Below are positions 1 through 57,941 of a stretch of DNA of 57,941 nt, in pieces. Location: IMG/VR virus record IMGVR_UViG_3300050821_003306, positions 1 through 57,941 of that record. One strand, given 5' to 3'. Within the stretch, counting starts at the first letter, position 1. Each line of letters starts with the position of its first letter. The notes under the pieces are model-generated. The model ran no database searches and was not told the DNA's origin. It saw nothing but the letters and a program-made list of their open reading frames with translations. Made by a program: the position numbers and the translations under genes. Source of the stretch: a virus.

Positions 1-964
1 GAGCCGGATTAGCCGGAGGCGCAGTTACTACCGGAGCAGTCGCCACGGGTTGCGCCGGGGCCGTCACTGCTGGTGTTGCAACTGGTGTCACTGCCGGAAC
101 CGGATTAGCCGGAGGAGTAACTACCGCCGACACCGCAACAGGTGCCAGCTTGTTTTCAAGGTCATGATATGCGATCTCAAGATTGTCGAGAGTCCAAGCG
201 AGTTCGTTTTCTTTAAAATATTCCTTAATTATTTCAACGTTCGCTTCGCAATTATTAAAATCGTGTTGATGAGCTTTCAAAAATGAATAACTCACCTGTT
301 CTTGACGACGAAGTTCGTTAGCCGCTGCTACCTTCGCGTCCGCTTCAGCCTGAATCTTAGCTCGTTCCGCTGCATTCAACTTACGGTGTGCTTCCAATGC
401 CTTCTGCGGGTCATCAGACTTTAAATCTTTAACGGCTGAAAGCAATTCAGCATCTGACATACTCGGTTGGACCGTTGGTGCTGGCTGATTTACTTCACGT
501 AAACTTTGAACCTTCTGTTTCTTCAAGCGATGAAATGCACGAGTCGCTTGCGTATGCGCCTCAATCATCTTCTGGCGCATTTCTTCATCAGACACTGCTT
601 CAAGATGAGTAGGACGCCCAATCGGATTTCCTTCCTCATCTTTAATCTGATATTCAACAATAACTTTCTTCGGTACTTCAGGAACTACAACAGCTTCCGC
701 CGCCTCGCCTACACGAACGCGAGTTCCAGGCTCTGCTTCTATAACTTCTGCTGTCGGAACTACAATAACTTCCGATGATTCTACTGGAGGGGTCGCCTCA
801 ATTTGTGCTTGCGCCTCTTCTACGGCTGAAAGCGATTGAGTTCGAACGACCTCATAAATCGCCTCACGCATAGACGGAACTTGCATATACTTCTTCATTG
901 TCGCGCCGTCCCAACTCTTAATAATATCGAAAGTGAGACTTTCTGGCGTAAGTATCTCGGTCAT
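1..964 (-). CDS. Partial acidic virion-associated protein (C-terminus beyond left edge)
   Basis: An open frame of 321 codons starts at an ATG at 964-962, overlaps the stop of the upstream gene (ATGA) and runs off the left edge without a stop. The product is rich in Glu, Ala and Lys, with a long predicted helical middle (around residues 120-240) and a tail of Pro-Ala-Val-Thr repeats (PPANP and AVTP units) at the edge. I do not recognise a domain. Its place just after portal is where many phages keep a scaffold, protease or head-assembly protein, and the charged helical composition fits a scaffold-like role, but that is inference. Confidence 0.75.
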   Translation of the reverse strand, partial: MTEILTPESLTFDIIKSWDGATMKKYMQVPSMREAIYEVVRTQSLSAVEEAQAQIEATPPVESSEVIVVPTAEVIEAEPGTRVRVGEAAEAVVVPEVPKKVIVEYQIKDEEGNPIGRPTHLEAVSDEEMRQKMIEAHTQATRAFHRLKKQKVQSLREVNQPAPTVQPSMSDAELLSAVKDLKSDDPQKALEAHRKLNAAERAKIQAEADAKVAAANELRRQEQVSYSFLKAHQHDFNNCEANVEIIKEYFKENELAWTLDNLEIAYHDLENKLAPVAVSAVVTPPANPVPAVTPVATPAVTAPAQPVATAPVVTAPPANPA

Positions 965-1314
965 TGTTTATTGTCCTTTGACGGATTTCCCGTCTCGAAA
1001 ATTGGATTCTGAGGTGGCTTCGCATTCTGTTCATCAGTTTGTACTTGTGCGGCCTGAATGTGCCATTGAATACTCTGAAGGACAAGTAGCGAAAATTCGT
1101 TTCGTTCACGTGCTCTAAGTTGAAGGAGCGGAATTTTTCGTTCCGCTCTTTCATCTTCAACTTGATCTACTTTCATAACATCATCCGTTGCACGCTTACA
1201 CGCGTCCATAAATAATTCTTCAACAACTGCCCAACCAGGATGTGCTGTTACCTGTGCTAATAACGCTCTCTTACCTGGGGGTAGTTCGTCTCTCATCAAC
1301 GGTTGCTGTTTCAT
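961..1314 (-). CDS. Small phage protein between portal and scaffold-like gene
   Basis: 117 residues, soluble, helical, starting MKQQPLMRDELPPGKRALL. The C-terminal third is Gln/Asn/Pro-rich. It sits 9 bp after the portal stop and overlaps the next gene by ATGA, so it belongs to the head-assembly operon. No domain is recognised; a head-associated accessory role is only suggested by position. Confidence 0.7.
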   Translation of the reverse strand: MKQQPLMRDELPPGKRALLAQVTAHPGWAVVEELFMDACKRATDDVMKVDQVEDERAERKIPLLQLRARERNEFSLLVLQSIQWHIQAAQVQTDEQNAKPPQNPIFETGNPSKDNKQ

Positions 1315-1323
1315 TGGTATTCC

Positions 1324-3429
1324 TTATATGGTGGTGGTCGAACCGAAACCTTCGGTAGTCGGCTGACCCATTTCCCCGGCCAAACTATGCTCGGTTGCCT
1401 GGCGAAGAACTTCCGCTCCGGCTTTACCGAGTTGTTTCTGATCTTCTAATGTCTGTTGCTGCTGGAACTTCTGTTGCTGCATATCCATTGCTGACTTTGC
1501 TTGTGCCTGCTGCAAAGCTGCTGGAGAATTCTGCTCATAACGCTGCGCTTCTTGCTGCGTCATAGGACGTAGGAAGTCTTGACTAAACTTCCAACCTGCC
1601 GCGTCTGTAAATGCTTTAAAGATAGCTACCGCATCGAACTGATAATGACCATCGTTTACATTTTTTACAAAAGTAGGGTTATTGAGAAGTTGGATTATCA
1701 CCGGGAGAGCCTGAGCCATTTCCTTCTTAGCGCCCAGATGCGCTCCTGCGAGCACTTCATATTGAAATCTCGCATTACGAAACTCAATATGATCTCCCGT
1801 GTATGTAGTACCAAGTTCTTCACCCAACACTCGTCGTAAAACAGAAGTCGGAAGCAGCAAATTATTCAATTCATCCATCTGATACAGCCAAGGCTCAAAA
1901 ACCTGGCTAACAAGACGACTACTTGGGCCATCAAGACGAGATGCGTTTGCTCCGATAACAGCGTTTGCTCCGGTAGCTGTACGCATTCCAGTACTCTTAA
2001 TACCAGCAGAACTAGAACCCATCATAACCTGTTCATTAGCACCAGATGTCTGTTGTGCGGCGGCTTGAGCTTGCTGAATAAATTGCCAAGCTTCACCTGG
2101 AACGTTAGGCATTTCCAAAAACTTGAACGCCTTATCCACATCATCATCAACGTCAATGATTCCGCCTTGCTTCCAACGGGTCATCTGAGTCGGAACATTA
2201 AATCCTTTCTTTCTTACAGCAGTGGGTTGCAAACCATAAGCTAAAAGACCAAGTGCAAGGTTCGTAACCCCCTGCTCAACGATTTGTTCTGCCCCAATTA
2301 ACTGGCCCAGTCCCTGACCATAAAAGTTATCAGTAATATTTCTCCAGTTTGCACTGAAGAACGGAATAACTCCATACGGATTCGATTCGTTTCGAATCAA
2401 TATATTCTTTCCACCGAATGATAGAACGACGATAACCTTTTCGTTATCCCAACGCTCTAAAACTTCCAAACTATTCTGCAAATGATCTGCTGAAGTTCTG
2501 AAGTTTCTCGGTAATGCATGCTGCAAGTATCCACGCATCCCTTCTGGGATGGTCATGTTGATATTATCCGGTCCAGACATCTGGTTAGATAAAAAGAATG
2601 CCTTCAGATCGCTCTCAGACGGAATGTTATAGCCCGGAACATCTCTTAAAGAATTCAAATTATCATAGGTGGCATAATCTCGATAGATAACCCATTTCGC
2701 TTCGCGGATATCTCCGACTCTACAACCTGGGTCCACTAAAACTGTACGTATATCTGCGGCCTTAATCCACGGGCGACTAATCTTAACCGCGTCCAAGAAC
2801 ATTTCATACGCATCGGAATCTGGGGTATCGATAGGATTCGTAGGCAACACACTGTTAAGCGTAGCCTTTGGCGCTGCGCGACGATATTTCTTTAACTTCT
2901 GATCGCGCTCAAGATATCCCCATTTAAAGATACAAGTTCCAAACAACGCCATCTGATCAAGGCCGCGCTCGATCTCGGTTTTAAACTTCATATCCCATAA
3001 TTGTGCTGAAAACAATGCTGTCTTGGCACGAGTTACTTCTTGTTTCGTACCAGGACGTGGGCGAAGTAGAAAAGGAGGGTCTTCATAGAACAAACCCTCC
3101 AATATCTTGGGAGTTATAGAATTTATATGATTAGAAAGCGTAAACTTTGGTACTGACGCCATGAATACGCCGTCAAAAGCTGCTGCATTTTGTGGACTCT
3201 GAAAAATAATATCGGATTGAGTCCATGTAGCAGCCCACTGATTAATGTTGGCGTAATTGTCTGCCATTGACGCGTCGTCAAGGACAAGCTTTAGAGCGGC
3301 CTCATCAGAATATAAATAAGTCCCTGTATCAAGGTCTTTATGCAATTCCGCAGAGGTAATCTCTCCTACTGGTTCAACATTTAATTTGTCCAGCGTTGCC
3401 GCCGCGTGCTGATTCAGTGCTTCCGCCAT
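1324..3429 (-). CDS. Portal protein
   Basis: 701 residues. Forms the dodecameric ring at the capsid vertex through which DNA is packaged and to which the tail attaches. The recognisable part is the N-terminal half: a PRPGTKQE segment, then WDMKFKTEIERGLDQMALFG and GWGYLERD-like strands typical of the long podovirus-type/collar portal family, followed by a NPYGVIPFFSANW segment. The C-terminus (residues about 620-690) is Gln/Ala-rich and low complexity. It follows terminase by 7 bp. Around residues 440-455 is a VPGEAWQFI motif that recurs in the small protein at 23101-23547. Confidence 0.85.
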   Translation of the reverse strand: MAEALNQHAAATLDKLNVEPVGEITSAELHKDLDTGTYLYSDEAALKLVLDDASMADNYANINQWAATWTQSDIIFQSPQNAAAFDGVFMASVPKFTLSNHINSITPKILEGLFYEDPPFLLRPRPGTKQEVTRAKTALFSAQLWDMKFKTEIERGLDQMALFGTCIFKWGYLERDQKLKKYRRAAPKATLNSVLPTNPIDTPDSDAYEMFLDAVKISRPWIKAADIRTVLVDPGCRVGDIREAKWVIYRDYATYDNLNSLRDVPGYNIPSESDLKAFFLSNQMSGPDNINMTIPEGMRGYLQHALPRNFRTSADHLQNSLEVLERWDNEKVIVVLSFGGKNILIRNESNPYGVIPFFSANWRNITDNFYGQGLGQLIGAEQIVEQGVTNLALGLLAYGLQPTAVRKKGFNVPTQMTRWKQGGIIDVDDDVDKAFKFLEMPNVPGEAWQFIQQAQAAAQQTSGANEQVMMGSSSAGIKSTGMRTATGANAVIGANASRLDGPSSRLVSQVFEPWLYQMDELNNLLLPTSVLRRVLGEELGTTYTGDHIEFRNARFQYEVLAGAHLGAKKEMAQALPVIIQLLNNPTFVKNVNDGHYQFDAVAIFKAFTDAAGWKFSQDFLRPMTQQEAQRYEQNSPAALQQAQAKSAMDMQQQKFQQQQTLEDQKQLGKAGAEVLRQATEHSLAGEMGQPTTEGFGSTTTI

Positions 3430-3436
3430 TATTTAC

Positions 3437-5785
3437 TCACGCTCGTAGTCCATTACCACGGAAAAATTTTTCTCCGATGCCACTCATCGGTCCCGTAGGC
3501 TCTTCACGTAACTCTGCTTCTTGATCGGGATAGTATTGAGATACCCCAAATCCACCGCTGTTACTCCCGAAAAGCAATTTATGAGTTTCTTTACGGATGT
3601 AATCTCTATATCTAGCTTCTTCGTCTGCGGCCTTCTGCTCTAGCTCTCTTTTCGAAAGAGCAACCAAGCTAGGAACGAATCTCGACAATTGAGAAATGAC
3701 ATCAGGGACATCGTCCTTAAAGTAACGTGAACTTTTTTGTCCTTTATATGCTTCAAGCTGGTCGAACACTTCATTATTCCAAGTAGCAATCAAAAAGTAT
3801 AATCGATTGGTACGCAAAAGAGTTTCGACACCTTTAATTCTATTTCTCTTTGCATTTTCAGAATTATCCGGGGTATCCCACCTAATATATGGCCAATGAC
3901 CGTAGGTAGTTCTTGAAACCTCATTAATTCTTTCTTTCAATAACTGAAGTCCGCCTGTATCTTCACCGTACCACTGTTGTACGTGCCACTTATCATTCAT
4001 AGCGGCAATTCTATTAGCGATCTCTGTTTGAGACCATTTACCGAACTGCACATCAAGAATGGTCATAACCCACTTTCCAGCTTGGCGGTCAACAGAAACC
4101 GTATCCGCCATATCTTCTGGAACGAGAACAGCGCCCTCTTGATAGACCTTACCGACAGCAAGTGCAGTAAAATCAGAAAACTGTTTGTTCTCACGGGCTA
4201 AATCAATAGCTCCGTAAACGTATCCGAAATCTCTCATTCCTGGACGGGGTAATATATCAGATAAAGTTTTCGTTTTATGCTCTTCTAGCAAAATACGATT
4301 AATATCAATCGTACTTTCTTCTCCCCAAACGGGCTGATTAAGCTGCTGGCATCGAAAACTTCTTTCATTCTTCATCTTCTTTCGAAGATCAAGCCAAGAC
4401 TGGTGTGAAGTCCCCGCTAATTCAGGAAAAACCAAATCAACCATATCTTCGGTCAATTCATAAATATTACGTTGCTCAATTGCTTTATATTCGGGCTTAA
4501 CTCTCCAGCATGCGCGTTCAAAATACTTCAAATTGAACATTTCTGGATTGTCTTCCCAAGTTTTCTTAGCTACACCATAATAATCATTCGGAAAATATCT
4601 CGTACCGATGATGTCGTGCCAACCCCAAGGCATCAACATATTAACCGCGCCATCAGCTTTGAACTGAACTTTTGCGCGTGTTTCTTCGTTGTCGCTATTC
4701 GTATCCGTAACAATATCATCAAACTTTGTGATATCGTTATGGAACCCAGTAAGGGTTGACGGAACTGAAATAATACCAAGTGTCGGGTCCGCAGAAAAAT
4801 GACGCTGTGGAGCGCGAGTATCTTCGGAAAGTCTTAAAGGTTCGGTCGAAGTTCCTGCCACACCACGTATCACATATTCTGGAAATAACAAATGAAATAC
4901 ATCTGGACGAATCCCTTTCGGCAAATAGAAAGAACGCTTCTTGGGACCGACCTTAATCATGGCCAAAAACTGTTCCGCTAGCTTTACAACTCCACTAACA
5001 ATGAGAATTCGTATATCTGGACAATTTATTATCCACGATATACAATCCACGGCATCTATACTAGACTTGAAAAAACCACGAGGGTCTAACAAGATCATAG
5101 TTCTAGCGTAATTTACAGTTTTTTCTGCTTCTATCGGGTCTCGAACGTATTTTCCGTAATTCCTAATTAACTCTGTACGATCTTCAGGATATTTATAATC
5201 ACTCTCAGTAAATTCCCGAGTTTGCATCCAAATCTGACGTACGCGGCTCTGATTTCCTAATGCTTTTTGAAAATCTTCCTTAAGCCTATACCCGTCTCGG
5301 TATACACCGTCGAAATTCTTCGACACAAACTGATCGCAAACAATTTGGTGAACGTGAGGCTGTAAATCAAGATCAAAAACCTCTTTTGCGAGCCAATACA
5401 AATCCTTACGGGCTTGATCTCTAGCATATAACCACTGGTCGAAATGGAGATATCCCCATGCCCCTGTGTGATGTTTACCCTTTTCTGAAAAACGACCAGG
5501 CAATTCAAATGCAATAATCGGAATAACTTGACTAATTAAATCGATCTTTGATTTTTTCTTACCGCGAGATTCTTCTTCAGGAGTAGGTTCTCCACCGACT
5601 CCTGCAACATATAAATCCCACAACTCTTCATATGACAACACCTCTGATCGAAAACGAACTCCGTTAGATTCCGCATCTAATTGCTTTACTCGGTCAGGCC
5701 AAAATGCACGCTGTTGAGCTATACGCCCCCATTCCTTGTGATGAAGCCAATTATATCTATCCTTTTCTATTCCTGTTATGGGCAT
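3437..5785 (-). CDS. terL: Terminase large subunit (packaging ATPase and nuclease)
   Basis: 782 residues. Translocates DNA into the procapsid and cuts concatemers. A Walker A-like LLDPRGFFKSS is at about residues 230-240; a Walker B-like KFDDIV follows at about 350. The C-terminal RNase H-fold nuclease has its acidic residues in AIDLARENKQFSD (about 525), YGEDTGG (about 605) and KDDVPDVIS (about 690). The protein is long for a terminase because of a roughly 200-residue N-terminal region. No small terminase subunit is recognisable nearby. Start ATG at 5785, 7 bp before portal. Confidence 0.9.
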   Translation of the reverse strand: MPITGIEKDRYNWLHHKEWGRIAQQRAFWPDRVKQLDAESNGVRFRSEVLSYEELWDLYVAGVGGEPTPEEESRGKKKSKIDLISQVIPIIAFELPGRFSEKGKHHTGAWGYLHFDQWLYARDQARKDLYWLAKEVFDLDLQPHVHQIVCDQFVSKNFDGVYRDGYRLKEDFQKALGNQSRVRQIWMQTREFTESDYKYPEDRTELIRNYGKYVRDPIEAEKTVNYARTMILLDPRGFFKSSIDAVDCISWIINCPDIRILIVSGVVKLAEQFLAMIKVGPKKRSFYLPKGIRPDVFHLLFPEYVIRGVAGTSTEPLRLSEDTRAPQRHFSADPTLGIISVPSTLTGFHNDITKFDDIVTDTNSDNEETRAKVQFKADGAVNMLMPWGWHDIIGTRYFPNDYYGVAKKTWEDNPEMFNLKYFERACWRVKPEYKAIEQRNIYELTEDMVDLVFPELAGTSHQSWLDLRKKMKNERSFRCQQLNQPVWGEESTIDINRILLEEHKTKTLSDILPRPGMRDFGYVYGAIDLARENKQFSDFTALAVGKVYQEGAVLVPEDMADTVSVDRQAGKWVMTILDVQFGKWSQTEIANRIAAMNDKWHVQQWYGEDTGGLQLLKERINEVSRTTYGHWPYIRWDTPDNSENAKRNRIKGVETLLRTNRLYFLIATWNNEVFDQLEAYKGQKSSRYFKDDVPDVISQLSRFVPSLVALSKRELEQKAADEEARYRDYIRKETHKLLFGSNSGGFGVSQYYPDQEAELREEPTGPMSGIGEKFFRGNGLRA

Positions 5786-5815
5786 TATATCTCCTGCCCA
5801 GCCACAGATATATTC

Positions 5816-6433
5816 TTAAGAGGCGTAGGCGCTTTGTTCTTTTTCCTGCTTAGGCTTCAATATCGGAACTGCATTAAACTTCTTTCCATCAAACGAAACT
5901 TTAACCACCCCTCCTGGTTCAACCAGCGCGGCTTTGTGGTCTTCATAAAGAATCGCGCCCAAACTGTGAATAACACTAGAATGAGCCGATATTAAACTAG
6001 GCTTTCCTGATCTCAACCCTGCACGAAGCGCCCTAAACAAAGCCGGACGAACTCGCTTATGCATTCCATCGATAGACTCTCCGCCCGGAATACGCTCACT
6101 TGTATGATCGTGGTAATACGTCATATCTGCTTTAGCGTCATCTTTCTTCATACCTGTAAATTTTCCGGCATCCAACGGAAGTAATCCCCGTTCTTTGACA
6201 GCTTTTATATGCTTACTTTTCAAAACCTCTTTAGCAGTATCAGTCGCCCTTGCCAGCGGACTCGAATATGCTTGCCCGATCTCTTTATCAGCAAAAAATT
6301 TCGCTAATTCTTTGGCGTCGTTCTTTCCTTTATCGTCCAACGGGACATTTTTCTGTCCGCGATAACGATTTTCTTCATTCATTTTCGTTGTTCCATGTCG
6401 AACAATATAGGCAACTGTTCTTTCATCCGCCAT
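5816..6433 (-). CDS. Histidine phosphatase superfamily (phosphoglycerate mutase-like)
   Basis: 205 residues. The catalytic RHG is at residues 12-14, the second Arg in SSPLARATDTA (R62), an acidic residue in GGES (E119) and the second His in ISAHSSVIHS (H151), so the phosphohistidine active site is complete. Family members hydrolyse phosphoesters on sugars, nucleotides or proteins; the substrate here cannot be read. It lies inside the packaging operon between terminase and small membrane-protein genes, an unusual place for such an enzyme. Confidence 0.85.
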   Translation of the reverse strand: MADERTVAYIVRHGTTKMNEENRYRGQKNVPLDDKGKNDAKELAKFFADKEIGQAYSSPLARATDTAKEVLKSKHIKAVKERGLLPLDAGKFTGMKKDDAKADMTYYHDHTSERIPGGESIDGMHKRVRPALFRALRAGLRSGKPSLISAHSSVIHSLGAILYEDHKAALVEPGGVVKVSFDGKKFNAVPILKPKQEKEQSAYAS

Positions 6434-6434
6434 C

Positions 6435-6620
6435 TTACACCTGAGATAGTTCGTCTATCCTCTTCTCGATCTCCTCATCCGTAGGTGTCTTTATCGAGAA
6501 CGGTTCCAATAAAGGGAGTTTAGCAAAAGCCTGTATCACTTCAATACGGCTGCGCTTCTCCTCTTCAACTTGAATCATTAATTGCTTTATGACTCTCTTA
6601 AGAACCTTTTCATCGTACAT
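6435..6620 (-). CDS. Small helical protein
   Basis: 61 residues beginning MYDEKVLKRVIKQL. This start was chosen because it lies one base after the stop of the upstream gene (coupling); a longer reading to 6707 would run through that gene. Charged amphipathic helices, no motif recognised. Ends two bases before the phosphatase start. Confidence 0.6.
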   Translation of the reverse strand: MYDEKVLKRVIKQLMIQVEEEKRSRIEVIQAFAKLPLLEPFSIKTPTDEEIEKRIDELSQV

Positions 6621-6621
6621 T

Positions 6622-6846
6622 TCACTTTGGCCCGTCGTGGTCTTGATCTGAGTCAGGCCACTTTTGATAAGTGGCGGCATGACCCAACAAAAACGCATAA
6701 AAAGCATAAACTGAATTTACCAGTCCTGGACCTAAATCTTTTCCAGTTTTAAAATGATAAAAAATCAATGCACCTTGAGCTAAAGTTCCCAACACGATAT
6801 GAAATTTATTGGTGAGCTTATCCAAAACCACATTGATAGTTGACAT
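6622..6846 (-). CDS. Small membrane protein, holin-like
   Basis: 74 residues with two hydrophobic stretches (about residues 15-30 and 43-60, the second containing NSVYAFYAFLLG) and a charged C-terminus. Size and topology fit a holin or other small phage membrane protein, but no lysin is adjacent, so a lysis role is unproven. Confidence 0.6.
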   Translation of the reverse strand: MSTINVVLDKLTNKFHIVLGTLAQGALIFYHFKTGKDLGPGLVNSVYAFYAFLLGHAATYQKWPDSDQDHDGPK

Positions 6847-6869
6847 TTATTCCGACCTACACAAACTTA

Positions 6870-7112
6870 TTAAACTCCTGGTACCGGAGCCGCTGGACCT
6901 GCTGGCATTCCGCCTGGCGCAGCACCCTGTAATTCTGGTCCCGCTTCTGGTGGGGCCGTATTGTCCATCATCCCGTCCAACATCCCGGCATGATCGGGCT
7001 TCGCATACTCTTTATGTGACTTACCGTCTTCGTGGTGATGTTTCACCGTATGTGAACCGTCATCATGATGAGTAACTGTAGTATGTGTATATTTGTGATG
7101 TTTCTTAGCCAT
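6870..7112 (-). CDS. His-rich small protein
   Basis: 80 residues. The first half carries about 15 histidines in HH and HHH clusters (THTTVTHHDDGSHTVKHHH), the second half is Pro/Gly/Ala-rich and probably disordered. Metal binding is possible. It ends two bases before the next gene on its 5' side. Confidence 0.65.
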   Translation of the reverse strand: MAKKHHKYTHTTVTHHDDGSHTVKHHHEDGKSHKEYAKPDHAGMLDGMMDNTAPPEAGPELQGAAPGGMPAGPAAPVPGV

Positions 7113-7113
7113 C

Positions 7114-7437
7114 TTATTCCTCTTTGCCTTTCTCGTCCTTCTTCTGATCTACGAACTCGCAACATCCATGTTCGATATTCACGATAGGCAAGAAACTCTT
7201 ATCTTTCTTTACTTCCGAATCAGCGATCATTACAGAATGAACGCAACGTCCTTTTCCGTCTTCATCTGCGAATGGTTTCCCGTCTTTGCCGCGCTTTAAA
7301 TAAACGCAATCTTCACAGTGATACGGGCCGTCTTCACCATATCCAGCAAGTTTTGTACTATTGGGCCAAAGAGAGCCGACATCAGAAAGAAGCCTCTTTA
7401 ATCCAGCAATTTTCTTAAGCCAACTCTTTTCAGCCAT
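7114..7437 (-). CDS. Cys-containing small protein (possible metal site)
   Basis: 107 residues. Start ATG at 7437 was chosen over a longer reading because it overlaps the stop of the preceding gene by 8 bases. The core holds CEDC (about residue 41), then GRC and HGCC, a pattern compatible with a zinc or iron-sulphur site. Not otherwise recognised. Confidence 0.65.
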   Translation of the reverse strand: MAEKSWLKKIAGLKRLLSDVGSLWPNSTKLAGYGEDGPYHCEDCVYLKRGKDGKPFADEDGKGRCVHSVMIADSEVKKDKSFLPIVNIEHGCCEFVDQKKDEKGKEE

Positions 7438-7666
7438 TTTCTTTTCTAGCCTTTCGCACATGAGCGTAACTCGGAGAATCCTTATTCTCTTTTCTAGCTT
7501 TCCGTGCGTGTGCGTAGGTCGGTAAATCTTTACGAGGCGTAGAAGCAAAGTCATGGAGTTGTGAATGAGACATCTCCAATAATCCTTTGTTCTCGGCATG
7601 AAGTTTTTCAGGCTCATGCTCGGCAATAGCCATCGCAATCTGTTGCTTCTTGCTTACTGCTGGCAT
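7430..7666 (-). CDS. DUF3008-like basic phage protein
   Basis: 78 residues. The start MPAVSKKQQIAMAIA and the SHSQLHDFAST segment resemble the DUF3008 family of small phage proteins of unknown function. The C-terminus holds a tandem repeat, YAHARKARKEN and YAHVRKARKEN, giving a strongly basic tail. Confidence 0.65.
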   Translation of the reverse strand: MPAVSKKQQIAMAIAEHEPEKLHAENKGLLEMSHSQLHDFASTPRKDLPTYAHARKARKENKDSPSYAHVRKARKENG

Positions 7667-7668
7667 AT

Positions 7669-7932
7669 CTACTTCCTTACTGGTTCCGATTCCTTAATTT
7701 CCTGCTTTAGGTGCGCCAAATGATTATTCAATAACAAACTCATTTGAGTCTCCATCGTAGTCATGTGGCGATCTGCTCTCTCGAAAAAGTTTTTTGCTTC
7801 TGAAAACACATCAATTACTGGCTGAATCCAAGAACGTCCCTTCCAACCAACCATAACCAACGTACCAACTATTCCGAAATCCCTAACAACAGAACTTAGT
7901 TCGGCCAGTGTCATCGAGCCTGGGTTGAACAT
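7669..7932 (-). CDS. Small membrane-anchored protein
   Basis: 87 residues. One hydrophobic segment (about residues 19-30, FGIVGTLVMVGW) is followed by an amphipathic helix with regular hydrophobic spacing, so it is a likely single-pass membrane protein with a cytoplasmic coiled coil. Holin-like in size; function unknown. Confidence 0.6.
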   Translation of the reverse strand: MFNPGSMTLAELSSVVRDFGIVGTLVMVGWKGRSWIQPVIDVFSEAKNFFERADRHMTTMETQMSLLLNNHLAHLKQEIKESEPVRK

Positions 7933-7999
7933 AGGTCCCTATAAATATGTCGCGGCTATAACGCGGCGTGCCGTGGGTTTCACACAATCTGGACCAGGA

Positions 8000-8026
8000 G
8001 GGCCGCTAATTAATCTAATGCGGCCC
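8000..8026. other. Perfect 7-bp inverted repeat in intergenic gap
   Basis: GGGCCGC and GCGGCCC flank a 13-nt loop in the 7933-8045 gap. No T-tract follows on either strand, so it is a weak terminator candidate or an mRNA-stabilising hairpin downstream of the gene at 8046-8735. Confidence 0.4.
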
Positions 8027-8045
8027 GTCACTGTCCTAGAATGGG

Positions 8046-8735
8046 TTAATCCTGAACGATCTTGAATTCATACAAGCTGGCACTGTTTCCAACACCACCT
8101 GCGCTGAATGTGATACCTGCAAGCAAACCGAACCCAGCGTTACCCTGAGCGTTAGCTAGGACCAAGCCAGTTACCGGAGTGATTGTAGCTTCAGCAGCCT
8201 GTGAAGCAGTTCCTGCTGAACTTACAAACGTATACTTGAAGAATCCTGAAATCGTTGCTGATGACGGTTCCAACATCAAATCCGCTGCGATTGAAAACGC
8301 AACAGGTTGAGCCGCAACCAATGCACCGGATGCAACGTTACCTGCCAGCGTTGCATAAGTCGGTGACGGAATGGTTCCCTTGTTCAATTGAACAATCGGG
8401 GTTACTGTAGGTGTTCCGGTCGTGCATGACGCTACACCTGATGCATATACACGGAAACGCTGCCCAAGCAACTTACCTTCACCTGTTCCGCCGACTACAA
8501 AGTTAACACCAGCCGGAGTTCCCGACTGCGTATAGATCATCAATTGACCTGATGCGTTTGTTGATGATGGCACCTGGCCGATCTGTGAAGATTGCTGCGG
8601 GGTATTTATACCTGTTGCACCAACGTTCCACAATGACAACGGTGGATTACTGAAAAAATACTGCAATGAGCCGCTGGTTCCACCAACCGTAGAAGGTGCC
8701 GCCACGCTCAACTGATACTGTGCAATTACGCCCAT
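8046..8735 (-). CDS. Virion-type structural protein
   Basis: 229 residues, rich in Gly, Ser, Thr, Ala and Val with few charges, and predicted mostly beta strand. This is the composition of capsid decoration or tail-associated proteins. It has its own leader (8736-8835), so it may be expressed strongly. No family recognised. Confidence 0.7.
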   Translation of the reverse strand: MGVIAQYQLSVAAPSTVGGTSGSLQYFFSNPPLSLWNVGATGINTPQQSSQIGQVPSSTNASGQLMIYTQSGTPAGVNFVVGGTGEGKLLGQRFRVYASGVASCTTGTPTVTPIVQLNKGTIPSPTYATLAGNVASGALVAAQPVAFSIAADLMLEPSSATISGFFKYTFVSSAGTASQAAEATITPVTGLVLANAQGNAGFGLLAGITFSAGGVGNSASLYEFKIVQD

Positions 8736-8817
8736 GTTTCTCCTCTATGAACCCACCCGAGACGCTTTAATAATCCTTACGGATTCTATGAACAATTCGG
8801 CAGGGCTTTACTAGGAA

Positions 8818-8832
8818 ACGCCTTTTAGGCGT
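8818..8832. terminator. Hairpin after the zinc-ribbon gene
   Basis: A perfect 5-bp inverted repeat (ACGCC, TTTTA loop, GGCGT) begins 3 bases after the stop of the gene at 8836. On the minus strand it is followed by TTCC rather than a long T-run, so termination would be weak. Confidence 0.35.
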
Positions 8833-8835
8833 AAC

Positions 8836-9684
8836 CTAAACTTCTTCTAACGACGTGCCACATTCAGCACAAAACTTTGATATCGCTTTATTTTTCTTAC
8901 CGCAAACATCACACATCGGTTTCTTATCTACAGTCTTAGCAACCTTCACAGACACTTGCTGTTTACGACCGATCAGATGCAACACAATAACTTCGGATTG
9001 GTCGCATTCGAAACCATTCACATTTACAAACTTTTGATTACTAATAGAACCGTCTACCGTAATACCAACATCATTAATAGGCTCAGACGCCCTCATCATG
9101 TTCATCGATGATAGAGACGAGCCGCTAATTGAACTGGCCGTTGCGGACCTTGTATTTGCCTGTACCCCAGACTGGAAGACACCAGACTGCGATATAAATG
9201 ACCCTTGACTATTAGAATTCTGGGATTGTTGAATAATCGTTCCACAGAAATTTGTTGACCCCGGATACGGGCGCGTATAGTAATAAGGCCAAGTATAGTG
9301 ATAATATGTATGATGTTCCACAATCTTCGGATATTCATACACCTTCTCACGCCTAAATTCTACACGTACCAAGCCGTCTTCCGCTTTTACGCCTCTGTGC
9401 TCTTCAATACGCTCTGTACGCTCGATGAACTTAAAACGATTTCCACGATCTAAATTCTGGCGAAAGAAACGCTCAACATCTACAGACTGCCCCGGACCAA
9501 CAACTAACCAACCTGTAGCATCCTGCCCGTCAATACTAATCTGAGCTTGCATGCGAACAGTATCCAAGTTCTTCAATAGAACTGAATATTCACTTCCAAA
9601 TGGAAGTTCCACACGATCATTTGATTCACGCAAGACCTTGCCATCGACTTTAATCGCACAAACAAAGTTTTTCTTATGCATCAT
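8836..9684 (-). CDS. Beta-rich protein with C-terminal zinc ribbon
   Basis: 282 residues. The N-terminal domain (to about 115) is beta-rich (VELPFGSEYSVLLKN, then GNRFKFIE), the middle is aromatic (repeated Tyr/Trp around 120-140) and then Ser/Gln-rich, and the end is a zinc ribbon with CDVCG and CAECG (about residues 258-276). Such proteins are seen in phage structural regions; the exact role is unknown. The ribbon suggests contact with nucleic acid or protein. Confidence 0.7.
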   Translation of the reverse strand: MMHKKNFVCAIKVDGKVLRESNDRVELPFGSEYSVLLKNLDTVRMQAQISIDGQDATGWLVVGPGQSVDVERFFRQNLDRGNRFKFIERTERIEEHRGVKAEDGLVRVEFRREKVYEYPKIVEHHTYYHYTWPYYYTRPYPGSTNFCGTIIQQSQNSNSQGSFISQSGVFQSGVQANTRSATASSISGSSLSSMNMMRASEPINDVGITVDGSISNQKFVNVNGFECDQSEVIVLHLIGRKQQVSVKVAKTVDKKPMCDVCGKKNKAISKFCAECGTSLEEV

Positions 9685-9698
9685 TGTTTCACCTTATA

Positions 9699-9759
9699 GA
9701 GCACACTGACCAAGTGCTCGATTCTTAAGGTCAGTTGATTTTCCTATTCCGTAGAATAG
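9699..9759. other. Two hairpins in intergenic gap
   Basis: GAGCAC/GTGCTC (9699-9719) and CTATTC/GAATAG (9744-9759) lie between the stop at 9766 and the start at 9684. The second is flanked by A/T runs and could act as a weak terminator for the upstream small gene. Confidence 0.35.
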
Positions 9760-9765
9760 AAAATA

Positions 9766-10026
9766 TTATGCAGCGCCCTTGGCATCACCCAAGGCTTTGT
9801 TTCCACCGCTTCCACCGGAAGAAATTCTCTTCTTTGCCATTCCGCCTAACGCCTCATCTTCATGCGAGGTAGAGCTAAAACCGACATGAGCCGGAGGCAT
9901 TTTCTTTTTCATCTTTCCGCCGAGTGCCTCTTCTACATGCGATGTAGAACCAGGCTGAGAATTGACCATCGCAGGCTTTTTCTTCGCTACCCCGCCCTTA
10001 GTTTCTTCACAAGACATCATGCCCAT
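9766..10026 (-). CDS. Low-complexity repeat protein
   Basis: 86 residues. ATG at 10026 is preceded by AGGAG. It contains a duplicated unit (STSHVEEALGG then STSHEDEALGG) separated by Lys/Met/Pro stretches and a basic Gly-rich tail. Probably disordered. Between two structural genes; function unknown. Confidence 0.6.
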   Translation of the reverse strand: MGMMSCEETKGGVAKKKPAMVNSQPGSTSHVEEALGGKMKKKMPPAHVGFSSTSHEDEALGGMAKKRISSGGSGGNKALGDAKGAA

Positions 10027-10042
10027 AATAAATCTCCTAAAC

Positions 10043-10426
10043 TTACTGGTAATTAACCGTAACCGGAACCGCGCTCGCTGGTGAAGTATTTCCAGCCGTT
10101 CCACCCGTAGTCACGCAAATTGCGCTCAATGCCGTTCCGAATGTCTTCCCTGGATTTGCTCCGGTATACAAAATATGAGTTACTTTAGACGCTGCTGGAA
10201 CGTAAATAATCTCATCTGGTGCTGTAGTTCCTACAACCACGGAGCCTGACGCTAAATTAAATAACTTAACATAAGACGCAGCCGCGCCGTTTGCTGTGTT
10301 ATCTATAAAAACACTAAAAACCACAGCAGAAGATGCCTTGATACCATCTACGGCATTTCCCATCACAGTATCGTTAAATACCGATTCGTTCGCCGGACTA
10401 GCTATATTTACTGTTGAGATTGCCAT
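10043..10426 (-). CDS. Virion-type structural protein
   Basis: 127 residues, beta-rich and almost uncharged, with many Ala, Gly, Thr and Val and an N-terminal MAISTVNIASPANES. Composition fits a head decoration or tail protein. No specific family recognised. Confidence 0.65.
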   Translation of the reverse strand: MAISTVNIASPANESVFNDTVMGNAVDGIKASSAVVFSVFIDNTANGAAASYVKLFNLASGSVVVGTTAPDEIIYVPAASKVTHILYTGANPGKTFGTALSAICVTTGGTAGNTSPASAVPVTVNYQ

Positions 10427-10438
10427 GAAAACTCCTAC

Positions 10439-11047
10439 TCATCTAAACACAGACTGAAACTCGAATTGCATCAATCGTACCGATGCAGATAAACCACTTT
10501 GAAGACTCATACCTATAGAAAACTGCCATTGAGAAAAATATCCAGAATTCCAAAGACGTACACTCTCTATCGGTAGAACTATAGACCACAACGTTTTAGG
10601 TCCTGATGGAGAAGTAGCCGCATCACCAGCCGCAACTACATAGGTTCCTCCAACAGCATAACCACTGCCAGAGTAAACCAAAAGTTGTCTAGGAAAATCT
10701 TGCTGTCCTAGATCGCCCCACCCATCTGCTCTCTTAAGTGTCGTCAAGAAGTTGGGAGAAACACTCGGTTGTCCGAATAGTTGCACCTGAGAAGACGCCT
10801 GTATTACTGATGGATTCGTTGAACTAACCCCAAATTGTCCCGACACAAAACGAGTTCCTCTTACGCTTATATAAGCAAATGTATTAGACGTGCTGCCTAA
10901 CGTAACAGAAGTAGTTGCAAAAGGATAGCTATGCATCGAAGTAGGCGTAAACACATTTTGATATAAAATTAAACCTATCTGTGTTGTTCCGCCGCCAGGA
11001 TATATAAACCAACGTCGTGTTTGTCCCAGCACTCCAACTGTAGGCAC
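10439..11047 (-). CDS. Virion-type structural protein
   Basis: 202 residues, Ser/Thr/Gly/aromatic-rich, predicted beta structure, opening MPTVGVLGQTRRWFIYPGG. Part of the same run of minus-strand structural genes. No family recognised. Confidence 0.65.
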   Translation of the reverse strand: MPTVGVLGQTRRWFIYPGGGTTQIGLILYQNVFTPTSMHSYPFATTSVTLGSTSNTFAYISVRGTRFVSGQFGVSSTNPSVIQASSQVQLFGQPSVSPNFLTTLKRADGWGDLGQQDFPRQLLVYSGSGYAVGGTYVVAAGDAATSPSGPKTLWSIVLPIESVRLWNSGYFSQWQFSIGMSLQSGLSASVRLMQFEFQSVFR

Positions 11048-11059
11048 ATAACCTCCGGT

Positions 11060-11197
11060 TTAAACCACCGGAGCCGAAGTCGGTACTTGAGGCTTCAATT
11101 CAGCTAATTGCGCCTGGGCCTGCGCTAATTGTTCTCTCAACTGCACGATCTCAAGATGCATTCGCCCAAGTTCAGCAAAAATTTTATTAATATCCAT
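11060..11197 (-). CDS. Short coiled-coil protein
   Basis: 45 residues from ATG at 11197, preceded by AAGGAT. One long amphipathic helix (IVQLREQLAQAQAQLAEL) that should form a coiled coil, then a Pro/Ser tail. Possibly a trimerisation or linker peptide for the structural proteins around it. Confidence 0.55.
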   Translation of the reverse strand: MDINKIFAELGRMHLEIVQLREQLAQAQAQLAELKPQVPTSAPVV

Positions 11198-11208
11198 TCT
11201 AAATCCTT

Positions 11209-11913
11209 TTAGAATACAGGCAACTCCGCCCACACAAATTCTATAGTAGCGATTACCGTTCCCGTCGCTAAAGCTGTCGCTCCCCACTGAATAAGAACGC
11301 CCTCATTTGAAGCGAGCACTATAGGGTGTTCGCCGTTAGCTATATCCGCTTTAAAAATATCGCCCTTGAAGACTCCGGTTCCTAAACCAACTATAGCGGC
11401 TGTTCCGCTCAAACCAAGATGACCAATTGGGTTAGTATCAACAAGTTTAGTTCCGCCAGTTAATCCCGCCGCAAGATTAGAAACATCGATATTTCCAACA
11501 ATTGACGAACCCATTGAAGTTCGCATTGTCTGAGATTTACTTGCTGTAAATGCTACTGAAGTCGCATTCGTTACATCACGTGCTGTATACACTCGTACTA
11601 TAAAAGCCGCAAGAGGGTCCACTCGTTGTGCTGTAACCGCTGTAACTACTGCGATAGACGCAGAAATACGAGTAAGAACACCTAATCGTGAAACATCTGT
11701 CCATCGAAAAGCTGCTAAGTTTGAATTAGCAGCAGGTGCTATAGCAGACGTAAAACCAACCGCTCGATAATGACCTAAAACTATTCCTTGCGGCCAAGTA
11801 TAATCAAGAGGACGATTAACTGTACGCGCAGCCCCGTAAAGCGGGTCAACTGCTTGTTCAACTCCTGAAACTATACTAGTCTGTCCACCGACAAGTTTAA
11901 CTGGCTGCGGCAT
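11209..11913 (-). CDS. Virion-type structural protein
   Basis: 234 residues, beta-rich with many Ala, Val and Thr, opening MPQPVKLVGGQTSIVSG. Lies between a repeat protein and a coiled-coil gene in the structural operon. No domain recognised. Confidence 0.65.
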   Translation of the reverse strand: MPQPVKLVGGQTSIVSGVEQAVDPLYGAARTVNRPLDYTWPQGIVLGHYRAVGFTSAIAPAANSNLAAFRWTDVSRLGVLTRISASIAVVTAVTAQRVDPLAAFIVRVYTARDVTNATSVAFTASKSQTMRTSMGSSIVGNIDVSNLAAGLTGGTKLVDTNPIGHLGLSGTAAIVGLGTGVFKGDIFKADIANGEHPIVLASNEGVLIQWGATALATGTVIATIEFVWAELPVF

Positions 11914-11928
11914 GAATTACTTCCTTAA

Positions 11929-13203
11929 TTAGATAGATTGATCTTCGTCGTACTCTTGAGCCAATTCTATCAAATTACCATCTACTTCAGTAGCCATAGA
12001 TTGTATGCCAAGTCGTATAGCTCTCAATTCCATAAAAATAGCTTGATAAAGATTTCTTTCTTCAGAAAATTGTACAAAATTTCCCGACTCATCCACTAAT
12101 TGATCTCTCCAAGGCGATGTGCTTTGTGTTACAGCTTGAGTAATTGGAAAAGAATCAGAACTAACTGTAACACGAGGAATACCGACGCCACTAATACCGA
12201 TACCCGTAACAATCGGATTTCCACCGAACTGAGAAATATTCTCTACCCACGGAGACGTACTTTGAGTTACGGCAACCGTCCCTGTAATAGTTGTAGAGGT
12301 TAGGGTAACAGCCTGCGCCGATGGAAATGTAACACTCCAAGGTGCTCCGCCCTGATTTGCTGTTACTGTCCCTGAAACAGTTACAGTTCCGGTAATCGTT
12401 GTAGACGCCAAAGTTACCGCTGGTGTATTCGTAATAAATGCATTCACACCTAATACATTCACCGCGCCTGGAGAAGTTCCATAAGCTGATGGAGAACCAA
12501 GAGCAATAGCGTTAAGTTGCGCCAAGTTTTCTGAAACCGTGGCAGCGATACTCACAGGTTGTGTTACAGCAGAACCGTCAACTTTTATAGCACCTAATGC
12601 AGAAATACTAGCTTTATTTGTTCCGCCGCTATCAAGAAGCTCTACGGCCTGTCCTGCCGGAAGCGTAACAGACCAAGGTGCGCCACCTTGATTAGCCATT
12701 ACGACATCAGCAGAAGTTAATGCACGAATCTGTCGGGCGTCATAAAGTGTCCCGCCAGTTGCTAACTCAACTTGAAGATTAAAATTAGTAGCAGTTTGCT
12801 TTATTTGCTGGCCTTGCGAACCATACACAACACCAACGAGTCGCGCTGCCCGATCTGTAACATCAACAGTCGAAGTTCCTATCACAGAAACAGAGCCTGC
12901 GACTGTTACAGTTCCTAAAACCGCAGAATCTACAATAACATGTTGCGGAGAACCGAATACTACAGTAGCATTCAAACTCGCTGCGGTAGATTGAATAACC
13001 GTAACGTTTCCAGAAAGAGAAACAGGTTGTGTTATTCCGCTTCCGTCTACTGGAACTCTGCCGGACACTAGCCCAACAACCGCTCCTGAACTATCACCTA
13101 TTACAAGAACTTCTCTACGAACTTCTGGAGGACCTGCACTAATTAAAAAAGAATCTAAAACAGCATCAACACTCGTAGGATTTTGATACTGTAAAACCGT
13201 CAT
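11929..13203 (-). CDS. Repeat-rich virion protein (tail or fibre-like)
   Basis: 424 residues built from recurring short beta repeats: QGGAPWSVT (twice), TITGTV-type strands and VTQSTSPW (twice). The repeats lie between about residues 80 and 350 and the C-terminus is acidic (EYDEDQ). Repeating beta units of this kind are common in fibrous or spike proteins of phages. Exact position in the virion is unknown. Confidence 0.65.
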   Translation of the reverse strand: MTVLQYQNPTSVDAVLDSFLISAGPPEVRREVLVIGDSSGAVVGLVSGRVPVDGSGITQPVSLSGNVTVIQSTAASLNATVVFGSPQHVIVDSAVLGTVTVAGSVSVIGTSTVDVTDRAARLVGVVYGSQGQQIKQTATNFNLQVELATGGTLYDARQIRALTSADVVMANQGGAPWSVTLPAGQAVELLDSGGTNKASISALGAIKVDGSAVTQPVSIAATVSENLAQLNAIALGSPSAYGTSPGAVNVLGVNAFITNTPAVTLASTTITGTVTVSGTVTANQGGAPWSVTFPSAQAVTLTSTTITGTVAVTQSTSPWVENISQFGGNPIVTGIGISGVGIPRVTVSSDSFPITQAVTQSTSPWRDQLVDESGNFVQFSEERNLYQAIFMELRAIRLGIQSMATEVDGNLIELAQEYDEDQSI

Positions 13204-13217
13204 ACGCCCTCATCTAA

Positions 13218-13550
13218 TTAATTTTGTACATACCAAACTGTTCCGCTAATCTGAACAGCGCCTGACTGATTCAAAACCAAATTATTTGCTGCTGCTGATG
13301 TTGAATACCAATCCACGGTGGAGTCCACCTTAAGAATCAAAGGAACTCCAGCAGCCAAAGGCATAGCACCACTCAAAGCCGTCCCACCTGTGCCGTCTTT
13401 AACTGTTATGTTTGTCGTTCCTGTAGAAACTAAAAGCAACGCAACAACTGTAATCAGTTTACCTGTCGCAGCCGCAACAATAGTATTGTCTCCAGTTGTA
13501 GTAAAAGAAATAGCCGCCGATTTTACTTGCTGTCTTAGAGCTACGCCCAT
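13218..13550 (-). CDS. Virion-type structural protein
   Basis: 110 residues from ATG at 13550, preceded by GGAG. Beta-rich, hydrophobic core (TVVALLLVSTGTTN) and Ser/Ala-rich. The ATG is one base after the stop of the tiny zinc-ribbon gene upstream, so the two are coupled. Confidence 0.65.
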   Translation of the reverse strand: MGVALRQQVKSAAISFTTTGDNTIVAAATGKLITVVALLLVSTGTTNITVKDGTGGTALSGAMPLAAGVPLILKVDSTVDWYSTSAAANNLVLNQSGAVQISGTVWYVQN

Positions 13551-13551
13551 C

Positions 13552-13644
13552 TTATCTCCAAATCCACCCACAAACACAGATCAACTGCTCACCTGTTTTC
13601 TTACGTAACATACGACCGCATCGCGCACAGAGACGTTCCCACAT
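13552..13644 (-). CDS. 30-residue zinc-ribbon microprotein
   Basis: ATG at 13644 with AGGA seven bases upstream; reads MWERLCARCGRMLRKKTGEQ and ends with a CVCG knuckle and WIWR. Two CxxC-type knuckles in 30 residues give a complete minimal zinc ribbon. Its stop lies one base before the next ATG. Short, but SD, coupling and motif agree. Confidence 0.55.
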   Translation of the reverse strand: MWERLCARCGRMLRKKTGEQLICVCGWIWR

Positions 13645-13697
13645 ACGCGTATCCTGGCCGTGATAATTAACATGGCCGTGTTACAGCCCTAAAACAC

Positions 13698-13732
13698 AAA
13701 AAGCGGGGCCACTCAGTTAAGAATGACCCCGC
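13698..13732 (-). terminator. Rho-independent terminator of the array-end gene
   Basis: On the minus strand a 9-bp GC-rich stem (GCGGGGTCA pairing with TGGCCCCGC, one G-U) is followed at once by five T. It lies 7 bases after the stop of the gene at 13739 and should end the long leftward transcript of the RNA array. Confidence 0.75.
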
Positions 13733-13738
13733 AGAAAC

Positions 13739-14230
13739 TTACTTAGTACGCCAGAACCCGTTCGTGAAACAGAAAAATACTGTCGGCCCTGCACCACTGC
13801 TAGCTAAAGCCGCTACAGCAAATGCGGCGTTTGCCGCTAAAGCATTGATGGTATCTCCACCAGCAGCACCGCCCTGTGCTGCACTTGCTGGAAAAACGTT
13901 CATAGAATTCGTCGCCGCATCATTAACAACGACTACTTCCATACCACGAATTGCCGGAGGAAGAGTAATCGAATCAGCGGCGGTAGCTACCGTAGTCACG
14001 CGAATAAGTGGCCCTACAACAGGAACACCACTTGCCTGACCTCCGCCAGCATGGGCAGTTACGTTATCCTGCGCCATCGCCTGGCCGTAAAGTTGGTTAT
14101 TCCAGGTCTGCCCGGCGTTAACTGAACCACCCGGTGCTAGAACTTGACTTACATCCAAATGTTCGCCCTGATCTATATACTGAGCGCGACCGACAGGGAT
14201 ACCCCCTGCTGTTACTGAAGGAATTGCCAT
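13739..14230 (-). CDS. Virion-type structural protein
   Basis: 163 residues from ATG at 14230, preceded by AGGAG; longer upstream readings lack an SD. Ala/Gly-rich and beta-rich with a MEVVVVNDA strand and a C-terminal FFCFTNGFW. Similar in style to the 10043 and 13218 proteins. It has terminators on both sides, so it is a monocistronic unit next to the tRNA array. Confidence 0.65.
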   Translation of the reverse strand: MAIPSVTAGGIPVGRAQYIDQGEHLDVSQVLAPGGSVNAGQTWNNQLYGQAMAQDNVTAHAGGGQASGVPVVGPLIRVTTVATAADSITLPPAIRGMEVVVVNDAATNSMNVFPASAAQGGAAGGDTINALAANAAFAVAALASSGAGPTVFFCFTNGFWRTK

Positions 14231-14339
14231 AGAAATCTCCTGAAATAAAATACTCGCTACTTGAACTACGTGAAAGTGTAATGCCAGAAGATTAACGGCG
14301 TGCTGTGGTGGGTTCAGACTTGCTAACTGATAGAAACAC

Positions 14340-14369
14340 AAAAGCCGCCTCGGTTAAGAGACGGCTTTT
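14340..14369. terminator. Bidirectional terminator-like hairpin at the end of the tRNA array
   Basis: AAAAGCCG and CGGCTTTT enclose a 14-nt loop. On the minus strand the stem is followed by a T-run, directly downstream of the last tRNA (14378). It probably ends or processes the array transcript. Confidence 0.65.
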
Positions 14370-14377
14370 AAGATTGG

Positions 14378-14453
14378 TCGAGTAAACTGGATTCGGACCA
14401 GTGTGCTCCCCCTTCCGAAGGGGGCGAGATAAGCCAGGCTCCTCTATTACTCG
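14378..14453 (-). tRNA. tRNA-Pro(CGG)
   Basis: Acceptor CGAGTAA/TTACTCG with A73 and encoded CCA. The anticodon stem is CCCCC/GGGGG with loop TTCGGAA. C1-G72 fits proline identity. The T-loop is TCCGAAT instead of TTCGAAT. Confidence 0.85.
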
Positions 14454-14458
14454 AATGG

Positions 14459-14544
14459 TCGGGGTGAAAGGAATTGAACCTTCAAGGGATTTCTCCACTG
14501 CTTTCCAAAAGCAGACCGCTGCCAGATTACGGACCTACACCCCG
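14459..14544 (-). tRNA. tRNA-Pro(TGG) with a long variable arm
   Basis: Acceptor CGGGGTG/CACCCCG, A73 and CCA match bacterial tRNA-Pro. Anticodon stem CTGCT/AGCAG, loop TTTGGAA. It is 86 nt because the variable region is 14 nt and can fold as GGA-GAAA-TCC, which is class II-like and unusual for proline. Confidence 0.75.
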
Positions 14545-14550
14545 ATAAAA

Positions 14551-14784
14551 TTATCTAAACATTCCTGCCCAGAATGCTCCGGCTATTTGACTACAAAAAT
14601 CAATACCTGCTTTTCCAAAGGTATCTCGACCTTGGTGATAATCAAGATATTCTTCATATCCACGCCAGGCTACCAAGACAAGAAAACCACTCCAGCCAAG
14701 AAAATATACAGCCAGGCCGACAGGAATTCCAAAACCGAAAAAGTGAAGCGGAATCTTTTTCAATGCATCTATAATTCCGTTCAC
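14551..14784 (-). CDS. Small membrane protein in the tRNA array
   Basis: 77 residues from a GTG at 14784 preceded by AGAGGA. Two hydrophobic helices (about residues 12-42), then a charged loop (YEEYLDYHQGRD) and a weakly hydrophobic end. No family recognised. It is cotranscribed with tRNAs. Confidence 0.6.
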   Translation of the reverse strand: MNGIIDALKKIPLHFFGFGIPVGLAVYFLGWSGFLVLVAWRGYEEYLDYHQGRDTFGKAGIDFCSQIAGAFWAGMFR

Positions 14785-14802
14785 GATTCCTCTTTAATTT
14801 GG

Positions 14803-14874
14803 CTGACAGAGAACGACTCGAACGTTCATCTTACGGATTCAGAGTCCGAAATGCTACCATTGCACCATCTGTCA
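14803..14874 (-). tRNA. tRNA-Gln(CTG)
   Basis: Acceptor TGACAGA/TCTGTCA, G73, CCA encoded. Anticodon loop CTCTGAA on a TCGGA/TCCG stem. Nearly identical to its neighbour tRNA-Gln(TTG), so the pair arose by duplication. Confidence 0.9.
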
Positions 14875-14883
14875 ATAAATTGG

Positions 14884-14955
14884 CTGATCGAGAACGATTC
14901 GAACGTTCATCTTACGGGTTCAAAGCCCGAAATGCTACCGTTGCACCATCGATCA
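14884..14955 (-). tRNA. tRNA-Gln(TTG)
   Basis: Acceptor TGATCGA/TCGATCA, G73, CCA encoded. Anticodon loop CTTTGAA. Confidence 0.9.
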
Positions 14956-14965
14956 ATAAAATTGG

Positions 14966-15039
14966 ACTACCGGGTGGAACTCGAATCCACTAAGAGCAGT
15001 TTTGCAGACTGCCGTCTCGACCACTTCGACATCCGGTAG
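14966..15039 (-). tRNA. tRNA-Cys(GCA)
   Basis: Acceptor CTACCGG/CCGGTAG, U73 (the cysteine discriminator), CCA encoded. Anticodon stem GCAGT/ACTGC, loop CTGCAAA. Confidence 0.9.
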
Positions 15040-15112
15040 TTGGTCCCCGACCAATGCTTACGCGTCAGCCAGGGATGGTGGTCTCCGGGGCGAACCCCTC
15101 GGACCGTGAAAC
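15040..15112 (-). ncRNA. Structured spacer with UUCG-capped hairpin
   Basis: The 73-nt gap between tRNA-Cys and tRNA-Ser holds GGGG-TTCG-CCCC (minus strand), a very stable tetraloop hairpin extended by GGTC/GACC. GGTCC near its 5' end can pair with GGACC near its 3' end. No tRNA features; may be a separate small RNA or a processing element. Confidence 0.4.
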
Positions 15113-15115
15113 TGG

Positions 15116-15204
15116 AGGAAGACCAGAGAATCGAACTCTGTCCCGCCGCTGAGTGACGAGGCGCTGTTTTCAAGACAGTTGACCGCCATCGGTCGCCGTC
15201 TTCC
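15116..15204 (-). tRNA. tRNA-Ser(TGA)
   Basis: Class II, 89 nt. Acceptor GGAAGAC/GTCTTCC, CCA encoded, long variable arm. Anticodon loop CTTGAAA. The discriminator is U, not the G usual for serine. Confidence 0.8.
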
Positions 15205-15215
15205 TTAAAATTTGG

Positions 15216-15298
15216 CGGAGCGGGAGGGACTTGAACCCCCACGTGCTTTCACACGCGAGTTTAGCAAACTCGTCCGGCTACCATTTCGGCACCGCTCC
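15216..15298 (-). tRNA. tRNA-Ser(GCT)
   Basis: Class II, 83 nt. Acceptor GGAGCGG/CCGCTCC, G73, CCA encoded. Anticodon stem CGAGT/ACTCG, loop TTGCTAA. Confidence 0.9.
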
Positions 15299-15306
15299 GT
15301 ATTTAT

Positions 15307-15599
15307 GGTGAACAATAGCCTGGATTCTGTGCTGGTGTTTTTATGCCAGTGACCATCATCCATCTTCGCTCTCAACCCGGCCTTCATCACGTCCAACGAA
15401 CGCTCTGGCCCTATTTGAGATTGCACCTGTGTGGAGTGCCTTCGCTCGAATGACCCTTATAACGGCTGATTAAAAACTAATCAACCGCTATATGGGTACG
15501 AAGCCTTACCCGTACGCTTACGCGTCCCGCAACTTCCACGGCACAGCGTTGAAATGTGTCCAGAACTTCCTCGGTTTCCCGTGATAGTCTAGTTCACCC
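15307..15599 (-). ncRNA. rnpB: RNase P RNA (phage-encoded)
   Basis: A 293-nt minus-strand RNA whose ends pair as helix P1 (GGGTGAAC with GTTCACC). In order it carries the bacterial RNase P landmarks: CTAGACTATCACG near P2, GAGGAAGTTCTGGAC (compare GAGGAAAGTCCGGGC), a GGGTAAGG segment, then GGCACTCCACACAGG with GCAATCTCAAATAGGG (compare ACTCCACCC and CCAAATAGGG), GATGGATGATGG, and CACAGAATCCAGGCTAT (compare ACAGAACCCGGCTTAT). It is the catalytic RNA that cuts 5' leaders from pre-tRNAs. It sits inside the tRNA array on the same strand, just after tRNA-Ser(GCT) in map order. No RnpA gene is visible, so it would borrow the host protein. Confidence 0.88.
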
Positions 15600-15604
15600 T
15601 AAAC

Positions 15605-16057
15605 TTAATTATCTGATGCTCCGTTAACAAGTTCAACGCATGACTTGTACTCTTGCATTGCGTTTTCTGCCAACTTCGAAGCATCGTCATCTTCCATAAT
15701 AAAGATGACCGCTTGGGCTTCACCGTCTACTGAAAAAACGCCCACGCTATTTTTAAAATTCAAAACCAATTCGAGCTTTCGCTTCTTTGCGTTCACATAA
15801 AGATAATGAGAACCTAAATCATCCTTCGATTGAAACTCATATAACACCGGATGATCTTGCTTTTCAGTAACGCCTGGCGCTGTACTAATCCAGTCTATCT
15901 TCAAATCTTTATTTACTACCACAACATGTGCTGCCGCAAATTGACCTGGCGCACAAGACCCTAGATCATAACCCTTAGGCGCTGGTTTATCTTGCGCCGT
16001 CGCAAATGATGCGATTAACAAGCATGAAGCGAAAATCAATCCGCGAAGAAATTTCAT
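15605..16057 (-). CDS. Secreted/periplasmic protein in the tRNA array
   Basis: 150 residues with a clear signal peptide: basic start MKFLRG, hydrophobic LIFASCLLIASFATA, cleavage near AQD. The mature part is soluble with two Cys (about 35 and 140) that may form a disulphide. SD GCGGAG precedes the ATG. Its leader (16058-16130) can form two exclusive hairpins (GGCAC/GTGCC or CGAGCA/TGCTCG), the latter ending beside the SD. It stops 6 bases before RNase P RNA. Function unknown. Confidence 0.65.
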   Translation of the reverse strand: MKFLRGLIFASCLLIASFATAQDKPAPKGYDLGSCAPGQFAAAHVVVVNKDLKIDWISTAPGVTEKQDHPVLYEFQSKDDLGSHYLYVNAKKRKLELVLNFKNSVGVFSVDGEAQAVIFIMEDDDASKLAENAMQEYKSCVELVNGASDN

Positions 16058-16140
16058 AAGTCTCCGCGAGCATTTGACAAGGCACTGCTCGTTTAAATGT
16101 GCCGCCCATTAATCTGGTCCCTTGTTCGGCGTGTAACTGG

Positions 16141-16213
16141 TGACTCTACAGAGATTCGAACTCTGATAGTAACTTTAGGAAAGTTACGCCCTATCCATTT
16201 GGACGATAGAGTC
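16141..16213 (-). tRNA. tRNA-Arg(CCT)
   Basis: Acceptor GACTCTA/TAGAGTC, A73, CCA encoded. Anticodon loop TTCCTAA. Its first two bases overlap the stop codon of the HNH gene upstream. Confidence 0.9.
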
Positions 16214-16550
16214 AAATTCTCGATGCTGTTCTTAAACGATGACAATTCGCACAAACAACATCGCATTTCTCAATTTCTTTCAACAAAGCTGTGATAGAAA
16301 CACCGTAATATCCTATTGATATATTAAACAGCTTCTTTCCTCTTACATGATCGAAATCCATACACACTGTAGGAAATCTATGTTTACAATCTGCGCACGA
16401 TTTATCTTTTGTCACTACAATAATATCTTTATAAAGTCGTTGCTTTCTTTCCTCGGCTTTATCGAGATAATACTGCTTGTTTTCTTTATAGTGCTTGCGA
16501 ATGTAATTCGCACGATATTTCTTTCGATCTGCTTTGTTCTTAAACGGCAT
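16212..16550 (-). CDS. HNH-type endonuclease (homing-like) 1
   Basis: 112 residues. A basic N-terminus with Tyr/Lys repeats, then CADCKHRF, MDFDHVRGKK (the catalytic His in a DHV motif) and VCANCHRLRT, the second zinc knuckle, which together form a Cys-bracketed HNH nuclease of the kind found as free-standing mobile genes in phages. It lies between two tRNA-Arg genes; the stop overlaps tRNA-Arg(CCT). The SD GGAGAG is inside a hairpin (see 16554-16595). Confidence 0.8.
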   Translation of the reverse strand: MPFKNKADRKKYRANYIRKHYKENKQYYLDKAEERKQRLYKDIIVVTKDKSCADCKHRFPTVCMDFDHVRGKKLFNISIGYYGVSITALLKEIEKCDVVCANCHRLRTASRI

Positions 16551-16553
16551 TCA

Positions 16554-16595
16554 ACTCTCCGCAATAGAGTGCTGGGTGTGATTGCGGCACACCCA
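16554..16595 (-). promoter_or_regulatory. Double hairpin sequestering the HNH-1 ribosome binding site
   Basis: On the minus strand TGGGTGTG/CACACCCA (16573-16595, 8 bp perfect) is followed by ACTCT-ATTGCGG-AGAGT (16554-16570), whose loop and 3' arm contain the SD of the HNH gene. The same layout precedes the second HNH gene at 21922. Confidence 0.6.
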
Positions 16596-16615
16596 ACCGC
16601 GTAGCTACAAACTGG

Positions 16616-16687
16616 TGGCCCCATCGGGATTCGAACCCGAATACGCTGATTAGAAGTCAGCGGTCCTATCCATTGAACGACAGAGCC
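16616..16687 (-). tRNA. tRNA-Arg(TCT)
   Basis: Acceptor GGCTCTG with TGGGGCC (several G-U pairs), A73, CCA encoded. Anticodon stem GCTGA/TCAGC, loop CTTCTAA. Confidence 0.85.
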
Positions 16688-16695
16688 GAAACTGG

Positions 16696-16766
16696 CAGGG
16701 GAAGAGAGACTCGAACTCCCATAACTGGTTTTGGAGACCAGAGTACTTCCGTTGTACGATTCCCCT
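16696..16766 (-). tRNA. tRNA-Trp(CCA)
   Basis: Acceptor AGGGGAA/TTCCCCT, G73, CCA encoded. Anticodon stem CTGGT/ACCAG, loop CTCCAAA. Confidence 0.9.
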
Positions 16767-16770
16767 AAAA

Positions 16771-16860
16771 TTTGCCTTCTGAGATTACTCAGATCACGTT
16801 CGGTCGAAACGTCCGGCAGTGACCGGAATATCCCGCGATACGCACGGGCGCGTTTGCAAA
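16771..16860 (-). ncRNA. Multi-hairpin RNA of unknown class
   Basis: Directly after the collagen-like gene, 90 nt closed by TTTGC/GCAAA and holding four successive perfect hairpins (minus strand): CCCG/CGGG, TCCGG/CCGGA, ACGTT/AACGT (loop TCGACCG) and CTGAG/CTCAG. No coding frame and no tRNA pattern. It is bounded by the same A/T-rich linkers as the tRNAs. Confidence 0.5.
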
Positions 16861-16861
16861 A

Positions 16862-17335
16862 TTAAGCGTGATCGCCTTTATCTCCCTTGTCCCCTTTATC
16901 GCCCTTGTCACCCTTGTCGCCTTTATCACCCTTCAAACCGTTATTTCCGTTTGCGCCGGAGTCACCCTTATCTCCCTTATCGCCCTTTACGGAATCGCCT
17001 TTATCGCCCTTGTCTCCCTTCGCGCCTACATCACCCTTAGCGCCGGAAGAACCTAGATCGCCTTTATCGCCCTTCAATCCTGAATCGCCCTTGTCACCCT
17101 TTACAGAGTCACCCTTGTCACCTTTCGGACCCGCTGGGCCTACATCACCTTTATCGCCCTTATCACCTTTTGCAGCGGCTGTTCCGTCAGCACCTTTTGG
17201 ACCCGGGACGCCTTGTAATCCTTGCGGACCTGCCGGGCCAACTGCACCGGACTTTTTCAAACCTAAAACTAATGAGACAGCAGCAACTGCTAGTGCAACA
17301 CCTGAAGCGATCAATGCGGGGTCAATTGCCATCAT
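16862..17335 (-). CDS. Membrane-anchored collagen-like protein
   Basis: 157 residues. An N-terminal hydrophobic helix (about residues 9-26) is followed by about 40 Gly-X-Y triplets, mostly GDK and GPA/GPK, to the end. ATG at 17335 is preceded by AGGAG. Collagen-like triple helices occur in phage tail or surface proteins, but here the gene lies alone between tRNAs and has a membrane anchor, so a host-surface or virion role is open. The coding repeats could also be a site of expansion and contraction. Confidence 0.75.
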   Translation of the reverse strand: MMAIDPALIASGVALAVAAVSLVLGLKKSGAVGPAGPQGLQGVPGPKGADGTAAAKGDKGDKGDVGPAGPKGDKGDSVKGDKGDSGLKGDKGDLGSSGAKGDVGAKGDKGDKGDSVKGDKGDKGDSGANGNNGLKGDKGDKGDKGDKGDKGDKGDHA

Positions 17336-17360
17336 GTGTTCTCCTATACTTTAAAACTGG

Positions 17361-17431
17361 AGCGGGTGATCGGATTTGAACCGACCCTCTCAACTTGGAA
17401 GGATGATGTGCTGCCGCTACACTACACCCGC
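17361..17431 (-). tRNA. tRNA-Gly(TCC)
   Basis: Acceptor GCGGGTG/CACCCGC, U73 (glycine-type), CCA encoded. Anticodon loop CTTCCAA. Confidence 0.9.
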
Positions 17432-17443
17432 TTAAAAACTTGG

Positions 17444-17514
17444 AGCGATGTATCAGAATTGAACTGACGCCCGAACGTTGGCAACGTTCTGTACTACCAC
17501 TATACTAACATCGC
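17444..17514 (-). tRNA. tRNA-Gly(GCC)
   Basis: Acceptor GCGATGT/ACATCGC, U73, CCA encoded. Anticodon stem GAACG/CGTTC, loop TTGCCAA. Begins directly after the stop codon of the gene at 17515. Confidence 0.9.
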
Positions 17515-17760
17515 TTATAAACCTTTAAACATCTTCAGAGCATCGTCTTTCAATTTCTGCTCTTCTGGAGTTAAATTAAATTTCATTTTAAACTTCGCCG
17601 CGCCATTACGGGGCGGTTTGTGCGGACCAGCTAGTTGAACATTTTCTTGTTGCTCAACAAACTGTCTCGCTTGCGCTTCTGAAGTAAAAACTTTTTCAGT
17701 ACGGGTTCCGTCTTGGTTCAACACATGCGCTCGGAAACCGCCGTCCCAGGTCCACTTCAT
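17515..17760 (-). CDS. Small soluble protein in the tRNA array
   Basis: 81 residues, SD AGGAG before ATG at 17760. The N-terminal half is beta-like (FRAHVLNQDGTRTEKVF) with a SEAQARQFVEQ helix; the C-terminus is basic and helical. The stop touches tRNA-Gly. No domain recognised. Confidence 0.6.
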   Translation of the reverse strand: MKWTWDGGFRAHVLNQDGTRTEKVFTSEAQARQFVEQQENVQLAGPHKPPRNGAAKFKMKFNLTPEEQKLKDDALKMFKGL

Positions 17761-17776
17761 AGCACTCCTAAATTGG

Positions 17777-17845
17777 TTGCAGAGGTGGGAGTCGAACCCA
17801 CGGAGGCTAGGTTATGAGTCTAGCTTGAATCTCATTCTCCCTGCA
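17777..17845 (-). tRNA. tRNA-Met(CAT), short D-arm
   Basis: Acceptor TGCAGGG/CTCTGCA, A73, CCA encoded. Anticodon loop CTCATAA as in elongator tRNA-Met. Only 69 nt: the D-arm reads GAAT-GAG-ATTC and lacks the usual GG, and the closing pair of the anticodon stem is A-C. Lysidine-modified tRNA-Ile2 is the alternative. Confidence 0.8.
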
Positions 17846-17850
17846 ATTGG

Positions 17851-17931
17851 TGCGCCGCCCGAGACTCGAACTCGGATGCAATTAAGCCGGGGGTTTTAAG
17901 TCCCCTACGTCTGCCGTTCCGCCAGCAGCGC
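17851..17931 (-). tRNA. tRNA-Leu(TAA)
   Basis: Class II, 81 nt. Acceptor GCGCTGC/GCGGCGC, A73, CCA encoded. Anticodon loop CTTAAAA on a GGGG/CCCC stem with an A-C closing mismatch. The last codons of the gene at 17905 overlap its 5' end. Confidence 0.85.
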
Positions 17932-18123
17932 CAAACTTTCTTTCGGAAGTCCCATACTCAAAATGAGATTATCCGATTCTTTAAAATCAACTTGTGTTGC
18001 CTGCTGAAGAGATTCGTAAGAAACAAAATCAGCTTCGTTTAAATCGCGAATCTTAACGCGATCACCTTGAAGCATCCTACGTCTTTCAGCTTCTCTTCGT
18101 ACACCGTCAAAAGTTGATTTCAT
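17905..18123 (-). CDS. Small protein starting just after a tRNA CCA
   Basis: 72 residues, MKSTFDGVRREAERRR..., charged and helical. The ATG lies 5 bases after the CCA of tRNA-Leu(TAG) with no SD, so after tRNA processing the message would be nearly leaderless. The 3' end overlaps tRNA-Leu(TAA) by 27 bases. Protein-like composition, but the overlap and missing SD lower confidence. Confidence 0.45.
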   Translation of the reverse strand: MKSTFDGVRREAERRRMLQGDRVKIRDLNEADFVSYESLQQATQVDFKESDNLILSMGLPKESLALLAERQT

Positions 18124-18130
18124 AAATTGG

Positions 18131-18212
18131 TACCCGATGAGAGACTTGAACTCTCAATTCCGTAAGGACGCTGGTTTCTAAGACCAGAGCGTATGCATTC
18201 CGCCAATCGGGT
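18131..18212 (-). tRNA. tRNA-Leu(TAG)
   Basis: Class II. Acceptor ACCCGAT/ATCGGGT, A73, CCA encoded. Anticodon stem CTGGT/ACCAG, loop CTTAGAA. Confidence 0.9.
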
Positions 18213-18217
18213 ATTGG

Positions 18218-18290
18218 TAGCATCGGAGGGATTCGGACCCTCGTGTCTTCCTTGAAAGGGAAGCATCCTAGACCACTAGATGACGTTGCC
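18218..18290 (-). tRNA. tRNA-Glu(TTC)
   Basis: Anticodon stem CTTCC/GGAAG, loop CTTTCAA; T-loop TCCGAAT; CCA encoded. The acceptor GGCAACG/CGATGCT has a G-U at pair 1 and one mismatch. Confidence 0.8.
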
Positions 18291-18301
18291 ACAAAATTTG
18301 G

Positions 18302-18372
18302 TAGCCCTAAGCGGAATCGGACCGCTACTACGTCCGTGAGAGGGACGCGACCTACCATTAATCGATAGGGCC
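18302..18372 (-). tRNA. tRNA-Glu(CTC)
   Basis: Acceptor GGCCCTA/TAGGGCT, CCA encoded. Anticodon stem CGTCC/GGACG, loop CTCTCAC. Confidence 0.85.
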
Positions 18373-18376
18373 GAAA

Positions 18377-18613
18377 TTATGTTCCGCGAACCGGGTCGAG
18401 ATCGCCTTTCAGGACTCCACCCTTAATCATTTGCTCCGGCGTAAATACATTCGGGTCAAAATGATTCTCATGGTTCAACAGATACTGCGGAGTCAGAGTT
18501 TTCTTATCTGACTCTGGAAGTTTTGCCGATCTCTGTTTTCTAGCTACAGAGTAATCGTTAGGTTGTTTGCCGTTTCTTCTAGCTTCACGGACAACCGAGT
18601 ATTCATCAGGCAT
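18377..18613 (-). CDS. Small charged protein in the tRNA array
   Basis: 78 residues, ATG at 18613 preceded by GAGGA. The N-terminus has a repeated YSV(V/A)R(E/K) unit (EYSVVREARRNG then DYSVARKQRS). No family recognised. Lies between tRNA-Asp and tRNA-Glu. Confidence 0.6.
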   Translation of the reverse strand: MPDEYSVVREARRNGKQPNDYSVARKQRSAKLPESDKKTLTPQYLLNHENHFDPNVFTPEQMIKGGVLKGDLDPVRGT

Positions 18614-18628
18614 ACTTCCTCAATATGG

Positions 18629-18702
18629 CGGTGCCAGCGGGATTCGGACCCGCGAAAACTCCCGTGACAGGGGAGTGTAATAGGCCACTATACGACGGCA
18701 CC
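18629..18702 (-). tRNA. tRNA-Asp(GTC)
   Basis: Acceptor GGTGCCG/TGGCACC, G73, CCA encoded. Anticodon stem CTCCC/GGGAG, loop CTGTCAC. Confidence 0.9.
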
Positions 18703-18711
18703 GTAAAACGT

Positions 18712-18766
18712 TCTTGCGCCTCGGTGAGGGAGTAGGAAATGCAACCCAACTCGTATTCCCGCAAGA
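18712..18766 (-). ncRNA. Orphan structured unit with 7-bp closing stem
   Basis: TCTTGCG and CGCAAGA close a 41-nt interior. It occupies a tRNA-like slot between A/T-rich linkers but has no T-loop or anticodon arm. Confidence 0.4.
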
Positions 18767-18776
18767 CTCAGACTGG

Positions 18777-18847
18777 AGCTTCGACAGAGAATCGGACTCT
18801 GATCTAACCCTTACCAAGGGTTTGTTCTACCACTGAACCATCGAAGC
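18777..18847 (-). tRNA. tRNA-Thr(GGT)
   Basis: Acceptor GCTTCGA/TCGAAGC, U73, CCA encoded. Anticodon stem AACCC/GGGTT, loop TTGGTAA. Confidence 0.9.
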
Positions 18848-18871
18848 AAAAACTTTAAGCCGATATTCTTT

Positions 18872-18910
18872 ACGCCTCTGGCCATTGGGCGACTTCCTCC
18901 CAACGGGCGT
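18872..18910 (-). ncRNA. Nested hairpin unit between tRNA-Thr genes
   Basis: ACGCC/GGCGT encloses TTGGG/CCCAA on the minus strand. Short, no tRNA features; it may be a processing element or another small RNA. Confidence 0.3.
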
Positions 18911-18917
18911 TACTTGG

Positions 18918-18989
18918 AGCATCGTGTTGGAATCGAACCAACGTTACTGGTTTACGAAACCAGCGTCTTCCCAATTAGACGAACAATGC
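18918..18989 (-). tRNA. tRNA-Thr(CGT)
   Basis: Acceptor GCATTGT/ACGATGC, U73, CCA encoded. Anticodon stem CTGGT/ACCAG, loop TTCGTAA. Confidence 0.9.
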
Positions 18990-18997
18990 AAAACTTC

Positions 18998-19055
18998 TTG
19001 AATGGGAGCAACATTTCTGACGTTTCTTCGTGGACTGCGTACCATTCTCATTCAA
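18998..19055 (-). ncRNA. Orphan structured unit with 7-bp closing stem
   Basis: TTGAATG and CATTCAA close a 44-nt interior that ends TGTTGCTCC, resembling the 3' motif of the Y RNAs, but the 5' Y motif is absent. Confidence 0.4.
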
Positions 19056-19062
19056 AACTTGG

Positions 19063-19133
19063 AGCCGGATGAGTGAATCGAACACTCGCCAAAGAGGTAC
19101 AAGCTCTTCGTTCTACCGTTAAACTAATCCGAC
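19063..19133 (-). tRNA. tRNA-Thr(TGT)
   Basis: Acceptor GTCGGAT/ATCCGGC, U73, CCA encoded. Anticodon stem AAGAG/CTCTT, loop CTTGTAC. Confidence 0.9.
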
Positions 19134-19143
19134 TAAAATCGTA

Positions 19144-19273
19144 CCCTGGGCGACAAGCGGCGAAAGTGTTTTCGGTGCTACCATTACACTAGATGCATCT
19201 CACGATGCAATTGCGGATTCGAACCGCTCCCGTTCTTTATCAGAGAAGTAACTCTTGCCTAACGGCACCAGAG
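19144..19273 (-). ncRNA. Y RNA 1 (YrlA-type, with tRNA-like domain)
   Basis: 130 nt. Lower stem CTCTGG/CCAGGG; Ro60-binding motif TGCCGTTA, upper-stem strand GGCAAG, then AGTTACTTC; 3' motif TGTCGC. The apical part is a circularly permuted tRNA mimic: T-arm GCGG-TTCGAAT-CCGC, an acceptor-like stem closed by a GTGA tetraloop (GCATC-GTGA-GATGC), then a D-arm GTGTAATGGTAGCAC. There is no free CCA, as in bacterial YrlA RNAs. Such RNAs bind Ro60 and tether it to an effector. It is transcribed with the tRNAs. Confidence 0.75.
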
Positions 19274-19283
19274 AACATCGTAA

Positions 19284-19411
19284 GATCATGAGGCAACAAG
19301 CGCATTAGGATATGCCGAGACTACCCGGCGTTAGCGTCTGTAGCTGCTGCACCTTTCGGCACATTGCAGCTTTTCAGTAGAAGTAACCCAACACTAACGG
19401 CACTCACGATC
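19284..19411 (-). ncRNA. Y RNA 2
   Basis: 128 nt. Lower stem GATCGTGAG/CTCATGATC (9 bp, one G-U); TGCCGTTA, then GTGTTG and GGTTACTTC; 3' motif TGTTGCC; upper stem AGTGT pairs with GCGCT. The apical domain differs from Y RNA 1: a GAAA-capped hairpin within AGCTGC/GCAGCT and no T-loop, so its effector may differ. Confidence 0.7.
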
Positions 19412-19421
19412 TAAAATTATT

Positions 19422-19513
19422 GCAAGGCAACAGCACTCAAAGAATAGCGGTGTCGAAACCGCCGACCCTTTCGGGTTCTTATCCAAGAAGTAACTCTGAA
19501 TTACGGCACTTGC
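19422..19513 (-). ncRNA. Y RNA 3
   Basis: 92 nt. Lower stem GCAAG/CTTGC; TGCCGTA, upper strand ATTCA pairing with TGAGT, AGTTACTTC; 3' motif TGTTGC; a TTTT run follows the 3' end. The apical part has ACCC-GAAA-GGGT and a T-arm-like GCGGT-TTCGAC-ACCGC. Confidence 0.7.
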
Positions 19514-19521
19514 GAAACTGG

Positions 19522-19593
19522 CTGAAGGCATAGGATTCGAACCTACATCGTTCCGGTTAACAGCCGGACGTCTTACCGTTAGACGAACCTTCA
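19522..19593 (-). tRNA. tRNA-Asn(GTT)
   Basis: Acceptor TGAAGGT/GCCTTCA, G73, CCA encoded. Anticodon stem TCCGG/CCGGA, loop CTGTTAA. Confidence 0.9.
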
Positions 19594-19604
19594 ACAAAAC
19601 TTAA

Positions 19605-19691
19605 TGACGATACGCCCGGTCACTTTCGCAACCTACGTCTGTACTAGCCCTCTACGGGTCGTCCGTACGTGGTGTTCACGCTGCATCGTCA
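19605..19691 (-). ncRNA. Orphan structured unit with 7-bp closing stem
   Basis: TGACGAT and ATCGTCA close a 73-nt interior rich in short pairings. Flanked by AAGTTTT-type linkers like the tRNAs; no T-loop or anticodon. Confidence 0.4.
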
Positions 19692-19698
19692 AACTTGG

Positions 19699-19770
19699 TA
19701 GACTGTGCAGGACTCGAACCCGCATGAGCACGTTCGAAGCGTGCCATCCTGTCCATTGGATGAACAGTCC
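19699..19770 (-). tRNA. tRNA-Arg(TCG)
   Basis: Acceptor GGACTGT/ACAGTCT, A73, CCA encoded. Anticodon stem GCACG/CGTGC, loop CTTCGAA. Confidence 0.9.
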
Positions 19771-19780
19771 GTAAAACTGG

Positions 19781-19852
19781 TGGGCCTGTGGAGATTCGAA
19801 CTCCAATAACTGGTTTCGTAGACCAGTACCTTGTCCGTTAGATGACAAGCCC
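19781..19852 (-). tRNA. tRNA-Arg(ACG)
   Basis: Acceptor GGGCTTG/CAGGCCC, A73, CCA encoded. Anticodon loop CTACGAA; A34 would need the host deaminase to become inosine. Confidence 0.9.
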
Positions 19853-19857
19853 GAAAA

Positions 19858-19980
19858 TCAATGATGCAACTTATAAAGAATGAAGAGACTCGCTATCACG
19901 CCGATCACATTACAGATCGTTCTTATCAGGGCCAGGGTCAGTTCGAACTTGTTCGGTGACGACCTGGATTCCGCTGACAT
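19858..19980 (-). CDS. 40-residue membrane microprotein overlapping the next gene
   Basis: ATG at 19980 with AAGGA seven bases upstream; it reads MSAESRSSPNKFELTLALIR and continues with a hydrophobic helix (VIGVIASLFILY) to the stop. It overlaps the 3' 71 bases of the gene at 19910-20179 in another frame. The nested arrangement recalls spanin pairs, but there is no lipobox, so this is only an analogy. Confidence 0.55.
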   Translation of the reverse strand: MSAESRSSPNKFELTLALIRTICNVIGVIASLFILYKLHH

Positions 19981-20179
19981 TCTTGTCTTCCTTTTTCTTA
20001 CTACGTTGCTCGTACCACTTTCTTCTCAGTCCTAAATATTCCAACTGAGCTTTCAAACTCTCTTCAGCCGCCAATCGCATCGCTCTGTCGTCTTTCCAAA
20101 TACCGACCAGGAAATACAATGCGATCAGATCAACTGCCAGTGCCGCTGCCGATGTAACATCTGCTATCGTCACTATCAT
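19910..20179 (-). CDS. Small membrane protein with cytoplasmic helix
   Basis: 89 residues. N-terminal hydrophobic segment (about 10-28, AALAVDLIALYFLVGIW), then a charged helical part and a hydrophilic tail. ATG at 20179 follows the CCA of tRNA-Val by 5 bases without an SD, as for two other small ORFs of the array. The 3' end overlaps the 40-residue frame. Confidence 0.55.
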   Translation of the reverse strand: MIVTIADVTSAAALAVDLIALYFLVGIWKDDRAMRLAAEESLKAQLEYLGLRRKWYEQRSKKKEDKNVSGIQVVTEQVRTDPGPDKNDL

Positions 20180-20187
20180 AAAATTGG

Positions 20188-20260
20188 TACCCGATAAGAG
20201 AATCGAACTCTTCCTGCTGGTTTGTAGGACCAGAACATACGACCAGTTTGCTAATCGGGT
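20188..20260 (-). tRNA. tRNA-Val(TAC)
   Basis: Acceptor ACCCGAT/ATCGGGT, A73, CCA encoded. Anticodon stem CTGGT/ACCAG, loop CCTACAA. Confidence 0.9.
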
Positions 20261-20400
20261 ATAATTCGAAACCGTTGTCCCTTAACCGGAGGCGCTAGAA
20301 CATGTGTGAACTTAATAGTCGCCATCAGTACGGATAACTTCTTTCCGTCCCAATAAAATATCGGGCGCTTCTCAATTTTCATTACAATTGGTTCGAACAT
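20251..20400 (-). CDS. Possible 49-residue protein between tRNA-Val and tRNA-Ala
   Basis: ATG at 20400 begins MFEPIVMKIEKRPIFYWDG, 5 bases after the CCA of tRNA-Ala, with no SD. The product is beta-like and basic. The stop lies inside the tRNA-Val 5' end. Weak evidence. Confidence 0.35.
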   Translation of the reverse strand: MFEPIVMKIEKRPIFYWDGKKLSVLMATIKFTHVLAPPVKGQRFRIIPD

Positions 20401-20409
20401 AAAATTTGG

Positions 20410-20480
20410 TGGACCGTACGAGACTCGAACTCGTATCATCTCGGTGCAAGCGAGATAGACTCCCATTATCCTAACAGCCC
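20410..20480 (-). tRNA. tRNA-Ala(TGC)
   Basis: Acceptor GGGCTGT/ACGGTCC with the G3-U70 pair that marks alanine, A73, CCA encoded. Anticodon loop CTTGCAC. Confidence 0.92.
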
Positions 20481-20568
20481 ACGGTACCCCGGAAACTTAC
20501 GCTCACCGGGTAACATTCTTCATGTCCGGCTGACAGCGCATCGGTTCTCCCGAGGCTTACAAAATTGG

Positions 20569-20639
20569 TAGTCGGTCAGTGATTCGAACACTGATACCCC
20601 GCTAATCAGGCAGGAGTCCTACCGTTGAACGAACCGACT
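20569..20639 (-). tRNA. tRNA-Ile(GAT)
   Basis: Acceptor AGTCGGT/ACCGACT, A73, CCA encoded. Anticodon stem CCTGC/GCGGG, loop CTGATTA. Confidence 0.88.
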
Positions 20640-20720
20640 ATAGAAACTTTGCGTCTTGTCGTAACGCTGTGAGACGGACCACTAACAACTCCCGGTACTC
20701 CGTCAACGTTCAGAAACTGG

Positions 20721-20806
20721 TGGATGGTGTAGGACTCGGACCTACGGAAGCCCTCAAGGGGCACCTGGGTTACAGCCAGGGGCAATTGCCGCTATGCGAA
20801 CCATCC
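20721..20806 (-). tRNA. tRNA-Tyr(GTA)
   Basis: Class II as in bacteria, 86 nt. Acceptor GGATGGT/ACCATCC, A73, CCA encoded. Anticodon stem CCTGG/CCAGG, loop CTGTAAC. Confidence 0.92.
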
Positions 20807-20912
20807 ACTGAAATTCTGGGAACCTGCGGGTCATTCACCCACACCATCCTACGAGTCCGCTAGCGGATATCGTAAGCGTTCAATCTACCTCGAACTGCGT
20901 CCCCACGAAACT
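20807..20912 (-). other. Inter-tRNA spacer with long hairpin
   Basis: The 100-nt gap between tRNA-Tyr and tRNA-Lys contains TACGA/TCGTA enclosing the palindrome TCCGCTAGCGGA. No tRNA or coding frame seen. Confidence 0.35.
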
Positions 20913-20915
20913 TGG

Positions 20916-20988
20916 TCGGTCATGAGAGGCTCGAACTCTCAACCCATCGCTTAAAAGGCGAGTATGTTGCCGCTAACACTTATGACCG
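20916..20988 (-). tRNA. tRNA-Lys(TTT)
   Basis: Acceptor CGGTCAT/ATGACCG, A73, CCA encoded. Anticodon loop CTTTTAA on a 4-bp stem (outer C-U mismatch). Confidence 0.88.
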
Positions 20989-20997
20989 AAAACTTGG

Positions 20998-21069
20998 TGG
21001 ACCGCGAGAGACTCGAACTCTCACCCGTCAGCTTAAGAGGCTGCTATGCCGCCGTAACACCTGCGGTCC
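20998..21069 (-). tRNA. tRNA-Lys(CTT)
   Basis: Acceptor GGACCGC/GCGGTCC, A73, CCA encoded. Anticodon stem CAGC/GCTG, loop CTCTTAA. Similar to its neighbour, suggesting duplication. Confidence 0.88.
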
Positions 21070-21079
21070 AGAAAACTTT

Positions 21080-21131
21080 GACAGCTTGTTGTCGAAGAAC
21101 GGACTTGAATCGGAATTCTACCGATGCTGTC
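21080..21131 (-). ncRNA. Orphan structured unit with 6-bp closing stem
   Basis: GACAGC/GCTGTC encloses ATCGG/CCGAT and a single-stranded part. Flanked by tRNA-type linkers; identity unknown. Confidence 0.35.
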
Positions 21132-21159
21132 TACGCCGTCTCACGTATTACAAACTTGG

Positions 21160-21248
21160 TAGTCGATGACGGAATCGGACCGTCCGGCAAGCCTAATCAG
21201 GGCCAGAAGAGTTTATAAGACTCTGCCACGCTGCCAGCGAAATCGACT
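21160..21248 (-). tRNA. tRNA with TAT anticodon (Ile) and class II variable arm
   Basis: 89 nt. Acceptor AGTCGAT/ATCGACT, nearly the tRNA-Ile(GAT) acceptor; A73, CCA encoded. Anticodon stem AGAGT/ACTCT, loop CTTATAA. The variable region is about 23 nt with an inner CCT-GATT-AGG hairpin, which is not normal for isoleucine. Confidence 0.7.
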
Positions 21249-21255
21249 GAATAAT

Positions 21256-21351
21256 ATCCGTGAGGGAATCGAACCCTTATTCACATAAGCGCGGTAACGT
21301 TTTAGGTGAACAAGCACCCGAGAGATTACCGTCTCCGCTGTGCTCACAAAT
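21256..21351 (-). ncRNA. tRNA-like element without CCA
   Basis: A good T-arm (AGGG-TTCGATT-CCCT) and an acceptor ATTTGTG/CACGGAT with two G-U pairs frame 96 nt, but no CCA follows and no anticodon arm can be drawn. CGGTAA and TTACCG inside could pair over a distance. Degenerate tRNA or a tRNA mimic. Confidence 0.4.
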
Positions 21352-21362
21352 TTCAAACTTGG

Positions 21363-21445
21363 TCCGCCGCGAAGGATTTGAACCTTCACGCCACTAAGGG
21401 CGCTCCGTCTTGAGCGGAGTGCGTCTGCCGTTTCACCAGCGGCGG
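21363..21445 (-). tRNA. tRNA-Leu(CAA)
   Basis: Class II. Acceptor CCGCCGC/GCGGCGG, A73, CCA encoded. Anticodon stem CTCCG/CGGAG, loop CTCAAGA. The HNH-2 reading frame runs 60 bases into it. Confidence 0.88.
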
Positions 21446-21922
21446 AGAATTCTTTCTTCCACTTCTGCCAGCAAAATCTTCCGTTTGCGAATGACAGTTA
21501 GGACACTCAAAATGTAAATTCTCTTTTCTATTATCTAAAGAATCTCCATTTTTATGACTTATTTGAAGAACTAGAACTTCATTATTCCAGATCGGCAATA
21601 TGCCACAGGTATCACAGATATGTTCTATACCCGATTCGATCATCGCTCTTCTTAAAACTTCAGTCTGCTCTTTACGCCCATTACGATTATTTACTAATCG
21701 CTCTGTCCAGTGTCGTTTTTGGCAGCCGCCTTTATGATTCTCACCACAATTACGACGCCGTCCGAGAAAATGAGACGTATCAAGACCAAACTTCTTAATT
21801 CGTTTTGAGATATACTGTTGAGTTCCACCATTAGGATTCTTTAATCCCAATCTTCTGGTAACTTCAGCAACACTCAAACTATCTCGAACAATAGATTCGA
21901 GAATCTCTTTAGTATGTTTCAT
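21386..21922 (-). CDS. HNH-type endonuclease (homing-like) 2
   Basis: 178 residues. An N-terminal helix-turn-helix-like part (SVAEVTRRLGL), then CDTCG, LQISHKNGDSLDNRKENL (HNH core with catalytic His) and CPNCHSQT. The frame continues into tRNA-Leu(CAA), so the last 20 residues are translated tRNA sequence; the enzyme domain ends before this. Likely a mobile gene inserted beside the tRNA. The SD lies in a hairpin loop (21924-21944). Confidence 0.8.
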   Translation of the reverse strand: MKHTKEILESIVRDSLSVAEVTRRLGLKNPNGGTQQYISKRIKKFGLDTSHFLGRRRNCGENHKGGCQKRHWTERLVNNRNGRKEQTEVLRRAMIESGIEHICDTCGILPIWNNEVLVLQISHKNGDSLDNRKENLHFECPNCHSQTEDFAGRSGRKNSPPLVKRQTHSAQDGAPLVA

Positions 21923-21923
21923 T

Positions 21924-21966
21924 CCTGTCTCCCTTAAAGACAGGCCGGGGTGTTAAGGGCACCCCG
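21924..21966 (-). promoter_or_regulatory. Double hairpin sequestering the HNH-2 ribosome binding site
   Basis: On the minus strand CGGGGTG/CACCCCG (21946-21966, perfect) is followed by CCTGTC-TTTAAGGGA-GACAGG (21924-21944) with the SD AAGGGA in its loop, directly before the ATG. Same design as for HNH-1. Confidence 0.6.
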
Positions 21967-21988
21967 ACCCAATGATGCATCAAATTGG

Positions 21989-22060
21989 TCCTGGACCAGG
22001 GAATCGGACCCCGTACGCCCACGTCTTCAGCGTGGCGCTCTACCAATGAGCTAGACCAGG
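21989..22060 (-). tRNA. tRNA-Phe(GAA)
   Basis: Acceptor CCTGGTC/GTCCAGG with one mismatch, A73, CCA encoded. Anticodon stem CCACG/CGTGG, loop CTGAAGA. Confidence 0.88.
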
Positions 22061-22301
22061 AATAAAAGTATACGCCGCGACAAACGTTTCGAACCGGACG
22101 CCTTCGTCACAACGGGTGGCCAGCCTATGAAGCCGGAAACACGAGGTCTCCGACATCGGCCATGAGGTTTCACCAGATTAGTCTGCGCAAACTTCAGCGT
22201 CTCTCCGGCAAAACTTCGTTTAAGAAGTTCCGATCATGAATCGCGCCTTGGGCGGTTGATCGGATTCATTCGCCTAGGAATCGGACCCGGCAAACAAAAT
22301 T
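22061..22301 (-). other. 240-nt structured region with T-loop-like motifs, no canonical tRNA
   Basis: On the minus strand GGGTCCGATTCC (about 22275) and CCGGTTCGAAACG (about 22105) look like T-arms but lack partners. Between them TCCGATCA/TGATCGGA and TGAATC/GATTCA are two mutually exclusive stems over the same segment, and ACTTC/GAAGT forms a hairpin. No coding frame with an SD is seen. Confidence 0.35.
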
Positions 22302-22371
22302 AGTGACCTGCCGTTCATCGTGCTGGCGTTGGCAACTGACAGCCTTCCCATCTCTGCTATGCGGGGCCACT
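22302..22371 (-). ncRNA. Orphan structured unit with tRNA-like acceptor stem
   Basis: AGTGGCC/GGTCACT (7 bp, one G-U) closes a 56-nt interior. Size and closing stem resemble a tRNA but there is no T-loop, CCA or anticodon arm. Confidence 0.4.
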
Positions 22372-22381
22372 TAAACTTTGG

Positions 22382-22455
22382 GGTGTTCAACGAGAATCGA
22401 ACTCGCTATGTTCGGATTCACAGTCCGACGCGTCACCGTTATCGCCCTGAACACC
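22382..22455 (-). tRNA. tRNA-His(GTG)
   Basis: G-1 opposite C73, acceptor GTGTTCA/TGAACAC, CCA encoded: the diagnostic histidine end. Anticodon stem TCGGA/TCCGA, loop CTGTGAA. First tRNA after the array promoter. Confidence 0.92.
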
Positions 22456-22466
22456 ATCGAAACTTT

Positions 22467-22519
22467 GGTGCTGCTCTTTCGAGATTGCGCGAATAGTTAA
22501 AACACCGCGTCTCAGCACC
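22467..22519 (-). ncRNA. Orphan structured unit at the start of the array
   Basis: GGTGCTG/CAGCACC (7 bp perfect) encloses 39 nt. It is the first closed unit after the promoter at 22583. No tRNA features. Confidence 0.4.
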
Positions 22520-22582
22520 GTGGCTGTTTTATAGGTCGCCATCCCACGGGTCGAAGATTTCTCTATCCCCGCTCACAAATAC

Positions 22583-22611
22583 AATCTACCACAACTTCAA
22601 AAACTTGTCAA
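22583..22611 (-). promoter_or_regulatory. Sigma70 promoter of the tRNA/ncRNA array
   Basis: TTGACA (22611-22606), 17-nt spacer, TAGATT (22588-22583) on the minus strand; predicted start near 22576. It reads into the orphan unit, tRNA-His and the rest of the array. Confidence 0.8.
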
Positions 22612-22618
22612 GTGTTAT

Positions 22619-22855
22619 TTACAATTTATTTTCAATTTTCTTAACTTCTGACTTAACCGCTGTTTCTACTGCGGTTGCATCGGCCTTCACTTTACCCTCA
22701 ATACTTACGGCCTTTTGTCTTACAAGAGATTCATAATACTTCAGCAAAGCTCTCCCGGCTGCGATCTCTTTCGCAAACCAGACTCGGGCAGAAGCAAATC
22801 CCGCAACCAGATATCCCGCGATCTTCAAATATTCAACGCTGACGAATGATACCAT
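22619..22855 (-). CDS. Small membrane-anchored coiled-coil protein
   Basis: 78 residues, SD AAGGAAG. N-terminal hydrophobic helix (about 10-26), then a Val/Ala/Lys-rich helix with heptad spacing. Its stop lies 8 bases before the array promoter -35. Function unknown. Confidence 0.6.
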   Translation of the reverse strand: MVSFVSVEYLKIAGYLVAGFASARVWFAKEIAAGRALLKYYESLVRQKAVSIEGKVKADATAVETAVKSEVKKIENKL

Positions 22856-22875
22856 TGTGTTCTTCCTTTGTCAAC

Positions 22876-23100
22876 CTATTTCAAATCAGGTTCGGGAGTT
22901 CCCTCTAACCAATTTCGACCCATCTGCTTCTTCGCTGCGGCTGGCCCTCGACCTGATTGGACCGTAGCCTGGGTGTGTTCCCCGTGATGCTTCGCTGGGT
23001 AGCCTAGAGCATCATCACAATTTGCAGAATCTTTTCCATTTCGAACAGCATGATAATCTCTGGTACTAGGTACTGCGCCGGGAATCGGGTTGGTGTTCAT
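22876..23100 (-). CDS. Small hydrophilic protein
   Basis: 74 residues, SD GGAG, rich in Gly, Pro, Asn and His and probably disordered. Coupled to the gene before it (ends abut at 23100/23101). No domain recognised. Confidence 0.55.
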   Translation of the reverse strand: MNTNPIPGAVPSTRDYHAVRNGKDSANCDDALGYPAKHHGEHTQATVQSGRGPAAAKKQMGRNWLEGTPEPDLK

Positions 23101-23547
23101 CTATACTCCGAAAAACTTCTTTGTGTCAACACCCATATGTTTAAACGCTGCGACCACCTGATCTTTGAATATCTTCAAATCTGGGTCACGGGTCAAGCTA
23201 GCTTTACCGACGATCACCGTGTCTGGATTTCCGCCTTGAGCTTCTTTAATAAACTGCCAAGCTTCGCTCGGCACCGGGGGAATCGGTAAAACATGAAAGG
23301 TACTATCGATCTCTTCGATATTATCGGGAACAGCCCCTTCAGGGAGTTCCGAAACCGGAATTGCGTTTCCGGCATATTGAACTCGCAAACCTTCATTTTC
23401 AGCCTGGGCGATCTCAGCTTCTGTCGGAACAGCTTCGCCCATCGCGTCAGAATCTATCCGCGCTTTGGCTTCAGCTTCCAACCGCTGTCTCTCAGCTTTC
23501 TGCCCGAATGTCTCAGGCGTGCGATTCACTATAGTCTCATTTATCAT
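23101..23547 (-). CDS. Acidic protein sharing a motif with the portal
   Basis: 148 residues. Helical N-terminus (QKAERQRLEAEAKAR), a middle with VPSEAWQFIKEAQ that matches VPGEAWQFIQQAQ in the portal, and an end (FKDQVVAAFKHMGV) that resembles FMEKVVDAFEVLGI of the next gene. It may interact with the head or be a head-associated paralogue. Overlaps the 23537 gene by 11 bases. Confidence 0.6.
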   Translation of the reverse strand: MINETIVNRTPETFGQKAERQRLEAEAKARIDSDAMGEAVPTEAEIAQAENEGLRVQYAGNAIPVSELPEGAVPDNIEEIDSTFHVLPIPPVPSEAWQFIKEAQGGNPDTVIVGKASLTRDPDLKIFKDQVVAAFKHMGVDTKKFFGV

Positions 23548-23767
23548 TGTGAGACAAATCCTTTGGGTCTGATTTGAGACGAATTCCTAAAACTTCGAAT
23601 GCGTCTACGACCTTCTCCATGAAAACACGATAGTTATCTCTGCCGAAGCGTTCAGGCCACGACCGGGTATATCTCTGAATGATCGATAACAAAGCTTTTG
23701 CGGATACCTGGGCCTGCTGAATTAATTCCTCAGACCTTCTGTTCTGTAAATCCTTTGTTATCAACAT
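23537..23767 (-). CDS. Small helical protein
   Basis: 76 residues, helical, with C-terminal VVDAFEVLGI similar to the neighbour at 23101-23547, suggesting partial paralogy. First gene of the leftward operon after the control region. Confidence 0.6.
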   Translation of the reverse strand: MLITKDLQNRRSEELIQQAQVSAKALLSIIQRYTRSWPERFGRDNYRVFMEKVVDAFEVLGIRLKSDPKDLSHNDK

Positions 23768-24555
23768 ATTACGATTTCTATACTAAAACACCATCGTTAC
23801 CGATACGGGGCACGGAGACCCCTTGGGGGCGGACCGGGAGACTGGACTCCTAGGTATGCCCTTCATTCTAAAGGACTTAAAATGTAACATGTGACATCGT
23901 TTAGTTTCAACGACATACAAGTCCTTTCGATTCAACGACTTAGCTTTGGCATTGCACTTGCAAAGGAGATCGAACTCTTGTTGCAATTTGTTGCAACTTG
24001 CACAACTTGTTGAAAATACTAGACTTGACTCGACTAAGTATAATGAATACTTACACCCAGAACGAGATCGACGCGCTCCTGGATAAGTTTTTGAACTGTT
24101 TTATCGATTTATCTGCTTCATTATCATCAATATGCCGGATTTTCTCGGTTTTATGTCGCGGTACACACGGTTTCGGACCGAATTTAACGAAAAGTTTGGC
24201 AATGAAAATGCGCGGCTGCGTCAAACTGGTTACTCAACACCTTCGACAGTTCGAAACAATCACAAACTAAAGCACTTATATCTGTCTCAGTGTGAATCTC
24301 AGATCAGAGCGACCAGGTCTCAGTGATAAGAATTGGTCTGATGACAGTCTCAATCATGAGATTTGTCTTCCTATAGGAGGGCGTCAATAGTTGCGCCCTT
24401 TCGGGCCTGGATTATGTCACCATTGGTTGGTGACAGAATACGCGATGAGAATCGCAGCGCCAGGTCTGCAACCGATTTGAATTCAAACAAATTGAATTGG
24501 AAATATGAAACAAAGGGATATTTTAGTGCCGAAAACGGTTTTTGGTGGCAACATT

Positions 24556-24585
24556 ATTATATAAGTCCTTTGTTTCTCGTGTCAT
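24556..24585 (-). promoter_or_regulatory. Leftward promoter candidate
   Basis: ATGACA (24585-24580), 18-nt spacer, TATAAT (24561-24556) on the minus strand. It would read toward the 23767 operon through a long leader. Confidence 0.5.
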
Positions 24586-24767
24586 TCTGTCACCATAAAT
24601 AGCCTTATGAGGGACGCGGAGAACACGAGCCTAACAATTCGACTCAAATTGAATTGCACAGGCCCAGATCGAATCACAATCATTTCATAATCCTTTCACA
24701 TATCCAATCTGATTTCTCTTAAGAACAAATCATTGTTCATTTATAAATATAACATAATAAAGGAGTT

Positions 24768-24869
24768 ATGAGATATTATGCAATTAAACTTGAGAATTCA
24801 GATCGGATTGTCTTCGACACGTTCTCCGTCTCCCTCGAAAGGGTATTTGTGGTGACACAATTGGATTGA
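24768..24869 (+). CDS. Possible 33-residue protein in the control region
   Basis: ATG preceded by AAGGAG two bases upstream; begins MRYYAIKLENSDRIVFD. It could be a truncated gene or a leader peptide. Spacing of the SD is short. Confidence 0.3.
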   Translation: MRYYAIKLENSDRIVFDTFSVSLERVFVVTQLD

Positions 24870-24930
24870 AAATAAACGACTTATAGACGTAATTCCTGCC
24901 AGAAAACCTATTCATACCCTAAAATTTCCC

Positions 24931-24959
24931 TTGACAAGCAAATTCAAATATGATATATT
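24931..24959 (+). promoter_or_regulatory. Consensus sigma70 promoter of the rightward operon
   Basis: TTGACA, 17-nt spacer, TATATT. The predicted start is near 24966, so the SD of the first gene begins at the very 5' end of the message. Confidence 0.8.
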
Positions 24960-24975
24960 CAAATTAGGAGGGTGT

Positions 24976-25263
24976 ATGCCAATATCAGCATTAATTCGTT
25001 TCAGATTGATTAAGATCGTCCGCAATGATCGCCGGATAGCGCGTCAAACATTATTACGACGCATTAACGCTGCAGACAGATCGCAAGCCGAGTTTGAGTT
25101 AGGCAAACTTCTGTCTGAGGGTGTGTTTATCACGGTAGGCCGAGGAGAACGAGGCGACCCGGTGACAATTCTGCCAGGTCCGCTATGGCCTGCAGATCAC
25201 TGTCCGTTCTGCAATCAAACCATAGATGTAGATAGCTCGCTATTAGGAGGCGATTCAAGATGA
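24976..25263 (+). CDS. Winged-helix-like small regulator with zinc knuckle
   Basis: 95 residues from ATG at 24976 with AGGAGG. Residues 10-60 (RRIARQTLLRRINAADRSQA then LSEGVFITVGRGERGDPV) read as helix-turn-helix followed by a beta wing; the end has a single CPFC knuckle. As the first gene after the strongest rightward promoter it may be an early regulator, perhaps the protein that reads the AGTACT sites, but that link is speculation. Confidence 0.55.
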   Translation: MPISALIRFRLIKIVRNDRRIARQTLLRRINAADRSQAEFELGKLLSEGVFITVGRGERGDPVTILPGPLWPADHCPFCNQTIDVDSSLLGGDSR

Positions 25264-25306
25264 AATTAGGAACGTTGACGGTAACAGCCCAGAAGTTCCG
25301 ATTGCC

Positions 25307-25477
25307 ATGCGTGTACGAGTTTATAATATTGAGCACAATCCCTTAGCAAAGCGTAATAATCGAAAGCCAAAATCGGTATCGAAGTACAATCGAAAAGCAA
25401 GTTCTCTTTCTGCTTTTGAGCATGGTTTGGTAGAAGCTATTCTCAAGGGCGAAAGAGATAAAGCTAGTACTATCTGA
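25307..25477 (+). CDS. Small basic protein
   Basis: 56 residues, MRVRVYNIEHNPLAKRNNRK..., basic N-terminal half and a helical end. There is no SD at this ATG; an AGGAGG at 25246 instead fits an overlapping 28-residue frame at 25260-25346, which could be a leader that couples translation. The stop overlaps the first AGTACT motif. Confidence 0.4.
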   Translation: MRVRVYNIEHNPLAKRNNRKPKSVSKYNRKASSLSAFEHGLVEAILKGERDKASTI

Positions 25478-25498
25478 AATTCAGTACCAAAGTACTAT
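25464..25498 (+). promoter_or_regulatory. AGTACT operator cluster
   Basis: TAGTACTAT, AGTACC and AGTACTAT follow within 35 bases upstream of the gene at 25565. The GTACCAAAGTACTAT part matches the promoter/operator at 47611-47634. Confidence 0.5.
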
Positions 25499-25564
25499 TG
25501 CACCCAGGTCGGCGGTCCATTATTCTGTCACCAGTTCGAAGATGTTAGGCACTAAGGAGGCCAC

Positions 25565-25789
25565 ATGACACGCAAGGATTACATCTTAATCGCAAACGCA
25601 CTCCGCGAAGCTTTGACTGATGGCGTAGGCGGAGCCAACGAAAACGAAAAGGAAGGCATTCACATAGCAGCGTCGCACCTTGCTAATGCGCTGCCATATG
25701 ATAACCCGCGCTTCAATAGCGAGCATTTCCTGTCAGTCGTGCGCGGCGAAAAGGACCTGAACTCCAAGCCAGCACGGAGGCGCGCATGA
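25565..25789 (+). CDS. Small phage protein, paralogue A
   Basis: 74 residues, MTRKDYILIANALREAL..., with DNPRFNSEHFLSVVRG. SD AGGAGG. It is a paralogue of the protein at 26085, and the upstream 20 bases including the SD are duplicated too. The family is common in actinobacterial and other phages and has no known function. Confidence 0.75.
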   Translation: MTRKDYILIANALREALTDGVGGANENEKEGIHIAASHLANALPYDNPRFNSEHFLSVVRGEKDLNSKPARRRA

Positions 25790-26031
25790 ATTATTTCTGG
25801 GGCGACAAATTTGATGAGTGTATTCAATACACGGTAGGCAAGGCATGGAAAGTACGCACGCCGCAAGCCCTGCGAAACGCAGAGCGCGAGCTCCAAGGCA
25901 TGTACAGACTTTTACTTTGGACAGACACAGGCGACTCAGTTATGTATCTCAAGCTAATGAACGCACAGGCCGCCCTTGTCAAAATGGCAGGCGCGCTAGA
26001 GCGCCCATTCGTACCATTGACACCAAACTAG
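25786..26031 (+). CDS. Small helical protein
   Basis: 81 residues, overlaps the previous stop by ATGA. Helical with Trp-rich start (MNYFWGDKFDECIQY). Function unknown; lies between the two paralogues, so the duplication may have carried or trapped it. Confidence 0.65.
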   Translation: MNYFWGDKFDECIQYTVGKAWKVRTPQALRNAERELQGMYRLLLWTDTGDSVMYLKLMNAQAALVKMAGALERPFVPLTPN

Positions 26032-26084
26032 TTTCGTAGTAGACTGGTCCCAGTTAGAACATGCTAGGCACTAAGGAGGCCAAC

Positions 26085-26312
26085 ATGACCCGCAAAGACT
26101 ACATCACAATCGCAACCGCACTCAAACAAGCTTTGAAAACTGAGATAGAAGTACACGGCGTAAGTGGCCAAACTGCAGGTGGCGTTCGCTTGGCAGCTAG
26201 CGCAGTCGCAACCTATCTTGGTTATGATAATCCCCGGTTTGATCGTCAGTATTTTCTTGCAGTCGTTTCCGGCACCAAAGATTTGAATTCTCGTCCAGGG
26301 AGGAAGTCGTGA
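26085..26312 (+). CDS. Small phage protein, paralogue B
   Basis: 75 residues, MTRKDYITIATALKQAL..., with DNPRFDRQYFLAVVSG. ATG at 26085 chosen for its AGGAGG. About half identical to the 25565 protein. Confidence 0.75.
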   Translation: MTRKDYITIATALKQALKTEIEVHGVSGQTAGGVRLAASAVATYLGYDNPRFDRQYFLAVVSGTKDLNSRPGRKS

Positions 26313-26848
26313 ATACCACAATTAATCGATGGGTAAAGCTCCCTGAACAACATCAGGCATTGATTCAATACGCCGCATCTGTGATGCGTTCCAAGTTCTC
26401 CGACAAAACAGAAGAGGAATTACACCGTGCCGAAGGCCAGTTGGCTTTGATGGTGAAGTCTCGCCGTCGTGGCACCAAACGTTATTGGACTTTGAATGTG
26501 CCCGAACTGGACCTGCAATTGAAGCGTGTTGAAGTTCTCCAGGATGCCAAGATAACCTTGATCGAAAAACTGTCACCATCCAAACTCAAATTGTCCCCAA
26601 AGATGCGCTGGCTAGTTGATAGCCTGACTGGCCAGGATTACGGCGCACGTGGTCCCCGTGGCGAAGCACCACAGATGCTGCAGATCACGTCCGATGGCTT
26701 CGTGCAAGCTGGTTCGATGTTCATCGGTGACTACACTGACCTGAAGCAGAATTTGGACGGCGTGCTCTACACAATCGCAGCCACCACAGACGAGCGAATC
26801 ACGTTCTGGGACATCTATAAGCAGCACGTGATGGATTGGAGGAGCTAA
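26309..26848 (+). CDS. Unknown protein
   Basis: 179 residues from a GTG overlapping the previous stop (GTGA). Basic N-terminal helix region (KSRRRGTKRYW), C-terminal mixed alpha/beta. No domain recognised; in an early operon of small genes. Confidence 0.65.
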   Translation: MNTTINRWVKLPEQHQALIQYAASVMRSKFSDKTEEELHRAEGQLALMVKSRRRGTKRYWTLNVPELDLQLKRVEVLQDAKITLIEKLSPSKLKLSPKMRWLVDSLTGQDYGARGPRGEAPQMLQITSDGFVQAGSMFIGDYTDLKQNLDGVLYTIAATTDERITFWDIYKQHVMDWRS

Positions 26849-27030
26849 TGTTGAGAATTTATTTCAATCGTCCGTATATCGTGACAGACTTTGAAGGTAA
26901 TATCCTCCCCGGCGTATTTACGCCTTTCAAACGTGTTCGCTCTGGGAAGATCGAATGGTTTGTATGCATCGGTCCTGCTGGCGGACATATTCACATTAAA
27001 CGTAGCGAGTTTGTGAGGGAGGCAGTATGA
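26848..27030 (+). CDS. Small beta-rich protein
   Basis: 60 residues from ATG at 26848, SD GGAGG and TAATG overlap. Beta-strand pattern (YIVTDFEGNILPGVF). Unknown. Confidence 0.6.
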   Translation: MLRIYFNRPYIVTDFEGNILPGVFTPFKRVRSGKIEWFVCIGPAGGHIHIKRSEFVREAV

Positions 27031-27242
27031 ACGGTATTACATTTCGTAATCTGCTAACCGCGAAGCAAGTTGTTTGGGTGTACGCGTTCGCAGGTGTGAC
27101 CAAAGATCGCCTGCCCAAGCGGAATGATGTAGTTGTATTCCCTTCACCCATCGAAACAGGTGTATCATTTACAGTTCGCAAAACCACTGAACCCGCTATA
27201 TACGGCGGAAAGCTTTACGAAGTCCTGCATTACAAATCTTAA
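27027..27242 (+). CDS. Small beta-rich protein
   Basis: 71 residues, ATGA overlap. Beta-rich with DVVVFPSPIETGVSF. Last gene before the next promoter. Unknown. Confidence 0.6.
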   Translation: MNGITFRNLLTAKQVVWVYAFAGVTKDRLPKRNDVVVFPSPIETGVSFTVRKTTEPAIYGGKLYEVLHYKS

Positions 27243-27290
27243 GTACTAGTACTTTTTTGTTGTTGACAGTTATTCAGGCCATGCTAGAAT
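27241..27290 (+). promoter_or_regulatory. Promoter with upstream AGTACTAGTACT palindrome
   Basis: AAGTACTAGTACTT (27241-27254, perfect palindrome) lies 8 bases upstream of TTGACA (27263-27268), 16-nt spacer, TAGAAT (27285-27290). It should drive the DUF932 gene. Confidence 0.7.
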
Positions 27291-27339
27291 CAGTACATCA
27301 AATCGAATTGCTCACGTTACGAGCAAGAAAAGAGACCAA

Positions 27340-28185
27340 ATGAACCGATTCACGAATCGCAACCGCAACAACGAACCGCTGACCGATGAGCAGATTCAGA
27401 AGTTCGCTCCATCCGCATTCGCTGGTCAGGCCCACGATTCCCGCTCCGACCGCTACACGTTCATTCCCACCATCGAAGTTATCGGCGGACTCCGTCGCGC
27501 TGGCTTCGCTCCTGTGTTCGCATCTCAATCCACTTCTCGCATCGAAGGCAAGGAACTGTTTACCAAGCATATGATTCGCTTCCGCTCCCTGGAACAGAAT
27601 TTGACTCAGGTTGGCGATACCGCAGTCGAATTGGCGATGACCAATTCGCACGATGGTACTTCGTTGTATGAATTCTCACTTGGCGCATTCCGGTTGGCGT
27701 GCCTGAATGGTTTGATGGTCTCCGAAGGCTTGGTCCAGTCTGTCAAGGTTCGCCACTCTGGCAATATCATCGACCGCGTAATCGAATCCACCCGCAACCT
27801 GATTCAGTTCGCTCCCACAGTCGTGGAGGCAATCCGCGAATGGAAACAAATCGTTCTCAGCCCCGCAGAGCAACAGATTCTCGCCGCAGGTGCCTTGGCT
27901 CTCCGCTTCGAAGAAAACGCGCCTGTGGCCGCTGAGAGGCTTCTCAGGGCGCAACGTAGCGCCGATACCAACAATGATCTCTGGACCGTATTCAACCGCA
28001 TCCAAGAGAACGCCGTTAACGGTGGGCTGCGTTACCAGCATGAACAGCGCGACCCCGAGACCAACGAATATCTCGGTACCCGCAATGCCCGGACCCGCCA
28101 GGTCAAGGGCATCGACAACAACACCCGGCTGAATCGCGAACTCTGGACTCTCGCGCAGCGGATGGCTGAATTGAAGACCAAGTAA
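27340..28185 (+). CDS. DUF932 phage/plasmid-like protein
   Basis: 281 residues. Recognised by the central HMIRFRSLEQNL, LTNSHDGTSLYEF-like and FRLACLNGLMVSEG segments of the DUF932 (phage/plasmid-like TIGR03299) family, whose function is unknown but which is very common and highly expressed in phages and plasmids. It has its own promoter and a long leader. Confidence 0.8.
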   Translation: MNRFTNRNRNNEPLTDEQIQKFAPSAFAGQAHDSRSDRYTFIPTIEVIGGLRRAGFAPVFASQSTSRIEGKELFTKHMIRFRSLEQNLTQVGDTAVELAMTNSHDGTSLYEFSLGAFRLACLNGLMVSEGLVQSVKVRHSGNIIDRVIESTRNLIQFAPTVVEAIREWKQIVLSPAEQQILAAGALALRFEENAPVAAERLLRAQRSADTNNDLWTVFNRIQENAVNGGLRYQHEQRDPETNEYLGTRNARTRQVKGIDNNTRLNRELWTLAQRMAELKTK

Positions 28186-28242
28186 TTCAACAGAGGGCGT
28201 GGATTGCGACCGCGCCTTCGATTGAGTTTCTCGGAGGGAGAG

Positions 28243-28662
28243 ATGAAACAGATCATCACAGACGGCGACGGCAAACCTGATAATTTGCGAGAAAATGATA
28301 TGGATTGCACCGTGCGTGCAATTGCGAACGCATCAGGGATTGGATATCCCACAGCCTACATCTTGATGGAGCAGGCTGGTCGTAAACCAGGAGGAAGTGC
28401 GTTCGTTACCAGTGGATTTGCTGAATTCAGACGTGAGGGTTTCGGGAGATTCAAACCGTTGCATGATCTGTCTTGGCGTCGGAAGATGACAGTAAAGCAA
28501 TTTGTAGATATGTATCCGTCCGGGCGTTTTGTTTTGCGTGTCAGAGGCTCGCACCGAAAGATCGCCCATGTTATAGCGATAGTTGACGGCGTGTATTTCG
28601 ATAACTGCCCGGCGAAGCCCCGTAAGGAAGTTTTAAACGCTTGGAATTTGGAGGCACTGTGA
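28243..28662 (+). CDS. Papain-like fold protein
   Basis: 139 residues from ATG at 28243 with GGAGGGAG. NDMDCTVRAIANASG places a Cys at the start of a helix and HRKIAHVIAIVDGVYFDNC places a His in a C-terminal strand, the layout of papain/C39-like folds. It may be a peptidase or a deaminating/transferring relative; catalysis is not proven. Confidence 0.55.
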   Translation: MKQIITDGDGKPDNLRENDMDCTVRAIANASGIGYPTAYILMEQAGRKPGGSAFVTSGFAEFRREGFGRFKPLHDLSWRRKMTVKQFVDMYPSGRFVLRVRGSHRKIAHVIAIVDGVYFDNCPAKPRKEVLNAWNLEAL

Positions 28663-29126
28663 GCTTCACCTGCGCCGCACATTTCAATTACAGTCTGCCT
28701 CGCGATGCGGCAGACACCACAATTAGACTGTGTGTCGAAGAACTCAGCAAGATTGAATTCGACGCTATTGCGTTCTGTGGGATGAGCGGAGCACTGATTG
28801 CTGCGCCGTTGGCGCATCTGATGCATAAAGAATTGCTGATGGTCCGTAAGAATGCCGGGAATGATGGCTCGCACAGTACGAAGTTTGTTGAGGGTATTCA
28901 AATTGCGAAACTAAAGATCGTGATTATTGATGATCTGATTTGCACCGGGAGCACGATGCGGAATATCGTGATGGGCCTGAATCGATTTATCCCTGGCAAG
29001 CTTTATGAGATCGCTGGTGTAATTTTGTATGATGAGGCGCGCCGAACACAACAATTTACGGTCCGTGAATGGGCAATGGTACAGCCTCCGACCGAACAAA
29101 TTTTGAAATGGAAAGCTGATCTATAG
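28659..29126 (+). CDS. Phosphoribosyltransferase
   Basis: 155 residues from a GTG overlapping the previous stop (GTGA), SD TTGGAGG. The PRPP-binding motif is LKIVIIDDLICTGSTM (about residues 86-101) and the hood/PPi loop is FCGMSGAL. Type I PRTases salvage bases or modify substrates with PRPP; the acceptor cannot be told. Confidence 0.85.
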   Translation: MSFTCAAHFNYSLPRDAADTTIRLCVEELSKIEFDAIAFCGMSGALIAAPLAHLMHKELLMVRKNAGNDGSHSTKFVEGIQIAKLKIVIIDDLICTGSTMRNIVMGLNRFIPGKLYEIAGVILYDEARRTQQFTVREWAMVQPPTEQILKWKADL

Positions 29127-29134
29127 GAGGAAAC

Positions 29135-29317
29135 ATGGCGCGACCACACAAAAAGATTTTACTCGGCAAAGAAGGCGGCCTAGCGAGTCAACACTGGTAC
29201 AACTTTGTTGAATCGCGTCGGGCTATCAAGCGTTCAAGAAAGTGGGACGGCGGCTGCCCACAATCGAAGCCAGGGACCGTGTATGTGATCGCGGTCAGCT
29301 TGCTCGACAAGAAATAA
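29135..29317 (+). CDS. Small basic protein
   Basis: 60 residues, SD AGGAGG, basic (SRRAIKRSRKW). Ends the operon just before the next promoter. Unknown. Confidence 0.55.
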   Translation: MARPHKKILLGKEGGLASQHWYNFVESRRAIKRSRKWDGGCPQSKPGTVYVIAVSLLDKK

Positions 29318-29365
29318 GTACTAGTACGTTTTAGTTGTTGACAAGTTTTTGGTTTCTGATAGGAT
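29316..29365 (+). promoter_or_regulatory. Promoter with upstream AGTACTAGTAC motif
   Basis: AAGTACTAGTAC (29316-29327), then TTGACA (29338-29343), 16-nt spacer, TAGGAT (29360-29365). The predicted start near 29372 fits the 5' end of the tRNA-like RNA at 29374. Confidence 0.7.
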
Positions 29366-29373
29366 TCTTTGTA

Positions 29374-29482
29374 GAGGATGACACTTTACCGGGCTTGCAG
29401 AGGACCCGGACGTTGCTAGAGGTACCCCGCGAGATCGGCGGAATGGCGCAACGGAGATCAAGGTTCGAATCCTTGCATCCTC
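29374..29482 (+). ncRNA. tRNA-like RNA with a 31-nt anticodon loop
   Basis: Acceptor GAGGATG/CATCCTC; D-like arm CCGGG/CCCGG with an 11-nt loop; anticodon-position stem CGTTGC/GCAACG carrying a 31-nt loop that contains CCGC/GCGG; 5-nt variable loop; perfect T-arm CAAGG-TTCGAAT-CCTTG. No CCA. All elements are in tRNA order at tRNA spacing except the expanded loop. Confidence 0.65.
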
Positions 29483-29485
29483 ACT

Positions 29486-29575
29486 TTAATTAGATGCATC
29501 CAGGGCTTCACCGCTGTAGCCGTTGCCACTGAATGTAGGCAGGCACTTTGAGTAGCGCGTGATGCATCTAATTAA
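29486..29575 (+). ncRNA. Long hairpin with 15-bp perfect stem
   Basis: TTAATTAGATGCATC and its exact complement enclose a 60-nt loop with an inner TGCC/GGCA pairing. It lies 4 bases after the tRNA-like RNA and 16 bases before the next ATG. Could be a processing signal, a stable leader or a separate RNA. Confidence 0.55.
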
Positions 29576-29591
29576 GGTGTTGGAGGTAGCA

Positions 29592-29795
29592 ATGAAGGCA
29601 CAGGGATATGTGGTGTATATGAAATTGGCTCTTACAGGCAAATATGCCGCATATACAAATTTGAAGAAGCCCTGTACCTTGGAGATGGCTGAAAGTTTGT
29701 TAGAGCATTTACGGCGAAACAAAACATCGGCAATGATAGTACAGATGCCGACAGGAGAAATTGTGAAAGAGTTTGCGGAGGTAGTTCAATGGTAG
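29592..29795 (+). CDS. Small protein ending inside a tRNA
   Basis: 67 residues from ATG at 29592, SD GGAGG. N-terminal beta (QGYVVYMKLALTGKY), C-terminal helix. The last codons and stop lie in the tRNA at 29775. Unknown. Confidence 0.6.
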   Translation: MKAQGYVVYMKLALTGKYAAYTNLKKPCTLEMAESLLEHLRRNKTSAMIVQMPTGEIVKEFAEVVQW

Positions 29796-29844
29796 AACAT
29801 ACGACTCCAATCGTAGATAGCGGTTCAAATCCGACTCCTTCGCT
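29775..29844 (+). tRNA. tRNA (Gly- or Trp-type) overlapping two coding regions
   Basis: Acceptor GCGGAGG/CCTTCGC, U73, CCA encoded at 29845-29847; T-arm with TTCAAAT loop. The anticodon stem TACGA/TCGTA leaves a 6-nt loop CTCCAA: CCA (Trp) if read normally, TCC (Gly) if the closing pair opens. GCGG acceptor and U73 favour glycine. Confidence 0.65.
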
Positions 29845-30622
29845 CCAATCTTTATCTCGTTATTTGGTGGATGAGATTCCTCGTTCTACGATGCAAGAAT
29901 TTGTTACCAAGTGGCATTACAGTTCGGTTATGCCCCGACAAACGAAATTGTGTCTCGGCGGATACCGGGAAGATGATATGTTTACGATGCGTGCCGCTAT
30001 TAGTTTTGGGTGGGGTTCTCGACCTATGCATACCATCCGTAAACTTTTCCCATCGTTGGCATCGAAGGATTATTTAGACATTGGAAAGATGTGCCTGGAA
30101 GACGGTGAACCGAGGAACTCCGAGAGTTTATTTTTAGCTCAGGCCATCAAAGTACTTCGGAAAAAATTTCCAGAAATAAAAGTGCTGTTCACTTGGGCTG
30201 ATGCAATGTGGGGAAAGCCTGGTTATATTTATCAGGCATCTAATTTCCTTTACGGGGGTTACATTTGGACAGACGTTTATATGACCGCCGAGGGGAAGAG
30301 GCTCCACCCACTACAGCTTCAGTCAGAGCGTCGTAGTAGAGGCGCGGATACCAAACAACGAACGCAGCGGCCTTCGTTCGAGGAACAGCAAGAAAAAGGC
30401 TGGAAGCACTATTTCGGAAAGCAGTTTCGATATGTTCGTTTTCTTTGTTCCGATAAAGAGCGTGACCTTCTTTTAAAAGAAAGTACGGTTCAATGGACTC
30501 GTGATTACCCGAAGGATAAAGATTGTGAATGGAAGATTCAGACAGCAACCGGGCGTGTTACGTGTCCTAAACCAGATTTTACTTCGGCAATAAAATTCAG
30601 AATTAGAAAAGAGGCGGCATGA
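29789..30622 (+). CDS. Mom-like / GNAT-fold protein
   Basis: 277 residues from an ATG with GGAGG seven bases upstream; the first 20 codons are tRNA sequence, so a start at GTG 29867 is possible. Recognisable: KWHYSSVMPRQTKLCLGGY, IGKMCLEDGEPRNSESLFLA, LFTWADAMWGKPGYIYQAS and NFLYGGYIW. This pattern (HY..., R-N-S-E-S, AD...G..G.IYQASN) is that of Mom-like proteins, GNAT-related enzymes that modify adenines in phage Mu DNA to resist restriction. A role in phage DNA modification is inferred. Confidence 0.65.
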   Translation: MVEHTTPIVDSGSNPTPSLQSLSRYLVDEIPRSTMQEFVTKWHYSSVMPRQTKLCLGGYREDDMFTMRAAISFGWGSRPMHTIRKLFPSLASKDYLDIGKMCLEDGEPRNSESLFLAQAIKVLRKKFPEIKVLFTWADAMWGKPGYIYQASNFLYGGYIWTDVYMTAEGKRLHPLQLQSERRSRGADTKQRTQRPSFEEQQEKGWKHYFGKQFRYVRFLCSDKERDLLLKESTVQWTRDYPKDKDCEWKIQTATGRVTCPKPDFTSAIKFRIRKEAA

Positions 30623-30804
30623 CTTTAGCAGAACTGATTGCAGGTTTATTGGCTTCTCAAGAAGCAAGTGGTTTTGAGCCTCATAAAATTTTTGAAATGA
30701 AGTTAATTCTCTCCGACTTCGAAGAAATTAGCGGAGCTAGAATCGTAGACGACCCTAAAGATGAGGGAAGTTTTGCAATCATCTTAAGTGATTGCGTTCG
30801 TTAA
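30619..30804 (+). CDS. Small acidic protein
   Basis: 61 residues, ATGA overlap with the Mom-like gene. Two helices and an acidic C-terminal half. Unknown. Confidence 0.6.
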   Translation: MTLAELIAGLLASQEASGFEPHKIFEMKLILSDFEEISGARIVDDPKDEGSFAIILSDCVR

Positions 30805-31088
30805 ATATTTTGCCCGGTGTTAGGCTCGCTGCAAAGCACAGTTCCCTGTGTTGCAACACAGGAATCGAACATGTCTAACATACTCCCGTGGTTGTGAAGG
30901 AAGCATACTCTGCTTGTACCAGAGAGGACCAGGTTCGATACCTGAACGGTGGGCAAACCGGATTGCGAGAAGCATCAAGCTTTAAACCTGAGCAGCACCA
31001 GGGACCTCTCGCGTGGTTGGAGGTAATGTGGATAACATTCAATTCGAAGGCCACCCGATTTTCGAACACACTGAATTGGAGATCGAAA
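30805..31088 (+). other. Non-coding gap with hairpins around a tRNA
   Basis: Before the tRNA: GTGTTAG/CTAACAT enclosing CTGTG-TTGCAA-CACAG (about 30818-30881). After it, no clear structure, apart from the SD of the gene at 31089. Confidence 0.4.
30885..30954 (+). tRNA. tRNA-Thr(TGT)-like, no CCA
   Basis: Anticodon stem CTCTG/CAGAG, loop CTTGTAC; T-arm CAGG-TTCGATA-CCTG. The acceptor CCCGTGG/CGGTGGG has a mismatch and two G-U pairs and is followed by CAAA, not CCA. Possibly a decaying second tRNA-Thr(TGT). Confidence 0.55.
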
Positions 31089-31358
31089 ATGACGGAACCG
31101 TTGACAACTCAAATGACTCTCGAACTGGCCCGAAAGCAGAACCTGGACGTGTACATGTTCCCACACTACCGCCAGGACCTGCAAGCCAGGACCGCCGATG
31201 TTCTCAGAAATTTTGGCCGCGTGGTGACTGAATTCGAAGCGGAGATCGCCGGATTCAAATTGCTGTGTGTGGCCGCGTCTCAGCGTGCTGGTGAGGTGGC
31301 TCCGGTTTTGAAAGAACGTAGGAAGAAAACAGTTCGAGAGTTTATCCAGGAGCAGTAA
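31089..31358 (+). CDS. Small helical protein
   Basis: 89 residues from ATG at 31089, SD GGAG. Helical with basic end (KERRKKTVREF). The longer frame upstream translates the tRNA and was not used. Unknown. Confidence 0.6.
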   Translation: MTEPLTTQMTLELARKQNLDVYMFPHYRQDLQARTADVLRNFGRVVTEFEAEIAGFKLLCVAASQRAGEVAPVLKERRKKTVREFIQEQ

Positions 31359-31561
31359 TGGATTATCTCAGTTGCATACTGACAGTGATGTCAACAATCC
31401 TGGTCGGTCGTAAATTGCGACTCGGTTGGATTGTTGCCGGGGTGAACAGCTTGTTGATCTGTTACATCGCTGTCAAAGTCCGGCAGTACGGTTTAATTCC
31501 GGCGAATTTGTTGTGCATCGGGCTGTATTGTGTTAATATCAGGAGATGGAGCGTACAGTGA
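31358..31561 (+). CDS. Small membrane protein (PnuC-like fragment)
   Basis: 67 residues with two to three hydrophobic helices. The LGWIVAGVNSLLICYIAVKVRQYG segment resembles part of NMN-transporter (PnuC) folds seen in small phage membrane proteins; it is too short to be a transporter alone. Confidence 0.55.
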   Translation: MDYLSCILTVMSTILVGRKLRLGWIVAGVNSLLICYIAVKVRQYGLIPANLLCIGLYCVNIRRWSVQ

Positions 31562-31740
31562 GTGACTCAACCGGATACGAAAAAGATAAGTGCCAGGTGA
31601 ACCTCCCCGGCTGTAAGAAGACTCACGCCGGATATCAACGGCGCAAACAATACGCCCAGGTAGGCCCGTGGCTAGATGCGTGCGAACACTGCGCACGTCA
31701 ACCGTACGATCAGCCTGCACAATTTCAGGAGACAAAGTGA
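31558..31740 (+). CDS. Small Cys-containing protein
   Basis: 60 residues from a GTG overlapping the previous stop. Holds C-x5-C (CQVNLPGCKK) and CEHC, likely a zinc site. Unknown. Confidence 0.55.
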   Translation: MSDSTGYEKDKCQVNLPGCKKTHAGYQRRKQYAQVGPWLDACEHCARQPYDQPAQFQETK

Positions 31741-31895
31741 GCCATCGTTTCTCTAACGTGCGTCGGATTCGCGATGAGATCGCCAGCCGTGCATGGGCTA
31801 CACTCCCACAACAGATTCGCATCCTAATTCTTGAGGATGCGAGCAGGGCAGTCGAAGAAGTTTTGAAAGAGAGGAAACATGCGAAGCACACGTAA
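31737..31895 (+). CDS. Small helical protein
   Basis: 52 residues from a GTG (GTGA overlap), SD AGGAG. Helical and charged. Unknown. Confidence 0.5.
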   Translation: MSHRFSNVRRIRDEIASRAWATLPQQIRILILEDASRAVEEVLKERKHAKHT

Positions 31896-32142
31896 TCTTG
31901 TTTTAGTGGAAGATGTATACCGAACTGGTGTGGATACAGGCCGGGCGCTGGCGGATGTTCCGCCCCGCTTGGAACTCGCGGTCCCTCCATCTGGTCAGAG
32001 TGGTGTAATCGAGATGGGTGGGAAGTGTTACCACGGTGTGTATATCCCTGCGACTTCGCCGTGGCCAGATCACGCGCCGGACTGCTCTATCTGCCGTCCG
32101 TATGAGATTCTCGTGAAACAAGGCGCAATCTTCAAAGCGTAA
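31879..32142 (+). CDS. Small protein with possible zinc site
   Basis: 87 residues, SD GAGAGG. C-terminal KCYHGVYIP and CSIC suggest metal binding. Unknown. Confidence 0.55.
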   Translation: MRSTRNLVLVEDVYRTGVDTGRALADVPPRLELAVPPSGQSGVIEMGGKCYHGVYIPATSPWPDHAPDCSICRPYEILVKQGAIFKA

Positions 32143-32153
32143 TAGAGCTTGAA

Positions 32154-32264
32154 TTTGACTGGTCGGTTTCACCGATAACCACTTCACGATTTGGTAGATT
32201 GTGAACTTAAGCGAATATGTGGCTACGATTGCCGCCGATAAGAGCGTGGAATAAACCAGTCAAA
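32154..32264 (+). ncRNA. Branched RNA closed by a 10-bp stem
   Basis: TTTGACTGGT and ACCAGTCAAA (perfect) close 111 nt containing TCGG-TTTCA-CCGA and TTCACGAT-TTGGTAG-ATTGTGAA (8 bp, one G-U) inside ACCAC/GTGG. ATTTT follows the 3' end, then the SD of the next gene. No long frame. Candidate novel RNA or leader. Confidence 0.55.
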
Positions 32265-32279
32265 ATTTTAGGAGGAGTC

Positions 32280-32471
32280 ATGGACTCGCAATATATGAAG
32301 TTTGATGGCAAGAGCCGCTTCCTGGCTCGTTTGTGTAACAAATCATACGGCAATAAGAGCCACAGACAGCGCGTAGAATTAGAACGCGAGAGAGATAATA
32401 ATCGCGATATCCGCATTGCGATGCATTCGAACTCCGCGACCCAATTTCTTCGCTACTCGGAGATCGAATGA
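32280..32471 (+). CDS. Small charged protein
   Basis: 63 residues from ATG at 32280, SD GGAGGAG. Arg/Glu-rich central helix (RQRVELERERDNNRD). Unknown. Confidence 0.55.
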   Translation: MDSQYMKFDGKSRFLARLCNKSYGNKSHRQRVELERERDNNRDIRIAMHSNSATQFLRYSEIE

Positions 32472-32683
32472 AACAAGACCCAGCGAACGACGGACCTGAA
32501 GTAAAGTTAATTGCATTCTTCAGTATGTTTCCTGAAGGCTCATTCAGCAGGCGAGTGAGTTCTGTTACAGACAGAGAATTGGGACTTCGATTTATATTGT
32601 CCTTATCTATTGATGAAATCAGGAGGAGAAATGAGAAGCCTGGTCGAGTACATTCTAAGCGTATTATTCCCGCCGCAGCTTGA
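32468..32683 (+). CDS. Small protein
   Basis: 71 residues, ATGA overlap. Mixed charge, basic C-terminus. Unknown. Overlaps the next gene by 53 bases in another frame. Confidence 0.5.
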   Translation: MKQDPANDGPEVKLIAFFSMFPEGSFSRRVSSVTDRELGLRFILSLSIDEIRRRNEKPGRVHSKRIIPAAA

Positions 32684-32894
32684 CGGGAAGTTAACACACG
32701 AAGAGTTGCATCTCAGCTTGGACTTCCGCCGCAGAAATTCTCGCCCTCATTATGACATGGTGTGGTCTTCTGCCGGGAATGTTAGACAGCATCCGGCGAA
32801 GAGATCGACTTTCAGGGAGAGGCGGAGCCGTGCTCTATCGAATGATATCGATAATGATTTTGATGGCAGTTACTTCTTTCCCGTTAATCTCTAA
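32631..32894 (+). CDS. Small basic protein
   Basis: 87 residues from ATG at 32631, SD AGGAGG. Hydrophobic start (LVEYILSVLF), Arg-rich middle. Overlaps both neighbours. Unknown. Confidence 0.5.
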   Translation: MRSLVEYILSVLFPPQLDGKLTHEELHLSLDFRRRNSRPHYDMVWSSAGNVRQHPAKRSTFRERRSRALSNDIDNDFDGSYFFPVNL

Positions 32895-33171
32895 ACAGAT
32901 CGCCCCAGATCAGAAACGCCAAACACAGATTCGCGAAGCGTTGATCGCACATGGATATGTATCCGGTCGGACCTGGCCTGAGACGGTTGTAATCCTTAAG
33001 AAGATCGCCCATGAACACCACTGGCAGTCGTATCGTGCGCCAGATGCCCGTGTGTTGCTTCTGTTGGGACTCGGGAGCAAGATCAGCGACCCATCTATTC
33101 TGAATGATTCACCATCAAAATTGGAACCAGGTCTTCTCATGATGTACGGAAAGGGCACAACTACGAAGTAA
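32830..33171 (+). CDS. Exported small protein
   Basis: 113 residues if started at GTG 32830 (AGAGG seven bases upstream); ATG 32842 is the alternative. N-terminal hydrophobic segment (MISIMILMAVTSFPLI) looks like a signal peptide or anchor. The mature part has GRTWPETVVILKKIAHEH. Not recognised. Confidence 0.5.
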   Translation: MLYRMISIMILMAVTSFPLISKQIAPDQKRQTQIREALIAHGYVSGRTWPETVVILKKIAHEHHWQSYRAPDARVLLLLGLGSKISDPSILNDSPSKLEPGLLMMYGKGTTTK

Positions 33172-33204
33172 AGGGCGCAACTATTGGGGCCTCTTATAGG
33201 CCCT

Positions 33205-33588
33205 ATGACACCGCGCGAAAATAGAAGAGCACGATACCTAAAGCAAGCATTCGATCTAACCCCGTCTGAATGGGACCAGATTCTGGCCCACCAGGGCGGG
33301 GTTTGTTTTATCTGTCAGCGCCCGATAGACCCGCCGCGTAAGCCCCATACCGATCACAATCATAGGAGTGGACACGTGAGAGGCATTCTCTGCAGTCAAT
33401 GTAATCGTGCTCTCGGCAAAGCCGAAGACCCGCGCTGGCAGTGGACCTGGCTGTGCTTCTATCGTGCCGGGTTGTATCTTCAGTCATATCCGGCTACAGA
33501 GGCCCTGGGACGTGTTGTACAGGGATATCCGGGGAAGATCGGAACCAAAACTTATCGCAAATGGTTAAAGAAAAGGGCGCAACTGTAG
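33205..33588 (+). CDS. Recombination endonuclease VII
   Basis: 127 residues from ATG at 33205. Zinc site CFICQ and CSQCN frame HTDHNHRSGHVRGILC, the catalytic motif of T4 gp49-like endonuclease VII, which resolves branched DNA before packaging. No SD outside the GGGCCT/AGGCCC hairpin (33187-33203) that ends one base before the ATG, so its translation may be restricted; TTG 33184 is an alternative start. Confidence 0.85.
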   Translation: MTPRENRRARYLKQAFDLTPSEWDQILAHQGGVCFICQRPIDPPRKPHTDHNHRSGHVRGILCSQCNRALGKAEDPRWQWTWLCFYRAGLYLQSYPATEALGRVVQGYPGKIGTKTYRKWLKKRAQL

Positions 33589-33607
33589 AGACATCTAGTG
33601 AGACAAT

Positions 33608-34348
33608 ATGAGTATAACAACTACCCTCGAAAGTTACATCACCTGGTTCAAAGCACACGAGCGTCTGGTCTTGCTTCTCGCCACTGGGTTCTTTGCTGTC
33701 CACTTCTACGGCAAAGGTCTCGACTTTCTAATCAAGCACGACCAGACCCAGGCGCAGATCGCCACCGTACAGGCGCAGGCTGCAGCGGGTAAAGTTACAG
33801 TAGATGATACCGCAAATAAACTTCTGTTAGTTCAGTTACAAACTCTCCAGCAACAAAATCAAGCAACGAACCTGCGCCTCGACCAGATAATGCGAGATCG
33901 CGCAACCGCTACCGCAAATCAAAAACAGATAGATGATAAATCTGACAGTGCTGCACTCGCTGCGAGAATTCACGCGTTGTTGGGTGTGGGAACAGTTCAG
34001 GTAGAACCACAGGGAGCTAATCTCCCAGATCATCTGAGTTACAGTCTCGATGCGGCACACGCCGATGCGGACAATCTAGAGGACCTACAGCAAGCGAAGC
34101 TCGATGTTAAAGACTTGAATACAAAGCTAGATGGATGCAAAACAATAACGGACAAACAAGCGGACACAATCACCGGACTGAATACACAGATCGCGGACGG
34201 GAAGAGCGCACTTGTTGCGGAACAGAAATCACATGTAGATGATGTGAAGTTGGAGAAAGCTAAAGCGAAACGCGCCTGGCTGAGAGGTTTTAAGTGGGGA
34301 GCGATCACAGGATTTGTCGGCGGTCTGTTTGTCAGTCACTATCTATGA
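33608..34348 (+). CDS. Membrane-anchored coiled-coil protein
   Basis: 246 residues. Hydrophobic helix near residues 20-40, a long Gln/Ala/Asp-rich coiled coil (about 45-215), and a second hydrophobic stretch at the end (WGAITGFVGGLFVSHYL). Topology fits a membrane-tethered or spanin-like protein; function unknown. Confidence 0.6.
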   Translation: MSITTTLESYITWFKAHERLVLLLATGFFAVHFYGKGLDFLIKHDQTQAQIATVQAQAAAGKVTVDDTANKLLLVQLQTLQQQNQATNLRLDQIMRDRATATANQKQIDDKSDSAALAARIHALLGVGTVQVEPQGANLPDHLSYSLDAAHADADNLEDLQQAKLDVKDLNTKLDGCKTITDKQADTITGLNTQIADGKSALVAEQKSHVDDVKLEKAKAKRAWLRGFKWGAITGFVGGLFVSHYL

Positions 34349-34746
34349 AGAAAACTAACCTAGCGTGGGCTGCAGGATTTCTTGATGGCGAAGGACATTT
34401 TCGCGCAACCCGAGTACAAATAGTAACAAGAAAGAACGGAAAGAAAGGTATCAAATCATATTCTTACTTTCAAATAGCAGTAGTGCAGTCTCATTTAGCA
34501 GTTCTCAATAGATTGAAGCGGATAATCGGAGGAGCTATTCAAGGTCCTTACCACTACCCGCCATCAAAACCGTATTGGTCGATGGTTGTATGCACTAACG
34601 CTGAAAAAGTTTTCAAGAAACTGTTTCCGTATCTTTCGATAGTTAAAAGAGCGCAAGGTAAGGCAGCTATTTCTCAAGTCATTAAAAGAAACGCACGATT
34701 AGAGCGACGACTCGACAAGGAGCTTTATGATGATAACGCCAGCTAA
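34345..34746 (+). CDS. LAGLIDADG homing endonuclease
   Basis: 133 residues from ATG at 34345 (ATGA overlap). One LAGLIDADG-type motif, AAGFLDGEGHF (about residues 8-18), so it would act as a homodimer. Strong basic content. Free-standing mobile gene between a coiled-coil gene and an exonuclease gene. Confidence 0.85.
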   Translation: MKKTNLAWAAGFLDGEGHFRATRVQIVTRKNGKKGIKSYSYFQIAVVQSHLAVLNRLKRIIGGAIQGPYHYPPSKPYWSMVVCTNAEKVFKKLFPYLSIVKRAQGKAAISQVIKRNARLERRLDKELYDDNAS

Positions 34747-35473
34747 GGTGCTGCTGCTGGATATAGAAACTGCCCCGTCGCTTGGATGGGTATGGAAAAA
34801 GTGGGAAGCAAATGTAATTGATTTTAAATCCGACTGGTACATCCTTAGTTTTGCTTACAAATGGGCCGACGTAGATCAAATTTATACGAAAGGATTGATC
34901 GATTACCCTGGATACAAACGTCACTCCGAGAATGACAAGGCTCTTGTGAAAGATTTATGGAAGTTGTTAGATGAAGCCGACATCGTGATCGCGCAAAACG
35001 GCGATTCGTTTGATCTTCCGAAAATCAATACTAGATTCTTAATTCACGGACTGAAGCCTCCTACACCTTATAAAACGATAGACACTTTAAAGATTGCAAG
35101 AAAGGCATTTGCTTTTGATAGTAACAAGCTTGACGATTTAGGTCATTATTTGGGGATAGGTCGTAAGCTTCCTCACACAGGGTTCCACCTATGGCGTGGT
35201 TGCATGGACGGTAATCCTGAGTCTTGGGTTACGATGAAGCAGTACAATGCCCATGACGTGGAGCTACTTGAAAAGTTGTATTACAAAGTCCGCGCCTGGG
35301 ACAGACAGCATCCACAGGTAAATAAGGGAGAGATCGTTGGTGAGGCGTGTCCGAAGTGCGCTTCACATAACATTCAGAAGCGCGGATTTGCTTATACGTT
35401 ACAACGCAAGAAACAACGTTATCAGTGCAGAAATTGCGCCGGGTGGTTTGAAGGCTCGGCAAAGAAGGTTTAA
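34727..35473 (+). CDS. DEDD 3'-5' exonuclease with zinc ribbon
   Basis: 248 residues, SD AAGGAG. Exo I LLLDIETAPS, Exo II AQNGDSFDLPKINTRF, Exo III YNAHDVELLEKLY: an RNase H-fold exonuclease like the proofreading domain of DNA polymerases. A C-terminal zinc ribbon (CPKCASH, then CRNCAG) follows. The family polymerase at 44578 has its own exonuclease motif, so this one may serve recombination or repair. Confidence 0.8.
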   Translation: MMITPAKVLLLDIETAPSLGWVWKKWEANVIDFKSDWYILSFAYKWADVDQIYTKGLIDYPGYKRHSENDKALVKDLWKLLDEADIVIAQNGDSFDLPKINTRFLIHGLKPPTPYKTIDTLKIARKAFAFDSNKLDDLGHYLGIGRKLPHTGFHLWRGCMDGNPESWVTMKQYNAHDVELLEKLYYKVRAWDRQHPQVNKGEIVGEACPKCASHNIQKRGFAYTLQRKKQRYQCRNCAGWFEGSAKKV

Positions 35474-35746
35474 ATGTTGACGACATTTTCTGAAGTAATC
35501 AGTTCAATCGAGGGTGAGCGTAAATATCAGGACTACCGTTGGCCCGGACATATACATAGTTTTGAAGAATACGCGGTGTATATGGAAGACTATCTCGCAG
35601 AATTGAAACATCTGGCGAGTCGCAATGATATGAGTATTCCAGAGAATCTTGATGCTGCTAAAGATATCATGCGGAAAGTCACCGCAATGGGTGTGGCTTC
35701 GATGGAACAAAATGGAGCAAAACGCAGAAGTGGTTGGATGGTTTGA
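35474..35746 (+). CDS. Small phage protein
   Basis: 90 residues, begins MLTTFSEVISSIEGERKYQD. Helical, acidic in the middle. A common small phage protein of unknown function. Confidence 0.6.
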   Translation: MLTTFSEVISSIEGERKYQDYRWPGHIHSFEEYAVYMEDYLAELKHLASRNDMSIPENLDAAKDIMRKVTAMGVASMEQNGAKRRSGWMV

Positions 35747-35764
35747 AGGGAGCGCAAAGAAAGT

Positions 35765-36028
35765 ATGAATCGTAGAATATTCTTAAAGCGTCTAGGAGCA
35801 GGAGTGGTCACTGCAGCGGTTGTTTCTGCGGTGCCATTACTTCGAACAGAAGTTACAGGATTTGTTTACCCTGGATGGCGTATTACCACTAGTCAAATAT
35901 TATCGATAGATGATCTGCGTAGATTACAACAGCAGTTAATTTCACGAAATGTTCAACCTCACATGACTGTGGGATTTCGAGGCGTGATTCATCCTTTCGT
36001 ATTGAATGATCTCGAAAGAATCGCATGA
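35765..36028 (+). CDS. Small protein with twin-arginine-like signal
   Basis: 87 residues. The start MNRRIFLKRLGAGVVTAAVV is a Tat-type signal (RRxFLK then hydrophobic AGVVTAAVVSAV). The mature part is about 60 residues, beta-like. Unknown; unusual export mode for a phage protein. Confidence 0.6.
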   Translation: MNRRIFLKRLGAGVVTAAVVSAVPLLRTEVTGFVYPGWRITTSQILSIDDLRRLQQQLISRNVQPHMTVGFRGVIHPFVLNDLERIA

Positions 36029-36029
36029 C

Positions 36030-36539
36030 ATGTCCACATTCTCAGAGATCGCACCAGATGAATACTGGTCTCGATACGACTGGGCTAGGCCTTTTGCGGA
36101 AGAGGAAGCTCGACTAAATCCTGATCTCTTAGACCCACAGCATGAGTATAGACAATATTTACCTGCTGAACCGTCGCATCCAAGAGCGTGGATTCCACCT
36201 TACGTGCGATGGGCGAAGCGGAAACAGGTTGACTTTACTTGCCCGATCACAGGCTGGAAAGAAACAGACTGGTTCAGAGGCAACGGCGGTGGGCCATTTC
36301 GCAGAATCGGAACCTTGACGATGGACCATATCATCCCCGGAGCACTTGGCGGATTAACAACTGACGAGAATATTCGAGCGATCAGCTACTTGGCTAATTC
36401 AATTAAAGGCCATAAGCAAGTCAGCGACGAAGATTTACGTAAGCGAGTTTTAGGTTCGTACAAAATAGTTTCGATGCCGGAAGATTTGCTAATGGTTTTA
36501 GATAAATACGGTATCACATCTTACAAGGTAGGCCCGTAA
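36030..36539 (+). CDS. HNH nuclease-like protein
   Basis: 169 residues from ATG at 36030 (ATG 36006 is an alternative). TMDHIIPGALGGLTTDENI is an HNH core with catalytic His, ending NSIKGHK. No zinc knuckles. Could be a homing or recombination nuclease. Confidence 0.65.
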   Translation: MSTFSEIAPDEYWSRYDWARPFAEEEARLNPDLLDPQHEYRQYLPAEPSHPRAWIPPYVRWAKRKQVDFTCPITGWKETDWFRGNGGGPFRRIGTLTMDHIIPGALGGLTTDENIRAISYLANSIKGHKQVSDEDLRKRVLGSYKIVSMPEDLLMVLDKYGITSYKVGP

Positions 36540-37225
36540 TGTTATTGATCGGATTTGGGAACAAGGCGAGACAGGGAAAGGATAGTGCGGCAAATGCAAT
36601 TGCGGAATACTACCAATCTAAAAACGATATGTGGCGAGGACTTAGTAGTGCGACTCATACATATCAAGTTAAAATAGGTATTTTCAAATTTGCCACCGCT
36701 CTGTATGAAGAAGTGAACGATGCGTTGAAGCGCGGTATTTGGACGTATCGTCATCTTGGAAATCCTATAGTGGATTCTCACTATAAACCGATTGTTGAAC
36801 TCCCGGATTGGGTTCAACCAGAGCCGAATCCCGAAATATCTACGCTTGCTCCATATGGGAAGCATCCTAAATTGCTTCAATTTTGGGGGACAGAATTCCG
36901 TCGATCTCAGGACCCGGATTATTGGACTAAAAAACTATTCGCATCGATTCCAGCCAATCTGGATATCGCAATGGTTACTGATGTTCGATTTCCGAATGAG
37001 GCAGACGGTATAAAACAACGGGGTGGTTACAACGTCAACATTGTTCGACTGCGTGAAGACGGCACCCAATATTACTCAAGTGATCGCCCCGTTGACCACC
37101 CTTCAGAGACTGCGTTGGATGGTTATAATTTCGATTTCTATTTGAAGATTCCGCACGGCCACGCGGCATTGGCCGGAGAATTTGGGATAACACTTACGGA
37201 ATATTTGAGAGGACTACACAAGTGA
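36539..37225 (+). CDS. Deoxynucleoside monophosphate kinase
   Basis: 228 residues. P-loop FGNKARQGKDSAA at residues 6-18 and MVTDVRFPNEADGI (about 140-155), typical of T4 gp1-like dNMP kinases that make dNDPs for phage DNA synthesis. Confidence 0.85.
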   Translation: MLLIGFGNKARQGKDSAANAIAEYYQSKNDMWRGLSSATHTYQVKIGIFKFATALYEEVNDALKRGIWTYRHLGNPIVDSHYKPIVELPDWVQPEPNPEISTLAPYGKHPKLLQFWGTEFRRSQDPDYWTKKLFASIPANLDIAMVTDVRFPNEADGIKQRGGYNVNIVRLREDGTQYYSSDRPVDHPSETALDGYNFDFYLKIPHGHAALAGEFGITLTEYLRGLHK

Positions 37226-37392
37226 AGAGAAAGCCGCAGAGAGAATATAAAGCAGAACCGCCCGTTAACGGTATCATGAATTGCCAGAGAGGGCATAAGT
37301 GGATAGTGAATCAGTTGAACCCCGAACGTCGTACCGTTAATTGCCCGGTCTGCGGAGGAAACACTAGTATCCTCCAAGGTCTGGAGAAATGA
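37222..37392 (+). CDS. 56-residue zinc-ribbon protein
   Basis: GTG at 37222 overlaps the previous stop; reads MKRKPQREYKAEPPVNGIMN then CQRGH and CPVCGG, a one-zinc ribbon. Ends by ATGA overlap with the HD gene. Confidence 0.6.
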   Translation: MKRKPQREYKAEPPVNGIMNCQRGHKWIVNQLNPERRTVNCPVCGGNTSILQGLEK

Positions 37393-37964
37393 TCGACAAA
37401 AAAGGTAACGATAAAGCAAAAGCATATATAGCCACAGCTAGTGGTCGCCAGTTTTTCTTACTGGAGCCACGCATTGAAGATATAGATATAACGGATATCG
37501 CTCATGCCTTGGCACATCAGTGTCGTTGGACGGGTCATTGTAAATTTCATTATTCAGTGGCCCAGCATAGTTATTACTGTAGTTTCTTAGGCCCCGAGAA
37601 TGAGGCATTCGACCGATTGATGCACGATGCAGCAGAAGCTTACATCGGAGATTTGAATCGTCCGTTGAAACATTATACAGAAGCTGGTGTGGCATACCGT
37701 CGTCAAGAAGCTATAGTTCAAAATGCTATAGCAGAGCGATTTGGTTTTTCTGTAGTAGAACCGCCGTCAGTGAAAGAAGCGGACAATGTAATGCTCTACA
37801 CAGAAAAGAGGCAGATTATGGGTTATACGTTCGAGGAACCTCAAGAAGATATTCACCAATATGAAACAGATCGAGGGGTTTTAATCGAGCAGTGGAGTCC
37901 GAAGCACGCAGAGACAATGTTCCTAAAGAGATTTGAGGAACTATATAATAGGAGAATAAATTGA
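37389..37964 (+). CDS. HD-domain phosphohydrolase (5'-nucleotidase-like)
   Basis: 191 residues. FHYSVAQHSYYC supplies the first His, then MHDAAEAYIGDLNRPLK with the HD pair and downstream Asp, like YfbR-type dNMP nucleotidases. Fits the dNTP metabolism genes around it. Confidence 0.8.
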   Translation: MIDKKGNDKAKAYIATASGRQFFLLEPRIEDIDITDIAHALAHQCRWTGHCKFHYSVAQHSYYCSFLGPENEAFDRLMHDAAEAYIGDLNRPLKHYTEAGVAYRRQEAIVQNAIAERFGFSVVEPPSVKEADNVMLYTEKRQIMGYTFEEPQEDIHQYETDRGVLIEQWSPKHAETMFLKRFEELYNRRIN

Positions 37965-38308
37965 GTACAGTACAATCGACGTTTGTAACAATCAGTTGTG
38001 ATGGCCCAGGTTGTGGGAAGACAGTTACGTTTCCGGCGACCGAACAGGGTAAAACAGAGGCAGTAGAGGATTATCCTTGGCTTCTAACTCTTCGCGGAGT
38101 AGGTACCCCAGATCAGAGAACACTTAATTATTGTTCAGATACCTGCGAAGCTAACGGTCTCGCTACCGGAGTTCATAATAAGCCTGATAGAAAACGTGTT
38201 ATTCAATCAGGTACACCAGGAGATGTGAAACTAGCTGCAATTGCTGCAGAACAGGCAAAGCAAGCTAACAAAGCTCTCCACGACGGCGGACCTGTAACGC
38301 TAAGTTAA
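37961..38308 (+). CDS. Small Cys-containing protein
   Basis: 115 residues from a TTG (TTGA overlap) with AGGAG upstream. CDGPGC and CSDTC form a probable treble-clef-like zinc site; Ala/Lys-rich C-terminal helix. Unknown. Confidence 0.6.
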   Translation: MSTVQSTFVTISCDGPGCGKTVTFPATEQGKTEAVEDYPWLLTLRGVGTPDQRTLNYCSDTCEANGLATGVHNKPDRKRVIQSGTPGDVKLAAIAAEQAKQANKALHDGGPVTLS

Positions 38309-38311
38309 AAG

Positions 38312-38599
38312 ATGTTGTATCCAGGACAAAACGGAAGGTCTCTGGTATCAGAAGAGTTCAATCGTCTCTGTACAGAACATCGTGTAGAAGCGAAAGTTCA
38401 AGCTTCTCCTAATCCCGGAGACCCTCTCCATTCAATGCGATTAATTACGTTCACCAATTTTAACAATAAATCATTGATGATTATTCAAAAGGGTTATAGG
38501 CCGAAATCCCATCACTTACCAGCAAAGGGAACCCTGGAGATTATGCTAGCTCCAGACGAACCGTTACCAGAAATCCAACAAGGAATTGAAAATGCCTGA
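38312..38599 (+). CDS. Unknown protein
   Basis: 95 residues, opening MLYPGQNGRSLVSEEF, mixed alpha/beta. Part of the tightly packed early operon. Unknown. Confidence 0.55.
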   Translation: MLYPGQNGRSLVSEEFNRLCTEHRVEAKVQASPNPGDPLHSMRLITFTNFNNKSLMIIQKGYRPKSHHLPAKGTLEIMLAPDEPLPEIQQGIENA

Positions 38600-38960
38600 T
38601 TACTACGTAGAATTTGAAGCTCATATAGATGAACGGAAGAGACCGGAAGGTTTTCCGAAATCTGTTTTCGTTAAAGAGCAGTATCACAGCATTGAAAATG
38701 ACGAACAACTGAAACAGATATTCAATGATCGAGTGAAGACAATAGTAACAAATCCCGGAATTGTCGTGTATCCCGATAATGAAATCATCGACGGAACAGC
38801 TTTGAAGTTCGATCAACGTATTTATGTACCTTGGCACATGATAACCCATTTTCATGGGAAAGTTAAGTTACTAACCCCAGCCTCGGTCCCTGAAACACCG
38901 CTGGAATCTTTAGACCCGTCGAATCCTGTAAAGGAAGAAAAGAAAGCGTTAACTCAATGA
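38592..38960 (+). CDS. Unknown protein
   Basis: 122 residues from ATG at 38592, SD AAGGA. Mixed alpha/beta with a C-terminal acidic tail. Unknown. Confidence 0.6.
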   Translation: MPDYYVEFEAHIDERKRPEGFPKSVFVKEQYHSIENDEQLKQIFNDRVKTIVTNPGIVVYPDNEIIDGTALKFDQRIYVPWHMITHFHGKVKLLTPASVPETPLESLDPSNPVKEEKKALTQ

Positions 38961-39076
38961 AAAATTTAGAGAATCTTATCAAAAATTGGCGATCATATCC
39001 GATCAGTTGTGTCATAACCCTAAAGACAGGTGAAGTGAAATTCTATAAAAATGGAAAAGAGTGGAAGCGTCCATGA
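38957..39076 (+). CDS. 39-residue protein
   Basis: ATGA overlap at both ends; reads MKNLENLIKNWRSYPISCVI and continues as a beta hairpin with a basic end. Coupled translation supports it. Unknown. Confidence 0.5.
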   Translation: MKNLENLIKNWRSYPISCVITLKTGEVKFYKNGKEWKRP

Positions 39077-39801
39077 TTTATTGCTCTCTCGATTTCGAAA
39101 CAACAGGCATCAATTTAGTTAGTGATCGCCCAATTGAGTACGGTGGAATACTCTACAGCACTGGCCAGAAGAAATGCTTAGATAATCTGGGTTTTCTCAT
39201 CAAAACTGATCTACCTATAACTGACCAGATCACCAGGCTGACCGGAATTACAAAACCAGCCCTGGACCGTTTTGGATATGAGTCCGATGAAGTTATACCC
39301 TTGGTTTTAGAGATGATCTCTAGCGCCGATGCGGTGATCGGGTACAATTGCCGTAGATTCGATTATCACATCCTTAATGAGTGGGTAAAACGTGACGGCG
39401 GTCCTGTTCTACCTGAAAAACCGTGGATTGACTTGTTCTACGACATGCCGTGGCAGGTTCCGACCGGAAAGCTTTCGCATGTCGCCGCAGATCACGGAAT
39501 TCTAAATCTATTCCCGCATAGTGCGTTATCCGACTCTCAAACAGTGTTGGCCATCGCTATGAAATACGATGAGAAACTTCTACTGGAGAGATCACAGAGT
39601 CCGATAGTTGTGTTGCGTTCTCATCAATCCAGATTAGAAAATGATTTGGTTAAGCAGGCTCCCTATAAGTTTCGCTGGAATGGAGATAAGAAATTCTGGT
39701 GGAAGCCAGTTAAGCAGCAAGATGTAGATGAAGTAATTCAATCGGCACCGTTTTCTATCTCGATTGAGAAAGATTACACGCCGGAGGAGCTAGACAATTA
39801 A
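39073..39801 (+). CDS. DEDDh 3'-5' exonuclease (DnaQ-like)
   Basis: 242 residues from ATG at 39073. SLDFETTGINL (Exo I), GYNCRRFDYHIL (Exo II) and PHSALSDSQTVLAIAM (H and D of Exo III). It is the DnaQ-type and the second exonuclease of the window. The C-terminus has a separate basic beta domain. Confidence 0.8.
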   Translation: MIYCSLDFETTGINLVSDRPIEYGGILYSTGQKKCLDNLGFLIKTDLPITDQITRLTGITKPALDRFGYESDEVIPLVLEMISSADAVIGYNCRRFDYHILNEWVKRDGGPVLPEKPWIDLFYDMPWQVPTGKLSHVAADHGILNLFPHSALSDSQTVLAIAMKYDEKLLLERSQSPIVVLRSHQSRLENDLVKQAPYKFRWNGDKKFWWKPVKQQDVDEVIQSAPFSISIEKDYTPEELDN

Positions 39802-40010
39802 TGGAAAAGTTGACAAAACGTGAATACGCCCATACAAGACGTATACTTCGAATATTGGAAGACGCTATAAAGAAAATGCAACCTCTCGCAGAGAGTGCAG
39901 ACGCCGATAGCATATTTCCCAATACAACTAAAAAGGCTTTGGTAGAGTTGCTGACCGTTCGCAACAGTACTCAGATTCGCATAGTTGCAAGAAACGCGGA
40001 GGCGATTTAA
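39801..40010 (+). CDS. Small helical protein
   Basis: 69 residues, helical, basic start (MEKLTKREYAHTRR). TAATG overlap with the exonuclease. Unknown. Confidence 0.55.
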   Translation: MEKLTKREYAHTRRILRILEDAIKKMQPLAESADADSIFPNTTKKALVELLTVRNSTQIRIVARNAEAI

Positions 40011-40601
40011 ATGACACTAGGTGGAGGAGATGCTCTCGCCCGTGGCGCGGTTCGTGCTCAATTCACGACTCCGAACGTAAGTGATGAGAAGTGGAAAGAA
40101 ATGTTCGGCGGAGACAGCGATTTCGAAGAGCGTATGCGTAAGAAAGCTCTCGCGGAGGGTTTGACCGAAGAACAGTTTGAGAAGGCAAAGAATGACGCCG
40201 CCGATGCTTACGCACAGTTAGAAGAACAGAAGAAACAAGAAAATAAGTCTTTGCAGGCGAAGATCAAGATACGAGCAATTCAAGATCGTGTCATTGTTCG
40301 CCGGGTTGAAGCTGATGATAAAGTCGGTGATCTGTATTTGGCCGATGAATCAAAAGAAAAGCCGTATGAAGGTGTTGTAGTAGCTGTAGGACCTGGGAAG
40401 TATATCGGAACAGAGTTCGTGAAACCAACGGTGTTTGTTGGAGAGCGAGTTGTATTTGGTAAGTTCTCGGGTGCGGAAGTAAAGATAGGATTGGAAATTC
40501 TTCTTGTGCTCCGCGAAGATGATTTATTTCTCGTGAAAGAAAAGAGTGAAGAATCAGTAGAAAGTCCGTATAGCGGACCATTAACAGGAGAATCAATATG
40601 A
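40011..40601 (+). CDS. GroES-like co-chaperonin with N-terminal extension
   Basis: 196 residues. Residues about 84-176 are a GroES/Cpn10 barrel: IRAIQDRVIVRRVE, YEGVVVAVGPGKYIG, VGERVVFGKFSGAEV, EILLVLREDDLFLV. The mobile-loop region is the DLYLADESKEKPYE part. The first 83 residues are an extra charged helical extension not found in normal GroES (about 95 residues). Such proteins, like T4 gp31, help host GroEL fold the capsid protein. Confidence 0.85.
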   Translation: MTLGGGDALARGAVRAQFTTPNVSDEKWKEMFGGDSDFEERMRKKALAEGLTEEQFEKAKNDAADAYAQLEEQKKQENKSLQAKIKIRAIQDRVIVRRVEADDKVGDLYLADESKEKPYEGVVVAVGPGKYIGTEFVKPTVFVGERVVFGKFSGAEVKIGLEILLVLREDDLFLVKEKSEESVESPYSGPLTGESI

Positions 40602-41167
40602 CAGATTTGATGTTTACCACAAAGGGCGGAGCAAATTTTGAAAAGCCTAACACCGGAATGTATCACGGCGTTCTAGCCGATATCGTTGATCTGGGTGATG
40701 TAACTACAGTATATAACGGTCAGTCTAAGACACAACCGATGGTGCGATTTGTTTGGGTATTGAATACCAACGGTAAAGACGGCAAACCGTTATCTGTGAC
40801 CGCACGCTTTAACAATAACTTGCATGAGAAGAGTAACCTGTACAAGTCTGTTAAGCAGATTTTGAACGCCGCTCCCCCACTAACGTTGAATCCCGAGACC
40901 CTGATCGGGCAAACCAGAAAGCTGTTTATTCAACGTGAAGTGACGGGTGAAGGCCAGCAGCAAAAAGATTTCGCCAATATTCTTGGTATCAGCCCCGCTG
41001 ACCCAGGAGTAACTGTGACAATTCCCGTTGATTACGTTCGCGATAAAAATAAGCCAGCCGATCAGCAAGCGAAGAACAAAAAGAAGATCGCCCCGGCCCA
41101 AACTTCACAACCACAGCAACGTGCTGCTGTTCCCGCTACACAGCAGGGCGCAGATGTGAAGTTCTGA
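40598..41167 (+). CDS. SSB-like protein
   Basis: 189 residues. Beta-rich N-terminal 130 residues with VRFVWVLNT and KLFIQREV strands, and a low-complexity Gln/Ala/Pro tail (about 150-189) ending GADVKF. This architecture, next to primase and polymerase, suggests a phage single-strand DNA-binding protein; not certain. Confidence 0.55.
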   Translation: MTDLMFTTKGGANFEKPNTGMYHGVLADIVDLGDVTTVYNGQSKTQPMVRFVWVLNTNGKDGKPLSVTARFNNNLHEKSNLYKSVKQILNAAPPLTLNPETLIGQTRKLFIQREVTGEGQQQKDFANILGISPADPGVTVTIPVDYVRDKNKPADQQAKNKKKIAPAQTSQPQQRAAVPATQQGADVKF

Positions 41168-41248
41168 TAGAAGTTGTTTCCATCCGCGAAAGCCTGCGTA
41201 ATGGCTTGACGGCAGGGAGAGACCGCACAATTTAATGTCGGCGGGACA

Positions 41249-43282
41249 ATGGGACTTTTTAAAGAGATAGCTGAACCTTTGGTTGCTCGTGGTGTACCCG
41301 TAATCCCACTTCGACCTAAGACAAAAATAGCATTTCTCGATGAATGGGAGACGCTCGCTACTGTCGATCAGAATAAAATCGATCAGTGGGACCAGGAGTT
41401 TTTGGATGCTAACGGCGCGTGTGTGGCGTTGGCTCGTCCAGGCGGGGTGTGGTTTTTAGAGATCGACCGTCCCGGTTTTTCAGAAGAGATAGAGAAGCAG
41501 ACGGGTCAAAAGATTCCTGTAACATTCATGGTTCGTAGTTCCCCTGGCCGTGGCCATTTTTATTTTAAGCAGACCCCAGCAAGTATCGAGATGGGGAATA
41601 AGAAGAGCAAAGATGAGCAAGGTAAGGAATTGTGGTCCGCTCGGGCGGCTAATGCTTATGTGGTGGCTCCAGGCAGTTACCATCCAACTTCAGGCCGCAG
41701 ATACGAGATTCTACGTGATGCGGCGATTGTCGAAGCACCCGATTGGTTGGTTCAGTGGTGTGTAGCTAATGCTCAGACTGAACCGAAGACAGGTCATGCT
41801 GAGTTAGATAGCGAAGAGATCATCGGAGAGGGCGGACGAAATAACGCTCTCACCAGCATCCTGGGCAAGGCACGCCAGGTTCTCAAGATGGACCGAGAGC
41901 AGTTGTTCGCTTACGGTTTATCTGTAAATGAGAAACGTTGCAGACCGCCGCTTGCTGAAAGTGAAGTTCGTACTATCGCTAACAGTATAAGTGGATACGT
42001 AGTCAAAGAAACCGGGTCGATTGTATTCGACACAGTTACGAATAACGGTGCGCCAGAAGAAGCCATAGAACCGCTCATCGTAAAGCCGATTCCGTATCCT
42101 ACTTTTCCTCGTTGGGTTATGAAGGGAACCAGCATAGGCGACGGATTGGTAGAACCTGTTTGTGCGGTTAATAGTCGCTATCCTGAGTTCATGTTTATGC
42201 CAGCGATGGTTCTGTTGCTGAACTATGTAGCGTTGAAGGTCCGTGTCGAAGGGAAGCAGATCATCCCGTCGTTCTACATGGTCAGCATCGGGCGTAAAGG
42301 CCGAGTTATCAAATCTAGTTCAGTGCAGGACGCGATTGAATATCTAAGCGTAGCTGGATTAGTCGGTCACGCAAGTGGCGCGATTCGAAACGCGGAAGGT
42401 AAATCGCTGATATGGACCCCAGGTTCAACAGAGGGACTCGGCCTGGAGATGACCAGAACAAATTGTCGAAATTCTATAATGTTTTATGACGAATTAAGTA
42501 CTCTCACCAGTAAAGCCGGGATTGAAGGAAGTACGCTTAAGGCGAGCTTGCTTTCGATGTACGAATCCGGCCAATTCGCAAACACAATCAAGAGTAGAAA
42601 GGAAACATTTAGCTTCGAACCCAAAACATACTGCACCAGTCTTATAGCCTGCACCACAGATAAGAATTTCCACGCTCAGTGGAGCAACATGTCAGGCGGA
42701 AGTTCTGGTCTGGATGAACGTTTTTTCTTTTTATATCAGCCGGAAGTTCTGGTCGATCTGAAGCCGTACAAATTTGTTAATACGGTTGAGGCGTCTGTTA
42801 AAACCAGAAAGCTGGTTGATAAAGCTGTGCAACAGGCGGTTTACGCGATCTCCGATGAAACGATGATGGAGAATGTTATCAATCGTATTGGGAATCGTAC
42901 CGCTCACCGTGTTGAGAAGATGGCGCTGTACTTCGCTATCGATATGGGCAAAGACGAGATAGATGAAAGCTGCGTAGAACGTGCATTGGCAATTGCAAAC
43001 TACGAGCTAGCGGTGAAGAAGTATCTGGCTGCCTTCGAGAGCACGACCAAGGAAGGCGCATTGCAGGGAGAGATCATTCAGCTATTGCAACGTAATGGCG
43101 GAGCAATGACAACCAGGCAGCTAGAGCGTGCGTTGCACCCAGAGAGACACGGTACGTTTTTATGGGCACGTGTTTATGGAGGGTTGGTTAACGCAGGATG
43201 GATTGCTGAAACAGGAACAGGGGCAAAGGGAAGCCCGAAGCAGATTGTGCTCAGGAAACTCCCGGAAGAAGACGAACAATGA
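41249..43282 (+). CDS. Bifunctional primase-polymerase with NTPase domain
   Basis: 677 residues. The N-terminal prim-pol (AEP) domain shows VPVIPLRPKTK, GGVWFLEIDRPG with the catalytic acidic pair (about 70) and SPGRGHFYF (about 102). A linker is followed by a P-loop-like GRKGRVIKSS (about 350) and Walker B SIMFYDELS (about 412) of a DUF3987-like ATPase. It should start and unwind DNA for replication. Confidence 0.85.
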   Translation: MGLFKEIAEPLVARGVPVIPLRPKTKIAFLDEWETLATVDQNKIDQWDQEFLDANGACVALARPGGVWFLEIDRPGFSEEIEKQTGQKIPVTFMVRSSPGRGHFYFKQTPASIEMGNKKSKDEQGKELWSARAANAYVVAPGSYHPTSGRRYEILRDAAIVEAPDWLVQWCVANAQTEPKTGHAELDSEEIIGEGGRNNALTSILGKARQVLKMDREQLFAYGLSVNEKRCRPPLAESEVRTIANSISGYVVKETGSIVFDTVTNNGAPEEAIEPLIVKPIPYPTFPRWVMKGTSIGDGLVEPVCAVNSRYPEFMFMPAMVLLLNYVALKVRVEGKQIIPSFYMVSIGRKGRVIKSSSVQDAIEYLSVAGLVGHASGAIRNAEGKSLIWTPGSTEGLGLEMTRTNCRNSIMFYDELSTLTSKAGIEGSTLKASLLSMYESGQFANTIKSRKETFSFEPKTYCTSLIACTTDKNFHAQWSNMSGGSSGLDERFFFLYQPEVLVDLKPYKFVNTVEASVKTRKLVDKAVQQAVYAISDETMMENVINRIGNRTAHRVEKMALYFAIDMGKDEIDESCVERALAIANYELAVKKYLAAFESTTKEGALQGEIIQLLQRNGGAMTTRQLERALHPERHGTFLWARVYGGLVNAGWIAETGTGAKGSPKQIVLRKLPEEDEQ

Positions 43283-43470
43283 TAGATCAATTAAAGCAGT
43301 TGTTGGAATCTCTTGTGAAAAGTCCTTTCCATCAGAGAGACGCGATTAATATGGGTTGGTTCTTGCGAACTAACGCTGAAAAGGTAGACATGTGGACCAT
43401 AACAGACGGTAAAGAGACGTTTGTTGTTATGAAGTGGCCGCATCCGGTCCCGGAATTGAGGGTGTTGTAA
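43279..43470 (+). CDS. Small protein
   Basis: 63 residues, ATGA overlap with the primase. Helix then beta hairpin (VDMWTITDGKETFVV). Unknown. Confidence 0.55.
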   Translation: MIDQLKQLLESLVKSPFHQRDAINMGWFLRTNAEKVDMWTITDGKETFVVMKWPHPVPELRVL

Positions 43471-44027
43471 TGAAATCAGAAACAGTTAGTTGGAGTGGCG
43501 GTCAAAAACAAATTTTTACTTATGAGAAATCTGTAAAACCAGGTCAAATAATTGAATGCGATAAGCCCTCCGATTTTCAATTTGGTTTTGCTACAGTAAT
43601 ACACTCAATTTACGTGATCGGTTCATTGGCTAATTCAGAGATTCCTAAGTTTGCGAATGAACTCCAGACTCAGGGATTCGAAGCATTCGCGGACTGGTAC
43701 AGTCCTGGACCTGACGCGGATAATTATTGGAGAGATTACTCGAAAGCCCGTGGTTTGACGTATAAACAGGCACTCCAGAGTCACGGCGCTAGAATGATCT
43801 TTGAATTTGATAAGTCGCATTTAGATCGCTGCGATGCCGCAGTGATGTTGATGCCTGCAGGGAAGAGCGGTCATCTCGAACTCGGCTACACGATTGGACG
43901 AGGCAAGCCAGGTTATATTTTATTTGACGGAGAGCCAGAACGTTACGACGTGATGACTCAATTTGCTACAGGGATATTTTTCAGCAAGGAAGAACTGTTC
44001 GAAGAGTTGAAGAAATACAGAGGATAA
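43470..44027 (+). CDS. Nucleoside 2-deoxyribosyltransferase-like protein
   Basis: 185 residues from ATG at 43470 (TAATG, SD GAGGG). YVIGSLANSEIPKFANELQ, CDAAVMLMPAGKSGHLELGY and GKPGYILFDGE are the nucleoside deoxyribosyltransferase fold, with E in the LELGY motif as nucleophile. It may salvage or remodel nucleotides. Confidence 0.75.
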   Translation: MKSETVSWSGGQKQIFTYEKSVKPGQIIECDKPSDFQFGFATVIHSIYVIGSLANSEIPKFANELQTQGFEAFADWYSPGPDADNYWRDYSKARGLTYKQALQSHGARMIFEFDKSHLDRCDAAVMLMPAGKSGHLELGYTIGRGKPGYILFDGEPERYDVMTQFATGIFFSKEELFEELKKYRG

Positions 44028-44028
44028 A

Positions 44029-44394
44029 ATGGCGACACCAGAATTAAGAGAAAATGAATACACATTAGGTGGTACAAGCTTGAATGAATTTCAGAGACAG
44101 GCATACGGGACGGCGGTCTATCCCGGCCAAGGAACGCAGAAGGGAATCGAGTATTGTCTGTTTGGACTGCTCGGTGAAGCAGGAGAACTGGCCAATAAGT
44201 ATAAGAAGATTCTCCGTAGCGAACAGAATCCATACGATCATCGAGTTGAGTTGATGGACGAAAACATGGACGCGGTGTGGTATGCAATGGCTCTGTTGAA
44301 AGAACTCGGATTTACGTTCGAAGGCGGGGCACAGTTTAATCTCAGCAAGCTTGCTACCAGGAAACTAGCTGGTGAGCTAAAGGAACACAAATGA
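44029..44394 (+). CDS. MazG-like nucleotide pyrophosphohydrolase 1
   Basis: 121 residues. LLGEAGELANKYKK and ELMDENMDAVWYAMAL give the EExxE/ExxxD metal-binding pattern of all-alpha NTP pyrophosphohydrolases. Cleans up dNTPs or lowers (p)ppGpp in other phages. Confidence 0.8.
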   Translation: MATPELRENEYTLGGTSLNEFQRQAYGTAVYPGQGTQKGIEYCLFGLLGEAGELANKYKKILRSEQNPYDHRVELMDENMDAVWYAMALLKELGFTFEGGAQFNLSKLATRKLAGELKEHK

Positions 44395-44576
44395 CAACAC
44401 TAGTACATGTAGTAAATTTAGGACCAGATAAAATAATCGTCCAAAAGATCAATCCACAGACTAGTCAGTTGATTCCAACTCCTGTTGAGATTTATCCAGG
44501 TGATTCTGTGAATGAGTATGTCTATGATTCGCAATCTCTAATAGTTCGTGAAGAGCCAATTTTAAAGAGGACTTAA
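44391..44576 (+). CDS. Small beta-rich protein
   Basis: 61 residues, ATGA overlap. Beta strands throughout (HVVNLGPDKIIVQKI). Precedes the polymerase. Unknown. Confidence 0.55.
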   Translation: MTTLVHVVNLGPDKIIVQKINPQTSQLIPTPVEIYPGDSVNEYVYDSQSLIVREEPILKRT

Positions 44577-44577
44577 A

Positions 44578-46863
44578 ATGTTTCTTGTAGGAGACTTTGA
44601 AACCGTTAGTGAAGGTGAATTGAGCGAGATCGGTTTGCACAACTACTCAACTCACCCCACCACCCGTGTGCTCATGTTCTCCTACGCTCTTGTTCGCTCG
44701 TTGAGTGACAAACCAGAAGTAAAACGTTGGGAGCCTCGCGGCGAAAATAGGCTCGCGATGCCAGATGATCTCCATTTCGCATTACTGAACCCAGACATCC
44801 CTATCATCGCTTTTAACAGTGCCTTCGAACGTAACATCTTTAAACATGTACTCGGGATAATCATTCCAATCGAAAGATTTCAGGACCCGCAAGCTAGCGC
44901 CAGATATTTATCGTTGCCTGCGAACTTGGAAGATGTCGGAATGGTTCTTGGGCTACCCCGCGAATTACGAAAAGACAAACGAGGCAACGATATGCTCGAT
45001 TTGTTTTCCTACCCGAAGAAACACAAAAAGAAAGACGGCGGCGGTACGTATTTTAATGATTGGAATTCGCACCCAGAAGAGTGGAAAGTCCTGGGCGAAT
45101 ACTGCGATCAGGATGTGCGTGCAGAACTGGAAGTCGCCCGGCGCGAAGCTCTGTTAGGGGCGTTTCCGTTGCCCGACAGAGAACGGGCTGTGTGGATATT
45201 CGATCAGAAGGTCAATGATCGAGGCGTGCCTACAGATCGCCAGTTCGTTCAAAATCTGTTTCAGATCGCCCAGAAAAACAAAGACGAAAAGCTGGCGGAA
45301 CAAAACCGTTTGACCGGGCTGGAAAACGCGAACAGCCAGGCGCAATTGTTGCCCTGGGCCAGGAAGCGCGGCTATCCTTTGACTAATCTCCGTAAACAGA
45401 AAATTGAAATTCTTCTCAAAGATACTGCGAATGAGTTGACTCCAGAGTGCCGTGAAGTCTTGAAGGCACGTATGGAGGCCAGTTCAACGTCATACAAGAA
45501 GCTGGAGACGATGACCCGAAATCTGTGTGATGACGGCACCATAAAAAACATGTTCATCTACATGGGCAGCGCCCGATGCGGACGCTGGTCCGGCGCAGCG
45601 GTTCAACCTCATAATTTCGCACGTCCAGACGGAACATTCGAAGATATGAAGAATGTTGTCAAGGCCCGTAATTTTATTTACGCGCTCGACTTCAATGGAC
45701 TGAAGATCGCATTCAAGAATAAACAGGATGAGTATTACTCTCCATTGATCATTGCCAAGAACATCATCCGTACGGTGTTCGTAGCACCGTCAGGTAAGCG
45801 GTTCAATGTGTGCGATTTGAACGCTATTGAAACCCGAGTCGGGGCGTGGGTCGCCCAGTGTCAACCACTGCTAGATGTTTTCAATCCATTTACGGATGAT
45901 TTCGGGGTGTTCTATCCCAATGGTAAGGACCCATATCTCGATTTTGCTAGCAAGATGTTTGGGATACCTTACGAGAAGTTGTGGGCTGATTACAAAGGCA
46001 AAAACGGTAAAGAAGCTCAGATCGAAGCTAAGAGAAAACGCCAGATTGCGAAGCCTGGGGTGCTCGGCGCTATCTATCGTTTAGGTGGAGGCGGTTGGGG
46101 TTACGATAAGAACGGAGACGAGATCAAGACCGGGCTGTTTGGCTATGCTGAAGGAATGGGCATAGACATGGAAATGAAGCAGGCCCACGAAGTTGTGAAG
46201 ATTTTTCGTGAGGCGTATTTGGAGATCGGCGGAGTACCAAACTCCGAAACAGGATTTGGCGGTGGTATCTGGTATAAGTTGGAGAACGCTGTCAAAGATG
46301 TCTTATTAGGTGAACGTACGATACGAAAGATAGGACCGGACGATTGCATTGTAATCGATAAACTTACGATTGAAGATCGCGACCCGATTCTTCGCATCAA
46401 ACTACCATCTGGTCGATATTTGCATTATTTCGATGCATCGATTCAGAACGTGAAGATGCCTTGGCAACAGAAGAAAGACATGCCAGTCGAGTTTAATCAG
46501 AATGGCGAAGCCACGAAATACGAAACCCAACTGGTGGATGTTTATAAGCCAGGTTTTACGTATTACGGTAAAGATCAGCACACCGATCAGTGGACGATGA
46601 TCGTCAGTCACGGTGGTAAGATTTTTGAGAACATAGTGCAAGGAATCGCCAGAGATATCTTGGCCGAGAAGTTGCTTGAGTTCGAGAACAAGGGCATGCC
46701 CGTAGTGATGCATGTACATGATGAGGGCGTTACCGAAGTCATAGATGACCCGTTCTCCCCTGGAGTTGAAGAGATGGTCGAGATTATGAGTCGGCCTGTT
46801 TCTTGGGCACCTACGCTTCTTTTAGGTGCGGACGGCTTTCAAGATACGTTCTACCACAAGTGA
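44578..46863 (+). CDS. DNA polymerase, family A
   Basis: 761 residues. N-terminal 3'-5' exonuclease-type motif VGDFETVSEGELS, then NSAFERNIFKHVLG and the QDVRAELEV end motif. Polymerase motif A VCDLNAIETRVGAWVAQ (about 408), motif B KRKRQIAKPGVLGAIYRLGG (about 485-505) and motif C VMHVHDEGVTEV (about 710). It is the replicative polymerase of this phage. Confidence 0.95.
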   Translation: MFLVGDFETVSEGELSEIGLHNYSTHPTTRVLMFSYALVRSLSDKPEVKRWEPRGENRLAMPDDLHFALLNPDIPIIAFNSAFERNIFKHVLGIIIPIERFQDPQASARYLSLPANLEDVGMVLGLPRELRKDKRGNDMLDLFSYPKKHKKKDGGGTYFNDWNSHPEEWKVLGEYCDQDVRAELEVARREALLGAFPLPDRERAVWIFDQKVNDRGVPTDRQFVQNLFQIAQKNKDEKLAEQNRLTGLENANSQAQLLPWARKRGYPLTNLRKQKIEILLKDTANELTPECREVLKARMEASSTSYKKLETMTRNLCDDGTIKNMFIYMGSARCGRWSGAAVQPHNFARPDGTFEDMKNVVKARNFIYALDFNGLKIAFKNKQDEYYSPLIIAKNIIRTVFVAPSGKRFNVCDLNAIETRVGAWVAQCQPLLDVFNPFTDDFGVFYPNGKDPYLDFASKMFGIPYEKLWADYKGKNGKEAQIEAKRKRQIAKPGVLGAIYRLGGGGWGYDKNGDEIKTGLFGYAEGMGIDMEMKQAHEVVKIFREAYLEIGGVPNSETGFGGGIWYKLENAVKDVLLGERTIRKIGPDDCIVIDKLTIEDRDPILRIKLPSGRYLHYFDASIQNVKMPWQQKKDMPVEFNQNGEATKYETQLVDVYKPGFTYYGKDQHTDQWTMIVSHGGKIFENIVQGIARDILAEKLLEFENKGMPVVMHVHDEGVTEVIDDPFSPGVEEMVEIMSRPVSWAPTLLLGADGFQDTFYHK

Positions 46864-46869
46864 GGAAAT

Positions 46870-47046
46870 ATGAAGGCATTAGAAAGTAGAATTCTAATCG
46901 GTTTCGCATTCGTAGCGATCATGTTTGGTGTGCTCTCGCTCGGGAGCATCCTACATCACATGAAGAGATGCGATTGCGGGGCGATCTGTCAGAAACAGTT
47001 TAGTTGTGGGCTGAAAGAGTGCCCGACCGGAGTTCAGCATGAGTAG
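46870..47046 (+). CDS. 58-residue membrane protein with Cys-rich tail
   Basis: ATG with TGAGGA upstream; hydrophobic helix (ILIGFAFVAIMFGVLSLGSI) and six cysteines in the 25-residue tail, starting CDCGAIC. Overlaps the next gene by ATGAGTAG. Possible zinc-binding or disulphide tail. Confidence 0.55.
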   Translation: MKALESRILIGFAFVAIMFGVLSLGSILHHMKRCDCGAICQKQFSCGLKECPTGVQHE

Positions 47047-47608
47047 ATATGAACGCGAAGTTGAAGATAGATTAATTAAAAAGGGTTTCCTTGTTTTGAA
47101 AAACGGCTACCCCGATTTAATGGCGTTTCGTAGAAAGAAAGGTAAGATCGTAGATTTTATTTTTGTAGAAGTAAAGGGGCGTGGAGATGTTCTTAAACTC
47201 CATCAACAGAAAACTCACGATATTTTAAAAGAATTAGGATTTGCTGTAGTAGTTGATTATGAGGAAGACCCGAGAAAATACTGGCGTCAGGCGCAGCAAA
47301 AACATCGTTTGAAAAATTTTGTACCGTCCTCTAAGACTATTTCGAAAATTGTAAGAATATTACCGGAGATGACAGACCCGAATCGTAGAAAAGCATCAGC
47401 GCGGTACGCCGTGAAATGGGCGGAAGACAATCTCCCTACTCTGACTTCGAAACAATATCAAGTTTTGATGTCGTCTAAAACTATGAGTAATGAAGAGATC
47501 GCCAAAAAGTTTAACATCTCGATTCAGACAGTTAAAAATCATTTATCAAATTCTTATGTTAAAATACGTATTTTCAATGAATTAGAGAAAAATCGAGATA
47601 AGACTTGA
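47039..47608 (+). CDS. PD-(D/E)XK nuclease fused to LuxR-type HTH
   Basis: 189 residues. N-terminal VRR-NUC/restriction-like core: KNGYPDLMAFR (PD) and FIFVEVKGRGDVLKLHQQKT (ExK). C-terminal residues about 135-180 are a GerE/LuxR HTH: LTSKQYQVLMSSKTMSNEEI then KKFNISIQTVKNHLSN. A nuclease joined to a DNA-binding domain of a transcription regulator is unusual. Confidence 0.7.
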   Translation: MSRYEREVEDRLIKKGFLVLKNGYPDLMAFRRKKGKIVDFIFVEVKGRGDVLKLHQQKTHDILKELGFAVVVDYEEDPRKYWRQAQQKHRLKNFVPSSKTISKIVRILPEMTDPNRRKASARYAVKWAEDNLPTLTSKQYQVLMSSKTMSNEEIAKKFNISIQTVKNHLSNSYVKIRIFNELEKNRDKT

Positions 47609-47642
47609 CAGGTAGTACCAAACTAAAGTACTATAGGTACTA
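47605..47642 (+). promoter_or_regulatory. Promoter with GTAGTACC/GGTACTAC operator
   Basis: TTGACA (47605-47610), 18-nt spacer, TACTAT (47629-47634). GTAGTACC and GGTACTAC form an 8-bp perfect inverted repeat that covers the spacer and -10, the layout of a repressor site. Confidence 0.65.
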
Positions 47643-47659
47643 CCCACAGGAGACCGAGA

Positions 47660-48865
47660 ATGACCTTCGTACCGCTGTATGACCTAGAATCACTGAATGA
47701 GCAGCAACGTCAAGATTACATTCGTAATGTTTGTGCCCACATGGGCGTGCCGCCAGAGCTTAATCTCGTAATGCTGACTTATTTGGACGAGGACGGCGAT
47801 GGCCCCCGTCGTTTAGTAGCCTACGCGAAGCGAGGCGCGACCGAGATCATTCGAAACAATCGCGGAATCAACATCACCGATCTCACCAATAAAGAGATTG
47901 GCGGGTCTATCGTATTCACTGCGACCGCTAAGGATAACACCGGACGCCAGGAGATGTCAACCGGGTCCAAATGGATTAAGGACCTGACTGGAAAAGACTT
48001 GGACGATGCGATTATGACATCGCAAACTAGAGCGTGCCGTCGTGTTACGTTGCAATTCGTCGGTGCCGGAGTTTTGGATGAATCTGAAGTGAATCCGAGT
48101 CGCCCAGTTGCAACGAAGGAAACTGCATTTACGGGTATGGCTGTTGCACCGCAACCTACTGTGCAACCAAGCAGTGAACCTGGAAAAGATGTTACCGCGA
48201 TAGCGACAACCGTAATCGATCATGTAGCGGGAACTGTCGTACATGAAACTGTAGCGGAAGAGTTTTCAAAAGAACAAGAAAAGCTTCGTCAAGATGCAAT
48301 TGCTCAATTGAACGCGAAGTTTGCACCGCCAGTAGAATCAGCACCAGCCGAAGAACCAAAAAAGCGTAAATACACTCGTAAAGCTCGGGTCGATCTAGGG
48401 CCGTCTGAGCCGCCTGTGAAAGCTTCGACAGTATTCCAAGTACCAGTCGAAACTCTGCCTGCAACTATTACAGTTCCTGCGCATGTGGGTACCCATGTTG
48501 AACTAGTTCAGACACCAGTTCCAGGAACCGCTGTTCAAGCTCTGCCGCAGATTATAATGGTTCCACCGTCAGCACCAGTTGCGACCGGAAAGCCACGATT
48601 GTCTCCTGAGCAGGTGAAGCCGTATCGCCAGCGTCAATTTAAATTTGTAAATGAATTGGAGGAAAACGGATTCTTGCCAAAGGAAGGAATGGGCAATCAG
48701 GATAAGATGAGAGCGTTTGCCGGAATCATGTTCTCGGAAGTCACCAATTTCAATGAGCTAACAGCCGATCAGTGGGAAAAGTACTTGACTACGATTGAGA
48801 CGAAGTTGAAGACGGTCGGAGCGAAGGAAACAATCAAGTATATTGAGGAGGCAATCGGACTGTGA
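47660..48865 (+). CDS. Recombination-associated phage protein (RecT-like class)
   Basis: 401 residues. ARGATEIIRNNRGINI-like and LDDAIMTSQTRACRRVTLQF segments resemble a widespread phage protein found with recombinases and single-strand annealing proteins; the family is not certain. The C-terminal 230 residues are low complexity (Pro/Val/Thr/Lys) with an acidic to basic shift, then a helical end. It has its own operator-bearing promoter and is followed by helicase and nuclease genes. Confidence 0.5.
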   Translation: MTFVPLYDLESLNEQQRQDYIRNVCAHMGVPPELNLVMLTYLDEDGDGPRRLVAYAKRGATEIIRNNRGINITDLTNKEIGGSIVFTATAKDNTGRQEMSTGSKWIKDLTGKDLDDAIMTSQTRACRRVTLQFVGAGVLDESEVNPSRPVATKETAFTGMAVAPQPTVQPSSEPGKDVTAIATTVIDHVAGTVVHETVAEEFSKEQEKLRQDAIAQLNAKFAPPVESAPAEEPKKRKYTRKARVDLGPSEPPVKASTVFQVPVETLPATITVPAHVGTHVELVQTPVPGTAVQALPQIIMVPPSAPVATGKPRLSPEQVKPYRQRQFKFVNELEENGFLPKEGMGNQDKMRAFAGIMFSEVTNFNELTADQWEKYLTTIETKLKTVGAKETIKYIEEAIGL

Positions 48866-49083
48866 TTACTAAAATTTTCTTTCGCCGCACTCAAATTGAT
48901 AACAAACCGACGATCACTTTAATTTCTGATGACGGTTCTGTGAAGACTTTCAATATTTCGGAAACGGAATATGAATTCTACGTCCCGGAGACGAATCAGT
49001 TTCATGGTGAAAATCTCCAAGAAGGGATAATTTGGGAGAAACCTCTATCGGCTAATCTTAAAGGCGAGCTTCACAGGACATGA
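48862..49083 (+). CDS. Small protein
   Basis: 73 residues from a GTG overlapping the previous stop. Beta-rich. Coupled to the helicase gene by overlap. Unknown. Confidence 0.55.
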   Translation: MITKIFFRRTQIDNKPTITLISDDGSVKTFNISETEYEFYVPETNQFHGENLQEGIIWEKPLSANLKGELHRT

Positions 49084-50756
49084 TTCTTAATGAACAGCAA
49101 CAGGCGGTTGTAAATGCTATTGACGGGGTGTGGGTGGTGGTCGCTGGGCCTGGGTCTGGTAAGACCACCGTCCTACTCGAACGGTATCTGAACATGTTGA
49201 CCAAGGGTGTTCAAATGAAGGATACCCTTAATCTAACCTTCACGAGCGCCGCTGCCGAGGAGATGTGCCGCCGAATAGGAATTTTAAAAGCAGAATCCAT
49301 TTTTAGAACATTTCATTCATTCGCCCTAGACTTATTAAAGCGAGAACGTCGTTGGGTTCCATTTCAGATGACCGACACAATTATTCCTGTGCGCGGAGAA
49401 GACTATCAGTTGTTGTTCGAATTGGTAGATATTTATAAGCGATCAGGGGTGACAAATTTCCGCACTCTCCAGGGAAAGATTTCTGAATGGAAGCGAAGCT
49501 CGATTGAGCCGGAACAAGCGATGCAGGATTCAGTCGGAACCGAGTACTACTTCGCGTTGGCGTATGAAGATTACGAAAAGAAATGTCGAGAACGTGGGTG
49601 GCTGGACTTCGATAGTCTAATGAGAGAAGCGGTTAAGTTATTGGAGAGAAATGATGAAGTACGAGAACGGAACAAACGAAAATATATTTCTGTGGACGAG
49701 TGCCAAGATACCGATATTACACAGTTTAGATTACTTCAACTCCTCTTCGGGGGAAATATCCTCGTCGTGGGCGACGAGAATCAACTTATCTATGAATGGC
49801 GATCTGCTCAGCCTGGTAATCTCACCAACTTTTCACAGGCTTTCCCAGGAGCAAAAACGCTTTATCTCGGAAAGAATTACCGAAGTACTGCTTCACTCGT
49901 AAACTTTTTCAAAGAGATTCTTCCTGTCGATAACGGATTGGCGTCTCACATGTCCACAGACAACCAGTTCGGTGTAGACCCCGTTCTCATAAAATACCCG
50001 GATACAGATATAGAAGTTCGCAGGGTGCTCGATGAAGCGATCAAAGACCCGGAAAATTCAGTTATCATCGCCAGAACAAATCGACAGTTGTTCGATGTTC
50101 AGCGTTTGGCGGCGTCCAAGAACATCAAATACAAGAACCTCGGCAAGAAAGATTTCTGGGAGCAGAATGAAGTTAAAGCTCTTCTCAATTTGGCTAAAGA
50201 TGTGAGCCAGCACACAAATGCAGGGCAGGCGCTGCGAGAAATCATCCAAGATCATAATCTATACAATCGGTACCGCAACACCGGAGACCCGATGAACTCC
50301 GACCCGATTGAGAACTTGAATAACGTTGCGAAGTTGGCCGCTCAGAAGGCTATGAATGTCAATGAGTTTCTAACATATATCCGAAAGCTGACATACGGAA
50401 GAAAGAGCCACAAAGAGAAAGATTTGATGTTGGCGACGGTCCACCAGGCGAAGGGCCGAGAATGGAAGAATGTATTTCTTATCGGCGCAGAACAGGGATT
50501 GATGCCACACAAAAATGGTGAGCTACCAGAAGAAAAGAGAATCTTCTTTGTAGCATGCAGCCGGGCAGCAGAGAATTTGCAAATCAGTTGGTCGGGGAAC
50601 CGTAGCATGTTTCTTGAAAATAAGCCGTTCAAAATCTATGAACCCGAGTTACGAGACGTATTCAGTCACGACCCGGTAGAGGGGAGCGATGGCACATCTG
50701 TACATCAACAGCAGGGGAACGCCATGGAAGAAGCACAGCTACTCAGCGGGGAATGA
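49080..50756 (+). CDS. UvrD/Rep-type superfamily 1 helicase
   Basis: 558 residues. Q motif LNEQQQAVVNA, Walker A AGPGSGKTTVL (about 22-32), Walker B SVDECQDTDI (about 200), GDENQLIYEWR, and motif VI region FFVACSRAAENL. A DNA helicase for repair or recombination. Confidence 0.9.
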   Translation: MILNEQQQAVVNAIDGVWVVVAGPGSGKTTVLLERYLNMLTKGVQMKDTLNLTFTSAAAEEMCRRIGILKAESIFRTFHSFALDLLKRERRWVPFQMTDTIIPVRGEDYQLLFELVDIYKRSGVTNFRTLQGKISEWKRSSIEPEQAMQDSVGTEYYFALAYEDYEKKCRERGWLDFDSLMREAVKLLERNDEVRERNKRKYISVDECQDTDITQFRLLQLLFGGNILVVGDENQLIYEWRSAQPGNLTNFSQAFPGAKTLYLGKNYRSTASLVNFFKEILPVDNGLASHMSTDNQFGVDPVLIKYPDTDIEVRRVLDEAIKDPENSVIIARTNRQLFDVQRLAASKNIKYKNLGKKDFWEQNEVKALLNLAKDVSQHTNAGQALREIIQDHNLYNRYRNTGDPMNSDPIENLNNVAKLAAQKAMNVNEFLTYIRKLTYGRKSHKEKDLMLATVHQAKGREWKNVFLIGAEQGLMPHKNGELPEEKRIFFVACSRAAENLQISWSGNRSMFLENKPFKIYEPELRDVFSHDPVEGSDGTSVHQQQGNAMEEAQLLSGE

Positions 50757-51879
50757 TTTCGATCAATCGCCCTACAAATATTATCTGCGCCGAGTTTTAG
50801 GTTGGAAAGAACGAGACAACAAAGCCCGATTCCTGTTCGGAAAGGCCCTGGAGGAGTCAATCCAATTCCACCACGATCACAACGGTCAGGGAGCGGTAGA
50901 GGATTTCAAGCGTCGTTGGGCGCAACATCAGGCCAATGGGAATATCACCTACACCGCAGTAGAAAAAGACTGGCAGACATGTTTGCAAATAGGTACAGAT
51001 ATGGTGCGTTTGTACATCGCATTGCAGCCATTTCTTCCAATCCCATTAGGCGGTAATTCCGTTTTTCAAAGAGAGTACGCGAAGGAGGTCTTTCCGAATG
51101 ACCCAAATTACGGAGGTATTGAAGACGCTGGGAAGTTGGATATCGTTTGCTACGTTGACCCTGTTCATCCTCGACTTGCGAAGTCGAATTGGAAGAAAGA
51201 AGACGGAGTTCGACCGCTCATCGTTGATATCAAAACTAGCGCGGTGGATTTCCCAGAGCAGCCCGGCATGGCTGCGTTTGACAGCCAACTTCGTAGGTAT
51301 TCGTGGTTATCAGGAATCAGAGATGTGTCGTTACTGTGGTTTAAGAAATCCGGTTTGGGCTACAAGAAGGGCTATTCCGCAACCTTTATCGAATCAGTCG
51401 GACAATATGTCGTCGGACAGGAATGCGTGATTGCTAAGGTTGAGAACGATCACGCTTGGGTTGTGTTTAATGACTTCATGGTAGATGAGATGGATAAGGC
51501 ACAGGGAAAGAAGGGAGATCGACTTGATACAACCGATGAAGCAAAGCGCCGAGTTTTAGATTGGTTAGAACACAATGCTACATATACCCCGTTGGCGAAA
51601 TTGACTCGGCAAAGATTGCAATTTAATACCGGGCGTGTTTCAGAACAGTCAGCGGAAGATGCAGGACGAATTGCGGCCCGTCAGATTATTCAGATTGTAA
51701 ATGCATGGAATAGTAGACAGTGGCCTAACACGTTTGGTATTCGTTACCCGAAAGACGACCGTAACGATTCTTATTTTAGGGCGTTCATCCTGGGAGACGA
51801 GACCTACAAGCAACAGAATTTCATCAAATCAGATGAACAGACATTTGATGATCTATTCCGAGAGGATGACATACAGTGA
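50689..51879 (+). CDS. RecB/Cas4-like PD-(D/E)XK nuclease
   Basis: 396 residues. Begins inside the helicase gene by 68 bases. DAGKLDIVCYVD (D) and PLIVDIKTSAVDF (D-x-K) are the PD-(D/E)XK core at about 145-185, with N-terminal Cys-free helical part and C-terminal QTFDDLFRED. With the helicase it resembles an AddAB-type helicase-nuclease pair. Confidence 0.8.
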   Translation: MAHLYINSRGTPWKKHSYSAGNDFDQSPYKYYLRRVLGWKERDNKARFLFGKALEESIQFHHDHNGQGAVEDFKRRWAQHQANGNITYTAVEKDWQTCLQIGTDMVRLYIALQPFLPIPLGGNSVFQREYAKEVFPNDPNYGGIEDAGKLDIVCYVDPVHPRLAKSNWKKEDGVRPLIVDIKTSAVDFPEQPGMAAFDSQLRRYSWLSGIRDVSLLWFKKSGLGYKKGYSATFIESVGQYVVGQECVIAKVENDHAWVVFNDFMVDEMDKAQGKKGDRLDTTDEAKRRVLDWLEHNATYTPLAKLTRQRLQFNTGRVSEQSAEDAGRIAARQIIQIVNAWNSRQWPNTFGIRYPKDDRNDSYFRAFILGDETYKQQNFIKSDEQTFDDLFREDDIQ

Positions 51880-52127
51880 AGACCAACATATTTGTACGAA
51901 AAGAAAACGGTGGATGGAAATCGGTCGGCTTGTCCGAAGGTGAGGGCGACGGCGGACTAGAGGATATCTTAATCCAACAGATGGATGAAACAAAGATGAC
52001 TCGTGAACAGATTATAGTTTCTCGCTTTCACATCTTTTTAGGGAATCAGAGATTGAACATAGAGAAATTGTTAGCTCTACCGAAAGAGGAGCAAGATAGA
52101 TTGAGGAGAGAATTTCTAGGAGAATAA
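51876..52127 (+). CDS. Small acidic protein
   Basis: 83 residues from a GTG (GTGA overlap). Beta start (NIFVRKENGGWKSVGL), then helices. Unknown. Confidence 0.55.
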   Translation: MKTNIFVRKENGGWKSVGLSEGEGDGGLEDILIQQMDETKMTREQIIVSRFHIFLGNQRLNIEKLLALPKEEQDRLRREFLGE

Positions 52128-52571
52128 TTGGCATTAGATTCGCATGCGTATCTTAGAAAGTCATTCGACGGCAAAGAAGGCATCGTAAGCGGTGGTCACG
52201 GAATCATAAAAACCGCAGGCGCTACTATACACGCCGAAAGAATGAAAAGGATACCCGTGTGGGCGCTTGATGACCAGAAAATAAAGCAATACATACATCT
52301 CCGCTTTCCAAAAGCCGCTACGAACTCGGAACAGCGTAAGTTGGCAGAACGGATGGTTAGAATCATCTACTTATACTACAGAGTAGGGGCAACTGAAGCG
52401 GCTATCGCGGAAGAGCTTAAGATTACGGGTCCAGCGGTCAAATTTGTGATCTTTCGCCTGAACAGGGCAATGAAAAGCCCTTTAAAGCCGTCTCACAGGC
52501 CTAAGAAAAAGGGCGCAACTATACAAGCCACTGGTGGGACCAGCGGCGACGATAGCCATATAACCCTCTAA
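52128..52571 (+). CDS. HTH protein resembling sigma region 4
   Basis: 147 residues from a TTG directly after the previous stop. Residues about 80-118 (IYLYYRVGATEAAIAEELKI then TGPAVKFVIFRLNRAM) read as a helix-turn-helix of the sigma70 region 4 type. Basic tail with a GGGCGCAACT repeat copy in the DNA (52508). May regulate late or middle transcription. Confidence 0.55.
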   Translation: MALDSHAYLRKSFDGKEGIVSGGHGIIKTAGATIHAERMKRIPVWALDDQKIKQYIHLRFPKAATNSEQRKLAERMVRIIYLYYRVGATEAAIAEELKITGPAVKFVIFRLNRAMKSPLKPSHRPKKKGATIQATGGTSGDDSHITL

Positions 52572-52596
52572 TATTTCACGTGAACACAAGGGAGAT

Positions 52597-53235
52597 ATGG
52601 AAATTAAGAAAATTCTGGTGCATACCTGTTTTCAGCACCGGAAAGGAATGGGAGCAGACACACCGCTATCCCCAAAGAAGTGCCGCTGCCGTCAGTATAT
52701 ATCTGTTGCGGACGCCGCGAAAGAAGTCAGCCTGGGCATCGCCCAGTATGTCCGTACGGTAGATAAGATCGTTCAAGCCGACCAGGATTGTCTCATCTGT
52801 GGCGGAGTGGACAAGCTCAAGAAAGCCTGCCAGTGGTGCAAAGGGACGGGTATTGTAAGAGCCGGGGTCCATATCAAGGTCGATGGTGAAGACATCATCC
52901 GTACTGTATCTACAGACGGAAAGCGAAACACTCTGACTGATAAAGTTAAGAAAGCTCCAACAATTGAAAGTAATCACATCCTTCGTGGATTGGGAATTCT
53001 TGCAGGGAATCAAGACGCATCCCGTGATCGATGGGATGAGTATGAGTTGTTAACTCTAAAGGAACGAATTCGTTTGCTGGTTAAAAATCAAATTAGTTCA
53101 GATGAATTCGACAATCAATGGCGTTCTTGGTTAACTGATACAGAAAAACCGTTTCCGCTACCGCTGAGATCAGAACCGAAAGATGATCTGCAAACGGGAA
53201 CAGGTCGTAGATATGATTATGGGAGACCAGTATGA
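52597..53235 (+). CDS. Protein with DnaJ-like zinc-binding motif
   Basis: 212 residues, SD GGGAG. CRCRQ, CLICGG and CQWCKGTGIV resemble DnaJ-type zinc fingers (CxxCxGxG). The rest is charged and helical. Unknown function; a scaffold or nucleic-acid contact is possible. Confidence 0.55.
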   Translation: MEIKKILVHTCFQHRKGMGADTPLSPKKCRCRQYISVADAAKEVSLGIAQYVRTVDKIVQADQDCLICGGVDKLKKACQWCKGTGIVRAGVHIKVDGEDIIRTVSTDGKRNTLTDKVKKAPTIESNHILRGLGILAGNQDASRDRWDEYELLTLKERIRLLVKNQISSDEFDNQWRSWLTDTEKPFPLPLRSEPKDDLQTGTGRRYDYGRPV

Positions 53236-53426
53236 TGTTCATAACTCGTTGGAAAGCGAAACGGGAATTGAAGAAAAGTATAAAGATCGTTGAAAAGATG
53301 TGCGATGAAATGCCTAATTCCTTTTTCAAAGGTCTCATAGCCAATGCAGACGGTACATTTGTAGAACCGATTGAAGCTCGAAATATTCTAATGCATGCAG
53401 TTTTTCGAATGAAGCGTGAACTGTGA
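53232..53426 (+). CDS. Small basic protein
   Basis: 64 residues, ATGA overlap, basic helix at the start (RWKAKRELKKSIKIV). Unknown. Confidence 0.55.
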   Translation: MMFITRWKAKRELKKSIKIVEKMCDEMPNSFFKGLIANADGTFVEPIEARNILMHAVFRMKREL

Positions 53427-53758
53427 ATAAACAACAATTTCTATTGATAAAGTTAGCCGAAGAGTGCGCCGAAGTTTCGCAGCGAGCACTGAAGCAAATT
53501 CAGTTCGGAAAAGATGAAAGACAAAAAGATCACGCTCCGGTCGCTGGAATTCAGGCGGAGTCTAAATCAAATTCAGAGCGTTTGAGAGACGAGATTTTAG
53601 ATTTTAGTGTGATGGTTCATTTGCTCCAGAAAGAATCAGAAATCACAGCTTGGACTAACAGAGAATTTAGAGAAGCTAAGAAAAAGAAATTGGAAAAACT
53701 TCAGAAATTTTTGGATTTATCAGCATCACTCGGGGAACTACCGGAGATCAAGCTGTGA
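53423..53758 (+). CDS. MazG-like nucleotide pyrophosphohydrolase 2
   Basis: 111 residues from a GTG. LIKLAEECAEVSQRALKQIQ and RLRDEILDFSVMVHLL give the EExxE/ExxxD pattern, distinct from the 44029 protein. A second house-cleaning NTPase. Confidence 0.75.
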   Translation: MNKQQFLLIKLAEECAEVSQRALKQIQFGKDERQKDHAPVAGIQAESKSNSERLRDEILDFSVMVHLLQKESEITAWTNREFREAKKKKLEKLQKFLDLSASLGELPEIKL

Positions 53759-54141
53759 GCAATAAAGGAAAGAAAATTCTTTCACATGGCCTTTCAGGAA
53801 CTCCTGAATATAATGCTTGGAAAAATGCTAGAGTTAGATGTACAAGTCCGAAAGACGCAGGATATAAACAATACGGCGGAAGAGGAATCCTCATGTATGA
53901 GGGTTGGCTTAACGACCCACTTGCGTTTATTAGGCATGTAGGAAAGAAACCAACAAGTAAGCACTGGTTAGAAAGAAAAAATAATAACAAAGGCTACGTG
54001 CCGGGGAATGTGAGATGGGCAACGAGAAGTCAGAATTTATCGAACCGCAGAAAATACAAGGCGCTGGAGAATTTCTCGAACCAGGAACTTTTAACAGAAT
54101 GCAGGAAGCGCGGCTTACTGCAGGCCAACAAGCAGCGTTAG
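53755..54141 (+). CDS. Homing endonuclease-associated (AP2/HNH-type) protein
   Basis: 128 residues from a GTG (GTGA overlap). GTPEYNAWKNARVRC, YGGRGILMYEGW, LERKNNNKGYVPGNVRWAT and SQNLSNRRK are the pattern of a common phage mobile-gene protein, often labelled HNH or AP2-like. It overlaps the next gene by 127 bases, which suggests insertion at that junction. Confidence 0.7.
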   Translation: MSNKGKKILSHGLSGTPEYNAWKNARVRCTSPKDAGYKQYGGRGILMYEGWLNDPLAFIRHVGKKPTSKHWLERKNNNKGYVPGNVRWATRSQNLSNRRKYKALENFSNQELLTECRKRGLLQANKQR

Positions 54142-54596
54142 ATGCTCTTAAAGAGATACGCGCTCGATCTTTTTCTGGGCGACACCCGGAATTAGGTCGA
54201 ATGATTAATTGTCAGGTCTGCGACCGCCGTCATCGTGAGTCTGAACATCACGAACAGAAATTTACAACACGCTGGACGGTCGTGGACGGTAAGAAAGTTT
54301 ACACCGATGAACAATTAATCGCTGGGAAAACCCCTGAAACAGAAACAGTTATCGAAGAAAAGAAAGTTCGACTAACTGTCGGTGCATCGGTTTTCAAAGG
54401 AAAGCGTAAACATCCGCCCTTGAACAAACGATCAAATGAGTTCGTTCAGTTGGTGCGTTATCTACTCCCGGACGAATACACCCATGAAGAACTAGAAGAC
54501 GCCCGTCGCCAGATCAAAGCATTTCTAGCGAAGAAGTATGGTCGTTATGGATTCCTGCCGCCGTTGTGGCAAGTTCGAAAACAAAAGAGGAAATAA
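54015..54596 (+). CDS. Unknown protein
   Basis: 193 residues from ATG at 54015; ATG 54099 is a possible shorter start that would shrink the overlap with the mobile gene. A CQVCDRRHRE segment suggests a metal site, the rest is charged and helical. Unknown. Confidence 0.6.
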   Translation: MGNEKSEFIEPQKIQGAGEFLEPGTFNRMQEARLTAGQQAALDALKEIRARSFSGRHPELGRMINCQVCDRRHRESEHHEQKFTTRWTVVDGKKVYTDEQLIAGKTPETETVIEEKKVRLTVGASVFKGKRKHPPLNKRSNEFVQLVRYLLPDEYTHEELEDARRQIKAFLAKKYGRYGFLPPLWQVRKQKRK

Positions 54597-55501
54597 TGGA
54601 TATCATCTACTCGCACGGCCACTGTCCAGACGGATTCACCGCAGCATTAATCGCTAAACGTCGTTACCCGGAAGCCGAGGTTATCTTTCTCGATCACGGG
54701 GCAGATCACACTACAGCCTTAAGTAAAGCTATATTCAAAGATGTTTTGATGTTAGATTTCAGTCTTCGAACTCGCGAAGAAAACGATTCGTTAGCAGAGA
54801 GAACGCATTCATTTCGTATCCTGGACCATCACAAGACCGCTGAAGCTGTTCTCAAAGACGCACCGTATGCCGTGTTCGATATGAAACGTAGCGGGGCCGG
54901 ACTGACGTGGGACTATCTTTTCGGGAAAGATGCGAAACAGGAATTAACGGTCGAAAACGATTATTTTACTTATCCGCTTCCAAAAGATCGTCCGTGGTAC
55001 GTAGACTATGTTGAAGACCGCGATCTTTGGAATTGGAAATTGCCGAGATCAAAGGAAGTCTGCGCCTATCTCGGAACTCTTCCGTTAGAGTTTGAAGCCT
55101 GGAAACATCTCGACGGTACGGACTGGTTAAGCGCGGCGAACCAAGGTACTGGAGCGTTGGCACATATCGATCACTATGTTCGTGAAGCTGTAAAACAGGC
55201 TCAAATAGGCACGATAGGTGGGGCGTCAATTGCTGTTTTAAATGTTCCGTATTTGAATTGTTCAGAGATAGGAGATGAACTCGCAAAAACCACTAATTTT
55301 GGTTTAACGTGGTTTGAGCGTGGTGACGGTATGATTCAGTTCTCGCTTCGAAGCATAGGTGATTTTGATGTTAGTGAGGTAGCAAAGAAAATGGGCGGAG
55401 GCGGACACAAAAACGCAGCCGGATTTCAATTGACGGTACCCCAGGGACGGGCATTGATCGACTCTATTCTTGGCCGAAAAGAAGACTTGACTTCATATTA
55501 A
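54596..55501 (+). CDS. DHH phosphoesterase (nanoRNase/oligoribonuclease-like)
   Basis: 301 residues from ATG at 54596 (TAATG). Motifs: YSHGHCPDGFTAA, VLMLDFS, FRILDHHKTAE (DHH) and the DHHA1 end GGGGHKNAAGF. This family includes NrnA, which degrades short RNAs, and RecJ-type DNA exonucleases. Small size favours the NrnA group. Directly upstream of two Y RNAs and ro60, so it may be the nuclease of that RNA module. Its last codons contain the promoter at 55487. Confidence 0.8.
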   Translation: MDIIYSHGHCPDGFTAALIAKRRYPEAEVIFLDHGADHTTALSKAIFKDVLMLDFSLRTREENDSLAERTHSFRILDHHKTAEAVLKDAPYAVFDMKRSGAGLTWDYLFGKDAKQELTVENDYFTYPLPKDRPWYVDYVEDRDLWNWKLPRSKEVCAYLGTLPLEFEAWKHLDGTDWLSAANQGTGALAHIDHYVREAVKQAQIGTIGGASIAVLNVPYLNCSEIGDELAKTTNFGLTWFERGDGMIQFSLRSIGDFDVSEVAKKMGGGGHKNAAGFQLTVPQGRALIDSILGRKEDLTSY

Positions 55502-55515
55502 AATAGGTTTAGTAT
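55487..55515 (+). promoter_or_regulatory. Promoter of the Y RNA/ro60 unit
   Basis: TTGACT (55487-55492), 17-nt spacer, TAGTAT (55510-55515), predicted start near 55522, four bases before the first Y RNA stem. Confidence 0.65.
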
Positions 55516-55525
55516 CGTTTTGAAC

Positions 55526-55592
55526 GAGGGATGCCGTAGCTCCGGGTTACTTCTACCATAATGAAAACACCTGAAGCGTTTGTTGCTCCCTC
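55526..55592 (+). ncRNA. Y RNA 4 (minimal, no tRNA-like domain)
   Basis: 67 nt. Lower stem GAGGGA/TCCCTC; TGCCGTA, upper strand GCTCCG pairing with TGAAGC (one mismatch, one G-U), GGTTACTTC; 3' motif TGTTGC. Followed by ATAATTTTT, a terminator- or processing-like run. Only the Ro60-binding part is present. Confidence 0.7.
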
Positions 55593-55600
55593 ATAATTTT

Positions 55601-55742
55601 TGCGGATGCCGTAGATTTGAGTTACTTCGCTAACTAAAATCTCGAAAGAGATTCTAGCGGGAGCCTGATGGAGGCGTACGGGATAAAACTCGTGAGAGGT
55701 TCGACTCCTCCCTACAATTCTTAAATCGAATGTCGCTCCGCA
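55601..55742 (+). ncRNA. Y RNA 5 (YrlA-like, with tRNA-like domain)
   Basis: 142 nt. Lower stem TGCGGA/TCCGCA; TGCCGTA, upper strand GATTTG pairing with TAAATC, AGTTACTTC; 3' motif TGTCGC. The interior has hairpin ATCTC-GAAA-GAGAT, a D-like arm GCCT-GATGG-AGGC, ACGGG/CTCGT, and a T-arm GAGG-TTCGACT-CCTC. The 3' end lies 15 bases before ro60, so it may also be the ro60 leader. Confidence 0.75.
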
Positions 55743-55757
55743 CTTAAAGGAAATAAT

Positions 55758-57941: not shown

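Follow-up and report, generated by a model that had tools for sequence, protein, structure and literature searches.

The DNA analyzed here, referred to as the window, is a viral record of 57,941 bases (IMG/VR record IMGVR_UViG_3300050821_003306, full length). Within its tRNA array the window contains an RNA that sequence and structure comparisons support as a phage-encoded RNase P RNA. As a catalytic RNA, RNase P RNA is among the most ancient, and its gene is regarded as cellular. That a family of these RNAs is found in viruses, under clear selection, indicates that phages can bring parts of the tRNA-maturation machinery alongside tRNAs.

Identification of the RNA and its locus

The Rfam model RF00010 matched positions 15600–15301 of the minus strand from end to end (model positions 1–367) with 76.0 bits and E = 2.4e-23, the significant covariance-model match that a sequence-only reading of this DNA had proposed as a check. 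The score lies under the curated RF00010 gathering cut-off (100 bits), while some relatives score 100–112; a gathering-level Rfam scan alone misses the window RNA and an E-value-based scan detects it. The folding energy gave an MFE z-score of −4.34, with 0 of 100 shuffles equally low. The conserved RNase P blocks named in the sequence-only reading were all three found on the minus strand in the order given, and its paired ends (P1) were recovered as 15598–15592 pairing with 15313–15307, which places them correctly to within one base. Failure of P4 to pair had been set beforehand as grounds for rejection; P4 does pair, with a bulged U. The proposal that the tRNA array contains an RNase P RNA encoded by the phage was thus upheld by the covariance-model score, covariation including P4 and P6, a conserved position beside tRNA genes, and virion and replication genes on the record. 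The present analysis adds that P4 is rewritten, that the S domain is largely lost, that relatives lack a detected rnpA, and that the family is widespread.

The record encodes a terminase, a portal protein, a family-A DNA polymerase, a helicase and a primase. Features of the locus were as follows (coordinates, strand, feature):

1324–3429, minus: portal protein/head-tail connector (phrog_332, E = 3.2e-20; phrog_1216, E = 3.8e-18)
3437–5785, minus: terminase large subunit, a tailed-phage marker (phrog_38, E = 3.8e-34)
14339–14370, minus: terminator-like hairpin just past the last array tRNA (consensus scan only)
14375–22454, minus: array of 32 tRNA genes, CCA encoded in 32/32 (ARAGORN)
15213–15298, minus: tRNA-Ser(gct), directly downstream of the RNase P RNA (ARAGORN)
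15307–15598, minus: RNase P RNA, divergent type-A-like, P1 to P1 (RF00010 match and covariation over 20 relatives)
15605–16057, minus: 150-amino acid ORF with apparent signal peptide (L123 and L178 have homologues in the same position)

On the minus strand the order is tRNA-Arg(cct), the short ORF, the RNase P RNA and tRNA-Ser(gct). The stop codon of the ORF lies ~6 nt upstream of P1, and 2–8 nt separate the 3′ end of the RNA from tRNA-Ser(gct). Although ARAGORN does count 34 tRNAs in the window, the number given earlier for the phage, the array itself holds 32, and two (29775 and 30883, plus strand) lie outside it. A promoter-like site precedes the array (22611–22583) and a weaker one lies inside the end of the 150-amino acid ORF (15636–15608), both as consensus matches only. 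The short flanks leave little space for an own terminator or an intergenic promoter. Since the 5′ end lies ~6 nt past an ORF stop and the 3′ end abuts pre-tRNA-Ser, the RNA would be made within a long transcript of the tRNA array. A collagen-repeat protein gene (16862–17335, minus strand) also lies amid the array tRNA genes, and a related ORF is present in L178.

Secondary structure and covariation

Twenty family members were aligned, and a type A structure including the P4 and P6 pseudoknots was written out from the window sequence. Over the 20 members, 93.2% of cells were paired (75.0% in shuffles), 250 cells were compensated (73.0 in shuffles) and 50 pairs had changes on both sides (30.3 in shuffles); when one strand was slid, pairing fell to 33–40%. 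Covariation was seen in P6, P7, P9, P10, P15, P16 and P17. Pairing in P1 reached no more than 59% here; a register shift of its 3′ strand in many members is the apparent cause. Elements of the catalytic domain were located as follows:

15548–15552, minus: P6 5′ strand, pseudoknot with 15393–15397 (5/5 pairs covary)
15393–15397, minus: P6 3′ strand, in the P17 loop (covariation with 15548–15552)
15527–15541, minus: P8 hairpin CCGUGGAAGUUGCGG, the signature used for collecting the family (variant in the related record L279)
15514–15525, minus: P9 with GUAA tetraloop (4/4 pairs covary)
15370–15420, minus: P15-P16-P17, with the GGU (CCA-binding) motif in CGGGU (invariant in 20/20 aligned members)

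Class B RNase P RNAs have P5.1 and P15.1 instead of the class A P6 pseudoknot with P16-P17. The class A arrangement was found here, with 97.0%, 96.3% and 97.3% of cells paired, with compensatory changes, in P6, P16 and P17, respectively. The GGU motif of L15, which in class A pairs with the tRNA CCA, was likewise present, as CGGGU, in all 20 members. Also kept in 20/20 were GAGGAA, GCAA, CAA(A/G)UAGG, ACARAA and the bulged U.

A rewritten P4 helix

The two strands of P4 were assigned as follows, with positions in E. coli numbering (an E. coli rnpB row is also part of the tree below):

15559–15567, minus: P4 5′ strand AGUUCUGGA (E. coli 66–74), in which U at 15564 corresponds to bulged U69
15317–15324, minus: P4 3′ strand UCCAGGCU, pairing with 15559–15567

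P4 is near-invariant in bacteria, and its 5′ strand read AAAGUC in 23 of 23 acidobacterial rnpBs parsed. The phage family had mostly AAGUUC and sometimes AACUUC, with the canonical AAAGUC in three members (L194, L224 and L279). Across the alignment 99.4% of P4 cells were paired, 5 of 8 pairs had changed on both sides and the bulged U was present in 20/20. Position 67 was G-C, A-U or C-G, position 68 U-G or G-C, position 71 C-G, A-U or U-A, and position 74 A-U, C-G, U-A or G-C (20 members). Every change in the 5′ strand was answered on the 3′ strand, with the bulged U retained. The rewritten helix is a natural experiment on which nucleotides are truly needed in the active-site helix.

A tree built from 57 RNAs united the window family in a single long-stemmed group (SH-aLRT 99), near whose base the three canonical-P4 members branched; the tree was a quick one that included the P4 columns, and its branching order is only indicative. 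Because these three members lie near the base of the family, P4 was probably rewritten inside phages. The low covariance-model score and shortened S domain could also be read as marks of a functionless, decaying copy of a host rnpB, a reading to which we give almost no credence, as it is contradicted by the covariation: 250 compensated cells, and P4 and P6 paired at 99.4% and 97% over 20 diverged members. The RNAs also form one family (SH-aLRT 99) in conserved synteny.

A reduced S domain

The S domain of the window RNA was delimited by alignment and structure:

15440–15503, minus: reduced S domain, comprising the P10 upper stem (15503–15499 with 15444–15440), a hairpin and the CAUUCGAG motif

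Between the P10 strands, family members had a single hairpin (only a short loop in L220 and L233) followed by CAUUSRAG or a close variant. P11–P14 and J11/12-J12/11 (CR-II and CR-III) of class A RNAs were absent from the phage family, as were the conserved blocks that contact the T loop in bacteria. The RNA had been described as shorter than host RNase P RNAs; this holds against acidobacterial rnpB, for which most lengths are about 340–500 nt, although acidobacteria may not be the host. With protein or high Mg2+ as an aid, the catalytic domain of RNase P RNA can cleave on its own; activity of the phage RNA is therefore plausible, and the stripped S domain would make this RNA a natural minimal RNase P.

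The palindrome TATAGCGGTTGATTA and its inverse, at about 15497–15453 on the minus strand, form the S-domain hairpin of the window RNA. The same palindrome was found in the S domain of L232 but in P3 of L197, and because of its position in L197 the hairpin may be a mobile element that inserts into variable helices of the ribozyme.

Distribution in viral contigs

The family was searched with a pattern combining CR-I and the P8 signature, GAGGAAN{18,40}CCGTGGAAGTTGCGG. The P8 signature was found in 22 viral contigs, pattern scans of IMG/VR giving lower bounds only. Two contigs of this set (L200 and L205) lacked an RF00010 match, and L205, which also had no tRNA nearby, may be a chance pattern match. 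Family members scored 66–112 bits with RF00010. Nearly all lay in tRNA arrays and, wherever they could be placed, on the same strand as their tRNA neighbors (0 opposite), with two main placements: between tRNA-Arg(cct) and tRNA-Ser(gct), which is the arrangement of the window, or between tRNA-Cys(gca)/Leu and tRNA-Lys. Contig IMGVR_3300002917_000007, with a terminase 85% identical to that of the window phage, carries a homologue of the RNA in the corresponding position; in a more distant phage record (G170, terminase 37% identical) the RNA likewise lies between tRNA-Arg(cct) and tRNA-Ser(gct). A terminase-related fragment without the RNA (G165) was considered and rejected as a counter-example, since the fragment, with a single tRNA-Pro near its edge, seems to end short of the array.

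The same pattern occurred at nine places in 84,980 bacterial and archaeal genomes, and only two of these match RNase P RNA. Both (L220 and L221; CABMCB010000059 and CABMCB010000038) are on tRNA-array contigs of the GTDB MAG "uncultured archaeon LFW-28" and, judged by their phage-type tRNA arrays, are probable misbinned phages. The P8 signature was found on no further RNase P RNA among the 84,980 genomes. The window record is itself metagenomic, which could point to bacterial DNA misassembled or misbinned into a viral contig. Many independent contigs have this RNA next to homologous tRNAs, the window record carries virion genes, and the signature is otherwise absent from RNase P RNAs of those genomes; this explanation is thus contradicted and is the least probable of all that were weighed.

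Two motif scans yielded RNase P RNAs in many further viral contigs; a 15-base motif scan of IMG/VR returned mostly chance matches. When the window RNA was compared by blastn with phage and plasmid records, no RNase P match emerged, and Tunturiibacter phage Tunturi_3, whose terminase match was weak but the best of any named phage, had no RNase P RNA. Named-phage matches to two other phage RNAs were set aside as records that are, or resemble, bacterial sequence, and among the plasmid matches of an actinophage-like RNA is an rnpB of ordinary appearance, on a plasmid-labelled replicon in Tsukamurella. Weak matches in two acidobacterial MAGs were not phage RNAs: the one in G163 is a masked rnpB of the host, and the one in G099 a partial duplicate. 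Two unannotated fecal contigs were also matched; the one tested contained an RNase P RNA that had no tRNA closer than 1.5 kb.

Comparison with other RNase P RNAs

With bacterial class A rnpB (RF00010, for example acidobacterial) the phage RNA shares the C-domain fold (P1–P10 and P15–P18), the bulged-U P4, the P6 pseudoknot, P15-P17 with GGU, the P9 GNRA loop and the ACAGAA joining region. It differs in being phage-borne in a tRNA array, in its rewritten P4, in the replacement of the T-loop module of the S domain and in the P8 sequence CCGUGGAAGUUGCGG. The main match in acidobacterial genomes (97 of 99 with a match) scored mostly 215–343 bits, as against 66–112 for the phage family.

Other phage-borne RNase P RNAs (L154–L159, L162, L166–L169, L170, L172 and L173) were likewise found in or beside tRNA arrays on the same strand. 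The tree places them apart from the window family; most have a canonical P4, scores reach 280 bits, and they accordingly look like separate or more recent captures. L154–L159 and L166–L169 are phage-like IMG/VR contigs with large tRNA arrays, and the RNAs of L166–L169 have an altered CR-I (GAGGAACCCCNGG). Very short RNase P RNA matches (207 and 227 nt) were seen in or near phage tRNA arrays in L165, L170 and L171; L165, seemingly without P11–P15, may represent a copy with a deletion or a miniature RNA.

Mycobacterium austroafricanum has second and third rnpB homologues, one with an altered specificity domain, and horizontal acquisition was suspected by the authors (PMC9569102). Those genes, likened here by description, are in a bacterial genome, and the paper does not show them to be phage-borne. 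RNase P RNAs of CPR bacteria have lost P12–P14, have low covariance-model scores and in some cases lack the UGG motif (PMC8172020); they are the sole rnpB of a cellular genome. The phage family, by comparison, retains the UGG motif. The tRNA array of mycobacteriophage Tonenili likewise holds a non-coding RNA gene (tmRNA), but no RNase P RNA. The absence of an RNase P RNA from both Tonenili and DSS3_MAL1, which have large tRNA arrays, indicates that the RNA is not needed for array maturation generally. The open literature searched, with subscription papers and preprints mostly outside it, contained no earlier report of a phage-encoded RNase P RNA, and its novelty is provisional.

Proposed function

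We consider it likely that the phage RNA acts as the catalytic subunit of an RNase P, with RnpA supplied by the host, and matures the phage tRNAs; its catalysis is inferred. No rnpA (PF00825) was detected in the window or in 39 further viral records, a set with many fragments, with 10 of 14 control genomes positive; because none was found in these 40 viral records, host RnpA is the likely partner. The RNA would fold into a type A catalytic domain and bind host RnpA, the GGU of L15 would dock the encoded CCA ends of phage tRNAs, and the phage RNase P would remove their 5′ leaders. Cleavage at the 5′ end of tRNA-Ser would at the same time free the 3′ end of the RNase P RNA. T-loop recognition by the S domain would be abandoned or replaced by the small conserved P10-hairpin-CAUUSRAG element. 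The changed P4 and the missing T-loop-binding module could leave activity lowered or altered. It is plausible that the enzyme cleaves the array and matters when host RNase P is limiting, as had been suggested, and the locus offers a concrete test for the idea of tRNA-rich phages becoming independent of host tRNA.

A refinement of this proposal, rather than its opposite, is that the enzyme is active and tuned to phage precursors, with their short spacers and CCA ends, and perhaps to odd T loops or non-tRNA targets. The uniform replacement of the S domain by the conserved CAUUSRAG element and the CCA encoded in 32/32 array tRNAs are consistent with such tuning. Among the substrate features tested, none separates phage from host tRNAs, and we rate the tuning as less likely than not. 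Also short of an even chance is a broader scenario of a phage-specific lineage freed from the sequence constraints of cellular RNase P, in which near-invariant P4 pairs were changed by compensation and T-loop recognition was replaced by a new small element. The enzyme would then rely only in part on host RNA, and the near-complete tRNA set of the phage could be matured despite destruction of host RNase P RNA or tRNA.

An altered P4, a lost S-domain module, a retained core fold and the lack of a detected RnpA would also suit a decoy, a poor enzyme with an RnpA-binding core that ties up RnpA or pre-tRNAs of the host and thereby reduces tRNA maturation there during infection. We regard a decoy as unlikely: it need not retain the bulged U, GCAA, CGGGU and ACARAA seen in 20/20 aligned members, shutdown of RNase P would also stop maturation of the phage's own 32 tRNAs, and a location inside the array suits a tRNA-processing role, as in the catalytic reading.

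Other genes of the window

A second RNA-handling gene of the window phage encodes a Ro60-like TROVE-domain protein (55758–57173, plus strand; PF05731, E = 5.5e-17; phrog_850). Also on the plus strand are genes for a Mom-family protein (29789–30622; PF25680, E = 9.6e-44), likely for DNA modification against restriction, a LAGLIDADG endonuclease (34294–34746), just ahead of an exonuclease gene, and a phage-encoded GroES-like co-chaperonin (40011–40601; Cpn10, PF00166, E = 3e-19).
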